Assembly (NCBI GenBank): GCA_021029095.1
Contig: JAJOHG010000115.1
Coordinates: 1 to 64,000, forward strand
Length of the DNA: 64,000 nucleotides
Direction: 5' to 3'
Source: Phellopilus nigrolimitatus
Taxonomy: Eukaryota > Basidiomycota > Agaricomycetes > Hymenochaetales > Hymenochaetaceae
Shown here: piece after piece, positions 1 to 64,000 of the stretch
Numbering within the stretch: position 1 is the first letter of the stretch
Layout: each line of letters opens with the position of its first letter
Translations under genes and position numbers: made by a program
Notes under the pieces: model-generated
Seen by the model: only the letters and a program-made list of their open reading frames with translations
What the model was told of the DNA's origin: nothing
Databases searched by the model: none

Positions 1-262
1 AGATCTCGCCCGGTCGCCTCTCGGTGAATGCAGCTAACCGTGCCATTTCGTGTTTTGAGACCCGTTTCCACGGCGGAATATTGTTCGAATCGGCTGACAT
101 TTGAATTCTGGAAGTCGATTGTCGCAGGGGGAGATAGATATGAATGAGGCTGGGGAAATGGGTAAGTAGCTGAGCTGGTGCAGGAATACCGACAACTTCA
201 GAGCGTCTTATATAGAAAAAAAGTCCGCAAAGTTGATCAGAGACAAACTTGCCAGTATACAA
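1..262. other. unassigned sequence
   Basis: No coding region, RNA gene or repeat that I can support lies in this stretch. It precedes a degenerate tandem repeat. Confidence 0.4.
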
Positions 263-560
263 ACTGCACTCACTGCTGCAGGTCGCATGTCCAGCACAGA
301 ACGCATTGTGTGCACAGTCTGGTAGTTGGTAGACATGATATTTTTTGCAGAGCACGAGCATTGCGTGCAATCTGGTAACTGGTAGATGGAAGATTGCCTG
401 TGGAGCATGCAATACAGAAAAATTTGGCACTAAAACTGCACTCATTGCTGCAGTGCGTTTCCAGTACAAAATGCTTTGTGCGCAGTCTGGTAACTGGCAG
501 ACATAATATTGCCCACAGAGCATGGAGCATTGCTTGCAGAGCATGCAACATTGTTCCTGC
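263..560. repeat. degenerate tandem repeat, period about 171 bp
   Basis: Two diverged copies of one unit are seen. The first begins near 263 with ACTGCACTCACTGCTGCAG and the second near 435 with ACTGCACTCATTGCTGCAG. Both continue through a CAGTCTGGTA-GACAT segment and a run of GCA-rich words such as GAGCATGCAA. A shorter CTGGTAACTGGTAGA word also recurs within copies. Short open frames here on both strands follow the repeat and look fortuitous. Confidence 0.6.
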
Positions 561-944
561 AATCACATCCTTGGTGGAAAAGCTGACAGTGTTTCCAAGA
601 CGATACAATTGCATGATTGAGCACCATTGCGGCTCCTTGGTCGTCAGCGAAGAATGTGTGTGCTACCGCGCTCATCCCCCTGAAGGAGAACGGATGTGCA
701 GCAGGTGCAGCTCCTCCCAGCACGTCCGCATTCGCATTCGCACCGCCTCCACCTTTCTCGCGCTGCGTCGGACGTCGGAATAGCTATGGCCCACTTTTGC
801 CTCCCGATTTCTTTGGCCGGCGACAAACGACTGCATGCGCGAAGACGATGTCGCGCGCGGGAAAAGGAGATGCAGGGCGTGCTTCGCGTGTTCCTCGTGT
901 CGTCGCAGTGTCGATCTGGTTGAAACAAGAAATGTCACCAGAGT
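561..944. other. junction between repeat and truncated gene
   Basis: Moderately GC-rich sequence with no recognisable gene. The CM1 pseudogene loses its family-like reading at about 945, so this stretch lies just beyond its breakpoint. A GGTCACTCTGGTGACA inverted repeat sits near 930-945, right at that break. Confidence 0.4.
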
Positions 945-2944
945 GACCTGCTGCTGACCGCAACGCGAAATCTTTCGCATCAAACTCGCGTCGATCGTGC
1001 CGCAGGTCAGACTCGTGCCTATTTGCTTGCGAGACGAGCTCGAGCTCGGTCTTCTCACACAGCTCGCGTTCGTGCCGCACTTCCTCGACGAGGTCTTCGA
1101 CGTCTCGCGCAAGCTCTTCTTGGCGAGCACGATGAACAAGGATGTCTTGACTAACTTGCTCGTAAAGATTAGTCATATCTTGAAGCTCTGCCTTGTACTG
1201 CGCAACTTTCTGCATCGAGGAATAAACATCAAGCCTGGGTATGAATGAATGGTCCTGACCTCCTTAAGCACGGACACCAAAACATCTAGCATCTCCCGTT
1301 CCACGGCATCGTCGTCGCTTAGACGATCACTTTCCGCCCTTATTTGATCGACATCATCTTCGAGCACATAGACGCGCTGTCCGAGTCTCTCAATCTCACG
1401 ATTGGCACTTTCGATCTCCGCGTTTCCATCCTGGGCCTCGTGCTCTAAATGCGCGAGAACAGTCTCAAACTTGTTATGCATATGAGTCGTGTTCGACTCC
1501 AATTCTGAAATGTGAAGGCGCAGTTCTTTCAAGTCTGTGTCGCGTTCTGCAACAGCTTAAATGTACATAAATGATTTAGTAAAGTTAGACAACAAACGGA
1601 AAAACAACTTATATCACGCAGCTCCTTTACCTGCCCTCTTGCCTCTTCGACTTCGTACCTCCTTTCCGCTTCAACAACCTCGATTATGCGCTCGTGCTCG
1701 ACAACGAGCTCCTAAATCTCCCTGTTCTTCATCTCGAGCTCGTCGTCCTTCTGACTCGACTCAATCGCCGCCGCGGTCAACTTATCTCTTAGTCTGTTGA
1801 GGTCTTCCTCGATTGCTTCTCTCTCCTCACGCTCCTCGAGGATTTGAGCACGGCTATCACTGTGCTCAAAAAGGTCCTCGACGTCGAGATTCAAACATTG
1901 GATCTCATCGAGAAAATCCTCACGTTCGTCCTCTCGCTGCGTGAGGACTTCGACACGGTCATCCAGCTTAACTCTGAGATCTTCGTTCTCTGCTTTCAGC
2001 TCTTCTATCCGGGCCTTCAACTTTGCACGGCGTCCGCTCACGTCAGAATCATGCCCTACGCCTCCCTTTTGCTCGAGCTGCTCCTGCAAGTGCTCGATCT
2101 CATCTATATTCTCCTCCAACATGCCCTTCGCACTATCGAACTCGTCTCGAGCTGCGCCTGGCGATCCTCGAGCTCAGCATTGAGCTCTCGGAGCCTCTCG
2201 TCCGCAGGAGCTGCTCCACCTTTCCGCCGCCTCACCTCACGCAACTCGCGCTCCATATCCTCGTGCTTTTCTTCGAGCTCGCGTTCCCGTCCACGTGCGC
2301 GTTGATGACGTTCGAGCTCACGCTCAAGTTCGAGGACTAGCTTCCTGTACTTCATTTCGAGCCCACGCTGCCGGACCTCGATCTTGAGGGTAATGTTCTG
2401 CTTGATTGCGGCGTTGATTTGGTCCGGAGCGAGCTGCGCAAGGCGCTCTCCGAGGAAGTGTACCTTAAGCTTGATACTGAAATTATCCTTGAGTGCGTCC
2501 AGGTGAATGCGAGCGTGAGCTGACGTACCTTTTTCTGATCACGGAGGGTGAGATTAGAGCTCCCTTGGTGCCTACTGTTCCTGATTTGAGCTTCGACGAC
2601 AGCCGATACGTCACAGGCGTGCCCGTCGCTTCGAGCTTTCCGTTCCCTGGCGTGTCAAGAACATCCCGGTCATCGTTCTCGTCATCATCCCCTAGCTTTG
2701 AGAATGCGAGGCGTTTCGTCACCGGTGTTGTCGTTTTATCCGTTCTCCGATGAGAAAAGTGAGTGCCAGAAGGAGAGGGCGTATTTAGGGGTGCAGACGA
2801 AGGTGCGGTCGTGCCAAAGGACGTAGAAGGTACACGATACTTGGCAGGTGTGGAGAAGCTAGCCAATGATCCAAGAGACAGATCTTGTAGTGTAAGTCCT
2901 GACTGTGAAGATGACTCTGCCCGTGCATTCAAAGCGGCCGACAT
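945..2944 (-). pseudogene. broken CM1 (Cnn_1N) spindle-pole-body coiled-coil protein gene
   Basis: Read on the minus strand this resembles fungal Mto1/Pcp1/ApsB-type proteins, which recruit gamma-tubulin complexes to spindle pole bodies through centrosomin motif 1. A Ser/Thr-rich N-terminus starts at 2944. The CM1 core lies at about 2400-2540, with LTLRDQKK followed by a DNFSIKLKVHFL stretch and ERLAQLAPDQINAA. Long acidic/basic heptad-like coiled coil follows down to about 950. It is damaged. LTLRDQKK is not in frame with the N-terminal exon. A frameshift near 2145 separates RQAQLE from DEFDSAKGMLEEN. An in-frame TAG at 1712-1714 interrupts NREI-ELVVEHERI. Family-like sequence stops abruptly after FALRSA near 950. 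Plausible introns remain at about 1555-1620 and 1205-1255. Several independent lesions make sequencing error unlikely, and an intact copy is expected elsewhere. Confidence 0.82.
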
Positions 2945-4796
2945 CGTGATTCAACTAAGCCGTCCACAAACGTCTAAACGAAATTAGGCACCTAATAAAA
3001 ATAAATTCATACTCACGAGACAAACAGGACCTAGCGTACCACTTTGGAAGTACCAGATTCTGCCGTACACTTGCTATGTTTTAGAATAATAGTGCGGGAA
3101 ACCGGTTAGGAAAAGTCTCCGGGAAAGAACTGAACAGTGACTTTGCGAGCTCACTGAACGGTCCGCGTAGTCGCTCACGCTGTAATCGACCGAATCAACG
3201 CGCATGATCTGCCGCGCCGCAAACGAAACCGACAACGGCGTTGGTGTCTGGCGCATCGATACGCGGCCCACGTTCTTGGAGCGCATGAGCTCTCGCTCGT
3301 TCAAAAGGACCAAGTTGTTCGAGACGGTCGATGCGTAGAAGGCGCAGATGCGCGCAAACGTGAACGATGTGCCGGACTCCTGCCGCGCGGACACCGTCAT
3401 GCGCAGGCTGCTAGTGATACGCGAGCTATATCCGCTCAGGCGTCGCGGGCTGCTGATAGAGATTGGCGGTCCGGCGGATGGAGGCCCGAACCTAGACTCG
3501 GGCTCGGACGGTGTGTGCGCCCTCCTCCCCTTCTCCTTTCTGCCACACGATTTCCTGCGCTCGCGATCAGACGGGCTGTACGTGACTGGAGACGGTCGCA
3601 CCTCCCCACGGAACGATTATTGGCGCTGGTGGTCGAACTACGCGACGCGCGAGGCCGTGCGGCCTAGATCGCTTTTTGCTGCTGCGAGCACTGAAACGCG
3701 GTATCGTGGCTCTGTGTGGTATTCGCCGTCGTTGTTGTGGAACGGGTCAATTTTCCCATCGCTGTCCGCATCACACGCAGTAAAAAGGACCGGTTCTGTA
3801 GGCGATGTGCCAGATGCCAAGATCAACCCGGATTTACATGTTGTGTTGCTCGCTGTGCACGACCTCTTTTCATTCCTATTTTCAAATGCACATCGTTGGT
3901 CGGGCTGAGCGCTCTTTTTTGTCACTAGACAACGAAGAGAGCGTGGTCTCGGCGCTCCTCGGAGCTGATCTGCAGCTGTGCAGCCAATGGCAGTCTTAAC
4001 AGAAGACGGCAGATACATATCAAAAGCAAGGTCGGCCAGCAGCGAGCTCGTGGTTCTGCTCGTGGTTTTAGTATCTGTACCCAGTGAAGCACAAAGACGG
4101 ACACGAGGATAATTCAAGAGAAGGTCACTGAAGGCTGAGTTGCGGAAAGAAGCCGAAAAGCATGATGATCTGGAAGGCCATTGTAGACTAAAAAACCATG
4201 ATGCTTCATAAAAACAGCAAATAATGTAGATGAAGCTTAAGACACTCTACCGATAGAACTTCGGGATCCGCGATGATAAGTACAATGAAGCGTCGAATAC
4301 AAACTTCTGCTCTAGAGCGGGCGTGCCGCTCTAAACACCCGTAATCTTGTTTCAGGTATAATTTCAAGAACCTTTTCAAACTAACCAGAGGTTGCCACGA
4401 TCTTCCGGGGGTTCGTAGACTCAGTCAAAGGAGCGCGAAGGAGCACATTAGCTAAACCGGGTCTCAGGTTCGAATACAAATTCTTCCCAAGACAGAACTT
4501 GTACGGACTTAGGAGATCCAAAATTTCATGAGTGAAATCAATGCACAGAGCTCAAGGGATCGATAACCTTGTATTCTGATGCACAGCTGAGTGGGAGTTG
4601 GAAAAAAGCGCACCAGTCGTCGTCGACAGACAAGGGTCGGAGCCAGGAACGGAAAGAGGCGTGGGAATAGCTTATTGTTTGCCGATTTCCCCTTTCTGTC
4701 ACAACGCGACCGCTGTGTCCACCTCCCGCTCTCCTCCTTCCTCCTCCTTCTCCTCGTCATTTCCCGCCTCCCGCCTCATCGGCGACGTTCTCTGCA
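2945..4796. other. gene-poor stretch with a possible decayed minus-strand coding region (3074-4117)
   Basis: Two adjoining minus-strand open frames occur, 3638-4117 and 3074-3601, separated by stops. The first contains DADSDGKIDPF, which looks like part of an EF-hand loop, but no second hand or helices are evident. The second is Ser/Arg-rich. I cannot name a family. They may be exons of a real gene, a decayed gene or chance. From 4120 to 4796 I see only the upstream region of the casein kinase gene, pyrimidine-rich just before its start. Confidence 0.3.
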
Positions 4797-6983
4797 ATGT
4801 CGCAAACACATGTGTTATCTTCCTCGTCTCAGAACTCGCAGTCGTCCGGTGGTTCGAGCCCCGTCGTCGGTGGTCATTTCCGAGTCGACAAGAAAATCGG
4901 CGAGGGCTCCTTCGGTGTCGTTTTCGCAGGTGCGCATTGCTGTTGCCCTTAATCATTGTACGAATCTCTGATGGCGTTTGTATAGGCGAAGATCTGCGGC
5001 AGAGAGGACGTCTTGTCGCCATCAAGTTTGTACGTCGTGTCTCGATCTGCAGTCTGCACAGCCTAACGAAGCATTCTTCTCCAGGAACCCCGCAAGAGCG
5101 ATGCACCTCAGCTCAGAGACGAGTACCGCAGTTATCGGACGCTTCGGGGACTAGGTGTGTGCTGCTTAGCTTGTTCAAGGCGCTTGTGTTCATGCTCGAC
5201 AACGTTGCTCGCAGAGGGTATACCTCAGGTACACTACTTTGGTCAGGAAGGTCTGCACAACGTCCTCGTGATCGATCTTCTCGGTCCCAACCTCGAAGAC
5301 CTCTTCGACATGTGCACTCGCAAATTTGCAATCAAGACCGTATGCATGCTGGCGTTGCAAATGGCGCGTAATGTCTCACTCCACTCTTGTCTATGATCCA
5401 GAAGTGCTGACCACGGGTTGACTCGTGTTGCAGATTTCGCGCGTAGAGAGCGTGCATAACAAGTCCCTCATTTACCGCGACATCAAGCCCGACAACTTCC
5501 TCATCGGACCTCCTGGTACCAAGTACGCGAACACGATTTACCTCATCGGTAGGCTGTTCTTTTTGCGCTTCGCATGAATTTGAGTTCAGCTGAACGTCAT
5601 CGTGCTTTCTCTACCTTCGGTCCTCTTTCATTTCGTGCCCTGTCTGGACTCTAGACTTCGGGATGGCCAAACATTATCAGGACCCTAAAACGAAGCAGCA
5701 CATTCCGTACCGAGAACGAAAGAGCCTGAGCGGAACTGCGCGCTACATGAGTATCAACACGCACTTGGGGCGAGGTACGTTGTTACTAAGGCCTTCTTCG
5801 CTCCGTTGCGTTATTCATATTCGAATGGCACGCTATAGAGCAATCACGTAGAGATGATATGGAGTCGCTCGGGCACGTTTTCATGTATTTTCTTCGCGGC
5901 GGCCTTCCTTGGCAAGGTTTGAAGGCAGCAACAAACAAACAGAAGTACGAGAAGATCGGCGAAAAGAAGCAGAGCACTGTGATCAATGACCTTTGTGACG
6001 GGTTTCCCGGTATGAACTTCTTTCAGTCTTTTCTTATGCTTCGTCGCTCACGGCAAAATGCTTTCAGAGGAATTCTCGATATACATGAACTACGTACGGA
6101 AACTCGGTTTCGAGGAAGCGCCGGATTATGGATTCCTTCGCGATCTTTTCTTGAAGGTGTTGAAGAACCTGGGCGAGTCGGACGATCGGATGTTTGACTG
6201 GTGTTTGCTCAACAACGGGAAAGGCTGGGAATTTGGAAGTGTGAGTCATCCGTCTACATTTCGATCGTCTGTATTCATTATTGACTTGTATAGCGCGCGC
6301 AGAAAACGCAGGCAAATGTGGCTGCCTTGCAAGCAACGCAGCAGCGTGAACATCGTCATCGTGAGCACCGACACCGCACATCTCGTGCTGCCGAGGGGGC
6401 AGGTTCGCAACAGCTTGGCACGAATAGCTCTCCGATCATTCTCTCGCCTGCAGCGGCACAGGTCAAGGATCGGGGCGTGCGCCGCACACATATCACCCCT
6501 GCGCGCGAACTGTCGATGAGTGTGCAGCCCATTGCACCGACTTCGAGGAATGCTAGCCATCTCAACACGCGTGACCGGGAGACAGGTGGCGCAAGCACCC
6601 CTACAGCTCACCCTTACGCAAGCGCTAGTGCGACTCCGACTTCGACAACACCGAATGGTGCAGCGGCTGCGAACGGAACCTATCTGCGTACGACGTCGAA
6701 TTCGCCACTGCCTCCAATTCCGGGCGACGATCGGGAGCGGGAACGGACAGAGCGTGGTCTGGGTCTGAGTCAGTCAGGGTCGAACGTGGCGCTGGGAGGG
6801 ATGGGAACACCAACACCAGGTCAGGCGTATGCGCATCCTTCGGGGACGGGGCCAACGATGTCGCGCGGGATGAGCGTGCCGAAGGTGGACGGACTCGGAT
6901 ACGGCGTGACAACGAGCGGGGCGCTGGACGAAGAGCAGTCGCGGCCACGTGGGTTCTTCGCGATGCTGTGCTGCAGGGCGTGA
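4797..6983 (+). CDS. casein kinase I, palmitoylated Yck type (nine exons)
   Basis: Serine/threonine kinase of the CK1 family, 554 residues when spliced. Exons are 4797-4929, 4986-5029, 5085-5154, 5215-5363, 5434-5548, 5655-5774, 5839-6009, 6068-6240 and 6294-6983. The glycine loop IGEGSFG is at residues 34-40, with the ATP lysine in VAIKF at 58. The catalytic loop is YRDIKPDN (Asp148) and DFG begins at 171. The CK1 hallmark SIN replaces APE in [13 protein letters not shown], and [18 protein letters not shown] CK1 sequence is present as [20 protein letters not shown] Gln/Ser/Thr-rich tail ends in FFAMLCCRA, the cysteine pair expected to be palmitoylated as in yeast Yck1/2, so it probably acts at the plasma membrane in nutrient and morphology signalling. 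Intron 4 (5364-5433) starts with GC rather than GT. All other junctions are GT-AG and the frame closes exactly. Confidence 0.96.
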
Positions 6984-8440
6984 CACGTCTGAGTGCTCGA
7001 GACTGCACTCTTCGATTGTTTCGCTCTGGTGCCGTCGCTGTTGTGAGTCTGAATTCTCTTTCGCCTAACTTATCATCTGACGTTTGTGCGCAGCCTTCAT
7101 TTGTTATTACGACCGCTTTTTCCATCGTCACTCACGCCGCACTTACTGTCATTGCATCACCTGGGCCATGTATCAATTCAAATTATACCTAGGCAAACTA
7201 GGCATCCACGCTGTCGAAGGACTCTAAAATCAAGCTAAGGACCCGTACACGAATGCAGCATTTATCCTCGATTTCCTCGTTTTCTACTGCTTAATCCCAC
7301 CCTAGTCAAGTTATCGACCGCAATGCGACCTTTGCTCGGGGTTTCTTTTCATCACCCTCTCGTTTCTACCACCCTCCCTCTTTCCTCGCTTTTATTTGCG
7401 CCATCTTTTCTGTACGTTTCTTTTCTCTATTCACTATTCACTATTGCTTGTCGCATTTGCATATTCTCCTGCAGTTGCATTGACTACTCTATCCAGCACA
7501 GTGTGTATTTTAGTTCTCATCTTCCGGCCTTGCGCATAGCATTTCGCTTAGGATCACAACATCTCTACGCTCCCCATTCCTCCGCTCGTGATGCCCCCTC
7601 TTCTCCACCGTGTCCTCTGCATTCTGCATGCGCCTGGCTGTTCTTATTATCTTTCTCTGTGTCTCATAGGTCTCTTCGTCTTTCTTTTCCTTCGGTTTGC
7701 AGTTTTGCACATCATCAAGTTGGCTAGCTCGATATCTTATTTGTTTCTTGGTGCGCGCGTGCGCGCGCGGGTAATAGACTCCTGGTGAATGATTATTTTC
7801 CCGCCCGAAGTTGCGTGAATTATAAACACAGCGGCCGCACGAGCTTATCGAACAACAAATGAATGTCTTCGGGCCCACGCCGCTATTTTGATCTCGCGCT
7901 CGTTTTCTGTCGACGTCTGAGTACTCTGAGATAACGATAAGGGAGCATTGAATTCGACTGAGATAGCTATTGCATTTGTTTCAGAAGAGTCTATCGAAAC
8001 TTTGGGACTACATATACATGGAAACCTTCGAAAATGATTACTTCTTCGTCTTTATCGGGGCACAAATTCATATGGCGAGCACGACAAGCAGGGACGAGAA
8101 CAAGAATAAGAATGAGGACGCATAAAATGGAGGAACGGTCAGAAGGGATTACAATATACAGGTAACAAGGAAAAGTGCGTCCGTCGTCGTAGAGCCATTA
8201 GTTTATGAGTTAGTTTCTTTTCGACGCCCCTCAACACCATCCAACAGTTGTCCTCGCCGTCGTCATTGCCATCATTGACCTTGAGAATACCGTCCACGGC
8301 ACCTTCACGCAGCAGCAAGCGCAACACGCAAGAAGAGGCTGTGAAAGCGCAAGTGAGTTCAGTACGAATCCGAAACGAAGAGGCAAACTTACACACCATT
8401 TGCACAGAATCCAAGGGCAATGGGGGACCCAGCTAGCCGC
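6984..8440. other. 3' flank of the kinase gene and intergenic sequence
   Basis: Pyrimidine-rich, T-rich sequence follows the kinase stop (7320-7700) and probably includes its 3' untranslated region. An alternating GTGCGCGCGTGCGCGCGCG tract at about 7751-7769 could adopt Z-DNA. At 8139-8395 a minus-strand open frame follows a good acceptor-like TTTCACAG. It might be a further exon of the small gene at 8441-8743, but the join is not supported. Confidence 0.4.
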
Positions 8441-8743
8441 TCAGTTCGAGTACGGCGTCGAAACGGGGTACGCGCCGATGGGGACGGTGTACGGCTGGTA
8501 CGCGGGGTCCGGCGAGCTGACAACATGGACACGAGCACCCGCGAGTCCATGCGGGTCGGCGCTGGCGTCGAAGTGCTTCTCATACGCGTCCGTCGCGCGG
8601 GCATACTGCGGGGTGGAGGAAGACGGCGTCTTGGAGGGCCTCTGGGTGCGCGGGAGGACGGTGAAGGGCGAATGGAAAGAGCGCTTCTGCGTCTGTGCGA
8701 TGGAGACAGCGGAGGTAGACTTGGAGACGAGCGTGCGGAGCAT
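8441..8743 (-). CDS. small mitochondrial-type protein of unknown function
   Basis: Single-exon frame of 100 residues. It opens MLRTLVSKSTSA and continues with an Arg/Ser-rich segment containing KRSFHSPF, a typical cleavable mitochondrial targeting peptide with an RSFHSPF-like processing region. It ends with VVSSPDPAYQPYTVPIGAYP followed by a short tail. I recall this proline-rich PDP-PY-VP-GAYP style from small mitochondrial proteins of Agaricomycetes, which are usually longer, so this copy may be truncated at its TGA (8441-8443). I chose the ATG at 8743 over one at 8953 because the targeting peptide then sits at the N-terminus and the 70 residues before it look like translated untranslated region. 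Confidence 0.55.
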   Translation of the reverse strand: MLRTLVSKSTSAVSIAQTQKRSFHSPFTVLPRTQRPSKTPSSSTPQYARATDAYEKHFDASADPHGLAGARVHVVSSPDPAYQPYTVPIGAYPVSTPYSN

Positions 8744-11586
8744 CTTGGTCGGCGCCGATGAGGATAGGATTGTAAGGAAGGTCGTGAACGTCGTAGATGG
8801 CAATGGTGAGGAGTTAGTGGTCGTCGAAGTGAGAAGGGAAGACGGAGGGAAGGGTCGTTGAGCGGAGGGAGCTTTATAGATACGCTTCCGTTGGGGGTGG
8901 TATGCTAAGCCGCGCTTACCACCGTGTGAGCTCACCCGGGGTTGACCAATCAAAATACCATATTTAGCTCCGGCTTCTCGGCAACGGCTCCCCGCAAAAC
9001 AAACGCGCCATTTTGTATTTTTTTATCTTTTCGATTTCTTGCTCGATGTCGAGGAACCGTGTCATTTATCGCCCAGAATTATTAGACTCACGGCCCAGGC
9101 TCATTTTTTTTTTCTCGATACGTTAGACGCGATCTTGAACTCAGCAATCCGCGATGTCTCACTCCGAGGTCTTGTTATCCACGAGTCTATGGTTTTGCAT
9201 CATTCTTTCTCGTTATGCAACTCCAGTTACGGTCCGGTTTGACAGCTTGCGCACTTCTTATCGGAATATCCTATTCTCGCTATGCACGGAGCGAGGGCTC
9301 GAACCGAGCCTCGCCGACTCGCACTTGACATCGAGGCGAATGTGCGAGGAGTACTCCTGTGCATGACGTCGGGAACGTTTGTTATGCGCCTCGGTGCATC
9401 GTCCGAGGTTGGAATTCCGTGTTCCTTCTCCGTCCCGCTTCTTAGTGCTTCACTACATATTTTGTGTAATTAATGCGTTTCGTCTTCTGCTCTTTTGCCC
9501 TTTCCCCGTACCTGAATGACAATGCCTTCTCCAGACGATCCACTATGTAATTTTATATGCAAGTCCGGCGCATGTTAAGAAATTAGAATTTACTGATGAT
9601 CCGTGGTATACAATGACTCAGCGATAATACAGAGACTACATAAACAATGCTCGCAAACAAACCCGTCAGCAAACGGACTTAACAGCTTCCAGCGCTCCTA
9701 ACTTTTCCGATGGCTCTTTCTTCGATGGACGCGTTCTACCGATATTTTCCACCAGCGTTAGAAGCAACGTTGCGACGGTATTTCACTCACGGGCATGTTC
9801 CACATTTAATCATCATTTTGTTTCCCTTTTACTTTGTTTTTCACTGTACGAGCCTTGAAGGAGTTCAGCAAATCAAGCCTTCTCAGATCTACATCGCTAT
9901 CGCAGAAGCGGGGGACAACCTCGAATATGAAATCTAGACTACCCGGGATGCGGCTCCCGACTTGCGATCTCCGACTGTGTTCTAGATCTATCACGTCACT
10001 TGTTACTCACATCGTAGCACCAGCGGCCCATATCGCTCCGACTAAATCCCTTCTATCAACATCTCCCATCGCGTGCGTGATTCAAATGTCAATACGCGTA
10101 TAACCACCGTGCGAGGGATGCCTTGCGAATCGACGGCGTCCCTTTCTCAGTTCCAATGTGTTCCGAAATCTCCTCGTCTATTGATTCGGATAAGTAAAAA
10201 ATAGCTCGTCCGCGGGCTCTTTGCCTTTCCGACTTACTTGCATACGACCTTGTTGCACTCAGTAAATATTTGCGGAACGAGGGCGTAAAGTCGTATGAGT
10301 CGACTCGAAACGCATGATAGGCCTCTGGATCTTCTGTACGAACCCTCGCCTTACTACGCTGCTAGATCACTGAGCTGCGACGACAGAAGCATGTACGGTG
10401 CCTATGTATTCTCCGAATTTCCCTTCGAGTTATATTTCTGCCTGGTCTTATCCGATATTTTCGCCTCTATCGACGTATTCATCCAACATCCAGACCATTC
10501 GCAGCTCTAAGAAAATAATCATCGTGCTCTTGAACGTCACACCTCAGATTATATACTCAGTCACGATCTATGACACAAGATTGTCTACTTGCAACACGCT
10601 GAGAAATTGTATGAAGGCCCTATATTAATCGCCATCATCTATGGTAAGATCTGTTCAATCAATTATATCACTCTCGAGGCACCTCATAACGGCACTTTCA
10701 ACGCCGAGTTAAACTCCCGAACGAAGTTCAGCGCCGGGTAAGACTCCAATTGAATACAGTTCTGTTTTCTCTCAAAAGCAGTTATTGATTTTTATCCGAT
10801 CGCTTAGCATAATGTTTCGCATCCTCGAGGAATCTGAGCCAGCATTGTGCTGGAGCGCCGGGATTTATGTCTGGACATCTTGTAATTTCCTTGAAGCTGT
10901 ACTCATAAGACTCGGCTCACCTCACCTCCTCATAACCCTTTACCGTGGCTACTTCGGAACTGCCAGTACCGCGCATCGTTACTGTTTTCTACTCCTCAGA
11001 CTCCGAAAGGTATTCGCGAGTAGGATTGCCGGTTAGAAAAACCCGTGAAGCTCTAACGGTGCAATCCTCAAACTGTGCGCCTTCAATAGCTTCCTGCCCT
11101 ACTTGGGAATCCTCACGTGTCTTCGCTCTCCTCTTGCCCTATCGTTCGATTTACTCTATCTACAAACTGGCCCGTGACGGCTGTATCAATATCTACATTG
11201 TATTCGCGAGTCGCGACACTTTTGCTCGAGGCTGAATTCTCGATCGAAAAGGTTGGAATTCATGTCTTGTCTGATCTGATCGCAGCAGGTTAAGCGGGCT
11301 ATTAATTTGCACGCCAAGGTTCGGAGATCTCCAGAAAACGTCTCTGACCCAACTGAGAAGTGAGTCGACATTTCAAGGTGTCTCGACGCATTTTTAAAAC
11401 ATGATCATCAGCTGGTTGCAGACTCGCTTCCTGTATTTGGAAGTAAAGTCTGAGCGATTGAGGAAAGCTTCAGTCATCCTCCGATAATTGCATTGTAATT
11501 GACATATTCGTTCTCGAAACGTTCGTCCAAGATCTTTCGACACCAACTCAAGAAGTGCACCGTGGGGATGTCCTGGCGGCGGGCTC
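8744..11586. other. gene-poor sequence
   Basis: About 2.8 kb of moderately AT-rich sequence with only short, compositionally ordinary open frames on both strands. I recognise no domain, RNA gene, terminal repeat or transposase remnant in it. The first 250 bases are the upstream region of the minus-strand gene ending at 8743. Confidence 0.4.
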
Positions 11587-12394
11587 TTAGTGTAAGCAGC
11601 TAGCATCGCCTGGAAAACCCCCGATTTCAATGAGCCTTATCATGTTCACAAATGAAAGAACATGGGAAAATGGCTCACTGCTAGATTGAATGGTGAAGGG
11701 TGCAGATTGTGCGACAGCGCCTGTAGAGTCGCTTAGTTTCAAGCCCACGGAGGTACCTTAAGACGAGATATCAGTATATTTACACGTCACAGGTCAACAA
11801 CTTTTATTAGTAAAAGTGGATATGAAGGTCCACGGAACGTATGGCGTACCGGCGGCGATGTTAACAAGCCAGGAAAGCGAAGTGCCCTCTTTCTCTCCAA
11901 GGTCTTCAAGCGGGGTGGCACTCAGCTCCCCTCCGGGGAGAACCCTTTAGCAAGGTATCAGTTGAATTCATAAATCATAGTGAGAGAAATTTCTGTAAGA
12001 AATTGTACTTACACCTACGAAATTGAATAAAAAACGACGCCGTTCATGTCTCATTGAGTCAATACGAAGAAATACGAAAATACGGATGTACGCACAAGGA
12101 AGTAAGGCGCTAGATTGTGCCAGTCAGCACGCTCGGAAAATTAGAAAGACTCAGTAGAATTACGCACAGACACCACCTTGCCAGGTGAGAAGCGCAGGTT
12201 CGCATTGTACCACGTTTGTCCTATAATGCCAGCACATTGTGAATATAAGGTGTAAAACAAGTATTTAGTCAGCGTCAGCAGCACCGTTCGGCAAAGCGGA
12301 AATCGACCACGTACGGAGTGTTGATTATTAGTGTTTCGGCATGGATTCCCGAAGCAATGAGGAGAGCGACGAGTGGCGCGAGAGGTAGCTTCAT
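11587..12394 (-). CDS. small secreted protein, fungal cell-surface (Ser-Thr-rich/GPI-like) type
   Basis: Multi-exon minus-strand gene, about 114 residues as spliced: 12315-12394, 12168-12220, a tiny exon 12094-12109, 11850-11944, 11679-11756 and 11587-11609. MKLPLAPLVALLIASGIHA is a clear signal peptide. Mature sequence carries TNVVQCEPALLTWQGG, SPYFL, VLPGGEL, a TSLSWLVNIAAGTSVGL segment and KLSDSTGAVAQSAPF. This is the beta-sandwich-like module common in extracellular basidiomycete proteins, which usually continue into a long Ser/Ala tail and a GPI anchor. Here the frame ends at SDASCLH with TAA at 11587-11589, so tail and anchor are absent. The 14-16 nt exon needs either a GC donor after GT (12094) or a 2-nt micro-exon to keep frame, so that junction is uncertain. 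Confidence 0.72.
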
Positions 12395-13614
12395 CTTTGG
12401 TGCGTGAGCTTGATGGTTGAAGAAAGAGATGGCGAGGCGAGGTATTGCGGGGAATCGGATAGACTTGTCAGTGACTACTTGTCCAAGACACGTACCTCGC
12501 TGAGTATTAAAGCACTTCTGATTCTTTTATCAGAGTGCGGGATAATTTTACCGTTCGTGAGCTCTTGTACGAGATTGTAAGCAAGAAACAAATTGCCGTC
12601 TCTCGCCTGCTTGATGAAGGCAATGTTTAGAACCGCTAGACATCATGGTCAATAATAGGCATCTCACCACGAAGGCTTTCATTAACTGCAACTTTCTCAC
12701 ACGAAAACCCTTATATCGAGTACTGCCTGGTTCCGGATCTTGTTCCGAGAATAAAAACGTAAAGAACAAGATGGGAAGAGAAATGACTTGCCACAGCCTC
12801 GACGATGTCAATTAGGAATTTGCCGTTCTAATGCTCCAGTATCCAGAAATGCACTTACGCCGGTCTCAGACTCCGTTGTCAAAGAGGAATTTGCGAAGCA
12901 AGAATGATCTTCTCGTGATTCGTGAGTCCGCGTAGTATGGAGTGTTGGCACATGCTATGCAAGCGGTTGATGGTAGCGGAGGGCTGCGTTCTTACTCCGA
13001 TTATTTGAGCGTCACATAAAAAAATACAAAGTGCGTACCGTACCATATCATGGATACCCAGACGCAGAGATGAGTCAATTTGAATAGACTAGAGTGCAGC
13101 CCACGATTTGCGATGTTTGAATATCGCTTGTTCAGAAGCAAGCTCGAACGACGTTATCGCGCGTCACTGAAAGGTCGTGCAGATTAGGTCAGACCGACAC
13201 GCATACTATTTTAACTAATGGGATTCGATGACTTGATTCGATGCACCATTAGAGCCGCTGTGCAAAGAGGAGGGGAGGTTGGCACACTGGATTATCTGAG
13301 TTTTCTTATATTGAAACGGACGCGAGTCGAGGATGTCAAATGTGCTCATCGTACCCGGATCCTTTCCAGATCATTTCGCATGACTCGGCTGGTCGCCTGC
13401 GATCCTTTGATTTCAGTTCCAAACAGTTGAAGTTGGAATGCGAGCGCTCCGTTAATGAAACGTTCCACTGATCGGGTTGTGGGCTCATGTAAGCACTAAG
13501 CTTGGTAAATTCGATATATTGTACATGTTAAGAGCCTACGAGAACTTATATTTAGTATCGAGTATTATAAGATAGCTCCTCAAGGTTTGCTCACTATATA
13601 CTAGTATGACACTG
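12395..13614. other. intergenic, nothing recognised
   Basis: Upstream region of the secreted-protein gene followed by unassigned sequence. One minus-strand frame (12548-12811) has no recognisable features. Confidence 0.4.
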
Positions 13615-14756
13615 CTAGAGGCTGGCTGAATTTCCTAAGCGCTTCGCGAAATTGAGCCCAGACGCAAAATGCGACAGTCGCGCGTCGACGACGAAGCCCT
13701 ACGTCATACCAGAAACATCAATCAGTCTGAGTGATAAAGAGGGAGACAGAAATCGGAGTGCTTCACCTTCTTGTCGTATTCTAGTCGCAAGGTAATGCGA
13801 CAGGCCGTGGGTTCATCGAACGACGGGAGCAGTTAACTGGGAGAACGTACCTTGTAGCTCATCGTACAGGTTGTGCAGCTCGACGACACGCTTGACAATG
13901 TGCTCGCCCTCATCTAGCTTGGCATCGCTCAGCTCGAGCGCGTCGGGAAAGGTCACGCCCAGGATGGCAAGCTTCATGTTTGCCGTCGTCATTCCTGTGC
14001 GGTGGACACGTTTATTGCGCCATGCGCGGCGAAGAATAGGTAGATTGATGACGGACCTGGATCTGTCGCGGTGATGGGCGAGATTTCAATGACTCTGTCT
14101 GCCTTGAACCCCGTCTCCTCCTCCAGCTCACGTATTGCAGCTTGCTCGGCCGTTTCCTTCCCGTCAATCAGGCCTAGTAAAAGCACGACGGAACGTCAGC
14201 GGGACCACACTCTGCATAGCTGAGATAACGCGGTGTCACCAGCAGGAAGTTCTTGATGTGCCAGATGAATCAATATGAAATCCCATGGGAGTTAAAGGTT
14301 CACAAGACGCACCAATGATGTACTTGTCCATCGGCGGGCGGTATTGTTCAATGATGACCGTCGATGGCGCAAACGCGTTCTTGGCAGATTGAATGACAGC
14401 AAGGATTGCGACAGCTGGCATCTATCATTTAAGCATGGAGAGTAAGTAAGTTAAAAGGGAAAGAACGCACCATCGATTCCCGACGACCCGCGTGTCTTGC
14501 GTTCCGCGCACTCCCACCTCCTCTAAGCATACCGAAACCAAATGCCGTTCAGAGTCATCCCGACTGAACACAGGACATCATTATGACCTGCTTGCCTTCT
14601 TGATCCTGCCATTCGAGCTCCTTCAGCGTGACCCATCTGCAAACAAAGTTGCTGTCAGCGCGTGCTCTTTCGCGACGTCGAATCGAACTGGAGAACTGAC
14701 CTCGCCTCCGAAGCTGGCAATTCGCGCGAAGATATGATTTTTGCCTGAGATGACAT
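13615..14756 (-). CDS. YSA1: ADP-ribose pyrophosphatase, Nudix family (YSA1-like)
   Basis: Predicted to hydrolyse ADP-ribose and related ADP-sugars to AMP and ribose-5-phosphate, clearing reactive ADP-ribose. The spliced minus-strand product is about 209 residues, the usual size. It begins [15 protein letters not shown] at 14756, then [34 protein letters not shown] and [17 protein letters not shown]. The complete Nudix box (G-x5-E-x7-REUxEExGU) runs from [11 protein letters not shown] to ELEEETGF at residues 91-113 (DNA about 14110-14175). C-terminal motifs [26 protein letters not shown] and [14 protein letters not shown] match the family. It needs several introns. Noteworthy are the acceptor that restores GIDAVAIL and the tiny exon encoding ELPA between two introns. 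All catalytic residues are present and no lesion was found. Confidence 0.92.
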
Positions 14757-16034
14757 CCCTCTGGGGAATGAAGGTCGACGGCGAAAAGAAAAAAGATGCG
14801 AACGGTTAATGAGTGAGCGGGAGGCGGCGAGTACGCAGCTCGTGGACATGGAGCAAGACGTACTTCCGTGTCATTTCTCGGCTGAAGTCCATCTGCCGGC
14901 CCTGAAGTTACTGCAGCAATTACCAGTCGTAACTGACGTAGAATTCTTGTTCCTTTCGATGTCCGATTGTACTTTTTACATCCCCTAAGGTCTACTCTCT
15001 TCCTGTGAAGACGAAGAAACTCAGAAGCGCTACCGAAGTTTCGATATCAACATCTTTTCTCAAGTGCGCCAAGGACGACACCCGCGCGACCTAAACTGTG
15101 TCGCGAGCAAAGAACTCCTCGACTCGCTGCGTCCAGCTCGGGATCACCGATTTGATTTCTAGCTCAATTCAACTTTCACGCCCTTCACGGCCGACCTGCG
15201 GGATCCCTGAGGCGGCGCTCCCCAACCTCGACCTGGCATATCCTTCGCAAACATTTCTCGACTCATTTACTGTCCCACTCGCGATCATCGCCTGCTCGGA
15301 TAGAAGCGACACGGTTCTCAGCAGCCTTCATACTCCAGAATCCAACCGACCACAGGAGTCGGAAAAAAATGAGATATACCCGCTTTCCGACGCGTTTGGC
15401 CTCTCCGTCGCCACGCGACGCTAGCCTATTAGTAATAGCGAAGCTGACACCGATGACGTCATTTGCGGCGGGACTATCGAGGGGAGACTGTCCTTGATCT
15501 TCAGTAGTACTAGAATTGCGATTCCATCGAGTACGTTTCTAGGGAATGAGGAATTTTGAAGCGCAAGGTACGCACTTTCCCGCCGCCCATTCGGTCATTG
15601 ACAGTGAAACTCTTTTGGCTGCACTTGAAAGAATTTCCTCCTTCCCCCCCTCCCCTCCCGAAAAAAAAAATACACACACCTCGATGCCCCTTCGGATTTT
15701 CATTATTTAAGTGTATTTCTCCATGGATACCCTCAGTAGTGAGCTGCGATTGAAGTATATACCATCGTCACTGCCAAGAATTTCCATTTCCGCTCAGAGG
15801 TATGTTCATGTATACGTATGTTTGTCTCGAGGGTCCAAGCTATCCTGCCCTTCCATTATCCTCGCTTCCCTTTTAATCCCTTTTTCAACCGCTTTGATTA
15901 TTCATATTCCTAAACAATGGTCTTAGACAGCCGGTGTGGCTTGCTTTGACGTCTACAGCCTTAACGGGCTAAGTCCCGAGTCCGTCGTCAAGCTCCCATT
16001 CATCCACAGCTTAGGCGAGGGCTGACATATGCAG

Positions 16035-16055
16035 CCACCCAACACGTGTGGGTGG
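16035..16055. promoter_or_regulatory. near-palindromic CACGTG E-box site
   Basis: CCACCC and GGGTGG flank ACACGTGT, giving an almost perfect 21-bp dyad centred on CACGTG, the core bound by bHLH factors such as Pho4/Cbf1-type proteins. It lies 13 bp upstream of a TATA box. Binding is inferred from the motif only. Confidence 0.5.
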
Positions 16056-16067
16056 TCGACGTCGAGG

Positions 16068-16073
16068 TATATA
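16068..16073 (+). promoter_or_regulatory. TATA box of the 16305 gene
   Basis: TATATA followed by GGG, 230 bp upstream of the ATG at 16305. The distance leaves room for a long leader or a leader intron. Confidence 0.45.
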
Positions 16074-16304
16074 GGGCTCTCATGGATTGATTCTCTGCAG
16101 AAACTAACCCACTCAAGACCTCGACGGCTTCAAGGTTTTGTCTTCTATTTTCTCTTTCAAAGTATACCTGGACATTACGGTGCGTCTGAGCTCAGCCGCA
16201 ACCGTCCGTTGTGCTTGACTAACACAACCCGTCTGCCAGTTGACACTTCAACTCAAACCACCAAAAACAAATACTAACCCACTAAAACCAACGCAAGCCA
16301 CACG

Positions 16305-17510
16305 ATGCCCGCATCCCGTTCCCAGGCCACCTCCGTTTCCATCATACGCAACGGCACAGGCGCGCCTGGTTCCGTGCGCTATGAGGTCGACAGCGCCGGC
16401 ACACTCGTCCAGATCACCACGGACGTCGGCGGCGGCACGCACCTCCGGTTCTTCTACGACGTCCCCGGCGTCGCCGCCGCGCAGGCGCGGTACGCGGCCA
16501 GGTTCACCAACGCTGGAACCGATTCTCCGGCTCGCCAGACCCTCCAGTTCTTCTTCCGCACGGTCTCCGCCGGTGCGCCCGCCATTCCGGACGGGGTATA
16601 CGAAGGCGTAGACGGCATGGACTATATCACTCTTGCGGCGCCCGCTCCCCCGGACGCGATGTTCGATGATAACATGGGTATGGATGAGGATGAGAACGAG
16701 AACGAGGGTGAGGACATGCGTCGCACACCGACGTCCGCCCCGAACGCGCTCACACGTGCGTCTCCAATCCCGAGCGACGTATCTAGCACCGATTCGACCT
16801 CGACCTCGCACACGAACAGCGTGTTCTCCAAAACGCCCAGTGTCACCCTCACTTCGCCGCCCAAGGAGTATGCCATGATCGCGCCATGGGATGTCGAAAA
16901 GGCGGGCGCAGCGCCCGCCCAGGTCCCTTCTCTCCAGCGCACGCCAGTTGAGAGCCACACCGACGCGTACACCAGACTCCAGCGCGCGGACGGCACTGTC
17001 GCCGAGCGCGGCTTACCGGAAATCGCGGCAGACGCGCCGCCCAGCATGCGCGTGTACGACTTCCCAAGCCCAGACACACAGGCGCGCGCGCTGCCGCACG
17101 TGCTCGATATGGAGCACGCCCAATTCCACCCGCAAGGCTTGTCCGTCGGGCGTGCGCCGAGCATCGCTGACTCACTGAAGGAGAACTGCGACCCGTTCCA
17201 CGAGGCGGCGCAGACCCCGACGCCCGAGGCGTCTCCCGTGCGTGCGACACTGACACGCGAGGTCCTCGCACCAGTTACACCGCGCCGGCCTATGCGCCGC
17301 CTCTCGACGCCGCCGACGCCCGGGCCGTCCATGCTGCGCCGGACTCCGCGCAGGACCCTGCCTCCGATGTCGTCCTCTCCTGAGCCGCGCTCGCTCTCGC
17401 AGCTCACGCCGTACCGCGCGGCGATTGAGAGGAACGCCCGTGAGCGCGCGGTGAGCAGAGAAAATACGCGCGCGAGGGCCGCCATACGTGCGCGTGGCGG
17501 GAACGCCTGA
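16305..17510 (+). CDS. disordered 401-residue protein with a KEN box, function unknown
   Basis: Single open frame. The first ~115 residues are the only part that looks folded, with RNGTGAPGSVRYEV, THLRFFYDVPG and LQFFFRTVSAG suggesting beta strands. The rest is low-complexity: an acidic Asp/Glu/Asn patch (residues ~125-137), Ser/Thr/Pro-rich stretches with many TP and SP sites, and a basic Arg/Pro-rich C-terminus containing repeated RRTP/RRTL. SLKENCDPF near residue 290 holds a KEN degron of the kind read by the anaphase-promoting complex. SP/TP sites plus KEN suggest, but do not show, cell-cycle control. The start has a suitable context and TATA and E-box elements lie upstream. I recognise no family. 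Confidence 0.68.
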   Translation: MPASRSQATSVSIIRNGTGAPGSVRYEVDSAGTLVQITTDVGGGTHLRFFYDVPGVAAAQARYAARFTNAGTDSPARQTLQFFFRTVSAGAPAIPDGVYEGVDGMDYITLAAPAPPDAMFDDNMGMDEDENENEGEDMRRTPTSAPNALTRASPIPSDVSSTDSTSTSHTNSVFSKTPSVTLTSPPKEYAMIAPWDVEKAGAAPAQVPSLQRTPVESHTDAYTRLQRADGTVAERGLPEIAADAPPSMRVYDFPSPDTQARALPHVLDMEHAQFHPQGLSVGRAPSIADSLKENCDPFHEAAQTPTPEASPVRATLTREVLAPVTPRRPMRRLSTPPTPGPSMLRRTPRRTLPPMSSSPEPRSLSQLTPYRAAIERNARERAVSRENTRARAAIRARGGNA

Positions 17511-19857
17511 GTGCTGTGGTTTGCGCTGTTCCGTTCGGGCTCAGGCTCAAATAATGGCTCACGTTATTCGCCTGATCTCTCCTTACGCCCTTCACTCCTT
17601 TGACTTACAGATGTAACAATAGGCGCCACACATATCGAAGCTTTGCGCACTCATCGCGCTATCCGCTCCTTCCCATCAGATTTATAATTTTTCTACTTCC
17701 TATTGAATGATCCTAGACGGTACAATACGTATATTCTTCATGAACTACGATTATGCCCTAGACCAGAATATGATTTATATCTTGCATGAACCCTCATTCT
17801 CAGTTAGTTCATTTGTATTGTTGCCTGATCGACCGCCATCTGCCACGTCTTTGCTGCTTCATCCGAAGCATTGAGATTTCAAGGTAATACTCGAGTAACG
17901 GACATATTTTATATTCAATCTGTAACTGCCCTTCATTCTGCGAGCCCTGCATAAGTGTCCTGTTAGGCGCGGAGTTACTTTACCTCATTCTTGCGCTGAC
18001 GTTGACGCGAGTGCTTCACGAGAAGGGGACAAGGCTATGAGAGAGAATTCTCAGAAACGATGAAGCCAGTCGAACGCACGCGGTGACGAGGACACAGGAG
18101 AACGTGACTTCTCATTAATCCTAAACCGAAGAATATACGTCGGAGAAGCTTTTGAGAGTATTGTACGTTCATTTATAATTGAAGAATGATGGCAGAGAAA
18201 GATTCACAAGAACGAATCGCTTCACTAGGTTACGTGCGATTCGAGCAGCACCTGGCTTGATCCGTCCTTTCTTCCTTTTTGCGCCCATTACGCAGCAAAC
18301 ATCTCAGTCCACAAGTGTTTCCGTCCCTTCTTCGTCCACGAGAACTCGCACAAACAGATGAGCAGAGGCATCACTTTTGCGCGCCAGGTACATACCCTGT
18401 AGCGCCTTGCTCGTTTTTAAGTTCGGACTATTTATTCGGGCATTCTAAACCAGCCACACCAAGAATACATGCTCTCCCTCGTCCTCGGTGGACCGACCCG
18501 TATCCCGTGTTCGTCAAAAGATGCGAAAGTGAGCGTCGTCACACGTCAGTCACCAGCCGAACCAGAGGAAGGATTATATCTAAGGATACGTTAATATCAA
18601 GCGCTGCCGGTTGCGAGGATGATACGCTACTCGCCGGTCGCCCGAAAAATCACGCTTTACAATCGCCTCCTGGAATCGACGAATGCTTGACTGTCAAAAG
18701 CCTGCGTTCTGCGTACTGATTCACTGGCAATTGACATGAATATGAAGATGCATACAGCGAAAATGAATAGGATGAATCTGCAGTAAGAAGAGGCAGGCAA
18801 CGCGTATACACTCTAGATGGAATAGAAGACCTCCAAACACGTACGTACAGGCCCGCAGCAGATACAATAACAAATAGCATAAATTCCTCGCATTCTGCTC
18901 TGCCCTATAAGGAAACTCGAGCGCACTCGCCGGAAGTAGGAGAAAAACGTAGCACTATGGCGGCGGCCACGCTGTTGGAATAACGAGCTCGATCGTCGCG
19001 TCATCGATGCACCATATTTGTTTATTTGTTTCTTATCAGACCATTTAGTATAAGTACGTGCCGTGCATGTATGTTTTCTCTCATCCGTTTGCCTCAGAGC
19101 TCAGCAGGTCAAACGTGAATTCATTTGCTTTTGTCTACGTCTCACGGCACTAAGCTACCGAAATTACAACACACACCGCATACGATATCGCACCGAAATC
19201 AAAACGGTATATTGGGCGAGATACAGCATATGCAAACAGTTTTACAGTAAGGTAGACTGAAAACATGGTCATAGAGAGTCAGATAGGGAAAGGCAGTGGA
19301 AGGACTCACGAAGCACCATAACCCCCTCGGCTCAGCTCGCGATTGAGACAGCACCTAACTTAACGCATTCTCCTCTCCACTCCACGTCAGCTTCGTTACC
19401 CAGTTCCCCTCGTATCAGAATTCGCCTTAATAAAAGTCCACAAAACAGATCGTCCCCAGAAACCGTAGCCGACGAGAGAATGAGGAGTGCTTGAGACTCG
19501 TTTAGACGATATGCGTCCTTGCATCCCGCACGCGTACGATAACATTATTCAACCAGCAAGATTACGTATCATCCGTTCACTTTGCTTAGAGGGACAATTG
19601 ACGACGATCATGCGTGAGTTGAGATGCAATACTCCGTGCGGGGTTAGGGGATGTCGCAATCACGAGCGGGTTTGAGCTGCACTTTCGTGAGAAAGACGAG
19701 CCGTCTTCAAAGGGGGACAGAGCACAGCAGGGTGAATGAAATGCGGTCGCGCGCAAGTTGAATATGGATAGGCCGTCCGCCGTGCAGACAATGAGAGCGG
19801 ACAGCAGAAGCGCTAAGCGGCCGTGGTGCAGAACCAGCTATACAATTTCGTGAGGAG
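17511..19857. other. gene-poor sequence
   Basis: Downstream region of the 401-residue gene followed by unassigned sequence. Short frames on both strands show no domain, no conserved motif and no codon pattern like the neighbouring genes. Confidence 0.4.
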
Positions 19858-20018
19858 CATCAGGAAAAACCTACCCTGTCAAATCCCTTCAGATCCCTTC
19901 AAATCACTTCAATTTCTTCAAATCCTTCAAATATTTGACGAAATTGAAGGGATTTGAAGAGATTTGACGGAATCTGAAAGGATTTGACGGGATTTGACAG
20001 GGTAGGTTTTTCCTGATG
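19858..20018. mobile_element. fold-back (MITE-like) element
   Basis: A 161-bp hairpin-forming element. Its ends are a perfect inverted repeat of 30 bp beginning CATCAGGAAAAACCTACCC. The interior is built from reiterated TTCAAATCC/GTCAAATCC words on the left and their complements on the right, meeting at AAATAT. Almost the whole element is therefore self-complementary. GAG occurs on both flanks and could be a 3-bp target duplication, but the exact edge is ambiguous. There is no coding capacity, so any mobility would depend on a transposase elsewhere. Confidence 0.75.
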
Positions 20019-20933
20019 AGCACCACGTTAACACAAACAGTATGTTGCCTGTTCAATTGGGCCGCGCGGCGATCTCTGGACAGGGCGCGGGGATGGATAC
20101 ATGGATCGCAGAGTAACAGCACATTCCATGACGCACAAGAGAAATGGGTATGGGAAAACGCGACGAGTATCTGCTCGCACCGCGCACAGCCGGCAGAAGG
20201 AAAGCGCAGAGACAAACACGGGCCAGCGATGCCTAGATTCATTGAGAAGCAGACGTACCTGAGTTCCCGCCTTAAAATATGCAGATATGAGAAATGGAGA
20301 CGCTCTGCACGAGTAGCGTAAATATTAAGAATGGGATGCTCGAGACAGAAATCACAATTCCGCTAACGCAGTTTGAAATTACGACTGGACTCTGCGTGCG
20401 GACGTTGTCAACAAGACAACCATTTTACGGAGGTTCTGAGGCCCGCGGTAAAAATTTGAAGCAATAGACATCAAAGAAAGGGGACATGGGTAAACATCTA
20501 CATTATCGGAGACTGCAACCAGCGAGAGAACGAGGGACGCTTGAGATCTTCGGCGATCAGTTGATAATTATCGCAGAAGTGCGATACTGCTGCTACGGTC
20601 TGCACAGGACAAGGCTTGTAGAGCTACTGGTATCTTTGGAAAGGCCATACAATGTGCACGAATGCTGGGTAGGCACTGTCAAAAGCGCGAGCGGGTCGAC
20701 GATCTTCGATATAAAACGTGGAAAAACTTATGTGACACTTCGTACGAACATGCGCACACCTTTGCGATCGAATATGCAGAGGATAGTGGCAAGTAAATAG
20801 GATGAAGATGCCAGCCGTCTGGCTGGACGCACCGTTGACGATGCGAGAGGTAGCAAGGAGTCAGGGCGAGAGATACGCCAAAACAGCCGGGAGCAGCCGG
20901 AAATCCTTATCTCTCTTGCATCTGCGTACGGAC
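20019..20933. other. unassigned sequence
   Basis: A plus-strand frame at 20486-20800 (104 residues) has no recognisable features. No other feature is seen. Confidence 0.35.
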
Positions 20934-22577
20934 AACAGCAGAAATAGTTTAGGGGCAGTCGGATTGGACCCCCATGACCACGATATCGCTATTTCTCCGT
21001 CTTCCCACCTCCCGTCGTGCACTCCCACCCCAGGGCCATACAAGTACCTGCGCCCATCCTGACTGCAAGGCCTCACATCCAGGACCGTCTTGCGCCTTCA
21101 AGGCGCTCTCCGTGTGCGGCTCAACACTGATGAGCGCATGGTCGCGTACACTGTGGTTTTGCGGAGTTTGACAAACGATGCGTGCGTTGTCGTTGGGATG
21201 AAAGGATCTTGGGATAAAAGGATCCTGCTGTTGGGCGGGTCTATGGTGCAGACACGCATTTCTTGGAACAGCTGGCTTTCTTTCTCTTTCTTTTTCTTTT
21301 TACTTCGTGGAATCCATCGACTCACACCGTCCCGACATCCACCCCGTGCCGACGTGTACGGACCCCTACAAAGTGTCCACAGCTATACTTGACCTTTCCT
21401 GAGTATTTGCGGGGACGACTTTTCCGAAAATCGCAGAACTCTTGGCCGGGGTGGTTACAAGGGGTGTAGTCTTGGAGAATCGGAATTATATTGGCGCGGT
21501 GGCTTGCGCTGCACTTTGACTTCGCATAAGTTGTTGCTCGTAGATGTTTATGTTATGTAGTATTTTTTTAATGAACGAATTGATCGGGGTTCATGGAATC
21601 ATTGGTGCCGTATGTGAGCTCGAGAACGGTGTATGTCGCAATCGCATACTCTCCTATGGTACTGTAAGCTCGTTTCACAGTAGAACAGTTCACATCCGAG
21701 AGCCCGATGTATTAATTCGATGAACTCTTCATATTACATGTAATAAGATACATAAAACGGACAACGAGTAATCTACAGTTCCCGCGCCCCGAAGGACCGG
21801 TCATTCGACCTCGTGCGGTAGAAGGGATTATGCAAGATTCGACTGCCAAAGCCCGCATTATCTGCAGCAGCACGGCTGGACAGCCGAGTCTCGGTACCAC
21901 GCACCGCGCGAGGACGATGGCTGGTGTTCGAGGGTGATGGCGGGCGCGAAAGAAAGCAGAAAAAGCGCACCATTGCGTTGCAACACAATCCAGCAAACAC
22001 GCGAGGCGCATAGTAGCTCGCAAACCTCTCATATCAAACAACAGTTCGGCGAGGCCCGGATTGTGCCGCAAGACGCGCGAGATTAAGCTCGGCGAACAGG
22101 ATATCTGAACGGCGGCACTGAAGCCGTCAAAAAATTTGGGATGCTCGTATCGTGGAATCGCGATAGCGCGCAGTGCTTTTACCGCCGACTACTGACGCCC
22201 GATACCCCCGTGCATATGTAATTCTCCTGACGCGCAAGATCGAAAAAAGAAATGAAAAAATTGTAGATGCGGAAGAAGGCTGGCACGGGTACTGCGGTAG
22301 GCGGACCCTGGAAGCGCCAGGAGGAATGTATAAAAAAAAGACCGTCAGCACAAAAATCATGTCGTAAGAGAAACTGACCGGGCTTAGAATCGCATAGGCA
22401 GGGAAAGCGGATGGAATCAAGGCTCTTCGAGCGTCGCAAATCGAGTGGAGGATGTGCATCATGCGTGAGGTGTGATGCCAGGACTATATATAACAGATGA
22501 GTTGGCGATGTGCGGAATGAGAAAGACAGGAGTCGAGAAGGCGCTCTATTTCTGACTGTTGGTCCATCATCGTTCAA
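20934..22577 (+). repeat. inverted repeat arm 1, about 1.6 kb non-coding segment
   Basis: This segment is the reverse complement of 29220-30736, with clear similarity along the whole length. Shared landmarks include CCTGAGTATTTGCGGG, TTGTTGCTCGTAGATG followed by TTTATGTTATGTAGT, TATTACATGTAAT next to ACATAAAACGGACAACGAGTA, and, read on the minus strand, a TATATAGTCCTGGCATCACA word. A C/T-only tract at about 21278-21302 is an insertion relative to the other copy. The short frames inside are not conserved between copies, so the unit appears non-coding. Confidence 0.78.
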
Positions 22578-23642
22578 TTCAGTCCTGCGTGTAGTGAAAC
22601 TGTAACCCGACCGCGCTTGGTTGAGGAGCTTCGTAACGTACCTGCACGTTCACACCTCCTGATCCCATTTCCTTCTCCCTTCCAGCCAAAAAAAACTGTC
22701 CTTCCTACTAGAAAACGATAATCCAGGTTGTCGATATTGAGACGCAAGGAGTGTAGCTCTGAAGGCCTCTGTTGAACGCATCAGCGGATCACGAACGAGC
22801 CGTGAAGGATACGCTTTACTGACCACGTGTTCGGAGTTTCTGGCCAGCGCAGGAAGCAACACCTTGAACGAGTCCTGTTCTCTCGTGTCGCGAATTGGCC
22901 CAGGAGCCTGAGCTGACGCTGTGTAGCTTCGCGTTGACGTTGAGGTCGTCATGGAAGACCGACGCGTCGGCAATGCGTGTCATGCTGTATCGTGCATATT
23001 CTCCCTCTCACGCATGTAACTCGACTAAATCTGGCTTTTCTTTTTGCTACTCGAAGTGAGGATAGGCGGCATAATATAGCCTTGATTGTTATCGCGTTGG
23101 ATGGCGCCTCAATTTGGACGTAGGAATGGTGGTGAAGTGATGTGCCAACGTCGGCCCAGGGTGCGTTTGCCAGGCTCGCACTCATGAAATAGGACCTTAT
23201 TCGCAATCCCTTACATCCTTCAAGTTAGTTTAGAACCATGGCTCGATGTTCTAGACGATGCAAGTTTGTGCGTTCTGGAGGGCACGTTCGCCGAGCACGT
23301 CGCTCTGTACGCCCCCCGCCGTCTTTTTCGAACATGTCTGGCTCCAACGCGACATCTACAGCCCTGCCGACGATATCTTGAACGGACGCTAAGGCCCAGG
23401 ACGAAAAGCTATCACTGTCAGCCGCTTCTATGTAAAAAGTTATAATGATTAGCTAAGGGCGTCTACTGTAGTATCCACTCCACGTCATCCTCCTGGCCCG
23501 GATCCAAATGACGTTCTATCGTGCTCAAGCTGCTCAGCGCTCTTTATCATAAACACGTCGCTCCCGACAGCGTAGACCACACTCCTCCCCATCATCTCCC
23601 GCGACATCTATTCCTGATACGCTACCTCGAAAAGCTCAACAC
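22578..23642. other. intergenic between repeat arm and aquaporin gene
   Basis: No gene recognised. GAGCTTCGTAACGTACCTG near 22626 loosely resembles GTGTCGTAACGTGCCTCTG near 25520, which hints at an older duplicated fragment, but the match is short. Confidence 0.35.
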
Positions 23643-23649
23643 TATATAT
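23643..23649 (+). promoter_or_regulatory. TATA box of the aquaporin gene
   Basis: TATATAT sits about 50 bp upstream of the ATG at 23696. It overlaps an alternative in-frame ATG (23648), which argues that the upstream ATG is not transcribed as a start. Confidence 0.5.
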
Positions 23650-23695
23650 GTCTGTTTCCGACCGATCTACAAACACTACCGCCCACCACAGGTCC

Positions 23696-25158
23696 ATGGA
23701 CGAGGCCACTACCGCTAAGCCAGCCCTGCAGTCCGGCCATGACGCCGAGTACTTCACTAAATACCCAAATCGCTGGGCACGGCTACGGTGCGCATCTAGC
23801 TCTACGTTATTGTTTGTTCCGCGCTCACACTAATCAGGTCCATTATACGCGAACCCGCCGCAGAGTTCCTTGGAACTATGATCCTCACTATGTTTGGTAC
23901 CGCGGGTAACGCACAGGGCGTCCTTTTTGACAACCCACAAGTGTCCGCCACGCCCGCCGGTGTACGTTGTTAAAACTCGCTTTAATCTTTCGTTCAAGAG
24001 CTTACCACTTGTGTCGTACAGGGCTGGTTATCTGTCGCGTTCGGTTGGGGATTGGGTGTGTTGTTTCGTTTCATTCACTCAGTACAGATGGCTGACACTG
24101 TACAGGCACCGGACTCGGCGCATGGGTCGCCGCAGGCATAAGCGGCGGACACATCAACCCAGCGGTCAGCCTCATCTCCCTTGTCGCGTTTCCGACCGTA
24201 ACCTTACTGCCTCCTCCACCCATCTAGATCACGATCGCGCTCGCAACCTTCCGCGGCTTCTCGTGGCGGAAGGTCCCCGTGTTCATCCTCGCGCAGCTCC
24301 TCGGCGGGGTTGCAGGCGCCGCGATCACGTATGCCAACTACGTCCACGCGATCGACCTCGCGGAGGGCGGCCCCGGGTTGCGCACCGTCCCCGGCACCGC
24401 GTCGCTGTTCGGAACGTATGCGGTGCGCCTCGATGTCCTTTATTTATCACTCATGTGAATGCTAAGAACGTACTTTGTTCAGCTCCCTTACATGACCAAC
24501 GGTAAGCCAGAAAGTTCATAGCGCTCTGTAACCAGTCTAATTTATAATCGTTCGTCCTTGCAGTCTCCGCCTTTTGGGATGAAGTGGGTGCTTCTCAAGA
24601 TTCACGGCCTACCATTGCTTACAGATTCACACTTTCCTTTTCTTCCTAACAGTTTCTGGGCACCTTCCTCCTGGTCATGGTCCTCCTCGCGGTTACAGAC
24701 AGGCGCAACGGGCCGCCGCCCGCAGGGCTCGTCCCGCTCGTGCTCTTCCTCGTCGTCTTCGGCGTCGCCATGGCCTTCGGCGCACAAACCCGTCAGTCTC
24801 CTCTTTCCCTTCTTTTCCCGAAAACAAAACCCGCTCACTGCCGCGCCCCAAAACCACAAACCGAAAACTAAACACAGGCTTCGCGATCAACCCCGCGCGC
24901 GACCTCGGCCCTCGCATCCTCTCCGCGATGGCCGGCTACGGGCGCGCGGTGTTCACCTTCCGCCACCAGTACTGGCTGTGGTGCGGCGTGCTCGCGCCCA
25001 TCCTCGGCGCGCTCGTCGCGGCTTTCGTGTACGATACATGCGTGTACACTGGCAATGAAAGCGTGATCAACCGCCCGAGCGCGCGTGCACGCGCACTGCA
25101 CGCGCACGCGCCGGACCAACAGCATAAGCAGATGCTTGCAGGCACAGATATGGTTTAG
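23696..25158 (+). CDS. aquaglyceroporin (MIP family), nine exons
   Basis: Channel for glycerol and water in the plasma membrane, 320 residues spliced. Exons are 23696-23787, 23838-23961, 24022-24055, 24106-24164, 24228-24422, 24483-24501, 24564-24583, 24653-24791 and 24878-25158. The first pore loop is SGGHINPA and the second [12 protein letters not shown]; Asp after the second NPA (NPARD) is typical of glycerol-conducting members. Six hydrophobic segments are visible, including [26 protein letters not shown] and [32 protein letters not shown] precedes a short hydrophilic tail. Exons 6 and 7 are only 19 and 20 nt, yet the frame closes exactly. The C-terminal tail is Arg/Ala/His-rich and encoded by alternating GCGCGT/CACGCG sequence. 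I chose 23696 because the upstream ATG lies in the TATA box. Confidence 0.95.
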
Positions 25159-27903
25159 AAAATAGTAATAATAATACATGTAATATAAGATCTTTGTTCA
25201 AATTTCGCGCTCTCGAGGCCTCTCGTCCAGAGAAGATATTGTCCGGCTCAGCGGTGTAGCTCGTTATAGATGCAGATTGCGACGCAGACTGCCAGCAGCA
25301 CGGAGGGAAGTCTGCGTGCACCGCTGCCGCTGCCGCCGATGCAAACGGCATGGTGCTCGTGAACGGCGGTTTAGGCATGCCCTAGGCCCACTTGCGGTGG
25401 GCTTGCGATGGTGCTTGCGCCATCCTTTTGAGTGTCTCTGTTTGATTCATGGGGCTTCGGGCGTCAAAATGGACGAGCTGGTTCATACTAAGTAAGTAAA
25501 AGGAAAACACATTCGGCGAGGCGTGTCGTAACGTGCCTCTGCGTCTATACCGCTCAATCCCATTTCTCTTATCCCTCCCGAGCTCTTCGAAGCCGATTGG
25601 AGACTGCCGATGTTGGCTGGCATGCGTTGACGAACTGCGTAAGTCCTCAGGTAAGGACAACATGACGCAAGTTAGTATTACAACAGTGTAAAGCCTCTTT
25701 TTGCTTTGCTCACTTGCATAGAGCCGACTATCTCTCGGCGACGGCCTCCTGTGTCTTGATTCTGATTGAGGTTCGGCCTTGATACGAGAGCGTCGTGAAG
25801 CACGGAACCGAAGGGATTGCAAACATATGCGTACTGCAATTCGGTATTAGAGCTCAGATACGCAAGACGTCACGAAGCCTCGGCGAAAGGAAGTGGACAA
25901 GACGCACCGAGAGAAAATTTGGAGAAGACGAGCACAATGTCGGTGCCCTTGTATGACTGGCGTCTCGCACGCACGGGACGTTGATTGAATGACTATGGGT
26001 GCCTGAAAGAGCCCAAAGACGTCTCGCTCCGTATCTTGCCGTTCGTCAGACTAGGTTCCTGCCACCCGTGCTTGTCTGTGACCCGTCTGCATAGCATACA
26101 AAACTATGTGCGCCGGCACGGGCGATAGCACGGCGTTTGTTATATCCACATCACTGCGAGTTGACGCCTGGTGCCTCAGTAACGAGCAGAAGCCTACTGT
26201 GAAGTCCAGAAAGGACATTTTGCCCTGTCAGGCGCTGGTTTGACCCTCGTGTTCGCTCTAACAAAAGTTATTTAGAAAACTATGATGGGGTGCCGTTTTT
26301 GCTAGAGGACAGCGCTTCCTAAGCGAGGGGTGAGGGAAAGAGCGCAGTGAAGAACACGATGTTGACAGATGGCAGCCGAAGCTGGTCCAAAGGAAAATAT
26401 TAACGTTGAGTCTTGCTTTCCTCTTTTCATTGAATTCGCCGGGGCTCGAGATACTTTTAAATGAGCGTCACGGAGAGAGACGATACGGACTCAAGGGTGT
26501 GAGGATCCAGTAGAAGCGGGGAAGACAGCGAAACACGCTTGAACCGCCACCGCCGCCGCCGCCCGCTCAAGTCGAAAATTGTTTATTGGTGGCCTTAGAA
26601 TATCGATAACAAAGTGTAGATATATAGCTAAAAGGATGGCAAACGTATTCATTAAGACGTTCTAGCCAGAGGAGGGCAGCAGCAGGACTCACGAAATACA
26701 GAACACGCCATCAGCGGTCAACCCATATCTCGATTCGCTATTCCAACCAGCATCCAGCTTATCCATGCGCCTTTCCCTCTACATGGTCCTTTCACAACTT
26801 GAGCACACCCGCAGCAATGCCGGCATTTGTGGATCGCGACGACACACTTGAGTCGTCGTGGCTGCTGAGCTTCGAGGCCGCCTCGGATGGGACATGTTGA
26901 AATGCGAGGGGCGAGGTCGCCAGCAGTCGCACACAGAGGGTTCCGTTTGTCCCGTTGGCGGTGGTGGGCCGTGGGCAAACGCGATAGATTGCAAGATACA
27001 GACCGTCAGCCTATATGCTACTTGCTTACTAATCTACCTGATATGTCCGTTACCCCGAAACAGTTTTTGAGGGTTCGCAGAAATTCCAACAGGACACACG
27101 GGTCGAATCGGCTGGTAGGGAGATCTGCTGCTACTGCAGATGAGCTCCGTCGAGGTCGATGCCGAAGTAGAGGAAATGCATTCGTCAGCGCTGTTTCTTG
27201 GGGTTTTTATGTAGCTGCCAGTGCCAGCAAGCAGGCAACGGTGGCACGCGTCTCGGCAGCGCACGCGTCTCGGCAGCGCCTTGCGCTCACGTGGCTCTGG
27301 AACAGTCCAGCGCTCTCACATCTCGCAGCATCCGCTTCATCAGTCAAACAGCTCTGTATACTTCATCTCGCCTTGTATTCGAGTGTGCTTCTGTAAATAT
27401 ATGATTGCTCGTATAGTCAAAAACTCGCGTGCAGAATTCTGGGGAACAGTACGTCCCAAACTTTGCCGTGACGACTCGATTTGATTGACTTCCGTAGTCA
27501 ATAATAACTCTGGTAAGAATTTTTCATTTATTTCTACTCGCTATTAACTCTTAAAAACAGGTCCTTTTGTCTTTATACTCCTGGGAACCCGTCAACTTCA
27601 AGCATTTTCACAGGGAGTCATGTTCCATGCGCTATTTTTTCTTCTTATGGTGCTTTTCCCTCGGGCTCTTGCCATTATCTCCTCGTTTACCTCGTTATTC
27701 GGATCTCTTTGGGGGGGGGGGGGGGGGGGGCGCGGCTTGTCATCGCGAAGTATAGTTGAAGCCTAGACACTATGATCTCACAGAAAACCCGACGCATCTC
27801 AGTGAGTCGTGTAGTTCACGGGAAGCCAAGAATCAACGGTAACACCAGCTGTGAGCCTTTATCTCCACGAAGCCCGATATCTATCCCTGAAACACTTCTC
27901 ATC
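25159..27903. other. gene-poor sequence with simple repeats
   Basis: About 2.7 kb with no gene I can name. It holds a CCG/CCA trinucleotide tract at about 26543-26563, a perfect 17-bp tandem duplication of GCACGCGTCTCGGCAGC at 27244-27277, and a 20-G run at 27711-27730. Several frames (for example 26887-27396 plus and 27034-27264 minus) overlap on both strands and lack family features. Confidence 0.4.
27711..27730 (+). repeat. run of 20 consecutive guanines
   Basis: Uninterrupted G20 following TCTTT. It can form G-quadruplexes and its exact length may be unreliable in the assembly. It lies about 170 bp upstream of the GH12 pseudogene. Confidence 0.9.
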
Positions 27904-28795
27904 ATGCTAGCCCTCTTCCCTCTTCTTGCTTTCCTACTAGCTATTGCGATCGCCTCTCCTGTAATCGAGGCGTGCGTCAGAGCATAGATACGAGCGTGCA
28001 CTGCGGGACATTCGACTTCGGGCCGTACACACTCTTCCTAAACCAATTCGGCATGGCTGGTGCGACGAGTGGCACCCAATGCGCCCACATATCGGCACTA
28101 AGCGGGACGACGGTTGCATGGGCGACGAACTAAACATGGACGGGCGGCGATGGCGTAAAGAGCCTCACGAATATCAACCTGGACGCGAACATTGGGAGAC
28201 AGCTGAGCGCGATTTCCAGCTTGTCCGTGACTGATCTTCACAGCTCTTTCTGAGTACTCGCATCACTCGCCTTCTGACCTGTGTCATGTTGTTACCAGAC
28301 GACTTGGGAGTGGTCATATGACCTCTCGAGCGATGCCGTCGCCGACGTTGGTTACAATCCGTTCACATCTACGTCTCCCACGGGCGAAAATATGAACGAG
28401 ATTATGGTCTGGCTTGCGAATATCAATGCTGGCCCTATTTCTGCGACTTTTGGTGTGGATGGCCAGCCCGTGCCTGTTGTGTCGAACATCAGCCTTGCGG
28501 GACAAACCCGGTAAGTACTAAACAAGAATCATTGCGATCATCATGGATGGATGAAGATTGACTTCTCCCGCAAATTCTAAGGAACCTCTTTTCGGTTCGA
28601 ACGGCGCAAATGATGTGTTCTCGTTTCTTCCGAATACTGCCGGTGCAACGATCCAGCGCTTCAGCGCAGATATCAATGATTTCCTGACAGTGAGCATTTG
28701 AACTTGCTCAAGCCTACAGCCGCTCACTTATACATCATCCAGTTCCTCGTCGAGAATCAAGGCCTTCCGAGATCGCAATTCTTAAGATTTGTCGT
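27904..28795 (+). pseudogene. GH12 endoglucanase/xyloglucanase, disrupted
   Basis: Remains of a secreted glycoside hydrolase family 12 enzyme acting on beta-glucan or xyloglucan. A signal peptide MLALFPLLAFLLAIAIA begins at 27904. Then come FGPYTLFLNQFGMAGATSG, SGTTVAWAT, TWTGGDGVKSLTNI, and after an intron (about 28220-28300) TTWEWSYDL and NEIMVWLANINAGPIS. The last carries the nucleophile glutamate in EIMVW. VVSNISLAGQT, FGSNGANDVFSFLP and FLVENQGLP follow across two more introns. Lesions are a loss of frame between the signal peptide and the first domain exon, an in-frame TAA at 28131-28133 between WATN and TWTGG, and replacement of the C-terminus (with the acid/base glutamate) after SQFL. 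It sits between the two inverted repeat arms beside the intact aquaporin gene. Confidence 0.85.
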
Positions 28796-29219
28796 TAAGC
28801 CTTTTTATTTTATAATATAATGAACATTATACACTTTGAGCGACAATTACAGACATCATTTTTACAGCTGGAAAACAATCCTATCGCCTCGAAGATCTCA
28901 AAATCCAAGTAGTGCGAGCGCTGTGATCTGGGTACATGGCAGCCACTCTTATCGAAACGAGAAACATCACACCTGAGGAGCCGTTGAGAGTGCATGCGAA
29001 AGGTGTGGGGTGTGGGAGTTGAGGACTCGTACAAGTGTTGAGTTGATATGGAAATGTCGTATTGCGCCGATACTCTCCATCTATCCCCATCTGCTATAGA
29101 AAATCTGCTATAGAAACTACCGCTCCAATTCCAATCGCTTTCTATTGTTGCGTGCATTGGAAGACAATGGCGAGTGTCTATCTCTGCATCTAGAAGATGG
29201 ATGACCCCGTGACTGTCCT
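28796..29219. other. spacer between GH12 pseudogene and repeat arm 2
   Basis: Nothing recognisable. A short direct duplication of ATCTGCTATAGAAA occurs near 29090-29115. Confidence 0.4.
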
Positions 29220-30736
29220 ACGAAGATGGACCGATAGTCAGATATAGAGCGCCTTCTTAGCTCCTATCTTTCTCATTTCGCACATCGCCGGCTCATCTGC
29301 TATATAGTCCTGGCATCACACCCCATGCATGATGCTCATCCTCCACTCGACCGCGCGACACTCGAGGAGCCTTGATTCCATCCGCTTTCCCTGCTTTTGC
29401 AATTCTAAGCCCGGTTAATTTCTCTTACGACACGGCCTTTTGACTGACGGGCTTTGTCTTATACATTCTTCCTGGCGCTTCCAGTGTCCGCCTACCGTAT
29501 TGCACATCTCTCGTCTTGCAGTGCCGTGATTGCACGGTACGAGCATCCCAAACCTTTTGACGGCTTTCTACATCTAAGTGCCATATCATTTCTGTCGCTA
29601 GACCAGGTGGGAACCACTTTCTTTTATTTGGTCAGTCCCGCCGTTCAGATATTCTCTTCATCGAGGCTTGCCTCCAGTCTCGCGCGTCTTGTGGCACAAA
29701 CCGAGACTCGCCGAATCTTGTTCGATATGTGGGGATTGCGAGTTGCTATGCCCTCGCGTGTTCGCTAGATCGCGTTGCGATGCAATGGTGTGCTGTATCA
29801 TGTTCTCTGCTTTCCTTCGCGCTCGCCATAATCCTCGAACTCCAACCGTCGTCCTCGCGCGTTGCGTGATACCTAGAGTCGGCTATCCAGCTGTGCCGTT
29901 GCAAATAATGAGGGTTTCTGCAGTCGACTCTTTATGCGTAGTGCGTACTCTGCGCGAGGTTGATTGACTGATCTTGTGGGGTTCAGGAACCGTGGACTAC
30001 TCGTTGTCCGTTTTATGTATTTTATTACATGTAATATGAGAAATTCGCTGAATGAATACACTCCAATGCACCGGGCTCTCGTTCGTCAGAACAGTTGAAA
30101 CGAGCTTAAAATGCTATAGGAGACTATGCGATTGCGACATGCATCGTTCTCGAACTCACACACGGCATCAATGATTTCATAAACTCCGTTCTACTTGTTT
30201 ATATAAGAAACACTACATAACATAAACATCTACGAGCAACAATTAACGCGAAGTCAAAGGGCCGGCGCAAACGACCGTCAATATAATTCCGATACATCCC
30301 TTATAACCACCCCGGCTATGAGATTTTAAGCTTCGAACGAAAGCCGCCCCCGCAAATACTCAGGAATGGTCAAGTATAGCTATGGACACTTTGTCGGCCC
30401 GCACACGCTAGCACGGGGTGGGTGTCGGGACGGTATGAGTCGGAGGAGCAGGACATGCGTGTGTGCGTCATAGACCCACCCAACAGCAAGATCTTTCGAT
30501 CCCAGCGACAACGCCCTCGCTTGTCAAACTCCGCAGAACTGCTCGACCTTGCACAACAAGTGCCGCATACAGAGAGCACCTTGAGAAAACGTAAGACGGA
30601 CCTGATTGCAAGGACTTTAATTCGCTGGAGGGATGGGTGCAGCGACTTGTACGGCTGCGAGGTGGTATGGGGGAGAAATCGCGCGATCGGGGTCATGTGA
30701 GTCAGCTGACCGCCCCTAAACTGCTTCTGCTGTTTG
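29220..30736 (-). repeat. inverted repeat arm 2, about 1.5 kb non-coding segment
   Basis: Reverse-complement partner of 20934-22577. Similarity begins near AAGATGGACC at the inner end and fades past CAGCAGAAGCAGTTTAGGGG at the outer end. Both arms carry TATATAGTCCTGGCATCACA oriented toward the outside of the bracketed unit. No frame is preserved between copies. Confidence 0.78.
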
Positions 30737-33120
30737 AGTTTTGAAGTCACTATACGACTGTCGACGACTCACGTCGAGCTGGCGACTCTCGTAATTGCGC
30801 GTCGTGCGCGAATAAGTTTCTATCCAGTACCAGACCGTCTAGAATGTAGATGGTGCAGGATTGAAAGAGTTTTCTCGCTCCTGTGAGTCCCTGTGTCATC
30901 CTTTCGTGCACATACTTTCAGCTGAGCCTCTCCCTTGCACGCTCTACGTAATCGATCTCCCGATTGTAGAAGCTCGGATTGGGCGGAAATTGCGCGTGTG
31001 CCGCTGCAAATTAGTACTGATGACTGGCGACGCATCCGATAAGCTAACTAATTTCTCTATATTTCCTACACTGACGGGGTCTTTTCTTTGTCTGCAGTGC
31101 ATCATGCACTCACCCAAATACCGCGAGCCCGTCGTACGCTGGCCCCGATCTCCCTGCACCCGCTTCTGGATTTGCAATGTAGCCATGGAAGTCACGTGTT
31201 CTTTCTCGCAAAGCGGGCTTGCATGAGCTACACTGTTGATTTTCTGGATGGGCGTGCGGGCCGGCTGGGGCGGACACGATGAGGCTGGCGGTGGCGACTC
31301 CGCGGGTGCGGTGAGTGAAGTGCGAACCCGCGATACGCACGTAAGTGACGAACATGCCGTCGATCGTCCGTATAAATTGACGCGCTTCGTTCTCCCGCTC
31401 GGGCTAGACCTTTCTATCTTCTTTTCTTCGTCCTTAGTTCACTGCGAAGATATTTTTCTGGGAAGATGTACCTTGTTTCTAAAATTCCGCGCCGGCCACA
31501 GTTCGCGACACGCGCCTTGAACAACGCGTTGGACTTTGACAGTTCAACGGCGACTTGAAGCTCTCATTGGACTGCTCGGGAAGCGTGGGTATTTAGTAAA
31601 GTACGGAGACCCGTATCCCGTTCGCAGTAATAGCGGGCGATTCCATTTTCTCTTCATCTAGGTAGGTAGGCATACATTGCGCCTTGCTCGTCGAATGTTA
31701 GGCTCATCTACGTTTCAAAGTTTTTCTTTTCTATGTTTAATATGTCTGCGTGCGGTGTTCATCTCCACTCCCGTCCCCCGAGTTCATCTGTACGCCGTAT
31801 AAATTAATCGGATCAGCCGACCTGCATCCGATATTCACATTGATATAGTCAAATATCTAGTAAATCGACTTGGACTGGACTGGAGGATTAGGGAGATAAA
31901 TCGTGTTTGGAGCTTGGGATAAATTAATTTGTCGCTAGTCGCGCCGCACCTCGATGCTTTTGATGATTTTTGTTTAGCTCGCTCTATCTACTTGCTTGTG
32001 TTTGTTCTGATAATTCAATCTAATCTTCCGGCTAGAAAACAATTGGGTGATGTACAACACTGAACTGCTAGGGTGCACATTCAAGCTCTCGCGAACGGAA
32101 CCCGTACCCACACTGCAAGCTACCCGATACCGTCGTGGATGCGCGCTGGCTAGCCTTGACAAATGGTATTTATTTGAGAGTGAGAGAACAGGTGTGAGGC
32201 GGAACGGCAAGGAAATCGGTGTCGTGAATCAGCAGGGATCTGCAGAAAAACAAATGGCGAGCAGACAGCATCTCTTACGACAGACCCATCAAGCTTATCT
32301 GTCGAGAGAGACTAACGCACGAGGCGCGCATACCTAGGGAAATAGGCAGACAATGCAGACTCACACATCGAAGATCTGGCAGGCTGGTTGCGACGGCCGT
32401 GAAAGCCAAGTTGAAATCGGAGTTGAATGCCTTCTGCATGAGCAGGAAAACTCGATTAAATCTGCTGCGAAAGACGCGAATCGCAAGGTTTATGGTGTGT
32501 GTGCGGGGCGTGCGATGACCGCGGAGCGCGTCGAGCCTACGAGTAGATCGTTCACTCTTCAGCATCTCCTTGGCTAGATAATTGCGTATATAAAAAATAA
32601 ATAAAAATACCGTATGTATATGCCGTGCATCAAAACGACACAATTATTTTGGGACTGAGCTGGGTACCAGAATCGTGAAAACAGAGGCAAGAATAAAGCC
32701 CTTCTGTCAGCTTTCTTACAACTACTTCGATGACTCTAGTGCATAGCGAGCGCAACAGAGAGACGCTGCTTCTACCGAGGATAATTGTAGGGGAAGGGGA
32801 AGCCCGTGTGTCTCGGAGGCTAGTGGCGCGGCCTTACACCTTGGTCTTGATTGTGAATGGGCGTACAGGAGAGGGCATGCATAGGAAAGATTTGCTAGTT
32901 GGTACAGTTGGGAAACAAAATAACACTGAACACGATGCTCTTACTCAAACTCACCGAGTTCCTATGTTTATCTTTATCCCTGAGCTGCTAAGCACCTATA
33001 ATTCATCTCTCGGGCACCGTACCGAGCCGGAACAAGTTTTGGGACAAGGAGAGAACGAATGCGACTCACGCTTCGGTGCCTACGCAATGGTGAATACGGA
33101 GTCTGGTGCAACAACTTCCC
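30737..33120. other. gene-poor sequence
   Basis: No gene recognised, although plus-strand frames exist (30861-31226 and 32730-33266). Part of it (about 31915-32040) is a diverged copy of the region downstream of the dehydrogenase gene, listed separately. Confidence 0.4.
31915..32040 (+). repeat. relic copy of the dehydrogenase downstream flank
   Basis: This stretch aligns with 35080-35205, just after the short-chain dehydrogenase stop, in the same orientation. Both begin GGATAAAT or GATAAAT with AATTTGTC, share CTCGATG-TTTT-ATGATTT and TTGTTTAG, and end with a TTCAATCTAATCTTC/TTGAATCAAATCTTC word. It suggests a former tandem copy of which only the 3' flank survives. Confidence 0.6.
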
Positions 33121-33265
33121 AGCTTTGCAGAAGCATATGCCATATATATTTGCAAAGTGATTTGGAGAAGTGGTTTGCAGGAGTCTCTGCAAAGGTTATT
33201 TGCAAGAAAGTCTTTGCAGAAAATGAATTGCGGAAGTCTTTGCAAAGTTATTTGCAAAAGTTCTA
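33121..33265. repeat. degenerate TTTGCAAA array
   Basis: TTTGCA or its variants (TTTGCAAAG, TTTGCAGG, ATTTGCAA) recur about a dozen times in 145 bp at irregular 9-20 bp spacing. It lies about 380-520 bp upstream of the dehydrogenase start. Confidence 0.65.
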
Positions 33266-33454
33266 AGTACGAGCCAACAGTCACCATTGGAGTTAAATTT
33301 GCCTTAATGTACAAGGTCGTTTTCCGCCTCACGTAGCAATGAGCCTCATGCCGAGACGTTGCGCTCGTGACGGCTCGCCCGAACACACAACCGGAGTGCA
33401 TGCGGAGAGGAGGTCCGCGGACTTGCACTCCAACAACCGATGCAAAGTATGCCA

Positions 33455-33562
33455 AAATTTTATGCGTTATGCATTAAACATTATGCAACCGAATTATCCG
33501 CCTCCCAAATTGCTAACCCTATGCATTATAACATTATGCATTATAACATTATGCATTATAGC
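33455..33562. repeat. ATGCATTATAACATT tandem repeat
   Basis: Perfect 15-bp units ATGCATTATAACATT at 33521-33535 and 33536-33550 are followed by a partial third. A diverged unit with TTATGCATTAAACATTATGC precedes them at about 33463. ATGCAT palindromes recur at each unit. It lies just upstream of the dehydrogenase TATA box. Confidence 0.75.
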
Positions 33563-33590
33563 AATTGCAATCCTGGTCCCGCTAAGTAGG

Positions 33591-33598
33591 TATAAATA
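33591..33598 (+). promoter_or_regulatory. TATA box of the dehydrogenase gene
   Basis: TATAAATA lies 45 bp before the ATG at 33643, a spacing that fits a short leader. Confidence 0.6.
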
Positions 33599-33642
33599 TT
33601 TGAGATGCTCTTGTGTAACTTTATACTTTTCTCCTGTTTACT

Positions 33643-35028
33643 ATGGCTTCATCATTCATTAGCGAAAGCTGGCCCCCAAAATCACACTTCAACATCAAGG
33701 ACATCCCTAACTTACGTGGCAAGGTCGTCATCGTCACCGGCGGATACAGCGGTATCGGCAAGGAGACCGTGAAGGTCAGTAATAGTTTTTATTTGTTTCT
33801 TGTATTTGACTCAAATGTATTTCTTGGGTACTTATACGCCTTTCCATTGCATCATTCTAGGCTCTTCTAGAGCACAATGCAACTGTCTACATCGCAGGCC
33901 GTAGCGAAGACAAGGCAAATACGGCAATAAAAGAGCTGAAAGAATTTTCAGACAACAAGCCTGTGTTCCTGCAGCTCGACCTGGCCAACCTAGACTCCGT
34001 TAGCAAGGCCGCGAAAGAATTCTTGAGGTACGCTATTGAGAGTTTTTAGTCATTCAATAAGCACTGACCTCGTCTACTTCGTTTCATGCAGGAAGGAGAA
34101 GAAGCTACACGTGCTGTTCAACAATGCGTACGTCTACAAATAGGCTGCCTATTTGCTGAATTCGAGTTATAAAATCCTGTCATTCTCCAGAGGCGTCATG
34201 TATCCCCCTGTGAGCAAGCTCACGGCTGACGGTTACGACCTGCAGTTCGGGACCAACGTTATCGGTAAGTATGTCCGTCGTCCCCAGATGCTTTCTTTGC
34301 ATCCAACTCCTTGTCTAGGCCCCTTCTACTTCACAAATTTGCTGCTCCCTGCGCTTGAGGAGGGCGCGAAGAAGGATGGGATGGGGCGCGTGGTGACGAC
34401 TTCGTCAATCGGCCACACAATGGCACCTGCTATAGACTACGAGACGCTCGTGGACAACCCCAAGCGCCTGGAGCTCACCACGCATGAACTGTACTGTCAG
34501 AGTAAATTGGTAGCGTGTTCTTTCTCGGTTTTCTGTGTCTTGACTGAAACCATGTATTGCTAGGCAAACGTGATGTTCGCGCGTGAGCTGGCAAGGCGCT
34601 TTGGAAACAAGGGCATCGTATCGACATCGTGCAACCCAGGTGAGCGTATATACACAGAAATATGTATGGTATCCTCATGATTAACTTCCGTCGAATTCAA
34701 AGGAAACCTACGGACAAACCTCCAGCGACACACAAGCGGGATACAGAAGATAATCCTTAACTTTATCTGCCATCCAGCAAGTCTAGGCGCGCTCACGCAG
34801 TTATGGGCAGGCACATCGTCTGAAACTCGCGATTTTAACGGCAAGGTACGCGTGCAATTTCACTCCTAGACGAAGACAGGCGTCTGATTCCTTTCTTCCT
34901 CTGCTATTCAGTATCTTATCCCGTGGGCACGCGTCGGCAAAGCATCAAAGGAGGCTACGAATGACGCGGAATGCAAGAAGCTGTGGGACTGGCTGGATGA
35001 GCAGATCAAGAAGGCGCAGTCGTCCTGA
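33643..35028 (+). CDS. short-chain dehydrogenase/reductase (retinol dehydrogenase-like), eight exons
   Basis: NAD(P)-dependent oxidoreductase with a Rossmann fold, 311 residues spliced. Exons are 33643-33774, 33861-34027, 34092-34127, 34191-34264, 34319-34509, 34564-34639, 34703-34845 and 34912-35028. The cofactor motif TGGYSGIG follows VVIVT at residues 33-40. NNAGV is split by intron 3, the catalytic serine lies in TTSSIGH, and the YxxxK pair is YCQSK before LANVMFARELARRFG. CNPGNLRTNLQRH is the usual PG motif after the active site. The AGRSEDKA segment after the second strand suggests NADP preference. Layout matches the fungal family that also contains WW-domain oxidoreductase and Env9-like members; the substrate cannot be deduced. 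No lesion was seen. Confidence 0.93.
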
Positions 35029-35941
35029 GTTCGCGCAAGCGCTTTCCGTTCGCGATCGGTAGTGGATAATGGTTAGAGCTCGAGATAAATCAATTTGTCA
35101 CCAGTTGCATAGTATCTCGATGATTTTAATGATTTGTTTAGATCGCTTTAGTTCTAGTTTATTTTCTGAGGATTGAATCAAATCTTCTGTCCAGAATGTA
35201 TTTGAGAGATAATCAACAAAGTTTCATCAATTAAAACACATACTGAACCGACGAGGTAGTTGATACAAGCTCTCGCGCAGGGAACTCTCGCGCCCCCTTT
35301 CCTTGACATCTAAAAAAAAAGTCAATGGGATTGAAGTTAACGATTCTCTCAGCAAGATGCTCACAAAGCGTTCTTGGGCCTTCGAAACCATTAAAAGGCA
35401 TTTTTTCACTGAGTTGCCGGGGAGATATTGACAGAGCTGAACGTCCAGCCAGCTATTGACGCATCCGACAGACAGAGAAATATATCTGAAGGCTCCCAGT
35501 ATTGGCAAAGGTAGGAACGAGAGGAACCCTCGATTCACAAATCGAGGTAATGTATAAGGTGCGAAATAGAAAATATTCTACGAATACGAAATGCGGATAA
35601 CGAAATCAGAAAGAAGATGAACCAGAAAACGCAACGAGATGACAGAAGGGAAATGTAACAAAGCGTAAACAGAGCATGAAAGCAAAACACAAGATAGCGT
35701 GGGGAGGAGACGTGAAAGGAGCTGAGACAGACAACCAAGAAAGGTCCAAGCGCGAGGAGAAGCGCGAGGAGTTGAAGCGCGGACAGACGAAAATACAAAA
35801 ACATAGAAACGGGTATAATTCCAATTATGTCAAGACGAACCGAAGTAGACGATTATAGTGTGCCAAGCACATTCGTAGATATTGAGGGGTATCGATATTC
35901 TGAGATCCAAAAAAGCAAATTCGATATCGCAGCACGGAAGC
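35029..35941. other. intergenic between dehydrogenase and palindromic locus
   Basis: Downstream flank of the dehydrogenase (its 35080-35205 part is duplicated at 31915-32040), then unassigned sequence to the end of gene A1. I see no mirror-image counterpart beyond gene A2, so the palindrome boundary lies near 35942. Confidence 0.45.
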
Positions 35942-37714
35942 CTAAGAGCGAGCGATCTTTGCAGAATTACGAGTGGACTTGGACGAGTGAATGGTAGACG
36001 AAGTGCGCTTCGAGATATTGACTGACGCCCTTCTCGTAGGCTCAGAACGCAGAATTGACGGCGCGTTCTCCTGCTCCGACCGCGAGGATGTCCGGACGTG
36101 TCTTCGCGTATTCATGCTGGCTCGAACAGGAAGTGAAATAGTTGGAGTCGCAGAAATGTTCATCACCGAAGCGAGATTAAGAGTGTCCAGCGGCTTTCTT
36201 GATAAGTCCGAGACGGGAGTAGAGGCGAAATTCGAAAAGACCCTCGGTGTGTGTGGCACAAGATTCGAACGAAGAGAAGCTGATGGACGAGGGGCTAGGC
36301 TTGGAGGCTGACGTGCGATAATGCGCTTAGGCACCGAGATCGCCAGAGAGGCACATACCGGCGAAGAGTCGTCCTTGGGCTTGCTGCCTGGCTCATCCAT
36401 GGATGAGCCCTGCGAGTGCCTGCGAGGACGAAGCAGAATGACAGTCGGAGCTGCTGTGGATATGGCTACGCTTTTTTTGGGAAGCACCGCTGAAGATGTA
36501 GCCAGCGTTTTCCCCTTCAAAATCGACCTCGGTGTGGGTGCGGACCTGTGCGCAGGGAGGCCGTGAATCGGCTTGTGCCTGAGAGAAAGCGGCGCCAAGG
36601 ATGGCGCCAGCGTCGTGCTCTTCAAACCTGATTCCGGGTCCATGGCAGAAGACCTAATCGACGCGCTGCCTTCCTCGACACGTGCGGAGGAAAGCCCAAT
36701 AGGTTCCTCGAGTGTGGTAGTACTATAAAGACCAGCTACGAGCTCCATTAAGGAAAGTAAGTCCGTATCGACGTTGATGCAGTTGAGTGCGCCCTCCGTT
36801 TCGTCACCGGTGTTAGGAAGCAGGTGTTCTTGAGATGGACTGCGCGTGCTTCTGAGTGGCTCCGAAAACGGCAACGTACTCTGGGCGGGCCGAGAGCCAG
36901 AGTCAGGCACACTTGTCCCGCCAGATATGGAATCAAGATGCTTAATATTCCATTCGCCATCCACGATCTCAGCGCTCATAGAACGATCCAGTTCCTCCAT
37001 AAGGCGGACGTCGTTCCAACAGGCCTCCAAAACCTTGTTCTCGCTCGAAGTCTCGCCAAACGCGTCCGGCCACGCGTCCAGGGCGCCATTGAACGCGCCA
37101 GCCTTCTCCCGTGTGAACGTAGCGACTGCACTCATAACGTCAGCCTCCCAGTCGTCTGTATCGAGTGTGTCAGAAACGTCAGAGAGGGGCTCGTTGCCAA
37201 CCGAAAAGCTGTCGCGAAGTCTTGCTAGGATGTCCGCGGTCGCTTGGTCGTCCTCGCTCTGCGTCGTCGTGTCCGCATCCTCAGTCTCGGTGGCACGCTT
37301 GGAGTCCGAAAATGCGATTCCCGCGTCTTCATCTTTGTTGAATACACAAAGCTGTTGCTGCCCCGACTGATCCGTCTCAAAAGGGAAAGGAGGAAGCGGA
37401 AGGGCGTGCCGGGATGGGCTGACAGAAGAAAGAGCTGAAGTCGTCGTTGGGGTGCCATGTGTCGCCGGGGTGTTCGGGGAGCTGGGTGTGCGCGGGGATC
37501 GGAAGCCGAGTCCAAAATCGACGGTCGGTGTGGAGCTCTTAGAAGTTGTCGAGCGAGAGAGCTCGGGGGACTTGGACGCGAGCGCTTCGCAGAGACGGAG
37601 AGGCTTGAGTCCTTTGTGAGTCGGAGACGCTTTCTGGCGCCGAGGGACAAACGAATTGTACGCTTCCGTGCTGCGTTCAGCAAGTGTCATCAAGAATGAA
37701 TGAGCGGCGGACAT
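35942..37714 (-). CDS. protein A1, disordered Ser/Pro-rich, paralogue of A2
   Basis: Single-exon frame of 590 residues. It starts MSAAHSFLMTLAERSTEAYN, followed by a basic KASPTHKGLKPLRLCEALASK segment, the best conserved part relative to A2. Then come Ser/Thr/Pro-rich linkers, acidic patches (DTTTQSEDDQATADI, DVSDTLDTDDWEADV), NKVLEACWNDVRLM, LSLMELVAGLYSTTT and a basic Ser-rich C-terminus with PAHRSAPTPRSILK and EQENAPSILRS. No known domain is recognised. Start is placed at 37714, not at the in-frame ATG at 37828, because a TATA box lies at 37815-37822 and the first 38 codons look like leader. Compared with A2 it lacks about 100 internal residues and both introns, yet the frame is kept. SP/TP-rich sequence suggests a phosphorylated scaffold, which is inference. 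Confidence 0.78.
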   Translation of the reverse strand: MSAAHSFLMTLAERSTEAYNSFVPRRQKASPTHKGLKPLRLCEALASKSPELSRSTTSKSSTPTVDFGLGFRSPRTPSSPNTPATHGTPTTTSALSSVSPSRHALPLPPFPFETDQSGQQQLCVFNKDEDAGIAFSDSKRATETEDADTTTQSEDDQATADILARLRDSFSVGNEPLSDVSDTLDTDDWEADVMSAVATFTREKAGAFNGALDAWPDAFGETSSENKVLEACWNDVRLMEELDRSMSAEIVDGEWNIKHLDSISGGTSVPDSGSRPAQSTLPFSEPLRSTRSPSQEHLLPNTGDETEGALNCINVDTDLLSLMELVAGLYSTTTLEEPIGLSSARVEEGSASIRSSAMDPESGLKSTTLAPSLAPLSLRHKPIHGLPAHRSAPTPRSILKGKTLATSSAVLPKKSVAISTAAPTVILLRPRRHSQGSSMDEPGSKPKDDSSPVCASLAISVPKRIIARQPPSLAPRPSASLRSNLVPHTPRVFSNFASTPVSDLSRKPLDTLNLASVMNISATPTISLPVRASMNTRRHVRTSSRSEQENAPSILRSEPTRRASVNISKRTSSTIHSSKSTRNSAKIARS

Positions 37715-37814
37715 CGCGAGGAGCGACGAGAAGGGGAGGGGAGAAACAGAGGAAGAGAGATGGTGGAGGAGGAAAGAAGACCACTGAATGCGACGCAGGG
37801 TACACGGTGAATCC

Positions 37815-37822
37815 TTTATATC
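37815..37822 (-). promoter_or_regulatory. TATA box of gene A1
   Basis: Minus-strand GATATAAA in the context GACAGATATAAAGGATTCACC-like sequence, about 105 bp before the ATG. The same context precedes gene A2 (50617-50624), showing that the promoter was copied with the gene. Confidence 0.65.
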
Positions 37823-38949
37823 TGTCAAGAACGATTGACATTACTGTTCAATCTGAGTCGAAATACCAGGCTTACAAGCAGTCTGATATGAAATGATAGC
37901 CACCGTGTGCCAGCAGGTGCTTCCATCGTCATCCCTCGTTCCATCCCGCAAACCGTGTCGAACATGTCGAATCGACAACAGCCTAGCGCGCCTTCCTAGT
38001 GCTTGGTATAGAAAATGTTCAGATGATGAAGCCGGCATCTTGCAGTGCAATTCTAGAGGCCATCGAATCAAGCAGCAATTTCGGAAATATGTGAGGACTG
38101 AGCAATGAGAATAACAGCAGAAGATGGTCAACTCCCCATCATTGGCTGCTACTCGCCGACGACATGCACAAGATACCGTACATCCACATTGGCCGCAATG
38201 TCGATCTCAGCGAGCACAGTGTACGATCGCTAGACCTGACTGACGCGAAGAGGCGTGGCAGAGTGCGCCTGCACACCTGCAATAAAGTGATGGCTCCGAC
38301 GACAGATGTCCAGACACCAAAGTGCGTTTTGTCATAGAGCACGCTGAGAGGCTGAGAGCGCAGACACGTAAGAAGAAATTCATGGAATGACATGTCGATG
38401 GTCGTCGTTGGTCGCGAAGGAATTCGTCGACAGCGCTGGATTTCTAATGTGTACAAGGATGGTGTACAAAGTGTACAACCGCAAAGTTTACTTCATCACC
38501 TAATTGGACCGAGTAACAAAGTCTGCAAAGGCTTTGTGTTACGTATTCGACTAACAACCGTGCAAGTGCAAGTCTTACGCTAAAAGTTTCTTTCACGAGC
38601 AGACCGCTGAAACATGACTGGAGCTGAAATCGCTACCCTATCATTCGCTCTCTGGCTTCACTTCTGCTCGAGCTTCGTCTTCCCGGGTCCGTAGATGAAC
38701 GCGAAAATATCACTTCCATTTCCTATAATCATCGCTCCCCTAACTTACACAGGCAGATAATCGTACAGATATTACATTCCGTCGTTTCTCCTCGACGTTT
38801 TTTTTTTGTCCAAAAAGCCCGGACAAACGCTTCGTATGTACGTTTCCGAGTCGTCTGGACCGAGAGACCGCGACGCTCGCTGATGCAAAGCAGATAGATT
38901 CAGCAAAACATTTATTGGTCTCCAGAAGAAGGAAGACATACCTTCGCGA
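37823..38949. other. A1-B1 spacer
   Basis: No gene. GTGTACAA occurs three times at 38449-38479. The part next to B1 (about 38500-38800) matches the reverse complement of the B2-A2 spacer, for example AGCGATTTCAGCTCCAG-like sequence and TCGTCTTCCCGGGTCC. A T9 run lies at about 38800. Confidence 0.5.
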
Positions 38950-40512
38950 TCAATGAGCGAAGCGACTTCGCTTTTGATTCAAGCCCCATTTTTGCACCCA
39001 GGATACATCTACCCCGACCTCCGACACCACGACCCCGCCTCCCTTTCCATGACGCGCAGACGAGCTCGACAGCACGGTCAACGAGAAGTTCAGCCGCGGC
39101 AGCTCTGACGGGTGAGGAGCAGACTGGATATGGGGTGTTTTGTAGAACAGGTCGGACGCCTCCTCTTCCTCCATGCACTTTGCTGTTCGTGCTTTTGTCT
39201 GCGTTTGAGCGAGGACTGCCCGGGCCGGGCCTGAGCCTCCGAGCTCTTTTCTCATCGACGCTTTAACCCCTTTCGAGGCCTGTGGGACGGGCGCAGGCTT
39301 GCGCACTGCCAGTGCGCATGCGCTTTTGTTGGCTTTGAGGAGCGGCAATTTAGACGGTGCCTTTCCTCGTTTCGAGGCAGGCGGGACCGGTGCGAGCTCG
39401 TAGATTGCGTACGAGCTGTTGCAGGAGTCGAGAAGAGCCGGCTCGGGCATGACTGCAGCATCCCGTCTTCCGACGCTGACGTTCTCCTTCTCCTCCTTTG
39501 CGCGATGACACGCGGCGCGCAGAATTGCGACGTCTTTCAGAAGCCGACGCGAGGGCTCAATCAGCGTTTTGGGTGGTTTGCCGAGCTGCAACAGCCTCGG
39601 GCGGCGCCCTCCTCCCCCGGTCCCCGTCTGTCCGGCTTCTGGCTCGCTCAGCAAAGAGGCGTCTGGTTGTGAGCCCGACGCGACTGCGACCACTGTGGAT
39701 GGGCCGCTCTCGACCTCGAGGAGCGGCGGCTCGGGTCGGACTGCAGCATCCTGCCGCCCGACGCTCGCCTTCCCTTTCGACTCCGCCCCCCGGCTAAGCA
39801 ACGCACGCAGTCTCTCAATGCGCGCAAAGTACTCTGGCGAGGGTCCGACGATGTGCTCCGGCGATTCGTCGTAGTACATCAGTCCCGGACGGCGCTCCCT
39901 CCCCCGGACTGTCTCAGGCGATAAAGAAGAGGTGGTTGGTTTTGCGCTCGACGGGACCGCTCCGTCGGCGGCTTCGATTTGGTGGACGAGTTGGTCGAGA
40001 AGTCTCAGCTGCTTCCGTTGCTTCTCGTGCGCGGGATCATGCAGAATCGCAGATCCCGCCACATGTTGGTTTGGCTGCGGAGCCACCGTGTCCTGATGCG
40101 TCTGGATCGTCATGGACGAGCTTGTTGGGATCGGTGGAAGAGGACGAACAGATATCCCTCCCATAGCCACAAGCATCGTCGACTGCATGTTCGACTCCGG
40201 CTCGCTTGCTAGTGGTATGGCTGAATTCGCGCGCGAGCTGAGAGCCTCCTCCTGTCTCTTGAGCTCTGCGAACATGTCCTCTACGTTCGCATAATCGCGC
40301 GCGAGCTGTTCGAACCGCTAAATGTAAGCATCCCAAGCATCCCTCATCCATGCAACCAACTCAGAACTCACCTTTTCAAACTTCTCCTTCGCCTGTATAT
40401 GTGCCCCAAGACGCATCGGGCGCGGATGGAAGAGCGGAGTCTCCTCTGCGGACGGATCGAGGAGCGGATTCTCCTTCGCGGACTGGTAGCGTAATCCTTT
40501 AGGAATATACAT
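38950..40512 (-). CDS. protein B1, uncharacterised, paralogue of B2
   Basis: Two exons (40372-40512 and 38950-40317) with a 54-nt intron give 502 residues. The N-terminus carries FHPRPMRLGAHIQAKEKFEK, then RFEQLARDYANVEDMFAEL, a short coiled coil. A HDPAHEKQRKQLRLLDQLV helix and RERRPGLMYYDESPEHIVG with SPEYFARIERLRALLSRG follow. SVGRQDAAVRPEPPLLE and SVGRRDAAVMPEPALLD are an internal ~20-residue repeat separated by PSRRLLKDVAILRAACHRA. The C-terminus is basic and ends RSRFAH. No named domain is recognised. It is about 85% identical to B2 and indels keep the frame, which argues that both are translated. B1 also has a short N-terminal duplication (SAKENPLLDP / SAEETPLFHP) absent from B2. Transcribed divergently from C1. 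Confidence 0.85.
40119..40437. repeat. gene-conversion tract, B1 copy
   Basis: These 319 bp equal the reverse complement of 47901-48219 except for one base (GCAGAG here versus GCCGAG in the coding sense). The tract covers the end of exon 1, the complete 54-nt intron and the start of exon 2. Beyond each edge differences appear at once. Confidence 0.85.
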
Positions 40513-41493
40513 GGCGGGGAGAGGAAGAGCTGTGGAGGAACACGACGTGGCTGAGACGGGACTGTGTTGTGTTCTCTATTTTAAACTCCGCCCATTGTGC
40601 CCTGCAGCCACAATCACCGTGTGAAAGTCAACATCCACTCGATATCGACGCCTAGCTGAAGCTCTTCCAGTCGGATTAGTACGTTTCTCACTAATATAGC
40701 TGACGGTATCATAGGCATTCTACGTATTTTTCGTTGAAATATATTTTGTTTTGTGGTCTTATGAAGGGCAGATTTCCTGTATCGCATAATAACTCGAATC
40801 AATAGGTACAAGCAAGCCAATAGCTCAGTCGCCGCTACCACTGGTTATTCGATCAACGCAGATGCTGGTTCAGTGTATAAAACATTGCCAGGAACTCACG
40901 AAAACAGGAGATGGCCATGGATAGGAGAGGGTTGTAAACCTGCGCAGAAACACATATGCTCTCATTTGTGCGGTCCCGGCCTTTTAACCCCGCATGAATT
41001 TCTTTCGTGCAAAAAGCGCTTATCACGATAAATACGCAGCAGAACTCAAGAGACGCATTACGAACAGGATGGTCACACGCCACGGACGCGTTATTAGCAC
41101 TTGCTGTGGATTGTTGTGGCTGAACGGAACCTTCCCGGCCCGACGGCTTCAACGTCGTGTCACGTGCATCACCGACATTGAAGCTTTTCGTCAAATTCGA
41201 ACTTACAAGACGAGGTTCGGACCTCAGGCTGTCTCTCAGTAACGGGTGTCAATTTGATTTCAGGTAAAAAACTTTGCTAAATGATATATTTCCGGGGTAG
41301 TAACCGGCTTGACTTCTAAATAAGTGACTAACCCGGGCCGCGGACCTCGGCAATACTAAATAGGCGCCGAAGTACAACGCGAACGCGTATGTCGCGTAAA
41401 ACGTAAAGTCTCACGTTCTCATCCTTCGCTTTTTGTCGACATGTCCGTGCTCCGCATTGCCCGTCTTCTATTTCTTTTTCGCGTCCGGCCACC
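40513..41493. other. divergent promoter region B1/C1
   Basis: Shared upstream space of minus-strand B1 and plus-strand C1. The ~60 bp nearest B1, including AACTCCGCCCATTGTGCCCT, has a mirror copy upstream of B2 (47765-47790). No gene recognised. Confidence 0.5.
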
Positions 41494-42463
41494 ATGGACA
41501 CCAGTTCGATCTCTCCTGTCCTGCCCCGGACGCCCCTCCATGTCCGCAGACACGCCGGCACGCACAAACTCGAACGCCATTGGTGGTACATATGGATCCC
41601 GCTCTTCTCCGCGATGGTATGGTTCGGGTCCCTGCTCGCGCTGCTCATCACCTGGATCCGCTCCGGCCGCCCGCACTACGTTTCGATGCTTGAAACCCAG
41701 CACATAGCGTACATCTCGGATGTGGCGGCGGACTTCCTGAAGCCGCTTTTCATCACCGGGAACGTGATCACAGCGATCGGATTGTCCCTCAGCCTCTCGA
41801 TCGAGAGGTGGGCGCGGCACGACGGAAGGTGTGTCCCATTTTGCTCGTATATATCTCCAATCATGGTCGGCGGAAACTGAGATATGGTACAGACTCCTTC
41901 CGAATATGCGCAAACGCGAGAAGGTCACGTCGGCGCTCGCCATAATATGGTCGTTCGTCGGCGGCGCGGGCCTCATCCTCCTCTCCGTTTTCGACACGAA
42001 ACGGTATCCACTCCTTCACGACGTCTTCCTTGGCGTCTTCGTCGCTGGCACCGCCATCAGCGCTTTTTTCACCATCGTTGAGGTGTGTCGCCCTTTTCCC
42101 TGCATTTTTGTCTTTTTGGAGAGTGAAACGAAATAATGTATACTGAGATTCTTCGGTCTTAAGTTTCGCTGGCTCAACAAGACTTTCGGCGCCCGCTACC
42201 GCGCGCTGCGCGCCGGGTACTTATTTAAGGCAGTCTTCGCCGTCATCCTCATTTCGCTTGCGATCCCTTTCGGCGTGCTCATCGACAGCTCGCACCGCGA
42301 CCCCGGCGCGATCATCGAGTGGACGATCGCGCTCCTCTACACGTTCTATCTCCTCTCGTTCTGGTGGGACCTCCGGCAGAGCGGCCACTTCGAAAAGGAC
42401 GAGCTAAGCCCCGAGCGGCTGGCGGAGGTGGGGATGCGGGAATGGGGCGTGCCGACGATGTGA
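41494..42463 (+). CDS. Frag1/DRAM/Sfk1-family membrane protein C1
   Basis: Three exons (41494-41828, 41893-42082, 42164-42463), 274 residues. It resembles fungal Sfk1-type proteins, plasma-membrane proteins linked to phosphoinositide and sterol organisation and related to animal DRAM and FRAG1. After a short cytosolic tail come HWWYIWIPLFSAMVWFG, LLALLITWI, the family signature RPHYVSML-HIAYISDVAADFLKP, FITGNVITAIGLSLSLSIERW, VTSALAIIWSFVGGAGLILL, VFLGVFVAGTAISAFFTIVE, YLFKAVFAVILISLAIPFG and WTIALLYTFYLLSFWWDL. That gives six predicted membrane spans, ending in a short acidic tail with MREWGVPTM. Intron positions are identical in C2. The start agrees with the family N-terminus. Identity to C2 is roughly 75%. 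Confidence 0.9.
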
Positions 42464-43821
42464 GACGTGGTATATCGATGGGAAAAGATAACGTACAAAA
42501 GAAGTACAAAACAAATTCACAATCTTTTGAATAAAGTATCCAGCACGAATAATACGATGGCATTTCTGCTTACAGGAGACGGGGGCTCGAACTCCGAGCA
42601 GTGCGGAGAGTGGAGGGGAACGAACGAAAGTCCAGATGAGTCAGGTTCTAAACTCCACATACACAATCAGACAGAATGCTCGTTGTTCACAAGATCGTGA
42701 TGGTCCGCTGAGAACTTATGGCGAGAGGGCCGGAAAGAAGCCTGAACAGTCACACGAGGGCTGCTAATTTTTGATTTCAGTAAGACGTTCGAGAGGCGTT
42801 CGTATTGATTACTTTTGCGCTTACAAATACGCGTAGGTCATTTTCCGAAAATCGAAACCTACTAAAGCATAGGTGCAGGGTTGACGTTTGAACGTTTTCA
42901 GGACCTTTTGTCGCCTAGGCAACAATGATTAGTGTCTGGTGGTTGAGATGAAGGTACGGAAAAGTGCTGAAGACTTGGGAAGTGCAGACACAAAGCACTG
43001 AAAGGGGGCGGCCACGAGTAAATCGCTGACTTTCTGCTTTTTCTGCTATATAGCGTGCTGGCGTCTAAAGTATCGTGTCCACCGAGCGAGGTATATTTAG
43101 ATTATTCAGCAGCATAGGTTGCTAACTATAGACGCAGAATGACTATGGCTCATCCTTCCTTGGTGATGCTGGTTTGCGAACTTCTATGAATATCTGCGAT
43201 TACAAATACACAAACACGTATGGGAAACTCGGTATAATGGTCTTTATTACTGACATGCTATCTCCACTGTCGCGTTTAAGTGCATCGGTCCAGCTCTCCT
43301 CGTCGGCTCAGCCCGGCCTGGGAGAAGGCTGCTCGTCATCAAGGTTATAACAATGCTCGGAGCCAAATGTAGGAGCGCGCGCGCTGGTGCTCGTTTGCGA
43401 ACGCGGCACATTCCCTTCGCTTCGAGTTTCAAGCTTTTAGCTGGGAAGACAGGCTGGGTTCCAAACAGTCACGTCCATACAATCCTACGTGCGACCCTCT
43501 GGCTTTACGCGGCCGAGGGCTGCCTATCCGTTCAGGTGCGGCCCTAGAACGTTGTCACATCTATGAACGTAAGAGCTGCTCAGGTCTAAGCTTCAGAGCT
43601 AATCGCGGGTATGGGTGCGTAAGAGCATACCGGAACTATGCACGGGCACGACTGGTTCTGGCGCATTGGCTTGATCCGATCAAGTGAACAACTTCTTGGA
43701 TTGGCGCCTAGATGGTGCCTGCACGAATTTTGTTTTCCGTTCAATAGTCAAAGCGAGAAACCCACAAAAGACGTACTGTGGAAGCATGCTTGCAAGTGCA
43801 CCGTGTCGTACGTAACTTCGC
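42464..43821. other. unique centre of the palindrome, left of gene D
   Basis: No gene recognised. It is not obviously mirrored on the right of gene D, so it belongs to the single-copy loop between the arms. Confidence 0.45.
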
Positions 43822-44756
43822 TTATCCCCTCAAGACCTTCAGCAATTTCTCTCTTCTTGACTTTAGTTGCATCATCTCGCTCCTAGAGTACCGTTCGCGT
43901 CTTGAACTCAAGAGCTTCGCCAGTATCTCTAAATGATGAATTGCGTCTACTCTCCGGAGGCTCTCCGAAACGATGGGGGACCGCAGGACTAGTAAATAAA
44001 GCGCGTCTAGCGCCTGCAGCTGCGTCTCAGAGACAGGCGAGCTGAATTAACAAATAGTAAGCTTTACGCAATCATTTCTGACGAAAATAGGACCACATAC
44101 TGAGTGTACTTTAGCAGCCTCGTGCAGTGCCGACGGATCCGCAGCTCCTGTTCGACGATCCATTTCCTTCTGCGCCACGTCGCAGGACCTGCAGCGTTCA
44201 GCTCGACGGCCATCACGATATCCTCCACCTTCTGCTTCGTCGCGCGGGGGCCAAATCCGAAGCGCTCCGCGCAGACGCTCATCAGCGCCTCCAGGCGCCG
44301 TCCGAAGAAGCTGTACACGTTCCCGAGGTTCCGCCCCGCGCCCACGTTGTTCGACCGCGTCGCGGTCGACGTCGTTGCGATGCCGGTGTAGTCGCTCAGA
44401 TACGAGTACGGCGTCAAGTTCGAATGCGGCGTCAAGTTCGAGTGTGGCGTCAAGTTCGAGTGCGGCGTCAAGTTCGAGTACGGGTGGTACGGGCGGCCGG
44501 TCCAGATGGACGCGCTGTTGCCGTTGCTGTGACTCCGGTCTTCGCGCGCGTACACTGCGTCGTCGAAGACCACGCTGGTGGGTCTCCGGCGGACCTGTTG
44601 GTGGAGACGCGCGGCTACGGGGACGGCGGCGACATGTTGGATTGGAAATACCCCGTAGGGACTCGGGAAGCGAGGGGGCGCATAAGCGGGGTACGGCTCT
44701 GGCAGAACGCGACGTGGGTAGAATTGCGGGGTATAGTAGCCGTAGTCGTTCTGCAT
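43822..44756 (-). CDS. gene D, uncharacterised protein on the palindrome axis
   Basis: Two exons (44101-44756 and 43822-44041) with a 59-nt intron give 291 residues. The N-terminal half is Tyr/Pro-rich (MQNDYGYYTPQFYPRR, PYPAYAPPRFPSPYG) and carries a run of four NLTPHS-type hexapeptides encoded by an 18-bp minisatellite. The C-terminal half is helical and basic: VYSFFGRRLEALMSVCAERF, KQKVEDIVMAVELNAAGP, WRRRKWIVEQELRIRRHC and, after the intron, SETQLQALDALYLLVLRSP, RRVDAIHHLEILAKLL and a Lys/Arg-rich end. Joining at the GTATGT donor (44100) keeps the frame and continues the helical pattern. An AATAAATA word on the minus strand about 55 bp upstream may serve as TATA. No family recognised. It is the only gene of the locus without a mirror copy. 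Confidence 0.72.
44407..44478 (+). repeat. 18-bp minisatellite in gene D
   Basis: Four tandem units of the form TGCGGCGTCAAGTTCGAG with one or two substitutions each, at 44407, 44425, 44443 and 44461. The period is a multiple of three, so copy-number change lengthens or shortens the protein without a frameshift. Confidence 0.85.
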
Positions 44757-46083
44757 CGCTGCTCGGTACTAGCGAGTTACAATGTGCTCTGCGCGGATTC
44801 CAGCCGACTATTTATTAAGACGGGAGAGGCGGTGTGTTCGTATCTGTTACGTAGCACCGCCTTGACGACTTTTTGGTCGGCGTGCATTGGACCTATATGG
44901 ATTCAATGGATGCTGTACATGCCCTTACTCATTATACCGACGATTAGCGTTGACTCTTTTTCAGTCAACGGTGTATCCTATTAGATGCTCATAGCACAGC
45001 CCGCTAAGCGCCGTCTCAAACCCCGTTCCCCGGGCATTTCTATTAGAGACTATTTCCGCGCGTCTTCTTCTGTCTAGATCCTCAGCTTTTTAGGACTCAT
45101 GTTCCTTCTGAGCACTTACTGTCCCTGGATGATTAGATGAAGGTCCTGAGTGCATCATGAAAACAGATATGGCGCTCAGAAGTCCAGTTAGACGCCCCTT
45201 GTATTAGGGCAGCAAGTTTCCTCACCGTAATCTAAAAATGCAAAAACTCTCACGCGCGTTCTAACGGAATCGAAGAGTAACCCCATCGCGTTTGTACAAT
45301 GTACCTGTGATTGAGAGGTGCCCATCACGTCTGCTTTGCCTGCTCTGGCCTGGTCCTCGCGCTTCATTTTCTCAGATCTTTCTGGCCTTCTAAACATCGT
45401 GATCAACAAACAAGTGTCACGTTAGTCATGCGAGTGCTACGGTCTCGAACAAACAGTCCCTTGACAAAAGTGTTTATTCCGCCATAAATGTGCATGTAAT
45501 GTTGGAATTACTATGTCGATTATCATCCGCTTCCCTCCGTAAATCTCAGGCTTACTTTCTACATAATAAGTAATGTACAAAAAAAAAAACTGAATAAGGC
45601 ATGCCAAGGGCTGAGCTGAAAATAAGATCGGGAATATAAGAATACATGCACAAAATGGTGCTCTTTTCGGCACTCTTCGGCTCATATAAATTCAAGGAAT
45701 TGTATTTCGGATCTGACCATTTTCAGCCCTTTATATTCGTAAAGTATACATGTTCTCAGTGTGAAGTCATGGGATTTTAAGGACTCCGGGTGAAATGTAT
45801 CGACTCGGTTTGAATTTATGAGAGGTTTGAGACAGGCGAAAGGAGTACAAGTGCATAAAAGTAGTAAATGTATATTGACGGAGTAATTTCAAGATCACTT
45901 AAATGTAAATTTATCATGGAATAAAGATTTTTCAGGGGATTGAACATTCAGACAGCATCCAGGAACGACAGAGCTATGAGCCATGATTTTCAGTTCGTGT
46001 TGTTTTCGTGAGGTATGTAGTACACGCAGTCGTACTATTGGTACAGGATAGCTCATTGATAAAAATCCGTCTATTATATATCT
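44757..46083. other. unique centre of the palindrome, right of gene D
   Basis: Upstream region of gene D followed by AT-rich sequence. An A-only run occurs at about 45578-45590. No gene recognised; frames at 45188-45409 and 45437-45685 lack support. Confidence 0.45.
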
Positions 46084-47016
46084 TCACATCGTCGGTCCGC
46101 CCCGCTCCCTCATCCCCGTGCTCTCCAGGTGCTCGGGGCCCAGCTCGCCCTTCGAGAGGCCGCCGCTCTGGCGGAGGTCCCACCAGAATGAGAGGAGGTA
46201 GAAAGTGTAGAGGAACGCGATCGTCCACTCGATAATCGCGCCGGAGTCCGGGTCGGAGCTGTCGAGGAGCGCGCCGAAGGCGATGGCGAGCGCGATGAGG
46301 ATCACGGCGAAGACCGTCTTGAAGATGTACCCACCGCGCAGCGCGCGATAGCGCGAGCCGTAAGTCTTATCGAGCCAGCGAAACTGGGAAGCGGGAAGGG
46401 GAAAAAATCTCAGTATACAGGATAATTTGGTTTTTTCGATATGCAGAAGAAAGGCCGGCGTACCTCGATGATGGTGAAGATGGCGCTGAGCGCGGTGCCG
46501 ACGACGAAGATGAGAAGGAAGACGCGGTGCAGGCGTGGATGGCGCTTCGTGTCGAAGATGGAGAGGAGGATGAGCCCGACGCCGCCGATGAATGACCATA
46601 TTATCGCAAGCGTCGACATGACCTTCTCGCGCCTGCGCATATTCGGAAGGAGTCTACACCGTATTTCAGAGTCAGCTTACGATCATAATGGAATATTTCC
46701 ACAGACGAAATCGAGCTCACCTTCCGTCGTGCCTTGCCCACCGCTCGATCGAGAGGCTCAGAAAAAAGCCGACGGCCGTAATCGCGCAACCGGTGACGAA
46801 GAGCGGCTTCAGGAAGTCCGCGGCGACGTCGGAGATGTACGCGATGCTCTGGTCGTCGGCCATGGACACGTAGTGTGGCCGTCCGGAGCGGAGCCAGGTG
46901 ATGAGCAGCGCGAGCACAGTGCCGAACCACATTGTCGCGGCGGCGAGCGGGACCCAGACGTACCACCAGTGGTGCCGGTGTCGGTGGGGGGCGCGCGAGG
47001 AGGGGTTAGCGTTCAT
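46084..47016 (-). CDS. Frag1/DRAM/Sfk1-family membrane protein C2
   Basis: Three exons on the minus strand (46721-47016, 46464-46653, 46084-46383), 261 residues. It is the paralogue of C1 with the same intron sites: HHWWYVWVPLAAATMWFG, RPHYVSM, IAYISDVAADFLKPLFVTG, LSLSIERWARHDGR, LAIIWSFIGGVGLILL, FLLIFVVGTALSAIFTIIE, WTIAFLYTFYLLSFWWDL. It again gives six predicted spans and the ending GMRERGGPTM. The N-terminal tail is 13 residues shorter than in C1 and unlike it, and the C-terminal tail differs, whereas the membrane core is highly similar. Open frame and family motifs intact. Divergent from B2; both C genes point toward gene D. Confidence 0.9.
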
Positions 47017-47855
47017 GGTGGGCGGTAATGAGAGGAAGAGGGAGAGGGTGAGATTGGAATGTGGAGGCTGGCGCTGCGCATGTCGAGAGCAGGAAAGATG
47101 TAGTGGAGACGTGAGACTGAACGTCGCGTTGCAGTTCGGCCTGAGTCCTCACTGACGTCACTGCTTATAAAGATGATTTACTGTAGATCACGGCCCGAGT
47201 TCGTAATGTTATTTCAATAATTAAGCCGTTCGGTCACGTGTTGAGCCTACGGTCAGCCACCCCACCGAGTAATTCAACCTCTTCAATTTGCGTACGAGAT
47301 TACGAACGATATTCGCGCCCTGAATGGAATTGACATTCAACTTAGTACCTTTAAGTTGAAGCTCGCGAGATTAGGCAGCCTTGAAGACTCTCGGACAACC
47401 TTGCACTCCTCTTTGTGCCGGCAACGACCACTTCTCCCTTACATAAACCTGGCCCTTGAAGAATTGAACACGCTTCTTAGTCCCAATCGCACGTCTCGTC
47501 GTAAGGCCCGAGCAAAGTCTCCTGAGAGCTCGCAATCCCGGCGAGATGGCGACGGAAAGGACAACACTGCCGAAGTCATGTCTTCCCTTGAGAATGGCAA
47601 CAGGAGATATGATGCATTTCAAATGGGACGTACATAGAGTGTTCGAAGTACCATTTATTAGATTACTTAGAGACGCACTCCTCTCTACTGTTAAGAAAGG
47701 GTTCAGCTTCAGCTAGGCGTCGATATCGAGTGGATGTTGACTTTCACACGGTGATGTGGCTGCAGGGCACAATGGGCGGAGTTTGAAGTGGGAAACACAA
47801 CATAGTTCTCGTCTCAGCCACGTCGCGTTCCTCCACAACCCTCCTTCTCTCCAGC
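47017..47855. other. divergent promoter region C2/B2
   Basis: Mirror counterpart of the B1/C1 interval, partly diverged. The GGGCACAATGGGCGGAGTTT word near 47765-47785 is the mirror of the sequence upstream of B1. A plus-strand frame at 47356-47637 is unsupported. Confidence 0.5.
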
Positions 47856-49403
47856 ATGCATCCGCCTCCAGGACTGCACTTCCCGACCGCAGAGGAAGCC
47901 CCGCTCTTCCATCCGCGCCCGATGCGTCTTGGGGCACATATACAGGCGAAGGAGAAGTTTGAAAAGGTGAGTTCTGAGTTGGTTGCATGGATGAGGGATG
48001 CTTGGGATGCTTACATTTAGCGGTTCGAACAGCTCGCGCGCGATTATGCGAACGTAGAGGACATGTTCGCCGAGCTCAAGAGACAGGAGGAGGCTCTCAG
48101 CTCGCGCGCGAATTCAGCCATACCACTAGCAAGCGAGCCGGAGTCGAACATGCAGTCGACGATGCTTGTGGCTATGGGAGGGATATCTGTTCGTCCTCTT
48201 CCACCGATCCCAACAAGCTTGGCCATAGCGATCCAGGCGCATCAGCACACGGTGGCTCTGCAGCCGAATCAACATGTGGCGGGATCTGCGATTCTGTATG
48301 ATCCCGCGCACGAGAAGCAACGGAAGCAGCTGAGACTTCTCGACCAACTCGTCCACCAAATCGAAGCAGCCGACGGAGCGGTCCCGTCGAGCGCAAAACC
48401 AAGCGCCTCTTCCCCATCGCCCGAGCCAGGCGTCGAGCTTGTGACGGTCCGGGGGAGGGAGCGCCGTCCGGGGCTGATGTACTACGACGAATCTCCGGAG
48501 CACATCGTCGGACCCTCACCAGAATACTTTGCGCGCATCGAGAGACTGCGTGCGTTGCTTAGCCTGGAGGCGGAGTCGAAAGGGAAGGCGAGCACCGGGG
48601 AGAAAGATACTGCAGTCCTGCCCGAGTCGCCGCTCCTCGAGGTCCAGAGGAGCTCGTCCACAGCGGACGCGGCCGCGCCGGGCTCACAACCAGGCGCCTC
48701 TTTGCTGGACAGCACAGAAGCCGGACAGACGGAGACCGTGGGAGGAGGGCGCCGCCCGAGGCTGTTGCACTTCGGCAAACCACCAAAAATGCCGATTGAG
48801 CCCTCGCGTCGGCTTCTGAAAGACGTCGCAATTCTGCGCGCCGCGTGTCATCGCGCAAAGGAGGAGAAGGAGAACGTCAGCGTCGGAAGACGGGATGCTG
48901 CAGTCAAGCCCGAGTCGGCTCTTCTCGACTCCTGCAACAGCTCGTGCGCAATCCTCGAGCTTGCGCCGGTCCCGCCTTCCTCGAAACGCGGAAAGGCACC
49001 GTCAAAATTGCCGCTCCTCAAAGCCAACAAAAGCGCGTGCGCACTGGCAGCACGCAAGCCTGCGCCGGTGCAGTCGGCCTCGAAAGGGGTTAAAGCGTGG
49101 ATGAGAAAAAAGCTCGCAGGCTCAGGCCCGACCCGGACTGTCCTCGCTCAAACGCAGACCAAAGCACGAACAGCGAAGTGCACGGAGGAGGAAACGTCCA
49201 ACCAGTCCTACAGAATACCCCATTTCCAAACTGCTCCTCACCCGTCAGAGCTGCCGCGGCAGAACTTCTCGTTGGCCGTCGTGTCGAGCTCGTCGGCGCG
49301 TCATGGAAAGGGAGGCGGGGTCGTGGTGTCGGAAGTCGGGGTAGATGTATCCTGGGTGCAGGAGTGGGGTTTGAATCAAAAGCAAAGTCGCTTCGCTCAT
49401 TGA
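47856..49403 (+). CDS. protein B2, uncharacterised, paralogue of B1
   Basis: Two exons (47856-47966 and 48021-49403) around a 54-nt intron give 497 residues. It starts MHPPPGLHFPTAEEAPLFH and then follows B1 throughout: RFEQLARDYANVEDMFAEL, EKQRKQLRLLDQLVHQIEA, RERRPGLMYYDESPEHIVG, the helical PSRRLLKDVAILRAACHRA and the tandem VGRRDAAVKPESALLD-type repeat. It has a small insertion (SPEPGVELV) relative to B1, a whole number of codons. The intron is identical base for base to that of B1. Charged, with predicted coiled-coil segments and many SP sites, it lacks a signal peptide or membrane span, so a cytoplasmic or nuclear scaffold is possible but unproven. Confidence 0.85.
47901..48219. repeat. 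gene-conversion tract, B2 copy
   Basis: Partner of 40119-40437 with one mismatch in 319 bp. At the right edge AACAAGCT is followed by TGGCC here and CGTCC in the B1 sense; at the left edge GAAGCC here faces GACT in B1. Confidence 0.85.
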
Positions 49404-50733
49404 TCGCGAAGGTATATTTTCCTTCTTCTGGAGGCCAATAAGTGTTTTGCTGAGTATATCTGCTTTGCATCAGCGAGCGTCGCGGTCTCTCGTCCAGACG
49501 TCTCGGAAACGTGTACGTACGAAGCGTTGATCTGGGCTTTCTGGAGGAAGAAAAAAACGTCGAGGAGAAACGACGGAATGTAGTATCTGTACGATTATTT
49601 GCCTGTGTAAGTTAGGGGGAGCGATATTTGGCGCTTTGTATCGGAAATGGAAGTGATCTTTTCGCGTTCATCTGAGGACCCGGGAAGACGAAGCTCGAGC
49701 TGAAGTGAAGTCAGAGAGCGAAGGATAGGGTAGCGATTTCAGCTCCAGCCCTGTTCTCAGCGGCCTGCTCATGAAAGTTGCTTTTGTCGTAAGACTTTTG
49801 TACGGTTGTAACACAAAGCCTTTGTATATTTTTCTTACTTCGCCCCAATTAGGCAACGAAGTAAACTTCGCTAGTTGCACACTTTGTACACATCAACAAC
49901 AGCTTTTGTACCTTTGTACACGTTACATTTCTTGCACAACCCACAACCATCGACGTGCCGTTAGATGTCTTCATTCCTATTGCGTCCCCTGCGTGCGAGG
50001 CTATAGCACGTTATCTGGACTCTGGACTACCGTTTTCGCGATCTGTCGGTACGTCGGCTCAGTTCTTCATGAGACGTTCAACGCCGACGACGTATAGCTC
50101 AGCGTGCAGGAGCCTTCGGTCGGCTCGTTTCGATTTCTCCTGCTTGCATCTACAAAGCAGGCCTATGTTTCTCTGTAGTGGACAAGATAAATCTCGCGGT
50201 CAATGTGGATGCGTGATTTCGCGTCAGCTCTGCAGAAATGTAACAGGCAATATGGTGGTGAGTTATCTAGCATATCGGCCATCTTCTGCAGCTCAATAAC
50301 GACATTGTCCGTCACTTAGATCGGACGGTCGTTATCTTCCTGGGACCGCTGCTTGAAAATTTGACCGTCAGCGACTGGTTTCAAGCTGTACGCTCCGCCA
50401 TCTAGACATGATGGACAGACTGCGATGGCGCTCTTACTTACAGTCTCTCGACGGGTTCAACACAGTTTGCTGAGTGCAATCGGGAATGATGGTGGAATGT
50501 GTGCTAGCCCACGACGCTTACGATTTCATACGAGACTGCTTGCCGTAATCCTCGTAAGTCTTGCTGCAATTGATATTTCGTTCGAGACTGAGCACCAATG
50601 TCTCTCGTCATCGACAGATATAAAAGATTCACCGCGCTATCCGTCCCATTCAGTGGTCTTCTTTCCTCCCCCACCATCTCCCCTCCCCTCCTCGCTTCCC
50701 TTCCCTTCCCTCTCCCCTCCCGCCGGTCCTCCA
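49404..50733. other. B2-A2 spacer
   Basis: No gene. The first ~430 bp mirror the A1-B1 spacer, including GTAGCGATTTCAGCTCCAG near 49732 and TTTGTACGGTTGTAACACAAAG near 49797. TTTGTACAC occurs at 49883-49891 and 49913-49921. The last part is a C/T-rich leader of gene A2. Confidence 0.5.
50617..50624 (+). promoter_or_regulatory. TATA box of gene A2
   Basis: GATATAAA in the context CGACAGATATAAAAG, about 115 bp before the ATG. Context conserved with gene A1. Confidence 0.65.
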
Positions 50734-53131
50734 ATGGCCGCCGCTCATTCATTTTTCTCAACGTTCGTTCAACGCAGCGCGGAAGCGTATAATTCGATTA
50801 TCCCGCAACGTCAGAAAGCACCAGTGACGCCCAAGGGACTCAAATCTCTTCGTCTCTGCGAAGCTCTGGCGTCAAGGCCTCTCGAACTCCCTCGCGAGAC
50901 AATTCGCAAGAACTCCTCGCCAGCCGTTATCTTCGGGCCTAGTTCTCCGTACGCTTCCAGCTTCCCGAGCACCTCGACCTCGCCTAACCTCCCGACGACA
51001 ATCTCGGTCTTCTCCTCTGCTGGCTCTTCGCAGTTCTCCCTTCCGCTTCCTCCTTCTCCTATTGAACCTGGTCTCTCTGAGCAGCAACAGTTCTGCGCGT
51101 TTGACGAGGAGGAAGACGCGAACGCGTCTTGGGACTTCAAGTGTGCCGCTGGATATGGGAAAGCGAACGGGATGTTGAACGACGAGGACGATCAAATGCC
51201 CGAGGTCGCGCAAGACACCCTCACGGGACTTCGCGATAGTCTCTTGGTCGTCAGCGGGGCCTTTTCGGACGTTTCCGACCCACTCGAACCGGATAGTGGT
51301 GAGGCTGACATCATGGACTCAGTTTCAGTGGAGGAGGCTGGCACCTTCAGGTGTACATCCGGTGCATTGCCGGTCGCGCTTAGCAAGGTCGAGAGCGAGC
51401 ACAAGGTCTTGGAAGCGTGGTGGAATGACGCCTACCTTACGGGGGCCCAGTATCATCCTATGAGCGCGGAGATCTTCGACAACGAGCTGAATATCACAGG
51501 CCCTTTGGCGCGCGAGATAACCGAGGCAGTCTCTGTCTCACGGCCTGCTCATGTTGCTTTAGCCCCAAAGTCACGCAGAAGTTCTCGTAGGACGTCTCAA
51601 GAGCATATGCTCTCTGTCGGGCTAAAGAAGAACTCCAAGCGCGATCTGGCGGGCCACCGCGCTGGCCGCATCTTTACTGGGGTTATCAGCCGAGAGAGCG
51701 ATGTAAGCTTCTTGTCTGACTCCAAATCTCTCGCAATGATTGACTTTTCGTTCAGGATGAGTTGCGCGAACACAACACTGACCTTTTCAACCCCGATGAC
51801 GCCATCGGCTCTACATCGTCTTCGACGACCCCGTCGCTCATTGAAGACACGTGCTCGTCTGTTTGCTCAGAAGCTCCGATTATCAAGTCCAGCATCTCTG
51901 AATCTTCGATAGCTGCGAACCTAGGTGCCCTTGTCCTTCTCGACGAATACAGCGACGGAGACGTCAGTAACGCATTTGACATTGCTCGAGCGCTGCGAGA
52001 AGACGGCGATATTTTAGAGAATATCCCTTGGTACGTTGTCCGTCTAATGGTCCCTCCTCTTTCCTGACGTGTTCTGTAAGCTCCGATGAAAGGAGTTTTA
52101 TCTCAATCAGATCTGACATTGCGGTCTCCGGCCATGAGACCGAGGACACGCTCGACTACATCGAAGTCGAGGCGGAACTGTATGCCTTGATGCAGTTCGT
52201 AGCTTGTCTTTATAGTACTACTCCCGTCGCACCCAGCGGACTCTGTTCCATGCACTCCAACGGGGACAAGACTTCAATTAACCACGCATTGCCCTCCGAA
52301 AGTGGTCTAGTTGCCTTTTCGCTTTCTACGCCTCTGATGCTGGACAAATGCGTGTCAGATTCAGGCCTTGCTTCAGAACTTGCAGACATGAAGACTCCAC
52401 GCAGCATCTCCCACCGCAGGACGACATCGGCTCCGACTTCTCTGGCACCGCTTTCTTTCAAGAAAAAGCTTGTTCGCAATATTCCTGCACACAGATCAAT
52501 GCCAGCGCCGATGTCCATTTTGAAAAAGAAAATGCTTTCGGCAGCTTCTTTGGCGCTCCCTATCAAGAAGGTAGCCGTATCGACTACACAGTCGACTATC
52601 ATCCCTCCCCGCACTCGAGAGCGCTCGCGGAAATCATCTGCCAGTGCGTCAGTGAACAAGCCTAAGTACGATTCTTCACGCTCGAACATTCGCCTGGTCA
52701 CCTCCCCGATACGTGTCTCTCGGGCGACCTCAACACCTAAGCGTGCTACCTTGCGCCGTCCTTCAAGTCTTGCTACCCGTCCTTATGGGCGTTCAGATTC
52801 TACCCTGTACGCGCCGAGGGTCTCTTCTCCTCTTGCCTCCTCATGCGTTCTGGAGTCTCCGAGGAAGCCGCTAGTCGCTATCAATTTGGCGTCAATGACG
52901 AACGTGTCTGCGACGCCATCCGTTTCTCTTCCTGGTCAAGTCGCCAATGATACACTAAGGCACGCCCGGGCTTCCTCGCGGTTGGAGCAGGAGAATGCGC
53001 CATCAACTCTGCGATCTTCGAGATGGGCGTCTGTCAACGTTTCGAAGTCCGCTTCTACCGTCAATTCGTCCACGATCACGCTCGCTTCCTCTGCCAAGGT
53101 CGGCTATTCTCGGGATTCTATAACTCTTTAG
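50734..53131 (+). CDS. protein A2, disordered Ser/Pro-rich, paralogue of A1
   Basis: Three exons (50734-51702, 51756-52030, 52081-53131) give 764 residues. The start MAAAHSFFSTFVQRSAEAYN and KGLKSLRLCEALAS match A1. Further shared blocks are HKVLEAWWNDAYL, RRTSQEHML, LYALMQFVACLYSTT, SLAPLSFKKKLVRNIPAHRS, NLASMTNVSATPS and RLEQENAPSTLRSS. A segment unique to A2 covers the end of exon 1, all of exon 2 (TPSLIEDTCSSVCSEAPIIK, ANLGALVLLDEYSDGDV) and the start of exon 3. Another block, KCVSDSGLASELADMKTPRS, is also missing from A1. Both introns are GT-AG and frame-preserving. Codons upstream of 50734 are open but lie in the leader after the TATA box. No domain recognised; high Ser/Thr content with many SP sites. 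A2 looks like the fuller, probably ancestral form. Confidence 0.78.
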
Positions 53132-56100
53132 GCAATATTAGATTTGCCTCGCTCGATGTGAAGACAGCATGCCATTTCAACATCTATATTCATTTTCTAT
53201 CGTATTCTTCTTTCTTTCGGTAGGTCTCGGTTTCTGGATAATCACCTATAATCCTTGCTCTCTGGATCTTCGCGTCTTCTCTCTTGATTTCAAATTTTTG
53301 ACTTCCTGGTCTGCCAGTCCTATATCTCGTTCCTGGGTTTTGCTTTTTGCTTTCGCGCTCTGCTGTGTCGCTGTTACTCTACGCTTTGTCTGTCTCTGCT
53401 GTTCTGCTTCCTGGTCCTGTTTTGTGCAATGCGCATCTCGTCTGTCTGCAGCTCCCTTAATTTGTTAAACGAATGTTTATTCTTATTCGTAATGCATGCA
53501 GTTTGTTCTCTTATTTTGGATGCGAAGGGCAAATGAGCTGAATCGACCTGATGGACTCATGATCAATAACCGGAAAGGATTAGGTTCAGACTGATGAATC
53601 CGACTTGGGGCGTTGCCAACGCCTGGTTGTATTGAAGTCTTTGCTATGAAAGACGACATCAATGCCTTACGTTTCTTTCCTGGGATGCTCTAGCGGTAGC
53701 CCTAAGCATATACTTCAAGCCACAGTCCAAGTCTTTATGCTCTTTGGAGGGCCACAAAGACTATGCCGGAGTTGCTGGTGTGTCAGTCGCTGTCCAGATG
53801 TAACAGCTAAAAAGAATGCGCACAAGCGCAGGTATCAGTGCCGCCGAATTTGCATCCATATCAGGTAGCACTCGTCAAAGATGCCATCGTAGCGAGTCCT
53901 CACATAATAAAGAAGAATAGTACACTTTTGATCGGAGACATGTAGAAAAAAATTATTACGGTCCCAAGCTGAAATCTAAGTCAGCTCCATTCCTGAAAAA
54001 AAAAGAACCATCAGAATGCAATAAGGGAAGTTTCTAGACGGTTGGTGTTTATCTAATCCATGGTTCAACCTGGGATGGGGATGATTCATCTAATACTGAC
54101 GCCTTCAGCAAACCGAGGCAACACAATTGTGTTTATGGTCCGCAAGCCCAGTACGGGAGTAATACTATCTGTTTTGCTTTATGATGCATAACCATCATCG
54201 CCTTTAAGAGTTGACGACCCAGCGAAGCATGCTCGTGAGTCGTCAGTGACATCTATAGTTTGCGAATACATGTACATGTACTAATGCGTCGCGTTACGTA
54301 ATCAATATTACGTGTGACGAAGATTTTTAGACTCCGCGACCTTATTGCTCTGCTGGTCGTGCCACTCAACAAGTCTCTCAACTTGTAGTTGATCTCTTCT
54401 TCAGACCATCTTCAACATTCGTGATCGATGCTAGGAGGCCGTTTTCTCCTTGGAAACATACGGTTTGAACCTGTAGCCGAACTCGCGCGATGAAACAGAG
54501 TGGGAGTTTTCGGCACGTCGCCGTATTCACCTTCGGTCCTTCGGAATCGAATGAACCGAGAGTAAAGCCGTAACTGTTTCAAATTCTCCGGTATACTCAT
54601 CTGTCAGCTGCTAAAGGGCACTCGAATGCGGTCTGGTTTGTGATCTTTCATTAAAAACGGAACGTTGCACGCGCGAGGGTCATCGATTATCCACAAATGA
54701 ATGCGATACTGCTACTTCATTCTGCGAGTCAACACAGGACTTCTCATACTTCTGTGAAACCGGTACTTACACTTCGTCATCTTGCAGCCCGCACGTGCAT
54801 TTCAACGTTCAACGTGAAACTTCCTTCTGTGTTCCTGCCTTGCTGTTTGCATGGATAGTGTCTGTCTAGTTCCATATCGTGAATTGGTCCTTAAGCACGC
54901 CCATAAAGATAATCTGTCAAATTCTGCCGATGAATTACTCATTCACAGCAAGAAGGAAAAGTCGCTCGGCTTGCACGTTGCGAATGTGCACCATGTGACT
55001 TCCCACGCCGGGCCCCGTCTTCTCACCTTGTCAACAGCTTTGCGTGCGCATTGCGATAGCACATCACCATATCCAGACTTCGCGCTGCCGTGTTAAGTCC
55101 AACAAATGAACGATTCCGATTTTGAACACGGTCGTCAGAAGCTTCGTACTATGTAGCGGGTCATTTTCCCGGAGAAGCCGAACCTTTAGTTTCGGCACAT
55201 CTCATCTTTAATCATGCCGGAGACGGGAGATGGTAAATGGAGGATCGAACGGAATGACGCACCGGACTCTCTGAGATTCATCCCCGATATCTCAGCCATC
55301 CTATCAGAATACTTTACGGCACACAAGTTCACGGCCTGGTATGTATTCTCACCTATTAAAGGCAAAGAAGAAGTAACCAATAATCGGTATACCGGATCGA
55401 GTTCCGACTCTAAAGTGTCTCTGCAAAAATGCAAGACAAACTTACTCTCGGAGGCCATTCACTGTCTAAAGATACGTTGTATTGTGTTTTGGTCTACCTT
55501 CACGTCGTCTTTTGTCCGTGAAAATCGGTTTGCTAATTTTAAAGGGAATTGGAAGACTTGATCGCCTTGTCTACGACCGACTGGTTGCTTCGGAAATAAT
55601 TTCGTTCCAGCATTTAGTGCTATAATCTGTACGTACCTCTTTCTTCCTTTCTAGAGAGTTAACTTCAGGCAGGGACTCTTCTAGTACGCAGCGGCACGAG
55701 CGTGACACATGGATCTGTATACTACGGATGGTCGGTACTGAATCCGCGAATATACAACATTGCTGTCGAACATGACGTCTGTACGAGCGATCCTTGGCGT
55801 CTATGCATAGCTTAGTCTGGGCCTGATGACGCGATTTCCCGCAGGAACATGCCTGCAACAAATCGCCGCAGGCTCCTACGAAACCATGGGAATTTACATG
55901 GTACGTGCGTCATCATCACTATGCTATCGCCCTTAAAATAAACTTATAATCGGAAACAAGAGATGCCGTAGGTACAGCCACTCTATAATCGCTCGCGTGG
56001 ACCGAAGCATTCGAAATCTATGGATATCTAGAATACAAACCCTGCATGGGAAGCCTGAGGAAACGCGAAACAGCGCCAATTCAGCCTCGGCCAATCATTA

Positions 56101-59100
56101 AAGGGCCTACTCCGACTGCATCCACAAGACGAACTTCTTTATGGAGTATGTTCCGCGGAGGCTTCCCCTCGGCACCGGCAATCTCATTTTCGACTTCAGC
56201 TCTCTGCTTGCTTCACGAGACTTGTCTTCCCCCGCTCGTTTTCATAGACGCGAATCCCTCCATTCTTTTTGCCCTCGAAAGAACGAAGGACTCTCCCTGG
56301 AAAATCCCCAAGTCTTTGTCGCTTCTAGCATTCTATGACAGCCCGCTCGCCACTGTGTCGCCTCAACGAGATGCGCTTCTTGAGAAAACAAGAAAATAAA
56401 GAAAATAAAAACCAATGTCGGCAACTTAACAGTTCTATTTTCATGACGATGGATCAGACTTTTAGGGAGCATTAGGAGTGTCGGCCCGCTTGAATGAAAG
56501 AATCACTATCCTAACTCTAACTTCCCAACCGTGCGTTCGCACGTACCTGATCTTCGTGCGTCATTGCGTTCTATATATCACAATGGCTAATAATTCGGAC
56601 TTATAGCATTGGCCGGACATTCGCATACTAGCTCATCGAGATTCAGAGTCGCATGTCGAACCGACATTCCGAATCGACGCTATTACGCTACTTTTACCAT
56701 TGACGTCTTTTGTGTAGGTGCGACGTGCGGACTAATCAGAGCTGACCCTTGAGTCTCATGTCGCTATCTCTGCGCTACTCTCCGAGTCTGCAGGATGAAT
56801 TTTTTCTCTGAGCCGCTAAGCTAAAAGCGCATGCTCATCTTTAGTTGTCGAAAATGGATTTTTTTTCTGTCAAAGCGGAAATTTACTATGCACATTTCCG
56901 AGGTTGCGAGTGGAGTCTCCAGCTCGAGAGAGAACTAGTATTATGGTACGCTTAATATCAGAAAGAACCCAAAAATACGACCAACGTATTCGGACTTCCG
57001 GGCGACTGTCATTGCAGAATACATGCTCGCCGATCTCAGACTTTTGCATCCTAACGTAGTTCGGATGACGGTCCTTACTCCGAGGCGCTCAAGCCACAAA
57101 TGATATCTCCGGATCCGCATTCCGCCACGTGACTTTGAAGTCTGGTTGCTATTTGCGCCTTCTTTCATTTGAACGTCACAGAACACAACTGCGTCTGCAC
57201 CTGGGTCAAAGATCATCACTATTTTGATCAATAGTTCCCCAATTTCTGTGCTTCATGAAGGTTGCTAATGCTCGACAATCCAAGAAAGCACGATTGTCCG
57301 GAAGACCTTCAGGAGGATATGATTCTTCTTCTTCTTCGTGGCTTACTTAGAGTATCCGCGGAGCCGGAGAACGGAAGACCGGGAGCACAAACTTATGTCT
57401 CACGGCAGGTCAACCCTGCAGCACGACGGCAGATATAGAAGGAAGGACACGACGCATTCATCCTAGCGGAGTTTATCAGGGACTTGTCTCCATAGATTAG
57501 TAGCTCTCGCATATCAGCCGTTAATGTCTGTCGCGGATCAGGTGGGAAGCATGGGCAATTGCATCCCGTCCTCAGTTGATAATCGTGATTTGGTGAGCGT
57601 ACCAACGGCCTTTTTTCTCGTCCACGCTATATCCAAACTGCGACGTCATTCAGTGAGAATAAAGCACTAATTATCTAGTACATGGTCTTCTACTTACCTT
57701 GTTGCCTACTGTAACTCCGCTGAGTGAAGTCAGAGCATGGTACTATTTAGGTAAGTGTCCAACCCCAACTTCCTTTCCCGTGTCGACTGTTCTGTACTGA
57801 AACGATATTAGTTCAAGGCGTATGCCTCGTATCAAGCCAACCCTTGTGGCCTTCCACGAGTACTTTGATCCGCGCTCATGCTCTAGGAGATCTCCATGGT
57901 TATATAAACGTTGTGCTTCTTTCTATGAGTGCATTTATCCTGCCGAGATCCGAGATCGTCCATTTTCTTTCCGACTACAGTACACCCAGAGAAATGGGAC
58001 TCCCTCGCAAGCATAATCTAAGTAAAACTAAATTAACCGCGTGCCGAGGTTTCCGCATGTGCTGCGACCACCAAGAGCTTAATTTGAATAACACTAATAT
58101 AATATCAGAGCAGCCTCGAGTCATGAAGACGAGGTCTTTGGAGCTACACACGTAGGCAGCTGGAAATCTATAGCGCATGTTTACAAAACTTAAGATTTAA
58201 GTCTAGAAACAATATTCGAAGACTTCTGACTAAATCGTGTCATCCTAATGAGCTTTTTGTTGATGATATCGACACGCCAGTTGGCTGCGTAAACCATGTT
58301 TCGGATTGACGACAGATAACTCATGGCTTCGATTTTGAGGTCCTAAGCGGAACGCAATCCCGTCCAGGATCAATCCCGCGGCAATCCTCGACGAGAAGAT
58401 ACGTGTCGCGCCCAAGAAGCGGAAAGGGACTTGACTTTCTCAATTAACATGCATCCATCTCTATGTAGCACGGCTCTCGCCGATGCCGAGGGGGGACGAG
58501 CATACGACCCGAAGATTGAATAAACTACGGAATCAGCCTGAGTTCTTTTCTTCTGTAGGACAGTGAGGGCGCGATTCTCGGCAACTTTGACGGGTAAAGA
58601 GTGAAGACGGTGACCCAAAAATAAGGAAGCTGCGATGCGAAGTCACAGGACCTTGGCTCTCACTATCTAACGACAGTCTGAAGCTTGTCAAATCAACGAT
58701 CGGCAGACTAAGCGGCTTTACAAATTTCCTAATCTGTCGTCCTTTACGCCGTGCCGAAGTCAATGCCGACGGTTTCAATACCTACTCTACAAGAAGAACC
58801 GAAAATCACCTCGCAGTCACCGCGCGACATCAAAGCATTCTCTAATAATCTTTGGATGCGGAACAACGGGGCATCTGTCCGTTCATCTTTGCCCCAACGC
58901 GCTCAGGGCGCGCTAGACGCGATGTTACTTTGTCCGTTATTGCGCGAGAACCAACCACCGCCCTCCGCTACGGAGGTGCGCCGGCTTTCGTTTATATTTT
59001 AAACCCCAAACTTGCAGAAATTCGCCAAAGATCATTCGGTGTTGAAGTGACAATAAGCAATAAAAAAGACGCCAAGTAAGAGAGAAATCTGCTTTATGTC

Positions 59101-60404
59101 CGTTACTGAGTCGTTCCGAGTTATCCTAAAATTAGGGCCTCAATGACTTCATTTTCTTCCACGAATGTCCGTTCTAGATCTCTAATAATTTTAAAATTTG
59201 TTAGTACATCATTCGGGTCCAGTAGACATTTTCTTCGCTCAAAAGATGGCCATGTATGTATTATTGGGAACAACTATCCAAGGAAAAACATCATTTCCAG
59301 GCATTTCCCCCTGTGGAACGCGTATAATTATTATTCGGGTGATGTAGAGCTTTACATTAGACAAACGCTGTGGTAAGCATTGTGAGAGTATTTGCTAAAG
59401 CATTTGTAGAATGAAAGCGCTCCGATATTGCTTTAGCTCTCGGTCTTGCCTCCGATCCGAACATCCGAGATATATTTCAGGCTCTGGCTTCTCTTTGTAG
59501 ATCAATGAATTCCGCTGTTTATCTAGCTTCGGGTGTGATCCGAGGAGTCGAGGATGCGAGCACCTCTGCAGATTTTGTACATGATCTGATTTGCGCTCTC
59601 GCCGGACTGCAAAGCGAATTTTTTTTTTTTCTCTTGCATCTCGCAAAAAGTGGCAGCGACAGGCCTTGTTGTGTAGGGGGTTATCACTCTTACCCTGCAG
59701 AGCCTTTTTAGCATCTTTGATGGCGCGTATGGGCAACTGCGGTTCTTGTCAGGTATGCTGTTGTGAAATCATGTCGCCATAGCAGAGATTACAGCTTTTG
59801 ACCGTTTAGCATGAGGACGGAGCATTGGAAGCTGCATTTGGATATTATCTATAGCTCCTAGGATTGGACGCGAATTAGATAACTCTTCAAGAAGGGTCAA
59901 CATGTCCTCGGCAATCCGAAGGAGAAAGCAGTGTCTGCTTTCGCCTAATTCTAAAGTTTGGAACGTGAGAGTTATTAGTCTTTCCAACTTGCGACCCTGC
60001 AATTGCTGTCAGGTCACGGGCCAAGTATCCGAAGGTGAAGAGCAGGGAACGAGCGGTATTGGTTCTAATTCTAGCTTGAGTCGTCCTGTTCTCTTGCTCT
60101 CCGTCGGCCATTGTACGACCAGCCATCACTGCCACGATCTATACGATCATCCGAGGACAGCACATGCAGGGATTCAAACTTTATCGCTAGTCTGGAGAGT
60201 TTGTATTGTCGTAAAATTAGAACACTGTTGCAATTGAACGCTACCGGTGGGAGTCCGGACTTGACTTATCACGCTATGTTCTCCACCACGTAAGGTCTTC
60301 TTCTTTCCTCAGGCAATCTCGGGCCTGTTCGCAGTTCACTTTCACGGCGCGCGAGTGCCTTGGCGAGACTGAATACCGGCGGCTACTTCTTGATACTTCC
60401 TACT
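53132..60404. other. 7.3-kb block without a recognisable gene
   Basis: AT-richer sequence with T-rich runs after gene A2 and only short frames on both strands. The longest ones (55214-55561 plus, 56046-56399 plus, 59395-59736 minus) show no domain and overlap frames on the opposite strand. I found no terminal repeats, reverse transcriptase or transposase motif. It may contain decayed mobile DNA beyond recognition by eye. Confidence 0.4.
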
Positions 60405-60412
60405 TATATAAA
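60405..60412 (+). promoter_or_regulatory. TATA box of the Zn2Cys6 gene
   Basis: TATATAAA lies about 75 bp upstream of the ATG at 60480 and downstream of an earlier in-frame ATG (60360). It therefore favours 60480 as the start. Confidence 0.6.
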
Positions 60413-60479
60413 GACTGTGAACTCTCAGACTTCCAGCATAACCTCACCCACCCCGACGCCAGCATCGTCATCCAGCGCC

Positions 60480-62068
60480 ATGTCTTCTTTCATCGACGCA
60501 GCTTCAATTAAAAAGCGCAAATCTGAGGATGACGCACAAGTACCAGTCGACCATCGCAAGCGTCGCCGCAACAGGACCACTCAGTCTTGCTTAAACTGCC
60601 ATGGCTCAAAGAGGATGGTTCGTCGCTTTCCCTTCGCTTCTGCCTTGCATGTGTTGATTTTATCCTAGTGTGATAGGTACATCGTTTGGCACACCGGCGT
60701 CGGTTGAGTGCTTACTGGTCCATTATCGAACAGAAAACGGCCTGCATGTGGTCGCTGCGTGAAGCTTGGCCTGGTACGTCTTCGCTTCGATCACCAATGG
60801 GATGATCCGATGCTTACCCGCCGTCAATCTGCATCTAGAGCGGAATCTGCGTGTACGAAGTTGATGACGTCAGCCAGAGGTAAGTCGGTCGTTGCACACC
60901 CTTGCAACTTTGGATCTCACGGTGGTCAACTCGTATAGGGACTCAGCTAAGGACGAGACAACGCACCTGAAGGGCCGTATCGCCGAGCTCGAGGGTTTCA
61001 TTCGCGAATACAAGAAGAAGCCTCATCCGCGGTGGGCCGCTGACCTGAAGAAGGAGCCGCGCTTTCCGGCTTTGTCGCGTCCGCGCTCGGACACTTCGTC
61101 TGATTCTGATAGTCTATGTGACATCAAAGACGGACAGTCCTTCGATCCGAATGACACGATATCGAGCGCGACGAGTCCGTCCGGTTCCGAATCTATCCCA
61201 TCCACTCCGTCAGCTCACAGCGATGGGCCCGTCTTCCTCACCAGTCAAGACAGCGTCTCTTCGCTTCTTTTCTCTGGCTCCGACGGAATGCCGTCGCTGT
61301 CTGCGGGTCCTTCCATCACGTTTGATTCGACGACAGGCTCGGCGGCCGCAGACGACATTGACGCTATCTTTTCCTTCAATGGCGTAGGGCTTTCAAACGA
61401 TGATAACGAATCTTTCGAGCGCGTCTTCTCGCAGATAATGCAGCAGGATGCGCACAGGCATGCAGGAGCTATGAGCGAGTGTCAGTGCATGAAGAAGTCG
61501 TCTGCATACTCCGTTCTGCTCGAGCTCGCACCACACGTGCGGAGGGCGCTCGACGCGCTCGTGGCACTACCAGAACACCATGAGACTCGCTTGAATGGCC
61601 CGTGTGACTATCTTAAGCACCTTCAGGGTCTCGATTCCTCGATATCGTGCGTCCCTTACAATTAATCTTTGGCGTAACTTGGGAACAGTTCGACTGATGC
61701 GACGCGCTTCTTTCTACAGGAATCTCGTCGATTCAGTATCAACGACCCTTTCTTACTCACCATCGTCATACACACAACAAAATATGAAAGTAACGTCTCC
61801 CACGACTCTCACGGGCGATTCGCCCTTGCAGCGTGTGTGGGCAGCGCGTGAAGCAGCGTACGCGCAGACGACGACGACCTTGGCGCCTGACACCACCGAT
61901 TCCATTCAGAAGCAAAAGCAAGCACGAGCGACTGGTGCTTCTCACCTGTGGGGAGCACGAGATCGGGCATCAAGCATGAGTGTGGTCGAACACACCAGCG
62001 ACATCGACCAATTCATGACGTGGGACGCGCCCTCGCGTATCGATTGGCCCAGGACTATTTCTCTTTGA
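60480..62068 (+). CDS. Zn2Cys6-type transcription factor, possibly damaged zinc cluster
   Basis: Fungal regulator with an N-terminal zinc cluster. From 60480, MSSFIDAASIKKRKSEDD leads to a basic DHRKRRRNRTT and SCLNCHGSKRM. After an intron starting GTTCGT (60618) come RKRPACGRCVKLGL, a second intron, SGICVYEVDDVSQR, a third intron, then DSAKDETTHLKGRIAELEG, a short coiled coil, and KKKPHPRWAADL. Ser/Thr/Asp-rich sequence, a helical HVRRALDALVAL region, a fourth intron (GTGCGT at about 61650) and the end RIDWPRTISL follow. The cluster should read C-x2-C-x6-C-x5-C-x2-C-x6-C. The third cysteine (CDRKRP) is absent and no AG acceptor puts RKRPACGRC in frame with SCLNCHGSKRM. Either the junction is unusual or the DNA-binding domain is broken. 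The C-terminal exons are clean. Confidence 0.72.
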
Positions 62069-63189
62069 ATGTAAGCCCTTACGACTTCTCCGCGTGTTAT
62101 TATATGAACCTGATGGATTAACTTTCAATTCTTAGTTAGTTAAGCTAGAAGTGCGAGTGACGGACAGAATAGAGGAACTATGAACATGTATTAATACCTA
62201 TGGCCTTGTCCATCTTTTTTCCTTGGTTGTCTGCTTTCTTAAGCATTATATTTTTGAGTCTATACATACACAGTAGCGATATATTTTGCTTGTACAATTC
62301 ATCGGATGAATATTCTTCCTAAAAAAGCGTTGTGTAACAATAGCCAAAAGCTTCTGTATATCATTACGCGGGAGAAAAACTTACTCATGCTTAATTGGGA
62401 ATTGGCGAGATCAACGCTCGCTCGTGGTTGGTCGCCGCAAATTAGAGTGTATCTTATCGAAGCGAGATAGCGGATTCCGCTTGATATTCAAAGGGAGCGC
62501 TGTCAGTGCTAGAATGCATACGAGAGGAAGTATCATAGTTTGAATGTCAAGGCTAGAAGCCACCGTATGCAACCAAGCAGTAGAGACGCGCGATTGTTTT
62601 TCAATCTGCGAGGGCCCTGTATACTGGCACAAGTGAAAACTCCAGACATAAGCGCCCCAGGTATCCAGGGAGTATAGTGACTAAGTGAGAAAATAATAGC
62701 GAGTGAATCCCAGGACTGACGAAGGTCCCATTAAAAAGAAAAATATACGCTCAACTTGGAAATCGATCAAAACAGTGTGGTTATGTGCATCTTGCGGACT
62801 TATTACGATTCCTGTAAGGGAAGCGTTCTTTCTACCTGAGCGTTTTCACCCCCAGTGGCTGTGTAGCGTGTCACGGTCACTATTACAAAAATGAGCCGGC
62901 AAGTGCCGGAATGTGTACAAAAAGTGTACAAAACATTTTGTTACAGGGGGGGGTTCGCATCGCCACATAGCACCGCCACACGTCACGCTCTTCCTCACGA
63001 GCTTTCCGCTTCGAATTTCCCTCCTTTTTATTTTAAATCCGCTCGTACGGTCTTTTTGTCTTTTCTGACGGGATGGCCAGTCTCTTGGCTAGGCTTGCAT
63101 ATAATTTTTTTGTGATTATTTCGTTCCTAGACTTGATGAAAAATCGTTCGGTTGCGCGCTCCCTGCGTGACGCCTGTTTCCATCCGCAC
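62069..63189. other. intergenic before the HIR1 fragment
   Basis: No gene recognised. CCGGCAAGTGCCGG at about 62896-62909 is a short perfect hairpin. Two GTGTACAAA words follow at 62913-62921 and 62924-62932, then a G-rich run near 62947-62955. Confidence 0.4.
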
Positions 63190-64000
63190 AAAGACGTTTG
63201 GCAGACGAAGAGGGTGCGCCCACTCGTCGTCGCCAAGGACGTCTTCGCGCGCCAGATCATGGACTTCGCCTGGGTCGTCGACAACCTCACGCTCTACGCC
63301 GTCTCCTCCAACGGCACCCTTACCGTCTTCGCGTCCAACCCGCCGAGCTCGAGGGCATCGCCCCCGCGGACGCGCAGCGCCTCTACCTTGCCAAGTTCGG
63401 CTTTGTGACCCCGCCCCTCCCTGCGGGCTTCGCGCACCGCGCGGGCGGCGCCGGAGCCGGCTGCAAGACGCCCCCGCTCACGCCGCCCCCGGTGCAGCAG
63501 AACGGCTTCGACCACGCCCCGCCCGCGGGCCCCGGCGAGCACGTCACCACGCTCGTCGCGTGCCGCGTGCCCAAGGACAGGCGCCGCGTGCAGCCTACCT
63601 TCCTCGGCTCGCTCGGGGCGAACGGCACCAGCACCGGCGACGCGCCCGCACCCGCGCCTCCCAGTATCACCATCAACACGATCCCTGTGCCCCCGCCCGC
63701 ATCGGCCTCCGCGTCCTCGACGGGCTTCGGCGCCGGCATGGACCTCAACCTCAGCCTCGACTTCGGGCTGGGCGTGGACACGGACATGGCCGTGCCCATC
63801 AGTGCACTCGACACGCGCGGGCAGCGCGCCGGGCGGGGCGACGTCGCCGTCTCGTACGGCGGGAGGAGAACGGCGGGGAGGAGAACGGCGGGAAGCCCGC
63901 GCCCCCGCCGAAAGCGCGCACGCTCGGCGGGGACCGACCGCGCGACCGCGACGCCGCAGGGCAAGAGGTGCACGAGATCCGCTGGGAGGGCGCCGGCGCG
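63190..64000 (+). pseudogene. HIR1: HIR1/HIRA histone chaperone fragment, frameshifted and truncated by the window end
   Basis: HIR1 is a WD40 subunit of the HIR complex, which deposits histones H3-H4 independently of replication. Sequence resembling the end of its WD40 domain starts at DVWQTKRVRPLVVAKDVFA, then RQIMDFAWVVDNLTLYAVSS and GTLTVFA. ELEGIAPADAQRLYLAKFGF and TPPLPAGF follow in a different frame, so one base is missing at about 63341-63344. Later VTTLVACRVPKDRRRVQPTF fits the same gene. KARTLGGDRPRD near 63900 lies in the third frame, after a 15-bp tandem duplication (63861-63890). The N-terminal WD40 repeats (~300 residues) are absent upstream, where unrelated sequence begins. GC content is much higher than in the flanking DNA. 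The 3' end lies outside the window. Confidence 0.75.

Follow-up and report, generated by a model that had tools for sequence, protein, structure and literature searches.

Palindromic gene arrangements are most familiar from sex chromosomes, whose palindrome arms are near-identical throughout. Inverted paralogous pairs have also been described in Caenorhabditis, where they are long retained and can form palindromes of as many as four genes (the HSP16 locus), and conversion has been proposed for them (Zhao et al. 2007, PMC1803023, as far as that account describes them). Here, we describe an old multi-gene mirror in the wood-rot fungus Phellopilus nigrolimitatus, on contigs without the searched mating-type markers, in which exchange between the arms has seemingly been lost in two gene pairs and kept in one.

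A mirror of three gene pairs around gene D

The window (the whole stretch of DNA that was analysed, 64,000 nucleotides) lies on an 86.7-kb contig (C19). Three genes, A, B and C, occur in it twice around a single gene D, with the order and strands A-, B-, C+, D-, C-, B+, A+. The features are as follows.

A1, 35942-37714, reverse strand: single-exon open frame of 590 aa, low-complexity.
Left B block, 38462-40663, no strand: the sole part of the arm with putative exchange to the other arm; 88% identical to the right arm.
B1, 38950-40512, reverse strand: exon 1 at about 40372-40512, a 54-bp intron at 40318-40371 (GTGAGT..TTTAG) and exon 2 at 38950-40317; the database model (P0001) starts at 40275 and has 441 aa.
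Likely conversion tract within B1, 39563-39762, no strand: the right arm of C19 equals the left arm of a second contig, C607, at 198 of 200 bases.
C1, 41494-42463, forward strand: Frag1/DRAM/Sfk1 membrane protein of 274 aa, exons 41494-41828, 41893-42082 and 42164-42463; the fast-evolving copy.
D, 44064-44755, reverse strand: 230 aa, on the axis, with an array of 18-bp repeats; unmirrored.
C2, 46084-47016, reverse strand: Frag1/DRAM/Sfk1 membrane protein of 261 aa, exons 47016-46721, 46653-46464 and 46383-46084; the slow-evolving copy.
Right B block, 47705-49891, no strand: mirror of 38462-40663.
B2, 47856-49403, forward strand: exon 1 at 47856-47966, intron at 47967-48020 and exon 2 at 48021-49403; annotated protein P0002, 497 aa.
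A2 (candidate gene), 50734-53131, forward strand: mirrors A1 over 50734-51612 and 52127-53110, two blocks separated by about 0.5 kb of additional sequence; open reading in two blocks, 50365-51912 and 51980-53131.

Self-BLAST of the window showed a broken inverted diagonal between the arms, at the places where the first-pass annotation had proposed to look for one. A matched over 36965-37868/50571-51474 (68.3% over 927 columns), with three further shorter pieces of 64.7-74.5% reaching 35980/53072; B matched over 38462-40663/47705-49891 (87.9% over 2240 columns) and C over 41577-42463/46084-46972 (77.2% over 902 columns). Thus, identity is 64-75% by piece in A and 77% in C, and 88% in the B pair that these two flank. 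The same mirror, two inverted arms with the same genes, was found by translated comparison. Chance is excluded, since the top real score was 2815 bits and the best of 50 three-base-block shuffles reached 31 bits. The seven-gene arrangement around D reported earlier is therefore real.

The sums of mirrored positions were 88329-88368 for B in the translated comparison, mostly 88546-88549 for C, with a few pieces at 88501-88556, and 88430-88448 and 88938-89067 for the 5′ and 3′ parts of A, respectively; the last are higher owing to about 0.5-0.6 kb of additional sequence in A2. Every axis falls inside D, as had been claimed, while the claimed range of sums (88338-88547) leaves out the 3′ part of A. 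Introns are likewise mirrored, in agreement with the earlier description: the 54-bp one in B and the two in C. Mirroring of the spacers, also part of that description, extends to gene-proximal flanks only (for A, about 150 bp on the upstream side; for B, about 150 bp on the upstream and 490 bp on the downstream side); the remaining A-B and B-C spacers gave no BLAST match and reached about 40-62% in forced alignment. The 3.6 kb between the arms (42464-46083, the C1-D-C2 spacer) gave no mirrored BLAST match at E 1e-3, and thus no inverted repeat of the Caenorhabditis type between the innermost genes. Near-identity over the whole length of the arms is absent, with 64-88% by piece and mostly unmatched spacers.

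C1 matched PF10277 (Frag1/DRAM/Sfk1) with 126.8 bits against a curated cut-off of 30.3, and C2 is placed in this family solely by the Pfam label that P0006 carries. No Pfam family was found for A, B or D, and among 19 other open frames of the window one family, MIP, scored above its cut-off. The predicted structure of B has a mean pLDDT of 40 and four helices of more than 20 residues; among solved structures, B matched nothing below E 0.25 and C1 nothing up to E 1. B is an orphan gene with a largely disordered predicted product and no assigned function. D, the one of the seven genes without a mirror copy, has a C-terminal domain belonging to a family dispersed through the genome, with the motif, read by eye, GxGRxLG...LE...GPrA...LLkY. 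D also weakly matched ribosomal protein uS3, with whole-sequence E values of 0.022 for most best hits and 1.7e-6 for one chain containing the domain twice, and 0.045-0.16 for single domains; this was taken as chance because the D-family motif differs from the aligned motif.

The second contig and the origin of the mirror

The second contig, C607, is collinear with C19 over 16.4-62.8 kb, with interruptions, and its main segments are 94-98% identical. It carries the complete mirror with D oriented as on C19, and neither contig contains N bases. Since the mirror is also present on C607, an assembly artefact is unlikely. C607 is probably the other nuclear haplotype of C19; this allelism is inferred. 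It is unlikely that C607 is instead a 46-kb duplicate elsewhere in the same nucleus. Such a duplicate would fit the lack of a C607 match to C19 beyond 62.8 kb and the extra insertions in C607, but the assembly seems to contain two haplotypes, to judge from two pairs of homeodomain matches on contigs C1 and C50 and from D-family matches that come in equal-scoring pairs on separate contigs. The assembly, at 56.7 Mb, is also larger than those of several relatives (28.6-41 Mb) in a table that includes larger ones too, which points the same way. A search with PF04950 found one gene once and the other twice, so separation of the haplotypes in the assembly is incomplete.

The open frames of A1, B1, B2, C1 and C2 are present on both contigs, which bears out most of the earlier claim that all six duplicated genes are open; the gene model of A2, with its two open blocks, is provisional. 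In a flip-flop inversion switch, the segment between the repeats occurs in both orientations. Here, no flipped segment was found in the two contigs, which share one orientation, and a switch was rejected; a rare inversion may still occur. A mating-type locus was also rejected, as the searched markers sit on other contigs: pheromone receptor (PF02076) matches on C13, C322, C80, C38 and C533 and homeodomain (PF05920) matches on C59, C24, C50 and contig C1, with zero matches of either on C19 or C607. Copy number rules against a transposon or terminal-repeat element, since the genome contains four mirrored copies of B plus one 162-bp fragment, and matches to A and C are confined to the two mirrors.

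In the tree, C1 and C2 are sisters (99/94), and C1 has evolved much faster since the duplication than C2. In AU tests, grouping C2 with Phellinidium was not quite rejected (p 0.069), while grouping C2 with Phellinidium, Coniferiporia, Fomitiporia, Sanghuangporus and one further row, to the exclusion of C1, was rejected (p 0.016). The arm-to-arm NG86 dS was 0.55 for C, 0.125 for B and, over 291 aligned codons in its 5′ part, 0.95 for A; NG86 values are quoted because the YN00 dS of C1-C2, 2.17, looks saturated. Since C1 and C2 are sisters and the silent divergence of A and C is comparable, a single inverted duplication of the whole block, as the first-pass annotation had proposed, is the simplest origin. 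A and B lack an outgroup, so it is C and gene order that support a single-block origin. With only about 8000 candidates scored in each search, the one for relatives of A returned only its own allele and missed A2 at 48%, and the one for B returned only its own four copies; both are weak evidence for absence in relatives. Taken together, a single inverted duplication of the A-B-C block within the Phellopilus lineage probably gave rise to both arms, and it is older than the split of the two haplotypes, both of which carry the mirror. Following its fast evolution after the duplication, C1 looks constrained today, and C2 is far less changed.

Unequal ageing and mosaic tracts in B

The three pairs have aged unequally, a point absent from the earlier note. 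To compare the copies, L1 and R1 denote the left and right arms of C19, and L2 and R2 those of C607. In B, 95 informative sites are allelic, 29 are cross and 12 are within-haplotype, which makes 41 of 136 non-allelic (block alignment, gap columns dropped); the arm alignment gave 41 of 129. With the four copies aligned and gap columns dropped, A has 1 non-allelic site among 560 and C none among 202. The non-allelic sites of B are clustered in tracts. In a run-length test of the six pairs (5000 permutations, 308 polymorphic B sites, uncorrected per-pair p), the longest identical runs were 19 sites for R1-L2 (p 0.0002), 14 for L1-R1 (p 0.0002) and 10 for L2-R2 (p 0.0006), and on 206 core sites p was 0.0016, 0.0004 and 0.0014, respectively. 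The allelic pairs had significant runs too, as expected, and the L1-R2 run was not significant on either set of sites (p 0.29 and 0.34).

Around the cross tract at 39563-39762, in a 250-column window that starts at 39541, each allelic pair shows about 85% identity. Allele dS (NG86) was 0.10 and 0.13 for B, compared to 0.01-0.05 for A and C, and B alleles at one position differ about as much as the arms do. High allelic divergence also occurs elsewhere: it is above 6% in 11 of 63 half-kb bins, six of them outside B. Taken together, we found an inverted duplication of A, B and C around D with mosaic tracts in B alone, and these tracts, as compared between two haplotypes, most likely come from arm-to-arm gene conversion, which would create mosaic alleles of B.

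It is quite unlikely that the cross tracts are chimeric joins, made when the assembler mixed B reads of the two arms and the two nuclei. Partial separation of two haplotypes, which the assembly seems to hold, would give an opportunity for such joins, but a join would copy the same reads and R1 and L2 differ at 2 of the 200 tract positions. In addition, C19 and C607 are free of N bases, the four B copies all have open frames and private changes (43, 20, 36 and 63 singletons), and their difference of 6-10% in the compared coding part suffices to sort reads. A separate, younger duplication or insertion that put B into both arms after A and C is about as improbable. B is far more alike than A and C, and its likeness stops at 38462 and 40663 with dissimilar spacers beyond, as a late arrival would have it; recency alone, however, yields no cross or within-haplotype tracts, B has a mirrored place and strand in both arms, and its few copies elsewhere are unlike those of a mobile element. 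Stronger purifying selection on B than on A and C, without conversion, is very improbable even with frames intact in all four copies, since protein-level selection cannot pair R1 with L2, the likeness extends beyond the protein to intron, 3′ flank and silent sites, the last of which already contradict this reading, and allelic dN/dS puts B under the weakest constraint of the three (NG86: 0.77 and 0.50 for B, 0.40 and 0.18 for A, 0 and 0.16 for C).

On the conversion reading, one A-B-C block would have been copied in inversion in the Phellopilus lineage, and A and C, having drifted to 64-80% identity, would probably have dropped below the tolerance of recombination. B may have stayed similar enough, or been favoured enough, for either arm to serve as repair template when the other breaks, within one chromosome or, in meiosis, between haplotypes, leaving short imported patches. 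A crossover between inverted copies would flip the intervening segment and lose no gene, so the arrangement could persist. The earlier view of a palindrome maintained as one unit does not hold, as A and C are diverging and exchange between the arms is seen in B alone. The instability of long inverted repeats, raised there as a puzzle, is not an applicable argument either, since the arms are too diverged (64-88% alike where alignable, and 3.6 kb apart).

The mirror thus likely keeps reshuffling B while its neighbours drift apart, to judge from the tract patterns, and exchange in B would raise allelic variety rather than remove it. A bolder and rather doubtful extension is that the mirror is a small diversity generator, in which two inverted B copies are kept so that conversion mints new B alleles, as a gene for non-self recognition or spore competition would need, with A and C free to specialise. 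With three neighbouring pairs of one likely age in both haplotypes, the locus offers a natural test of the extent to which divergence shuts off recombination, and also of whether a single gene can be picked out for ongoing shuffling.

Comparison with known systems

Among the papers listed by our literature searches, none dealt with this locus. As in the Caenorhabditis pairs (PMC1803023), some stretches of inverted paralogs stay alike while the rest diverges. In the cases described there, a repeat beside the centre is kept, whereas here the C1-D-C2 centre has no such repeat, the similar part is a mid-arm gene, and the evidence for exchange differs in being mosaicism between two haplotypes. Ectopic conversion between paralogs in Aspergillus (PMC12844118) likewise has fungal duplicates swapping sequence with lineage-specific changes, but it was inferred between species rather than haplotypes, and its main text does not contain 'inverted' or 'palindrom'. 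Exchange between copies also generates allelic polymorphism at het-d/het-e of the fungus Podospora (PMC1805685); as reported there, these genes have WD repeats, a role in allorecognition and positive selection, whereas B has no known domain and a dN/dS below 1. In a basidiomycete, inverted copies of the Cryptococcus pheromone genes (PMC12510652) were proposed as conversion templates and compared to Y palindromes; in that account, they lie at the mating-type locus and conversion is only proposed, while the Phellopilus mirror lies elsewhere. The palindromes of the mammalian X and Y (PMC3723533, PMC8981503) share inverted arms and arm-to-arm conversion, which we infer here for B only. The arms described in these sources are more than 99% alike and sex-chromosomal, whereas the Phellopilus arms are 64-88% alike, show no link to the searched mating-type markers, and appear to convert in one gene.

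An inverted gene mirror on two contigs

The contig of the window, C19, is 86,717 bp long in an assembly of 56.4 Mb and 635 contigs, and the window covers its bases 1-64000. The genes of the mirror are as follows:

35942..37714, minus strand, A1, low-complexity protein
38950..40512, minus strand, B1
41494..42463, plus strand, C1, Frag1/DRAM/Sfk1 membrane protein
44064..44755, minus strand, D, single central gene
46084..47016, minus strand, C2
47856..49403, plus strand, B2
50734..53131, plus strand, A2

Self-BLAST of the window recovered three inverted blocks, in order A (64-75% identity by piece), B (87.9%) and C (77.2%), and a translated comparison recovered the same mirror. The best mirror score was 2815 bits compared to 31 bits in 50 shuffles, none of which (0/50) approached the real sequence. 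These results bear out the first-pass annotation, which had described A, B and C as repeated in mirrored order and strand around D and had expected an inverted diagonal between the arms. The introns are mirrored as claimed (a 54-bp intron in both B copies and two introns in both C copies), while the spacers, parts of which were claimed to be mirrored, show this in short gene flanks and no further. About 0.5-0.6 kb of additional sequence in A2 shifts the 3′ half of A out of register in the mirror.

Gene D, of 230 residues, sits on the mirror axis. No Pfam model matched it; its C-terminal domain belongs to a dispersed family with at least 62 genome matches, including D and its allele, and with the motif GxGRxLG...LE...GPrA...LLkY (by eye).

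A second contig, C607, is collinear with C19 over 16.4 to 62.8 kb with interruptions, at 94-98% identity in the main segments and 83-91% in three short segments; C19 29.1-31.9 kb has no collinear match in C607. The mirror is present on C607 as well, its D gene pointing the same way, and this contig is probably the allele of the C19 locus. Two pairs of homeodomain matches lie on contigs C1 and C50, the pattern expected of an assembly that contains both mating-type haplotypes of a dikaryon. A PF04950 search of the assembly found one gene once and the other twice, so haplotype separation is partial. Since two separately assembled contigs hold the same diverged mirror, an assembly artefact is very unlikely for the mirror itself.

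The haplotypes differ in detail. The A1 stop is seven codons earlier in C607 (583 vs 590 aa; window 35942-36000). The 18-bp repeat array of D (window 44403-44483) has four exact copies of its 11-base core in C19 and one in C607, and the D protein has 230 aa in C19 vs 218 aa in C607. A D relative whose N-terminus is also alike lies at about C607:59145-59640.

Unequal divergence and probable exchange within B

Between-arm dS (NG86) falls from 0.95 in A (291 codons) to 0.55 in C and 0.125 in B, whose two C19 proteins are 85.5% identical. If A, B and C were copied together, B must have been reset. Between haplotypes, dS is 0.10 for B1 (protein 85.5% identical) and 0.13 for B2 (87.7%), about equal to the B1-B2 divergence within C19, compared to 0.01-0.05 for A and C. 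More than 6% divergence between haplotypes was found in 11 of 63 half-kb bins, 6 of them outside B; since divergent stretches occur outside B too, tracts rather than divergence alone carry the argument for conversion.

The two arms of both haplotypes (L1 and R1 in C19, L2 and R2 in C607) were aligned four ways with gap columns dropped, and a site was called allelic when left matched left and right matched right. Informative sites were allelic at 559/560 positions in A, 202/202 in C and 95/136 in B. The 41 non-allelic B sites comprise 29 cross sites, at which the C19 right arm matches the C607 left arm, and 12 within-haplotype sites. They are clustered in runs. One such run has 20 cross sites at 39563-39762, where R1 and L2 differ at 2/200 bases; another covers 40186-40233 with 5 within-haplotype sites. 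In B, run tests gave p 0.0002-0.0006 for L1-R1, R1-L2 and L2-R2 (six pairs, p uncorrected) and no signal for L1-R2 (p 0.29). Taken together, the non-allelic runs, the run tests and the near-identical R1/L2 tract indicate that sequence most likely moved between the arms more than once, within B only as far as the four copies show.

Inverted copies on one chromosome can pair by folding back, or pair across homologs; non-crossover repair then copies a patch, and a crossover just inverts the segment between the copies. Such copying requires similar sequence, and we infer that A and C drifted beyond the range of recombination and that B did not. Chance, local breaks or selection for variety may have led B to persist. 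The dN/dS of B between alleles (0.50-0.77) is below 1 and thus does not show positive selection.

At the sensitivity of this search B is an orphan, with four proteins, all from its own genome. Its predicted structure has a mean pLDDT of 40, with most of the chain at low confidence, as would be expected of a largely disordered protein. A 162-bp B fragment lies alone on another contig (C412:87687-87848) at 87-94% identity to the four copies, within a wider protein match interrupted by stops.

Origin of the duplication and neighboring repeats

Among the 120 listed of 141 relatives, some of them with truncated names or none, Fomitiporia, Phellinidium, Coniferiporia and Sanghuangporus, which belong to the same order as the source fungus, have one cluster each of the Frag1/DRAM/Sfk1 gene C. 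C1 and C2 come out as sisters (support 99/94) in two trees, built from 27 and 17 selected rows. The duplication thus seems to belong to the Phellopilus lineage. The faster-evolving of the two copies is C1, with a branch of 0.42 vs 0.06 for C2 and 32-36 unique changes vs 10-13 (four relative-rate tests, chi-square 8.0-14.7). Even so, the C1 alleles of C19 and C607 encode the same protein across 274 codons, and C1 therefore appears to be under constraint today. Searches for relatives found a usable outgroup for neither A nor B.

A second, independent inverted repeat (window 20934-22573 and 29220-30734; 71-86% alike) has its axis at 25.9 kb and spans an aquaporin-type (MIP) match. Its arms hold no clear gene by eye and have no other genome match. 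C607 has its left arm; the right arm was not found there, so the haplotypes differ. A 160-bp stretch (window 19858-20018) is an inverted repeat of itself at 82% and a potential hairpin. In C607, about 10 kb (8963-18757) with no counterpart at the corresponding position of C19 holds a chromodomain Ty3-type retrotransposon flanked by 509-bp direct repeats (10407-10915 and 17518-18026), whose 100% identity indicates a recent insertion. Counted by eye, at least 19 gene-sized units that resemble one another (mostly at 74-86%) are arrayed in both orientations over C607:63600-128311, starting a few kb past the end of the collinear part; the one unit tested is a HAD-type hydrolase.

Comparison with known systems

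The nearest kinds are Caenorhabditis inverted gene pairs and mammalian palindromes. In the former, a repeat is partly kept alike while the remainder diverges (PMC1803023). The present locus has inverted gene arms and, most likely, exchange between them; its arms are not near-identical, and neither a conserved center nor linkage to mating-type genes on C19 or C607 was found. It is best classed as a multi-gene mirror variant in which exchange is probably confined to one gene, producing mosaic alleles.
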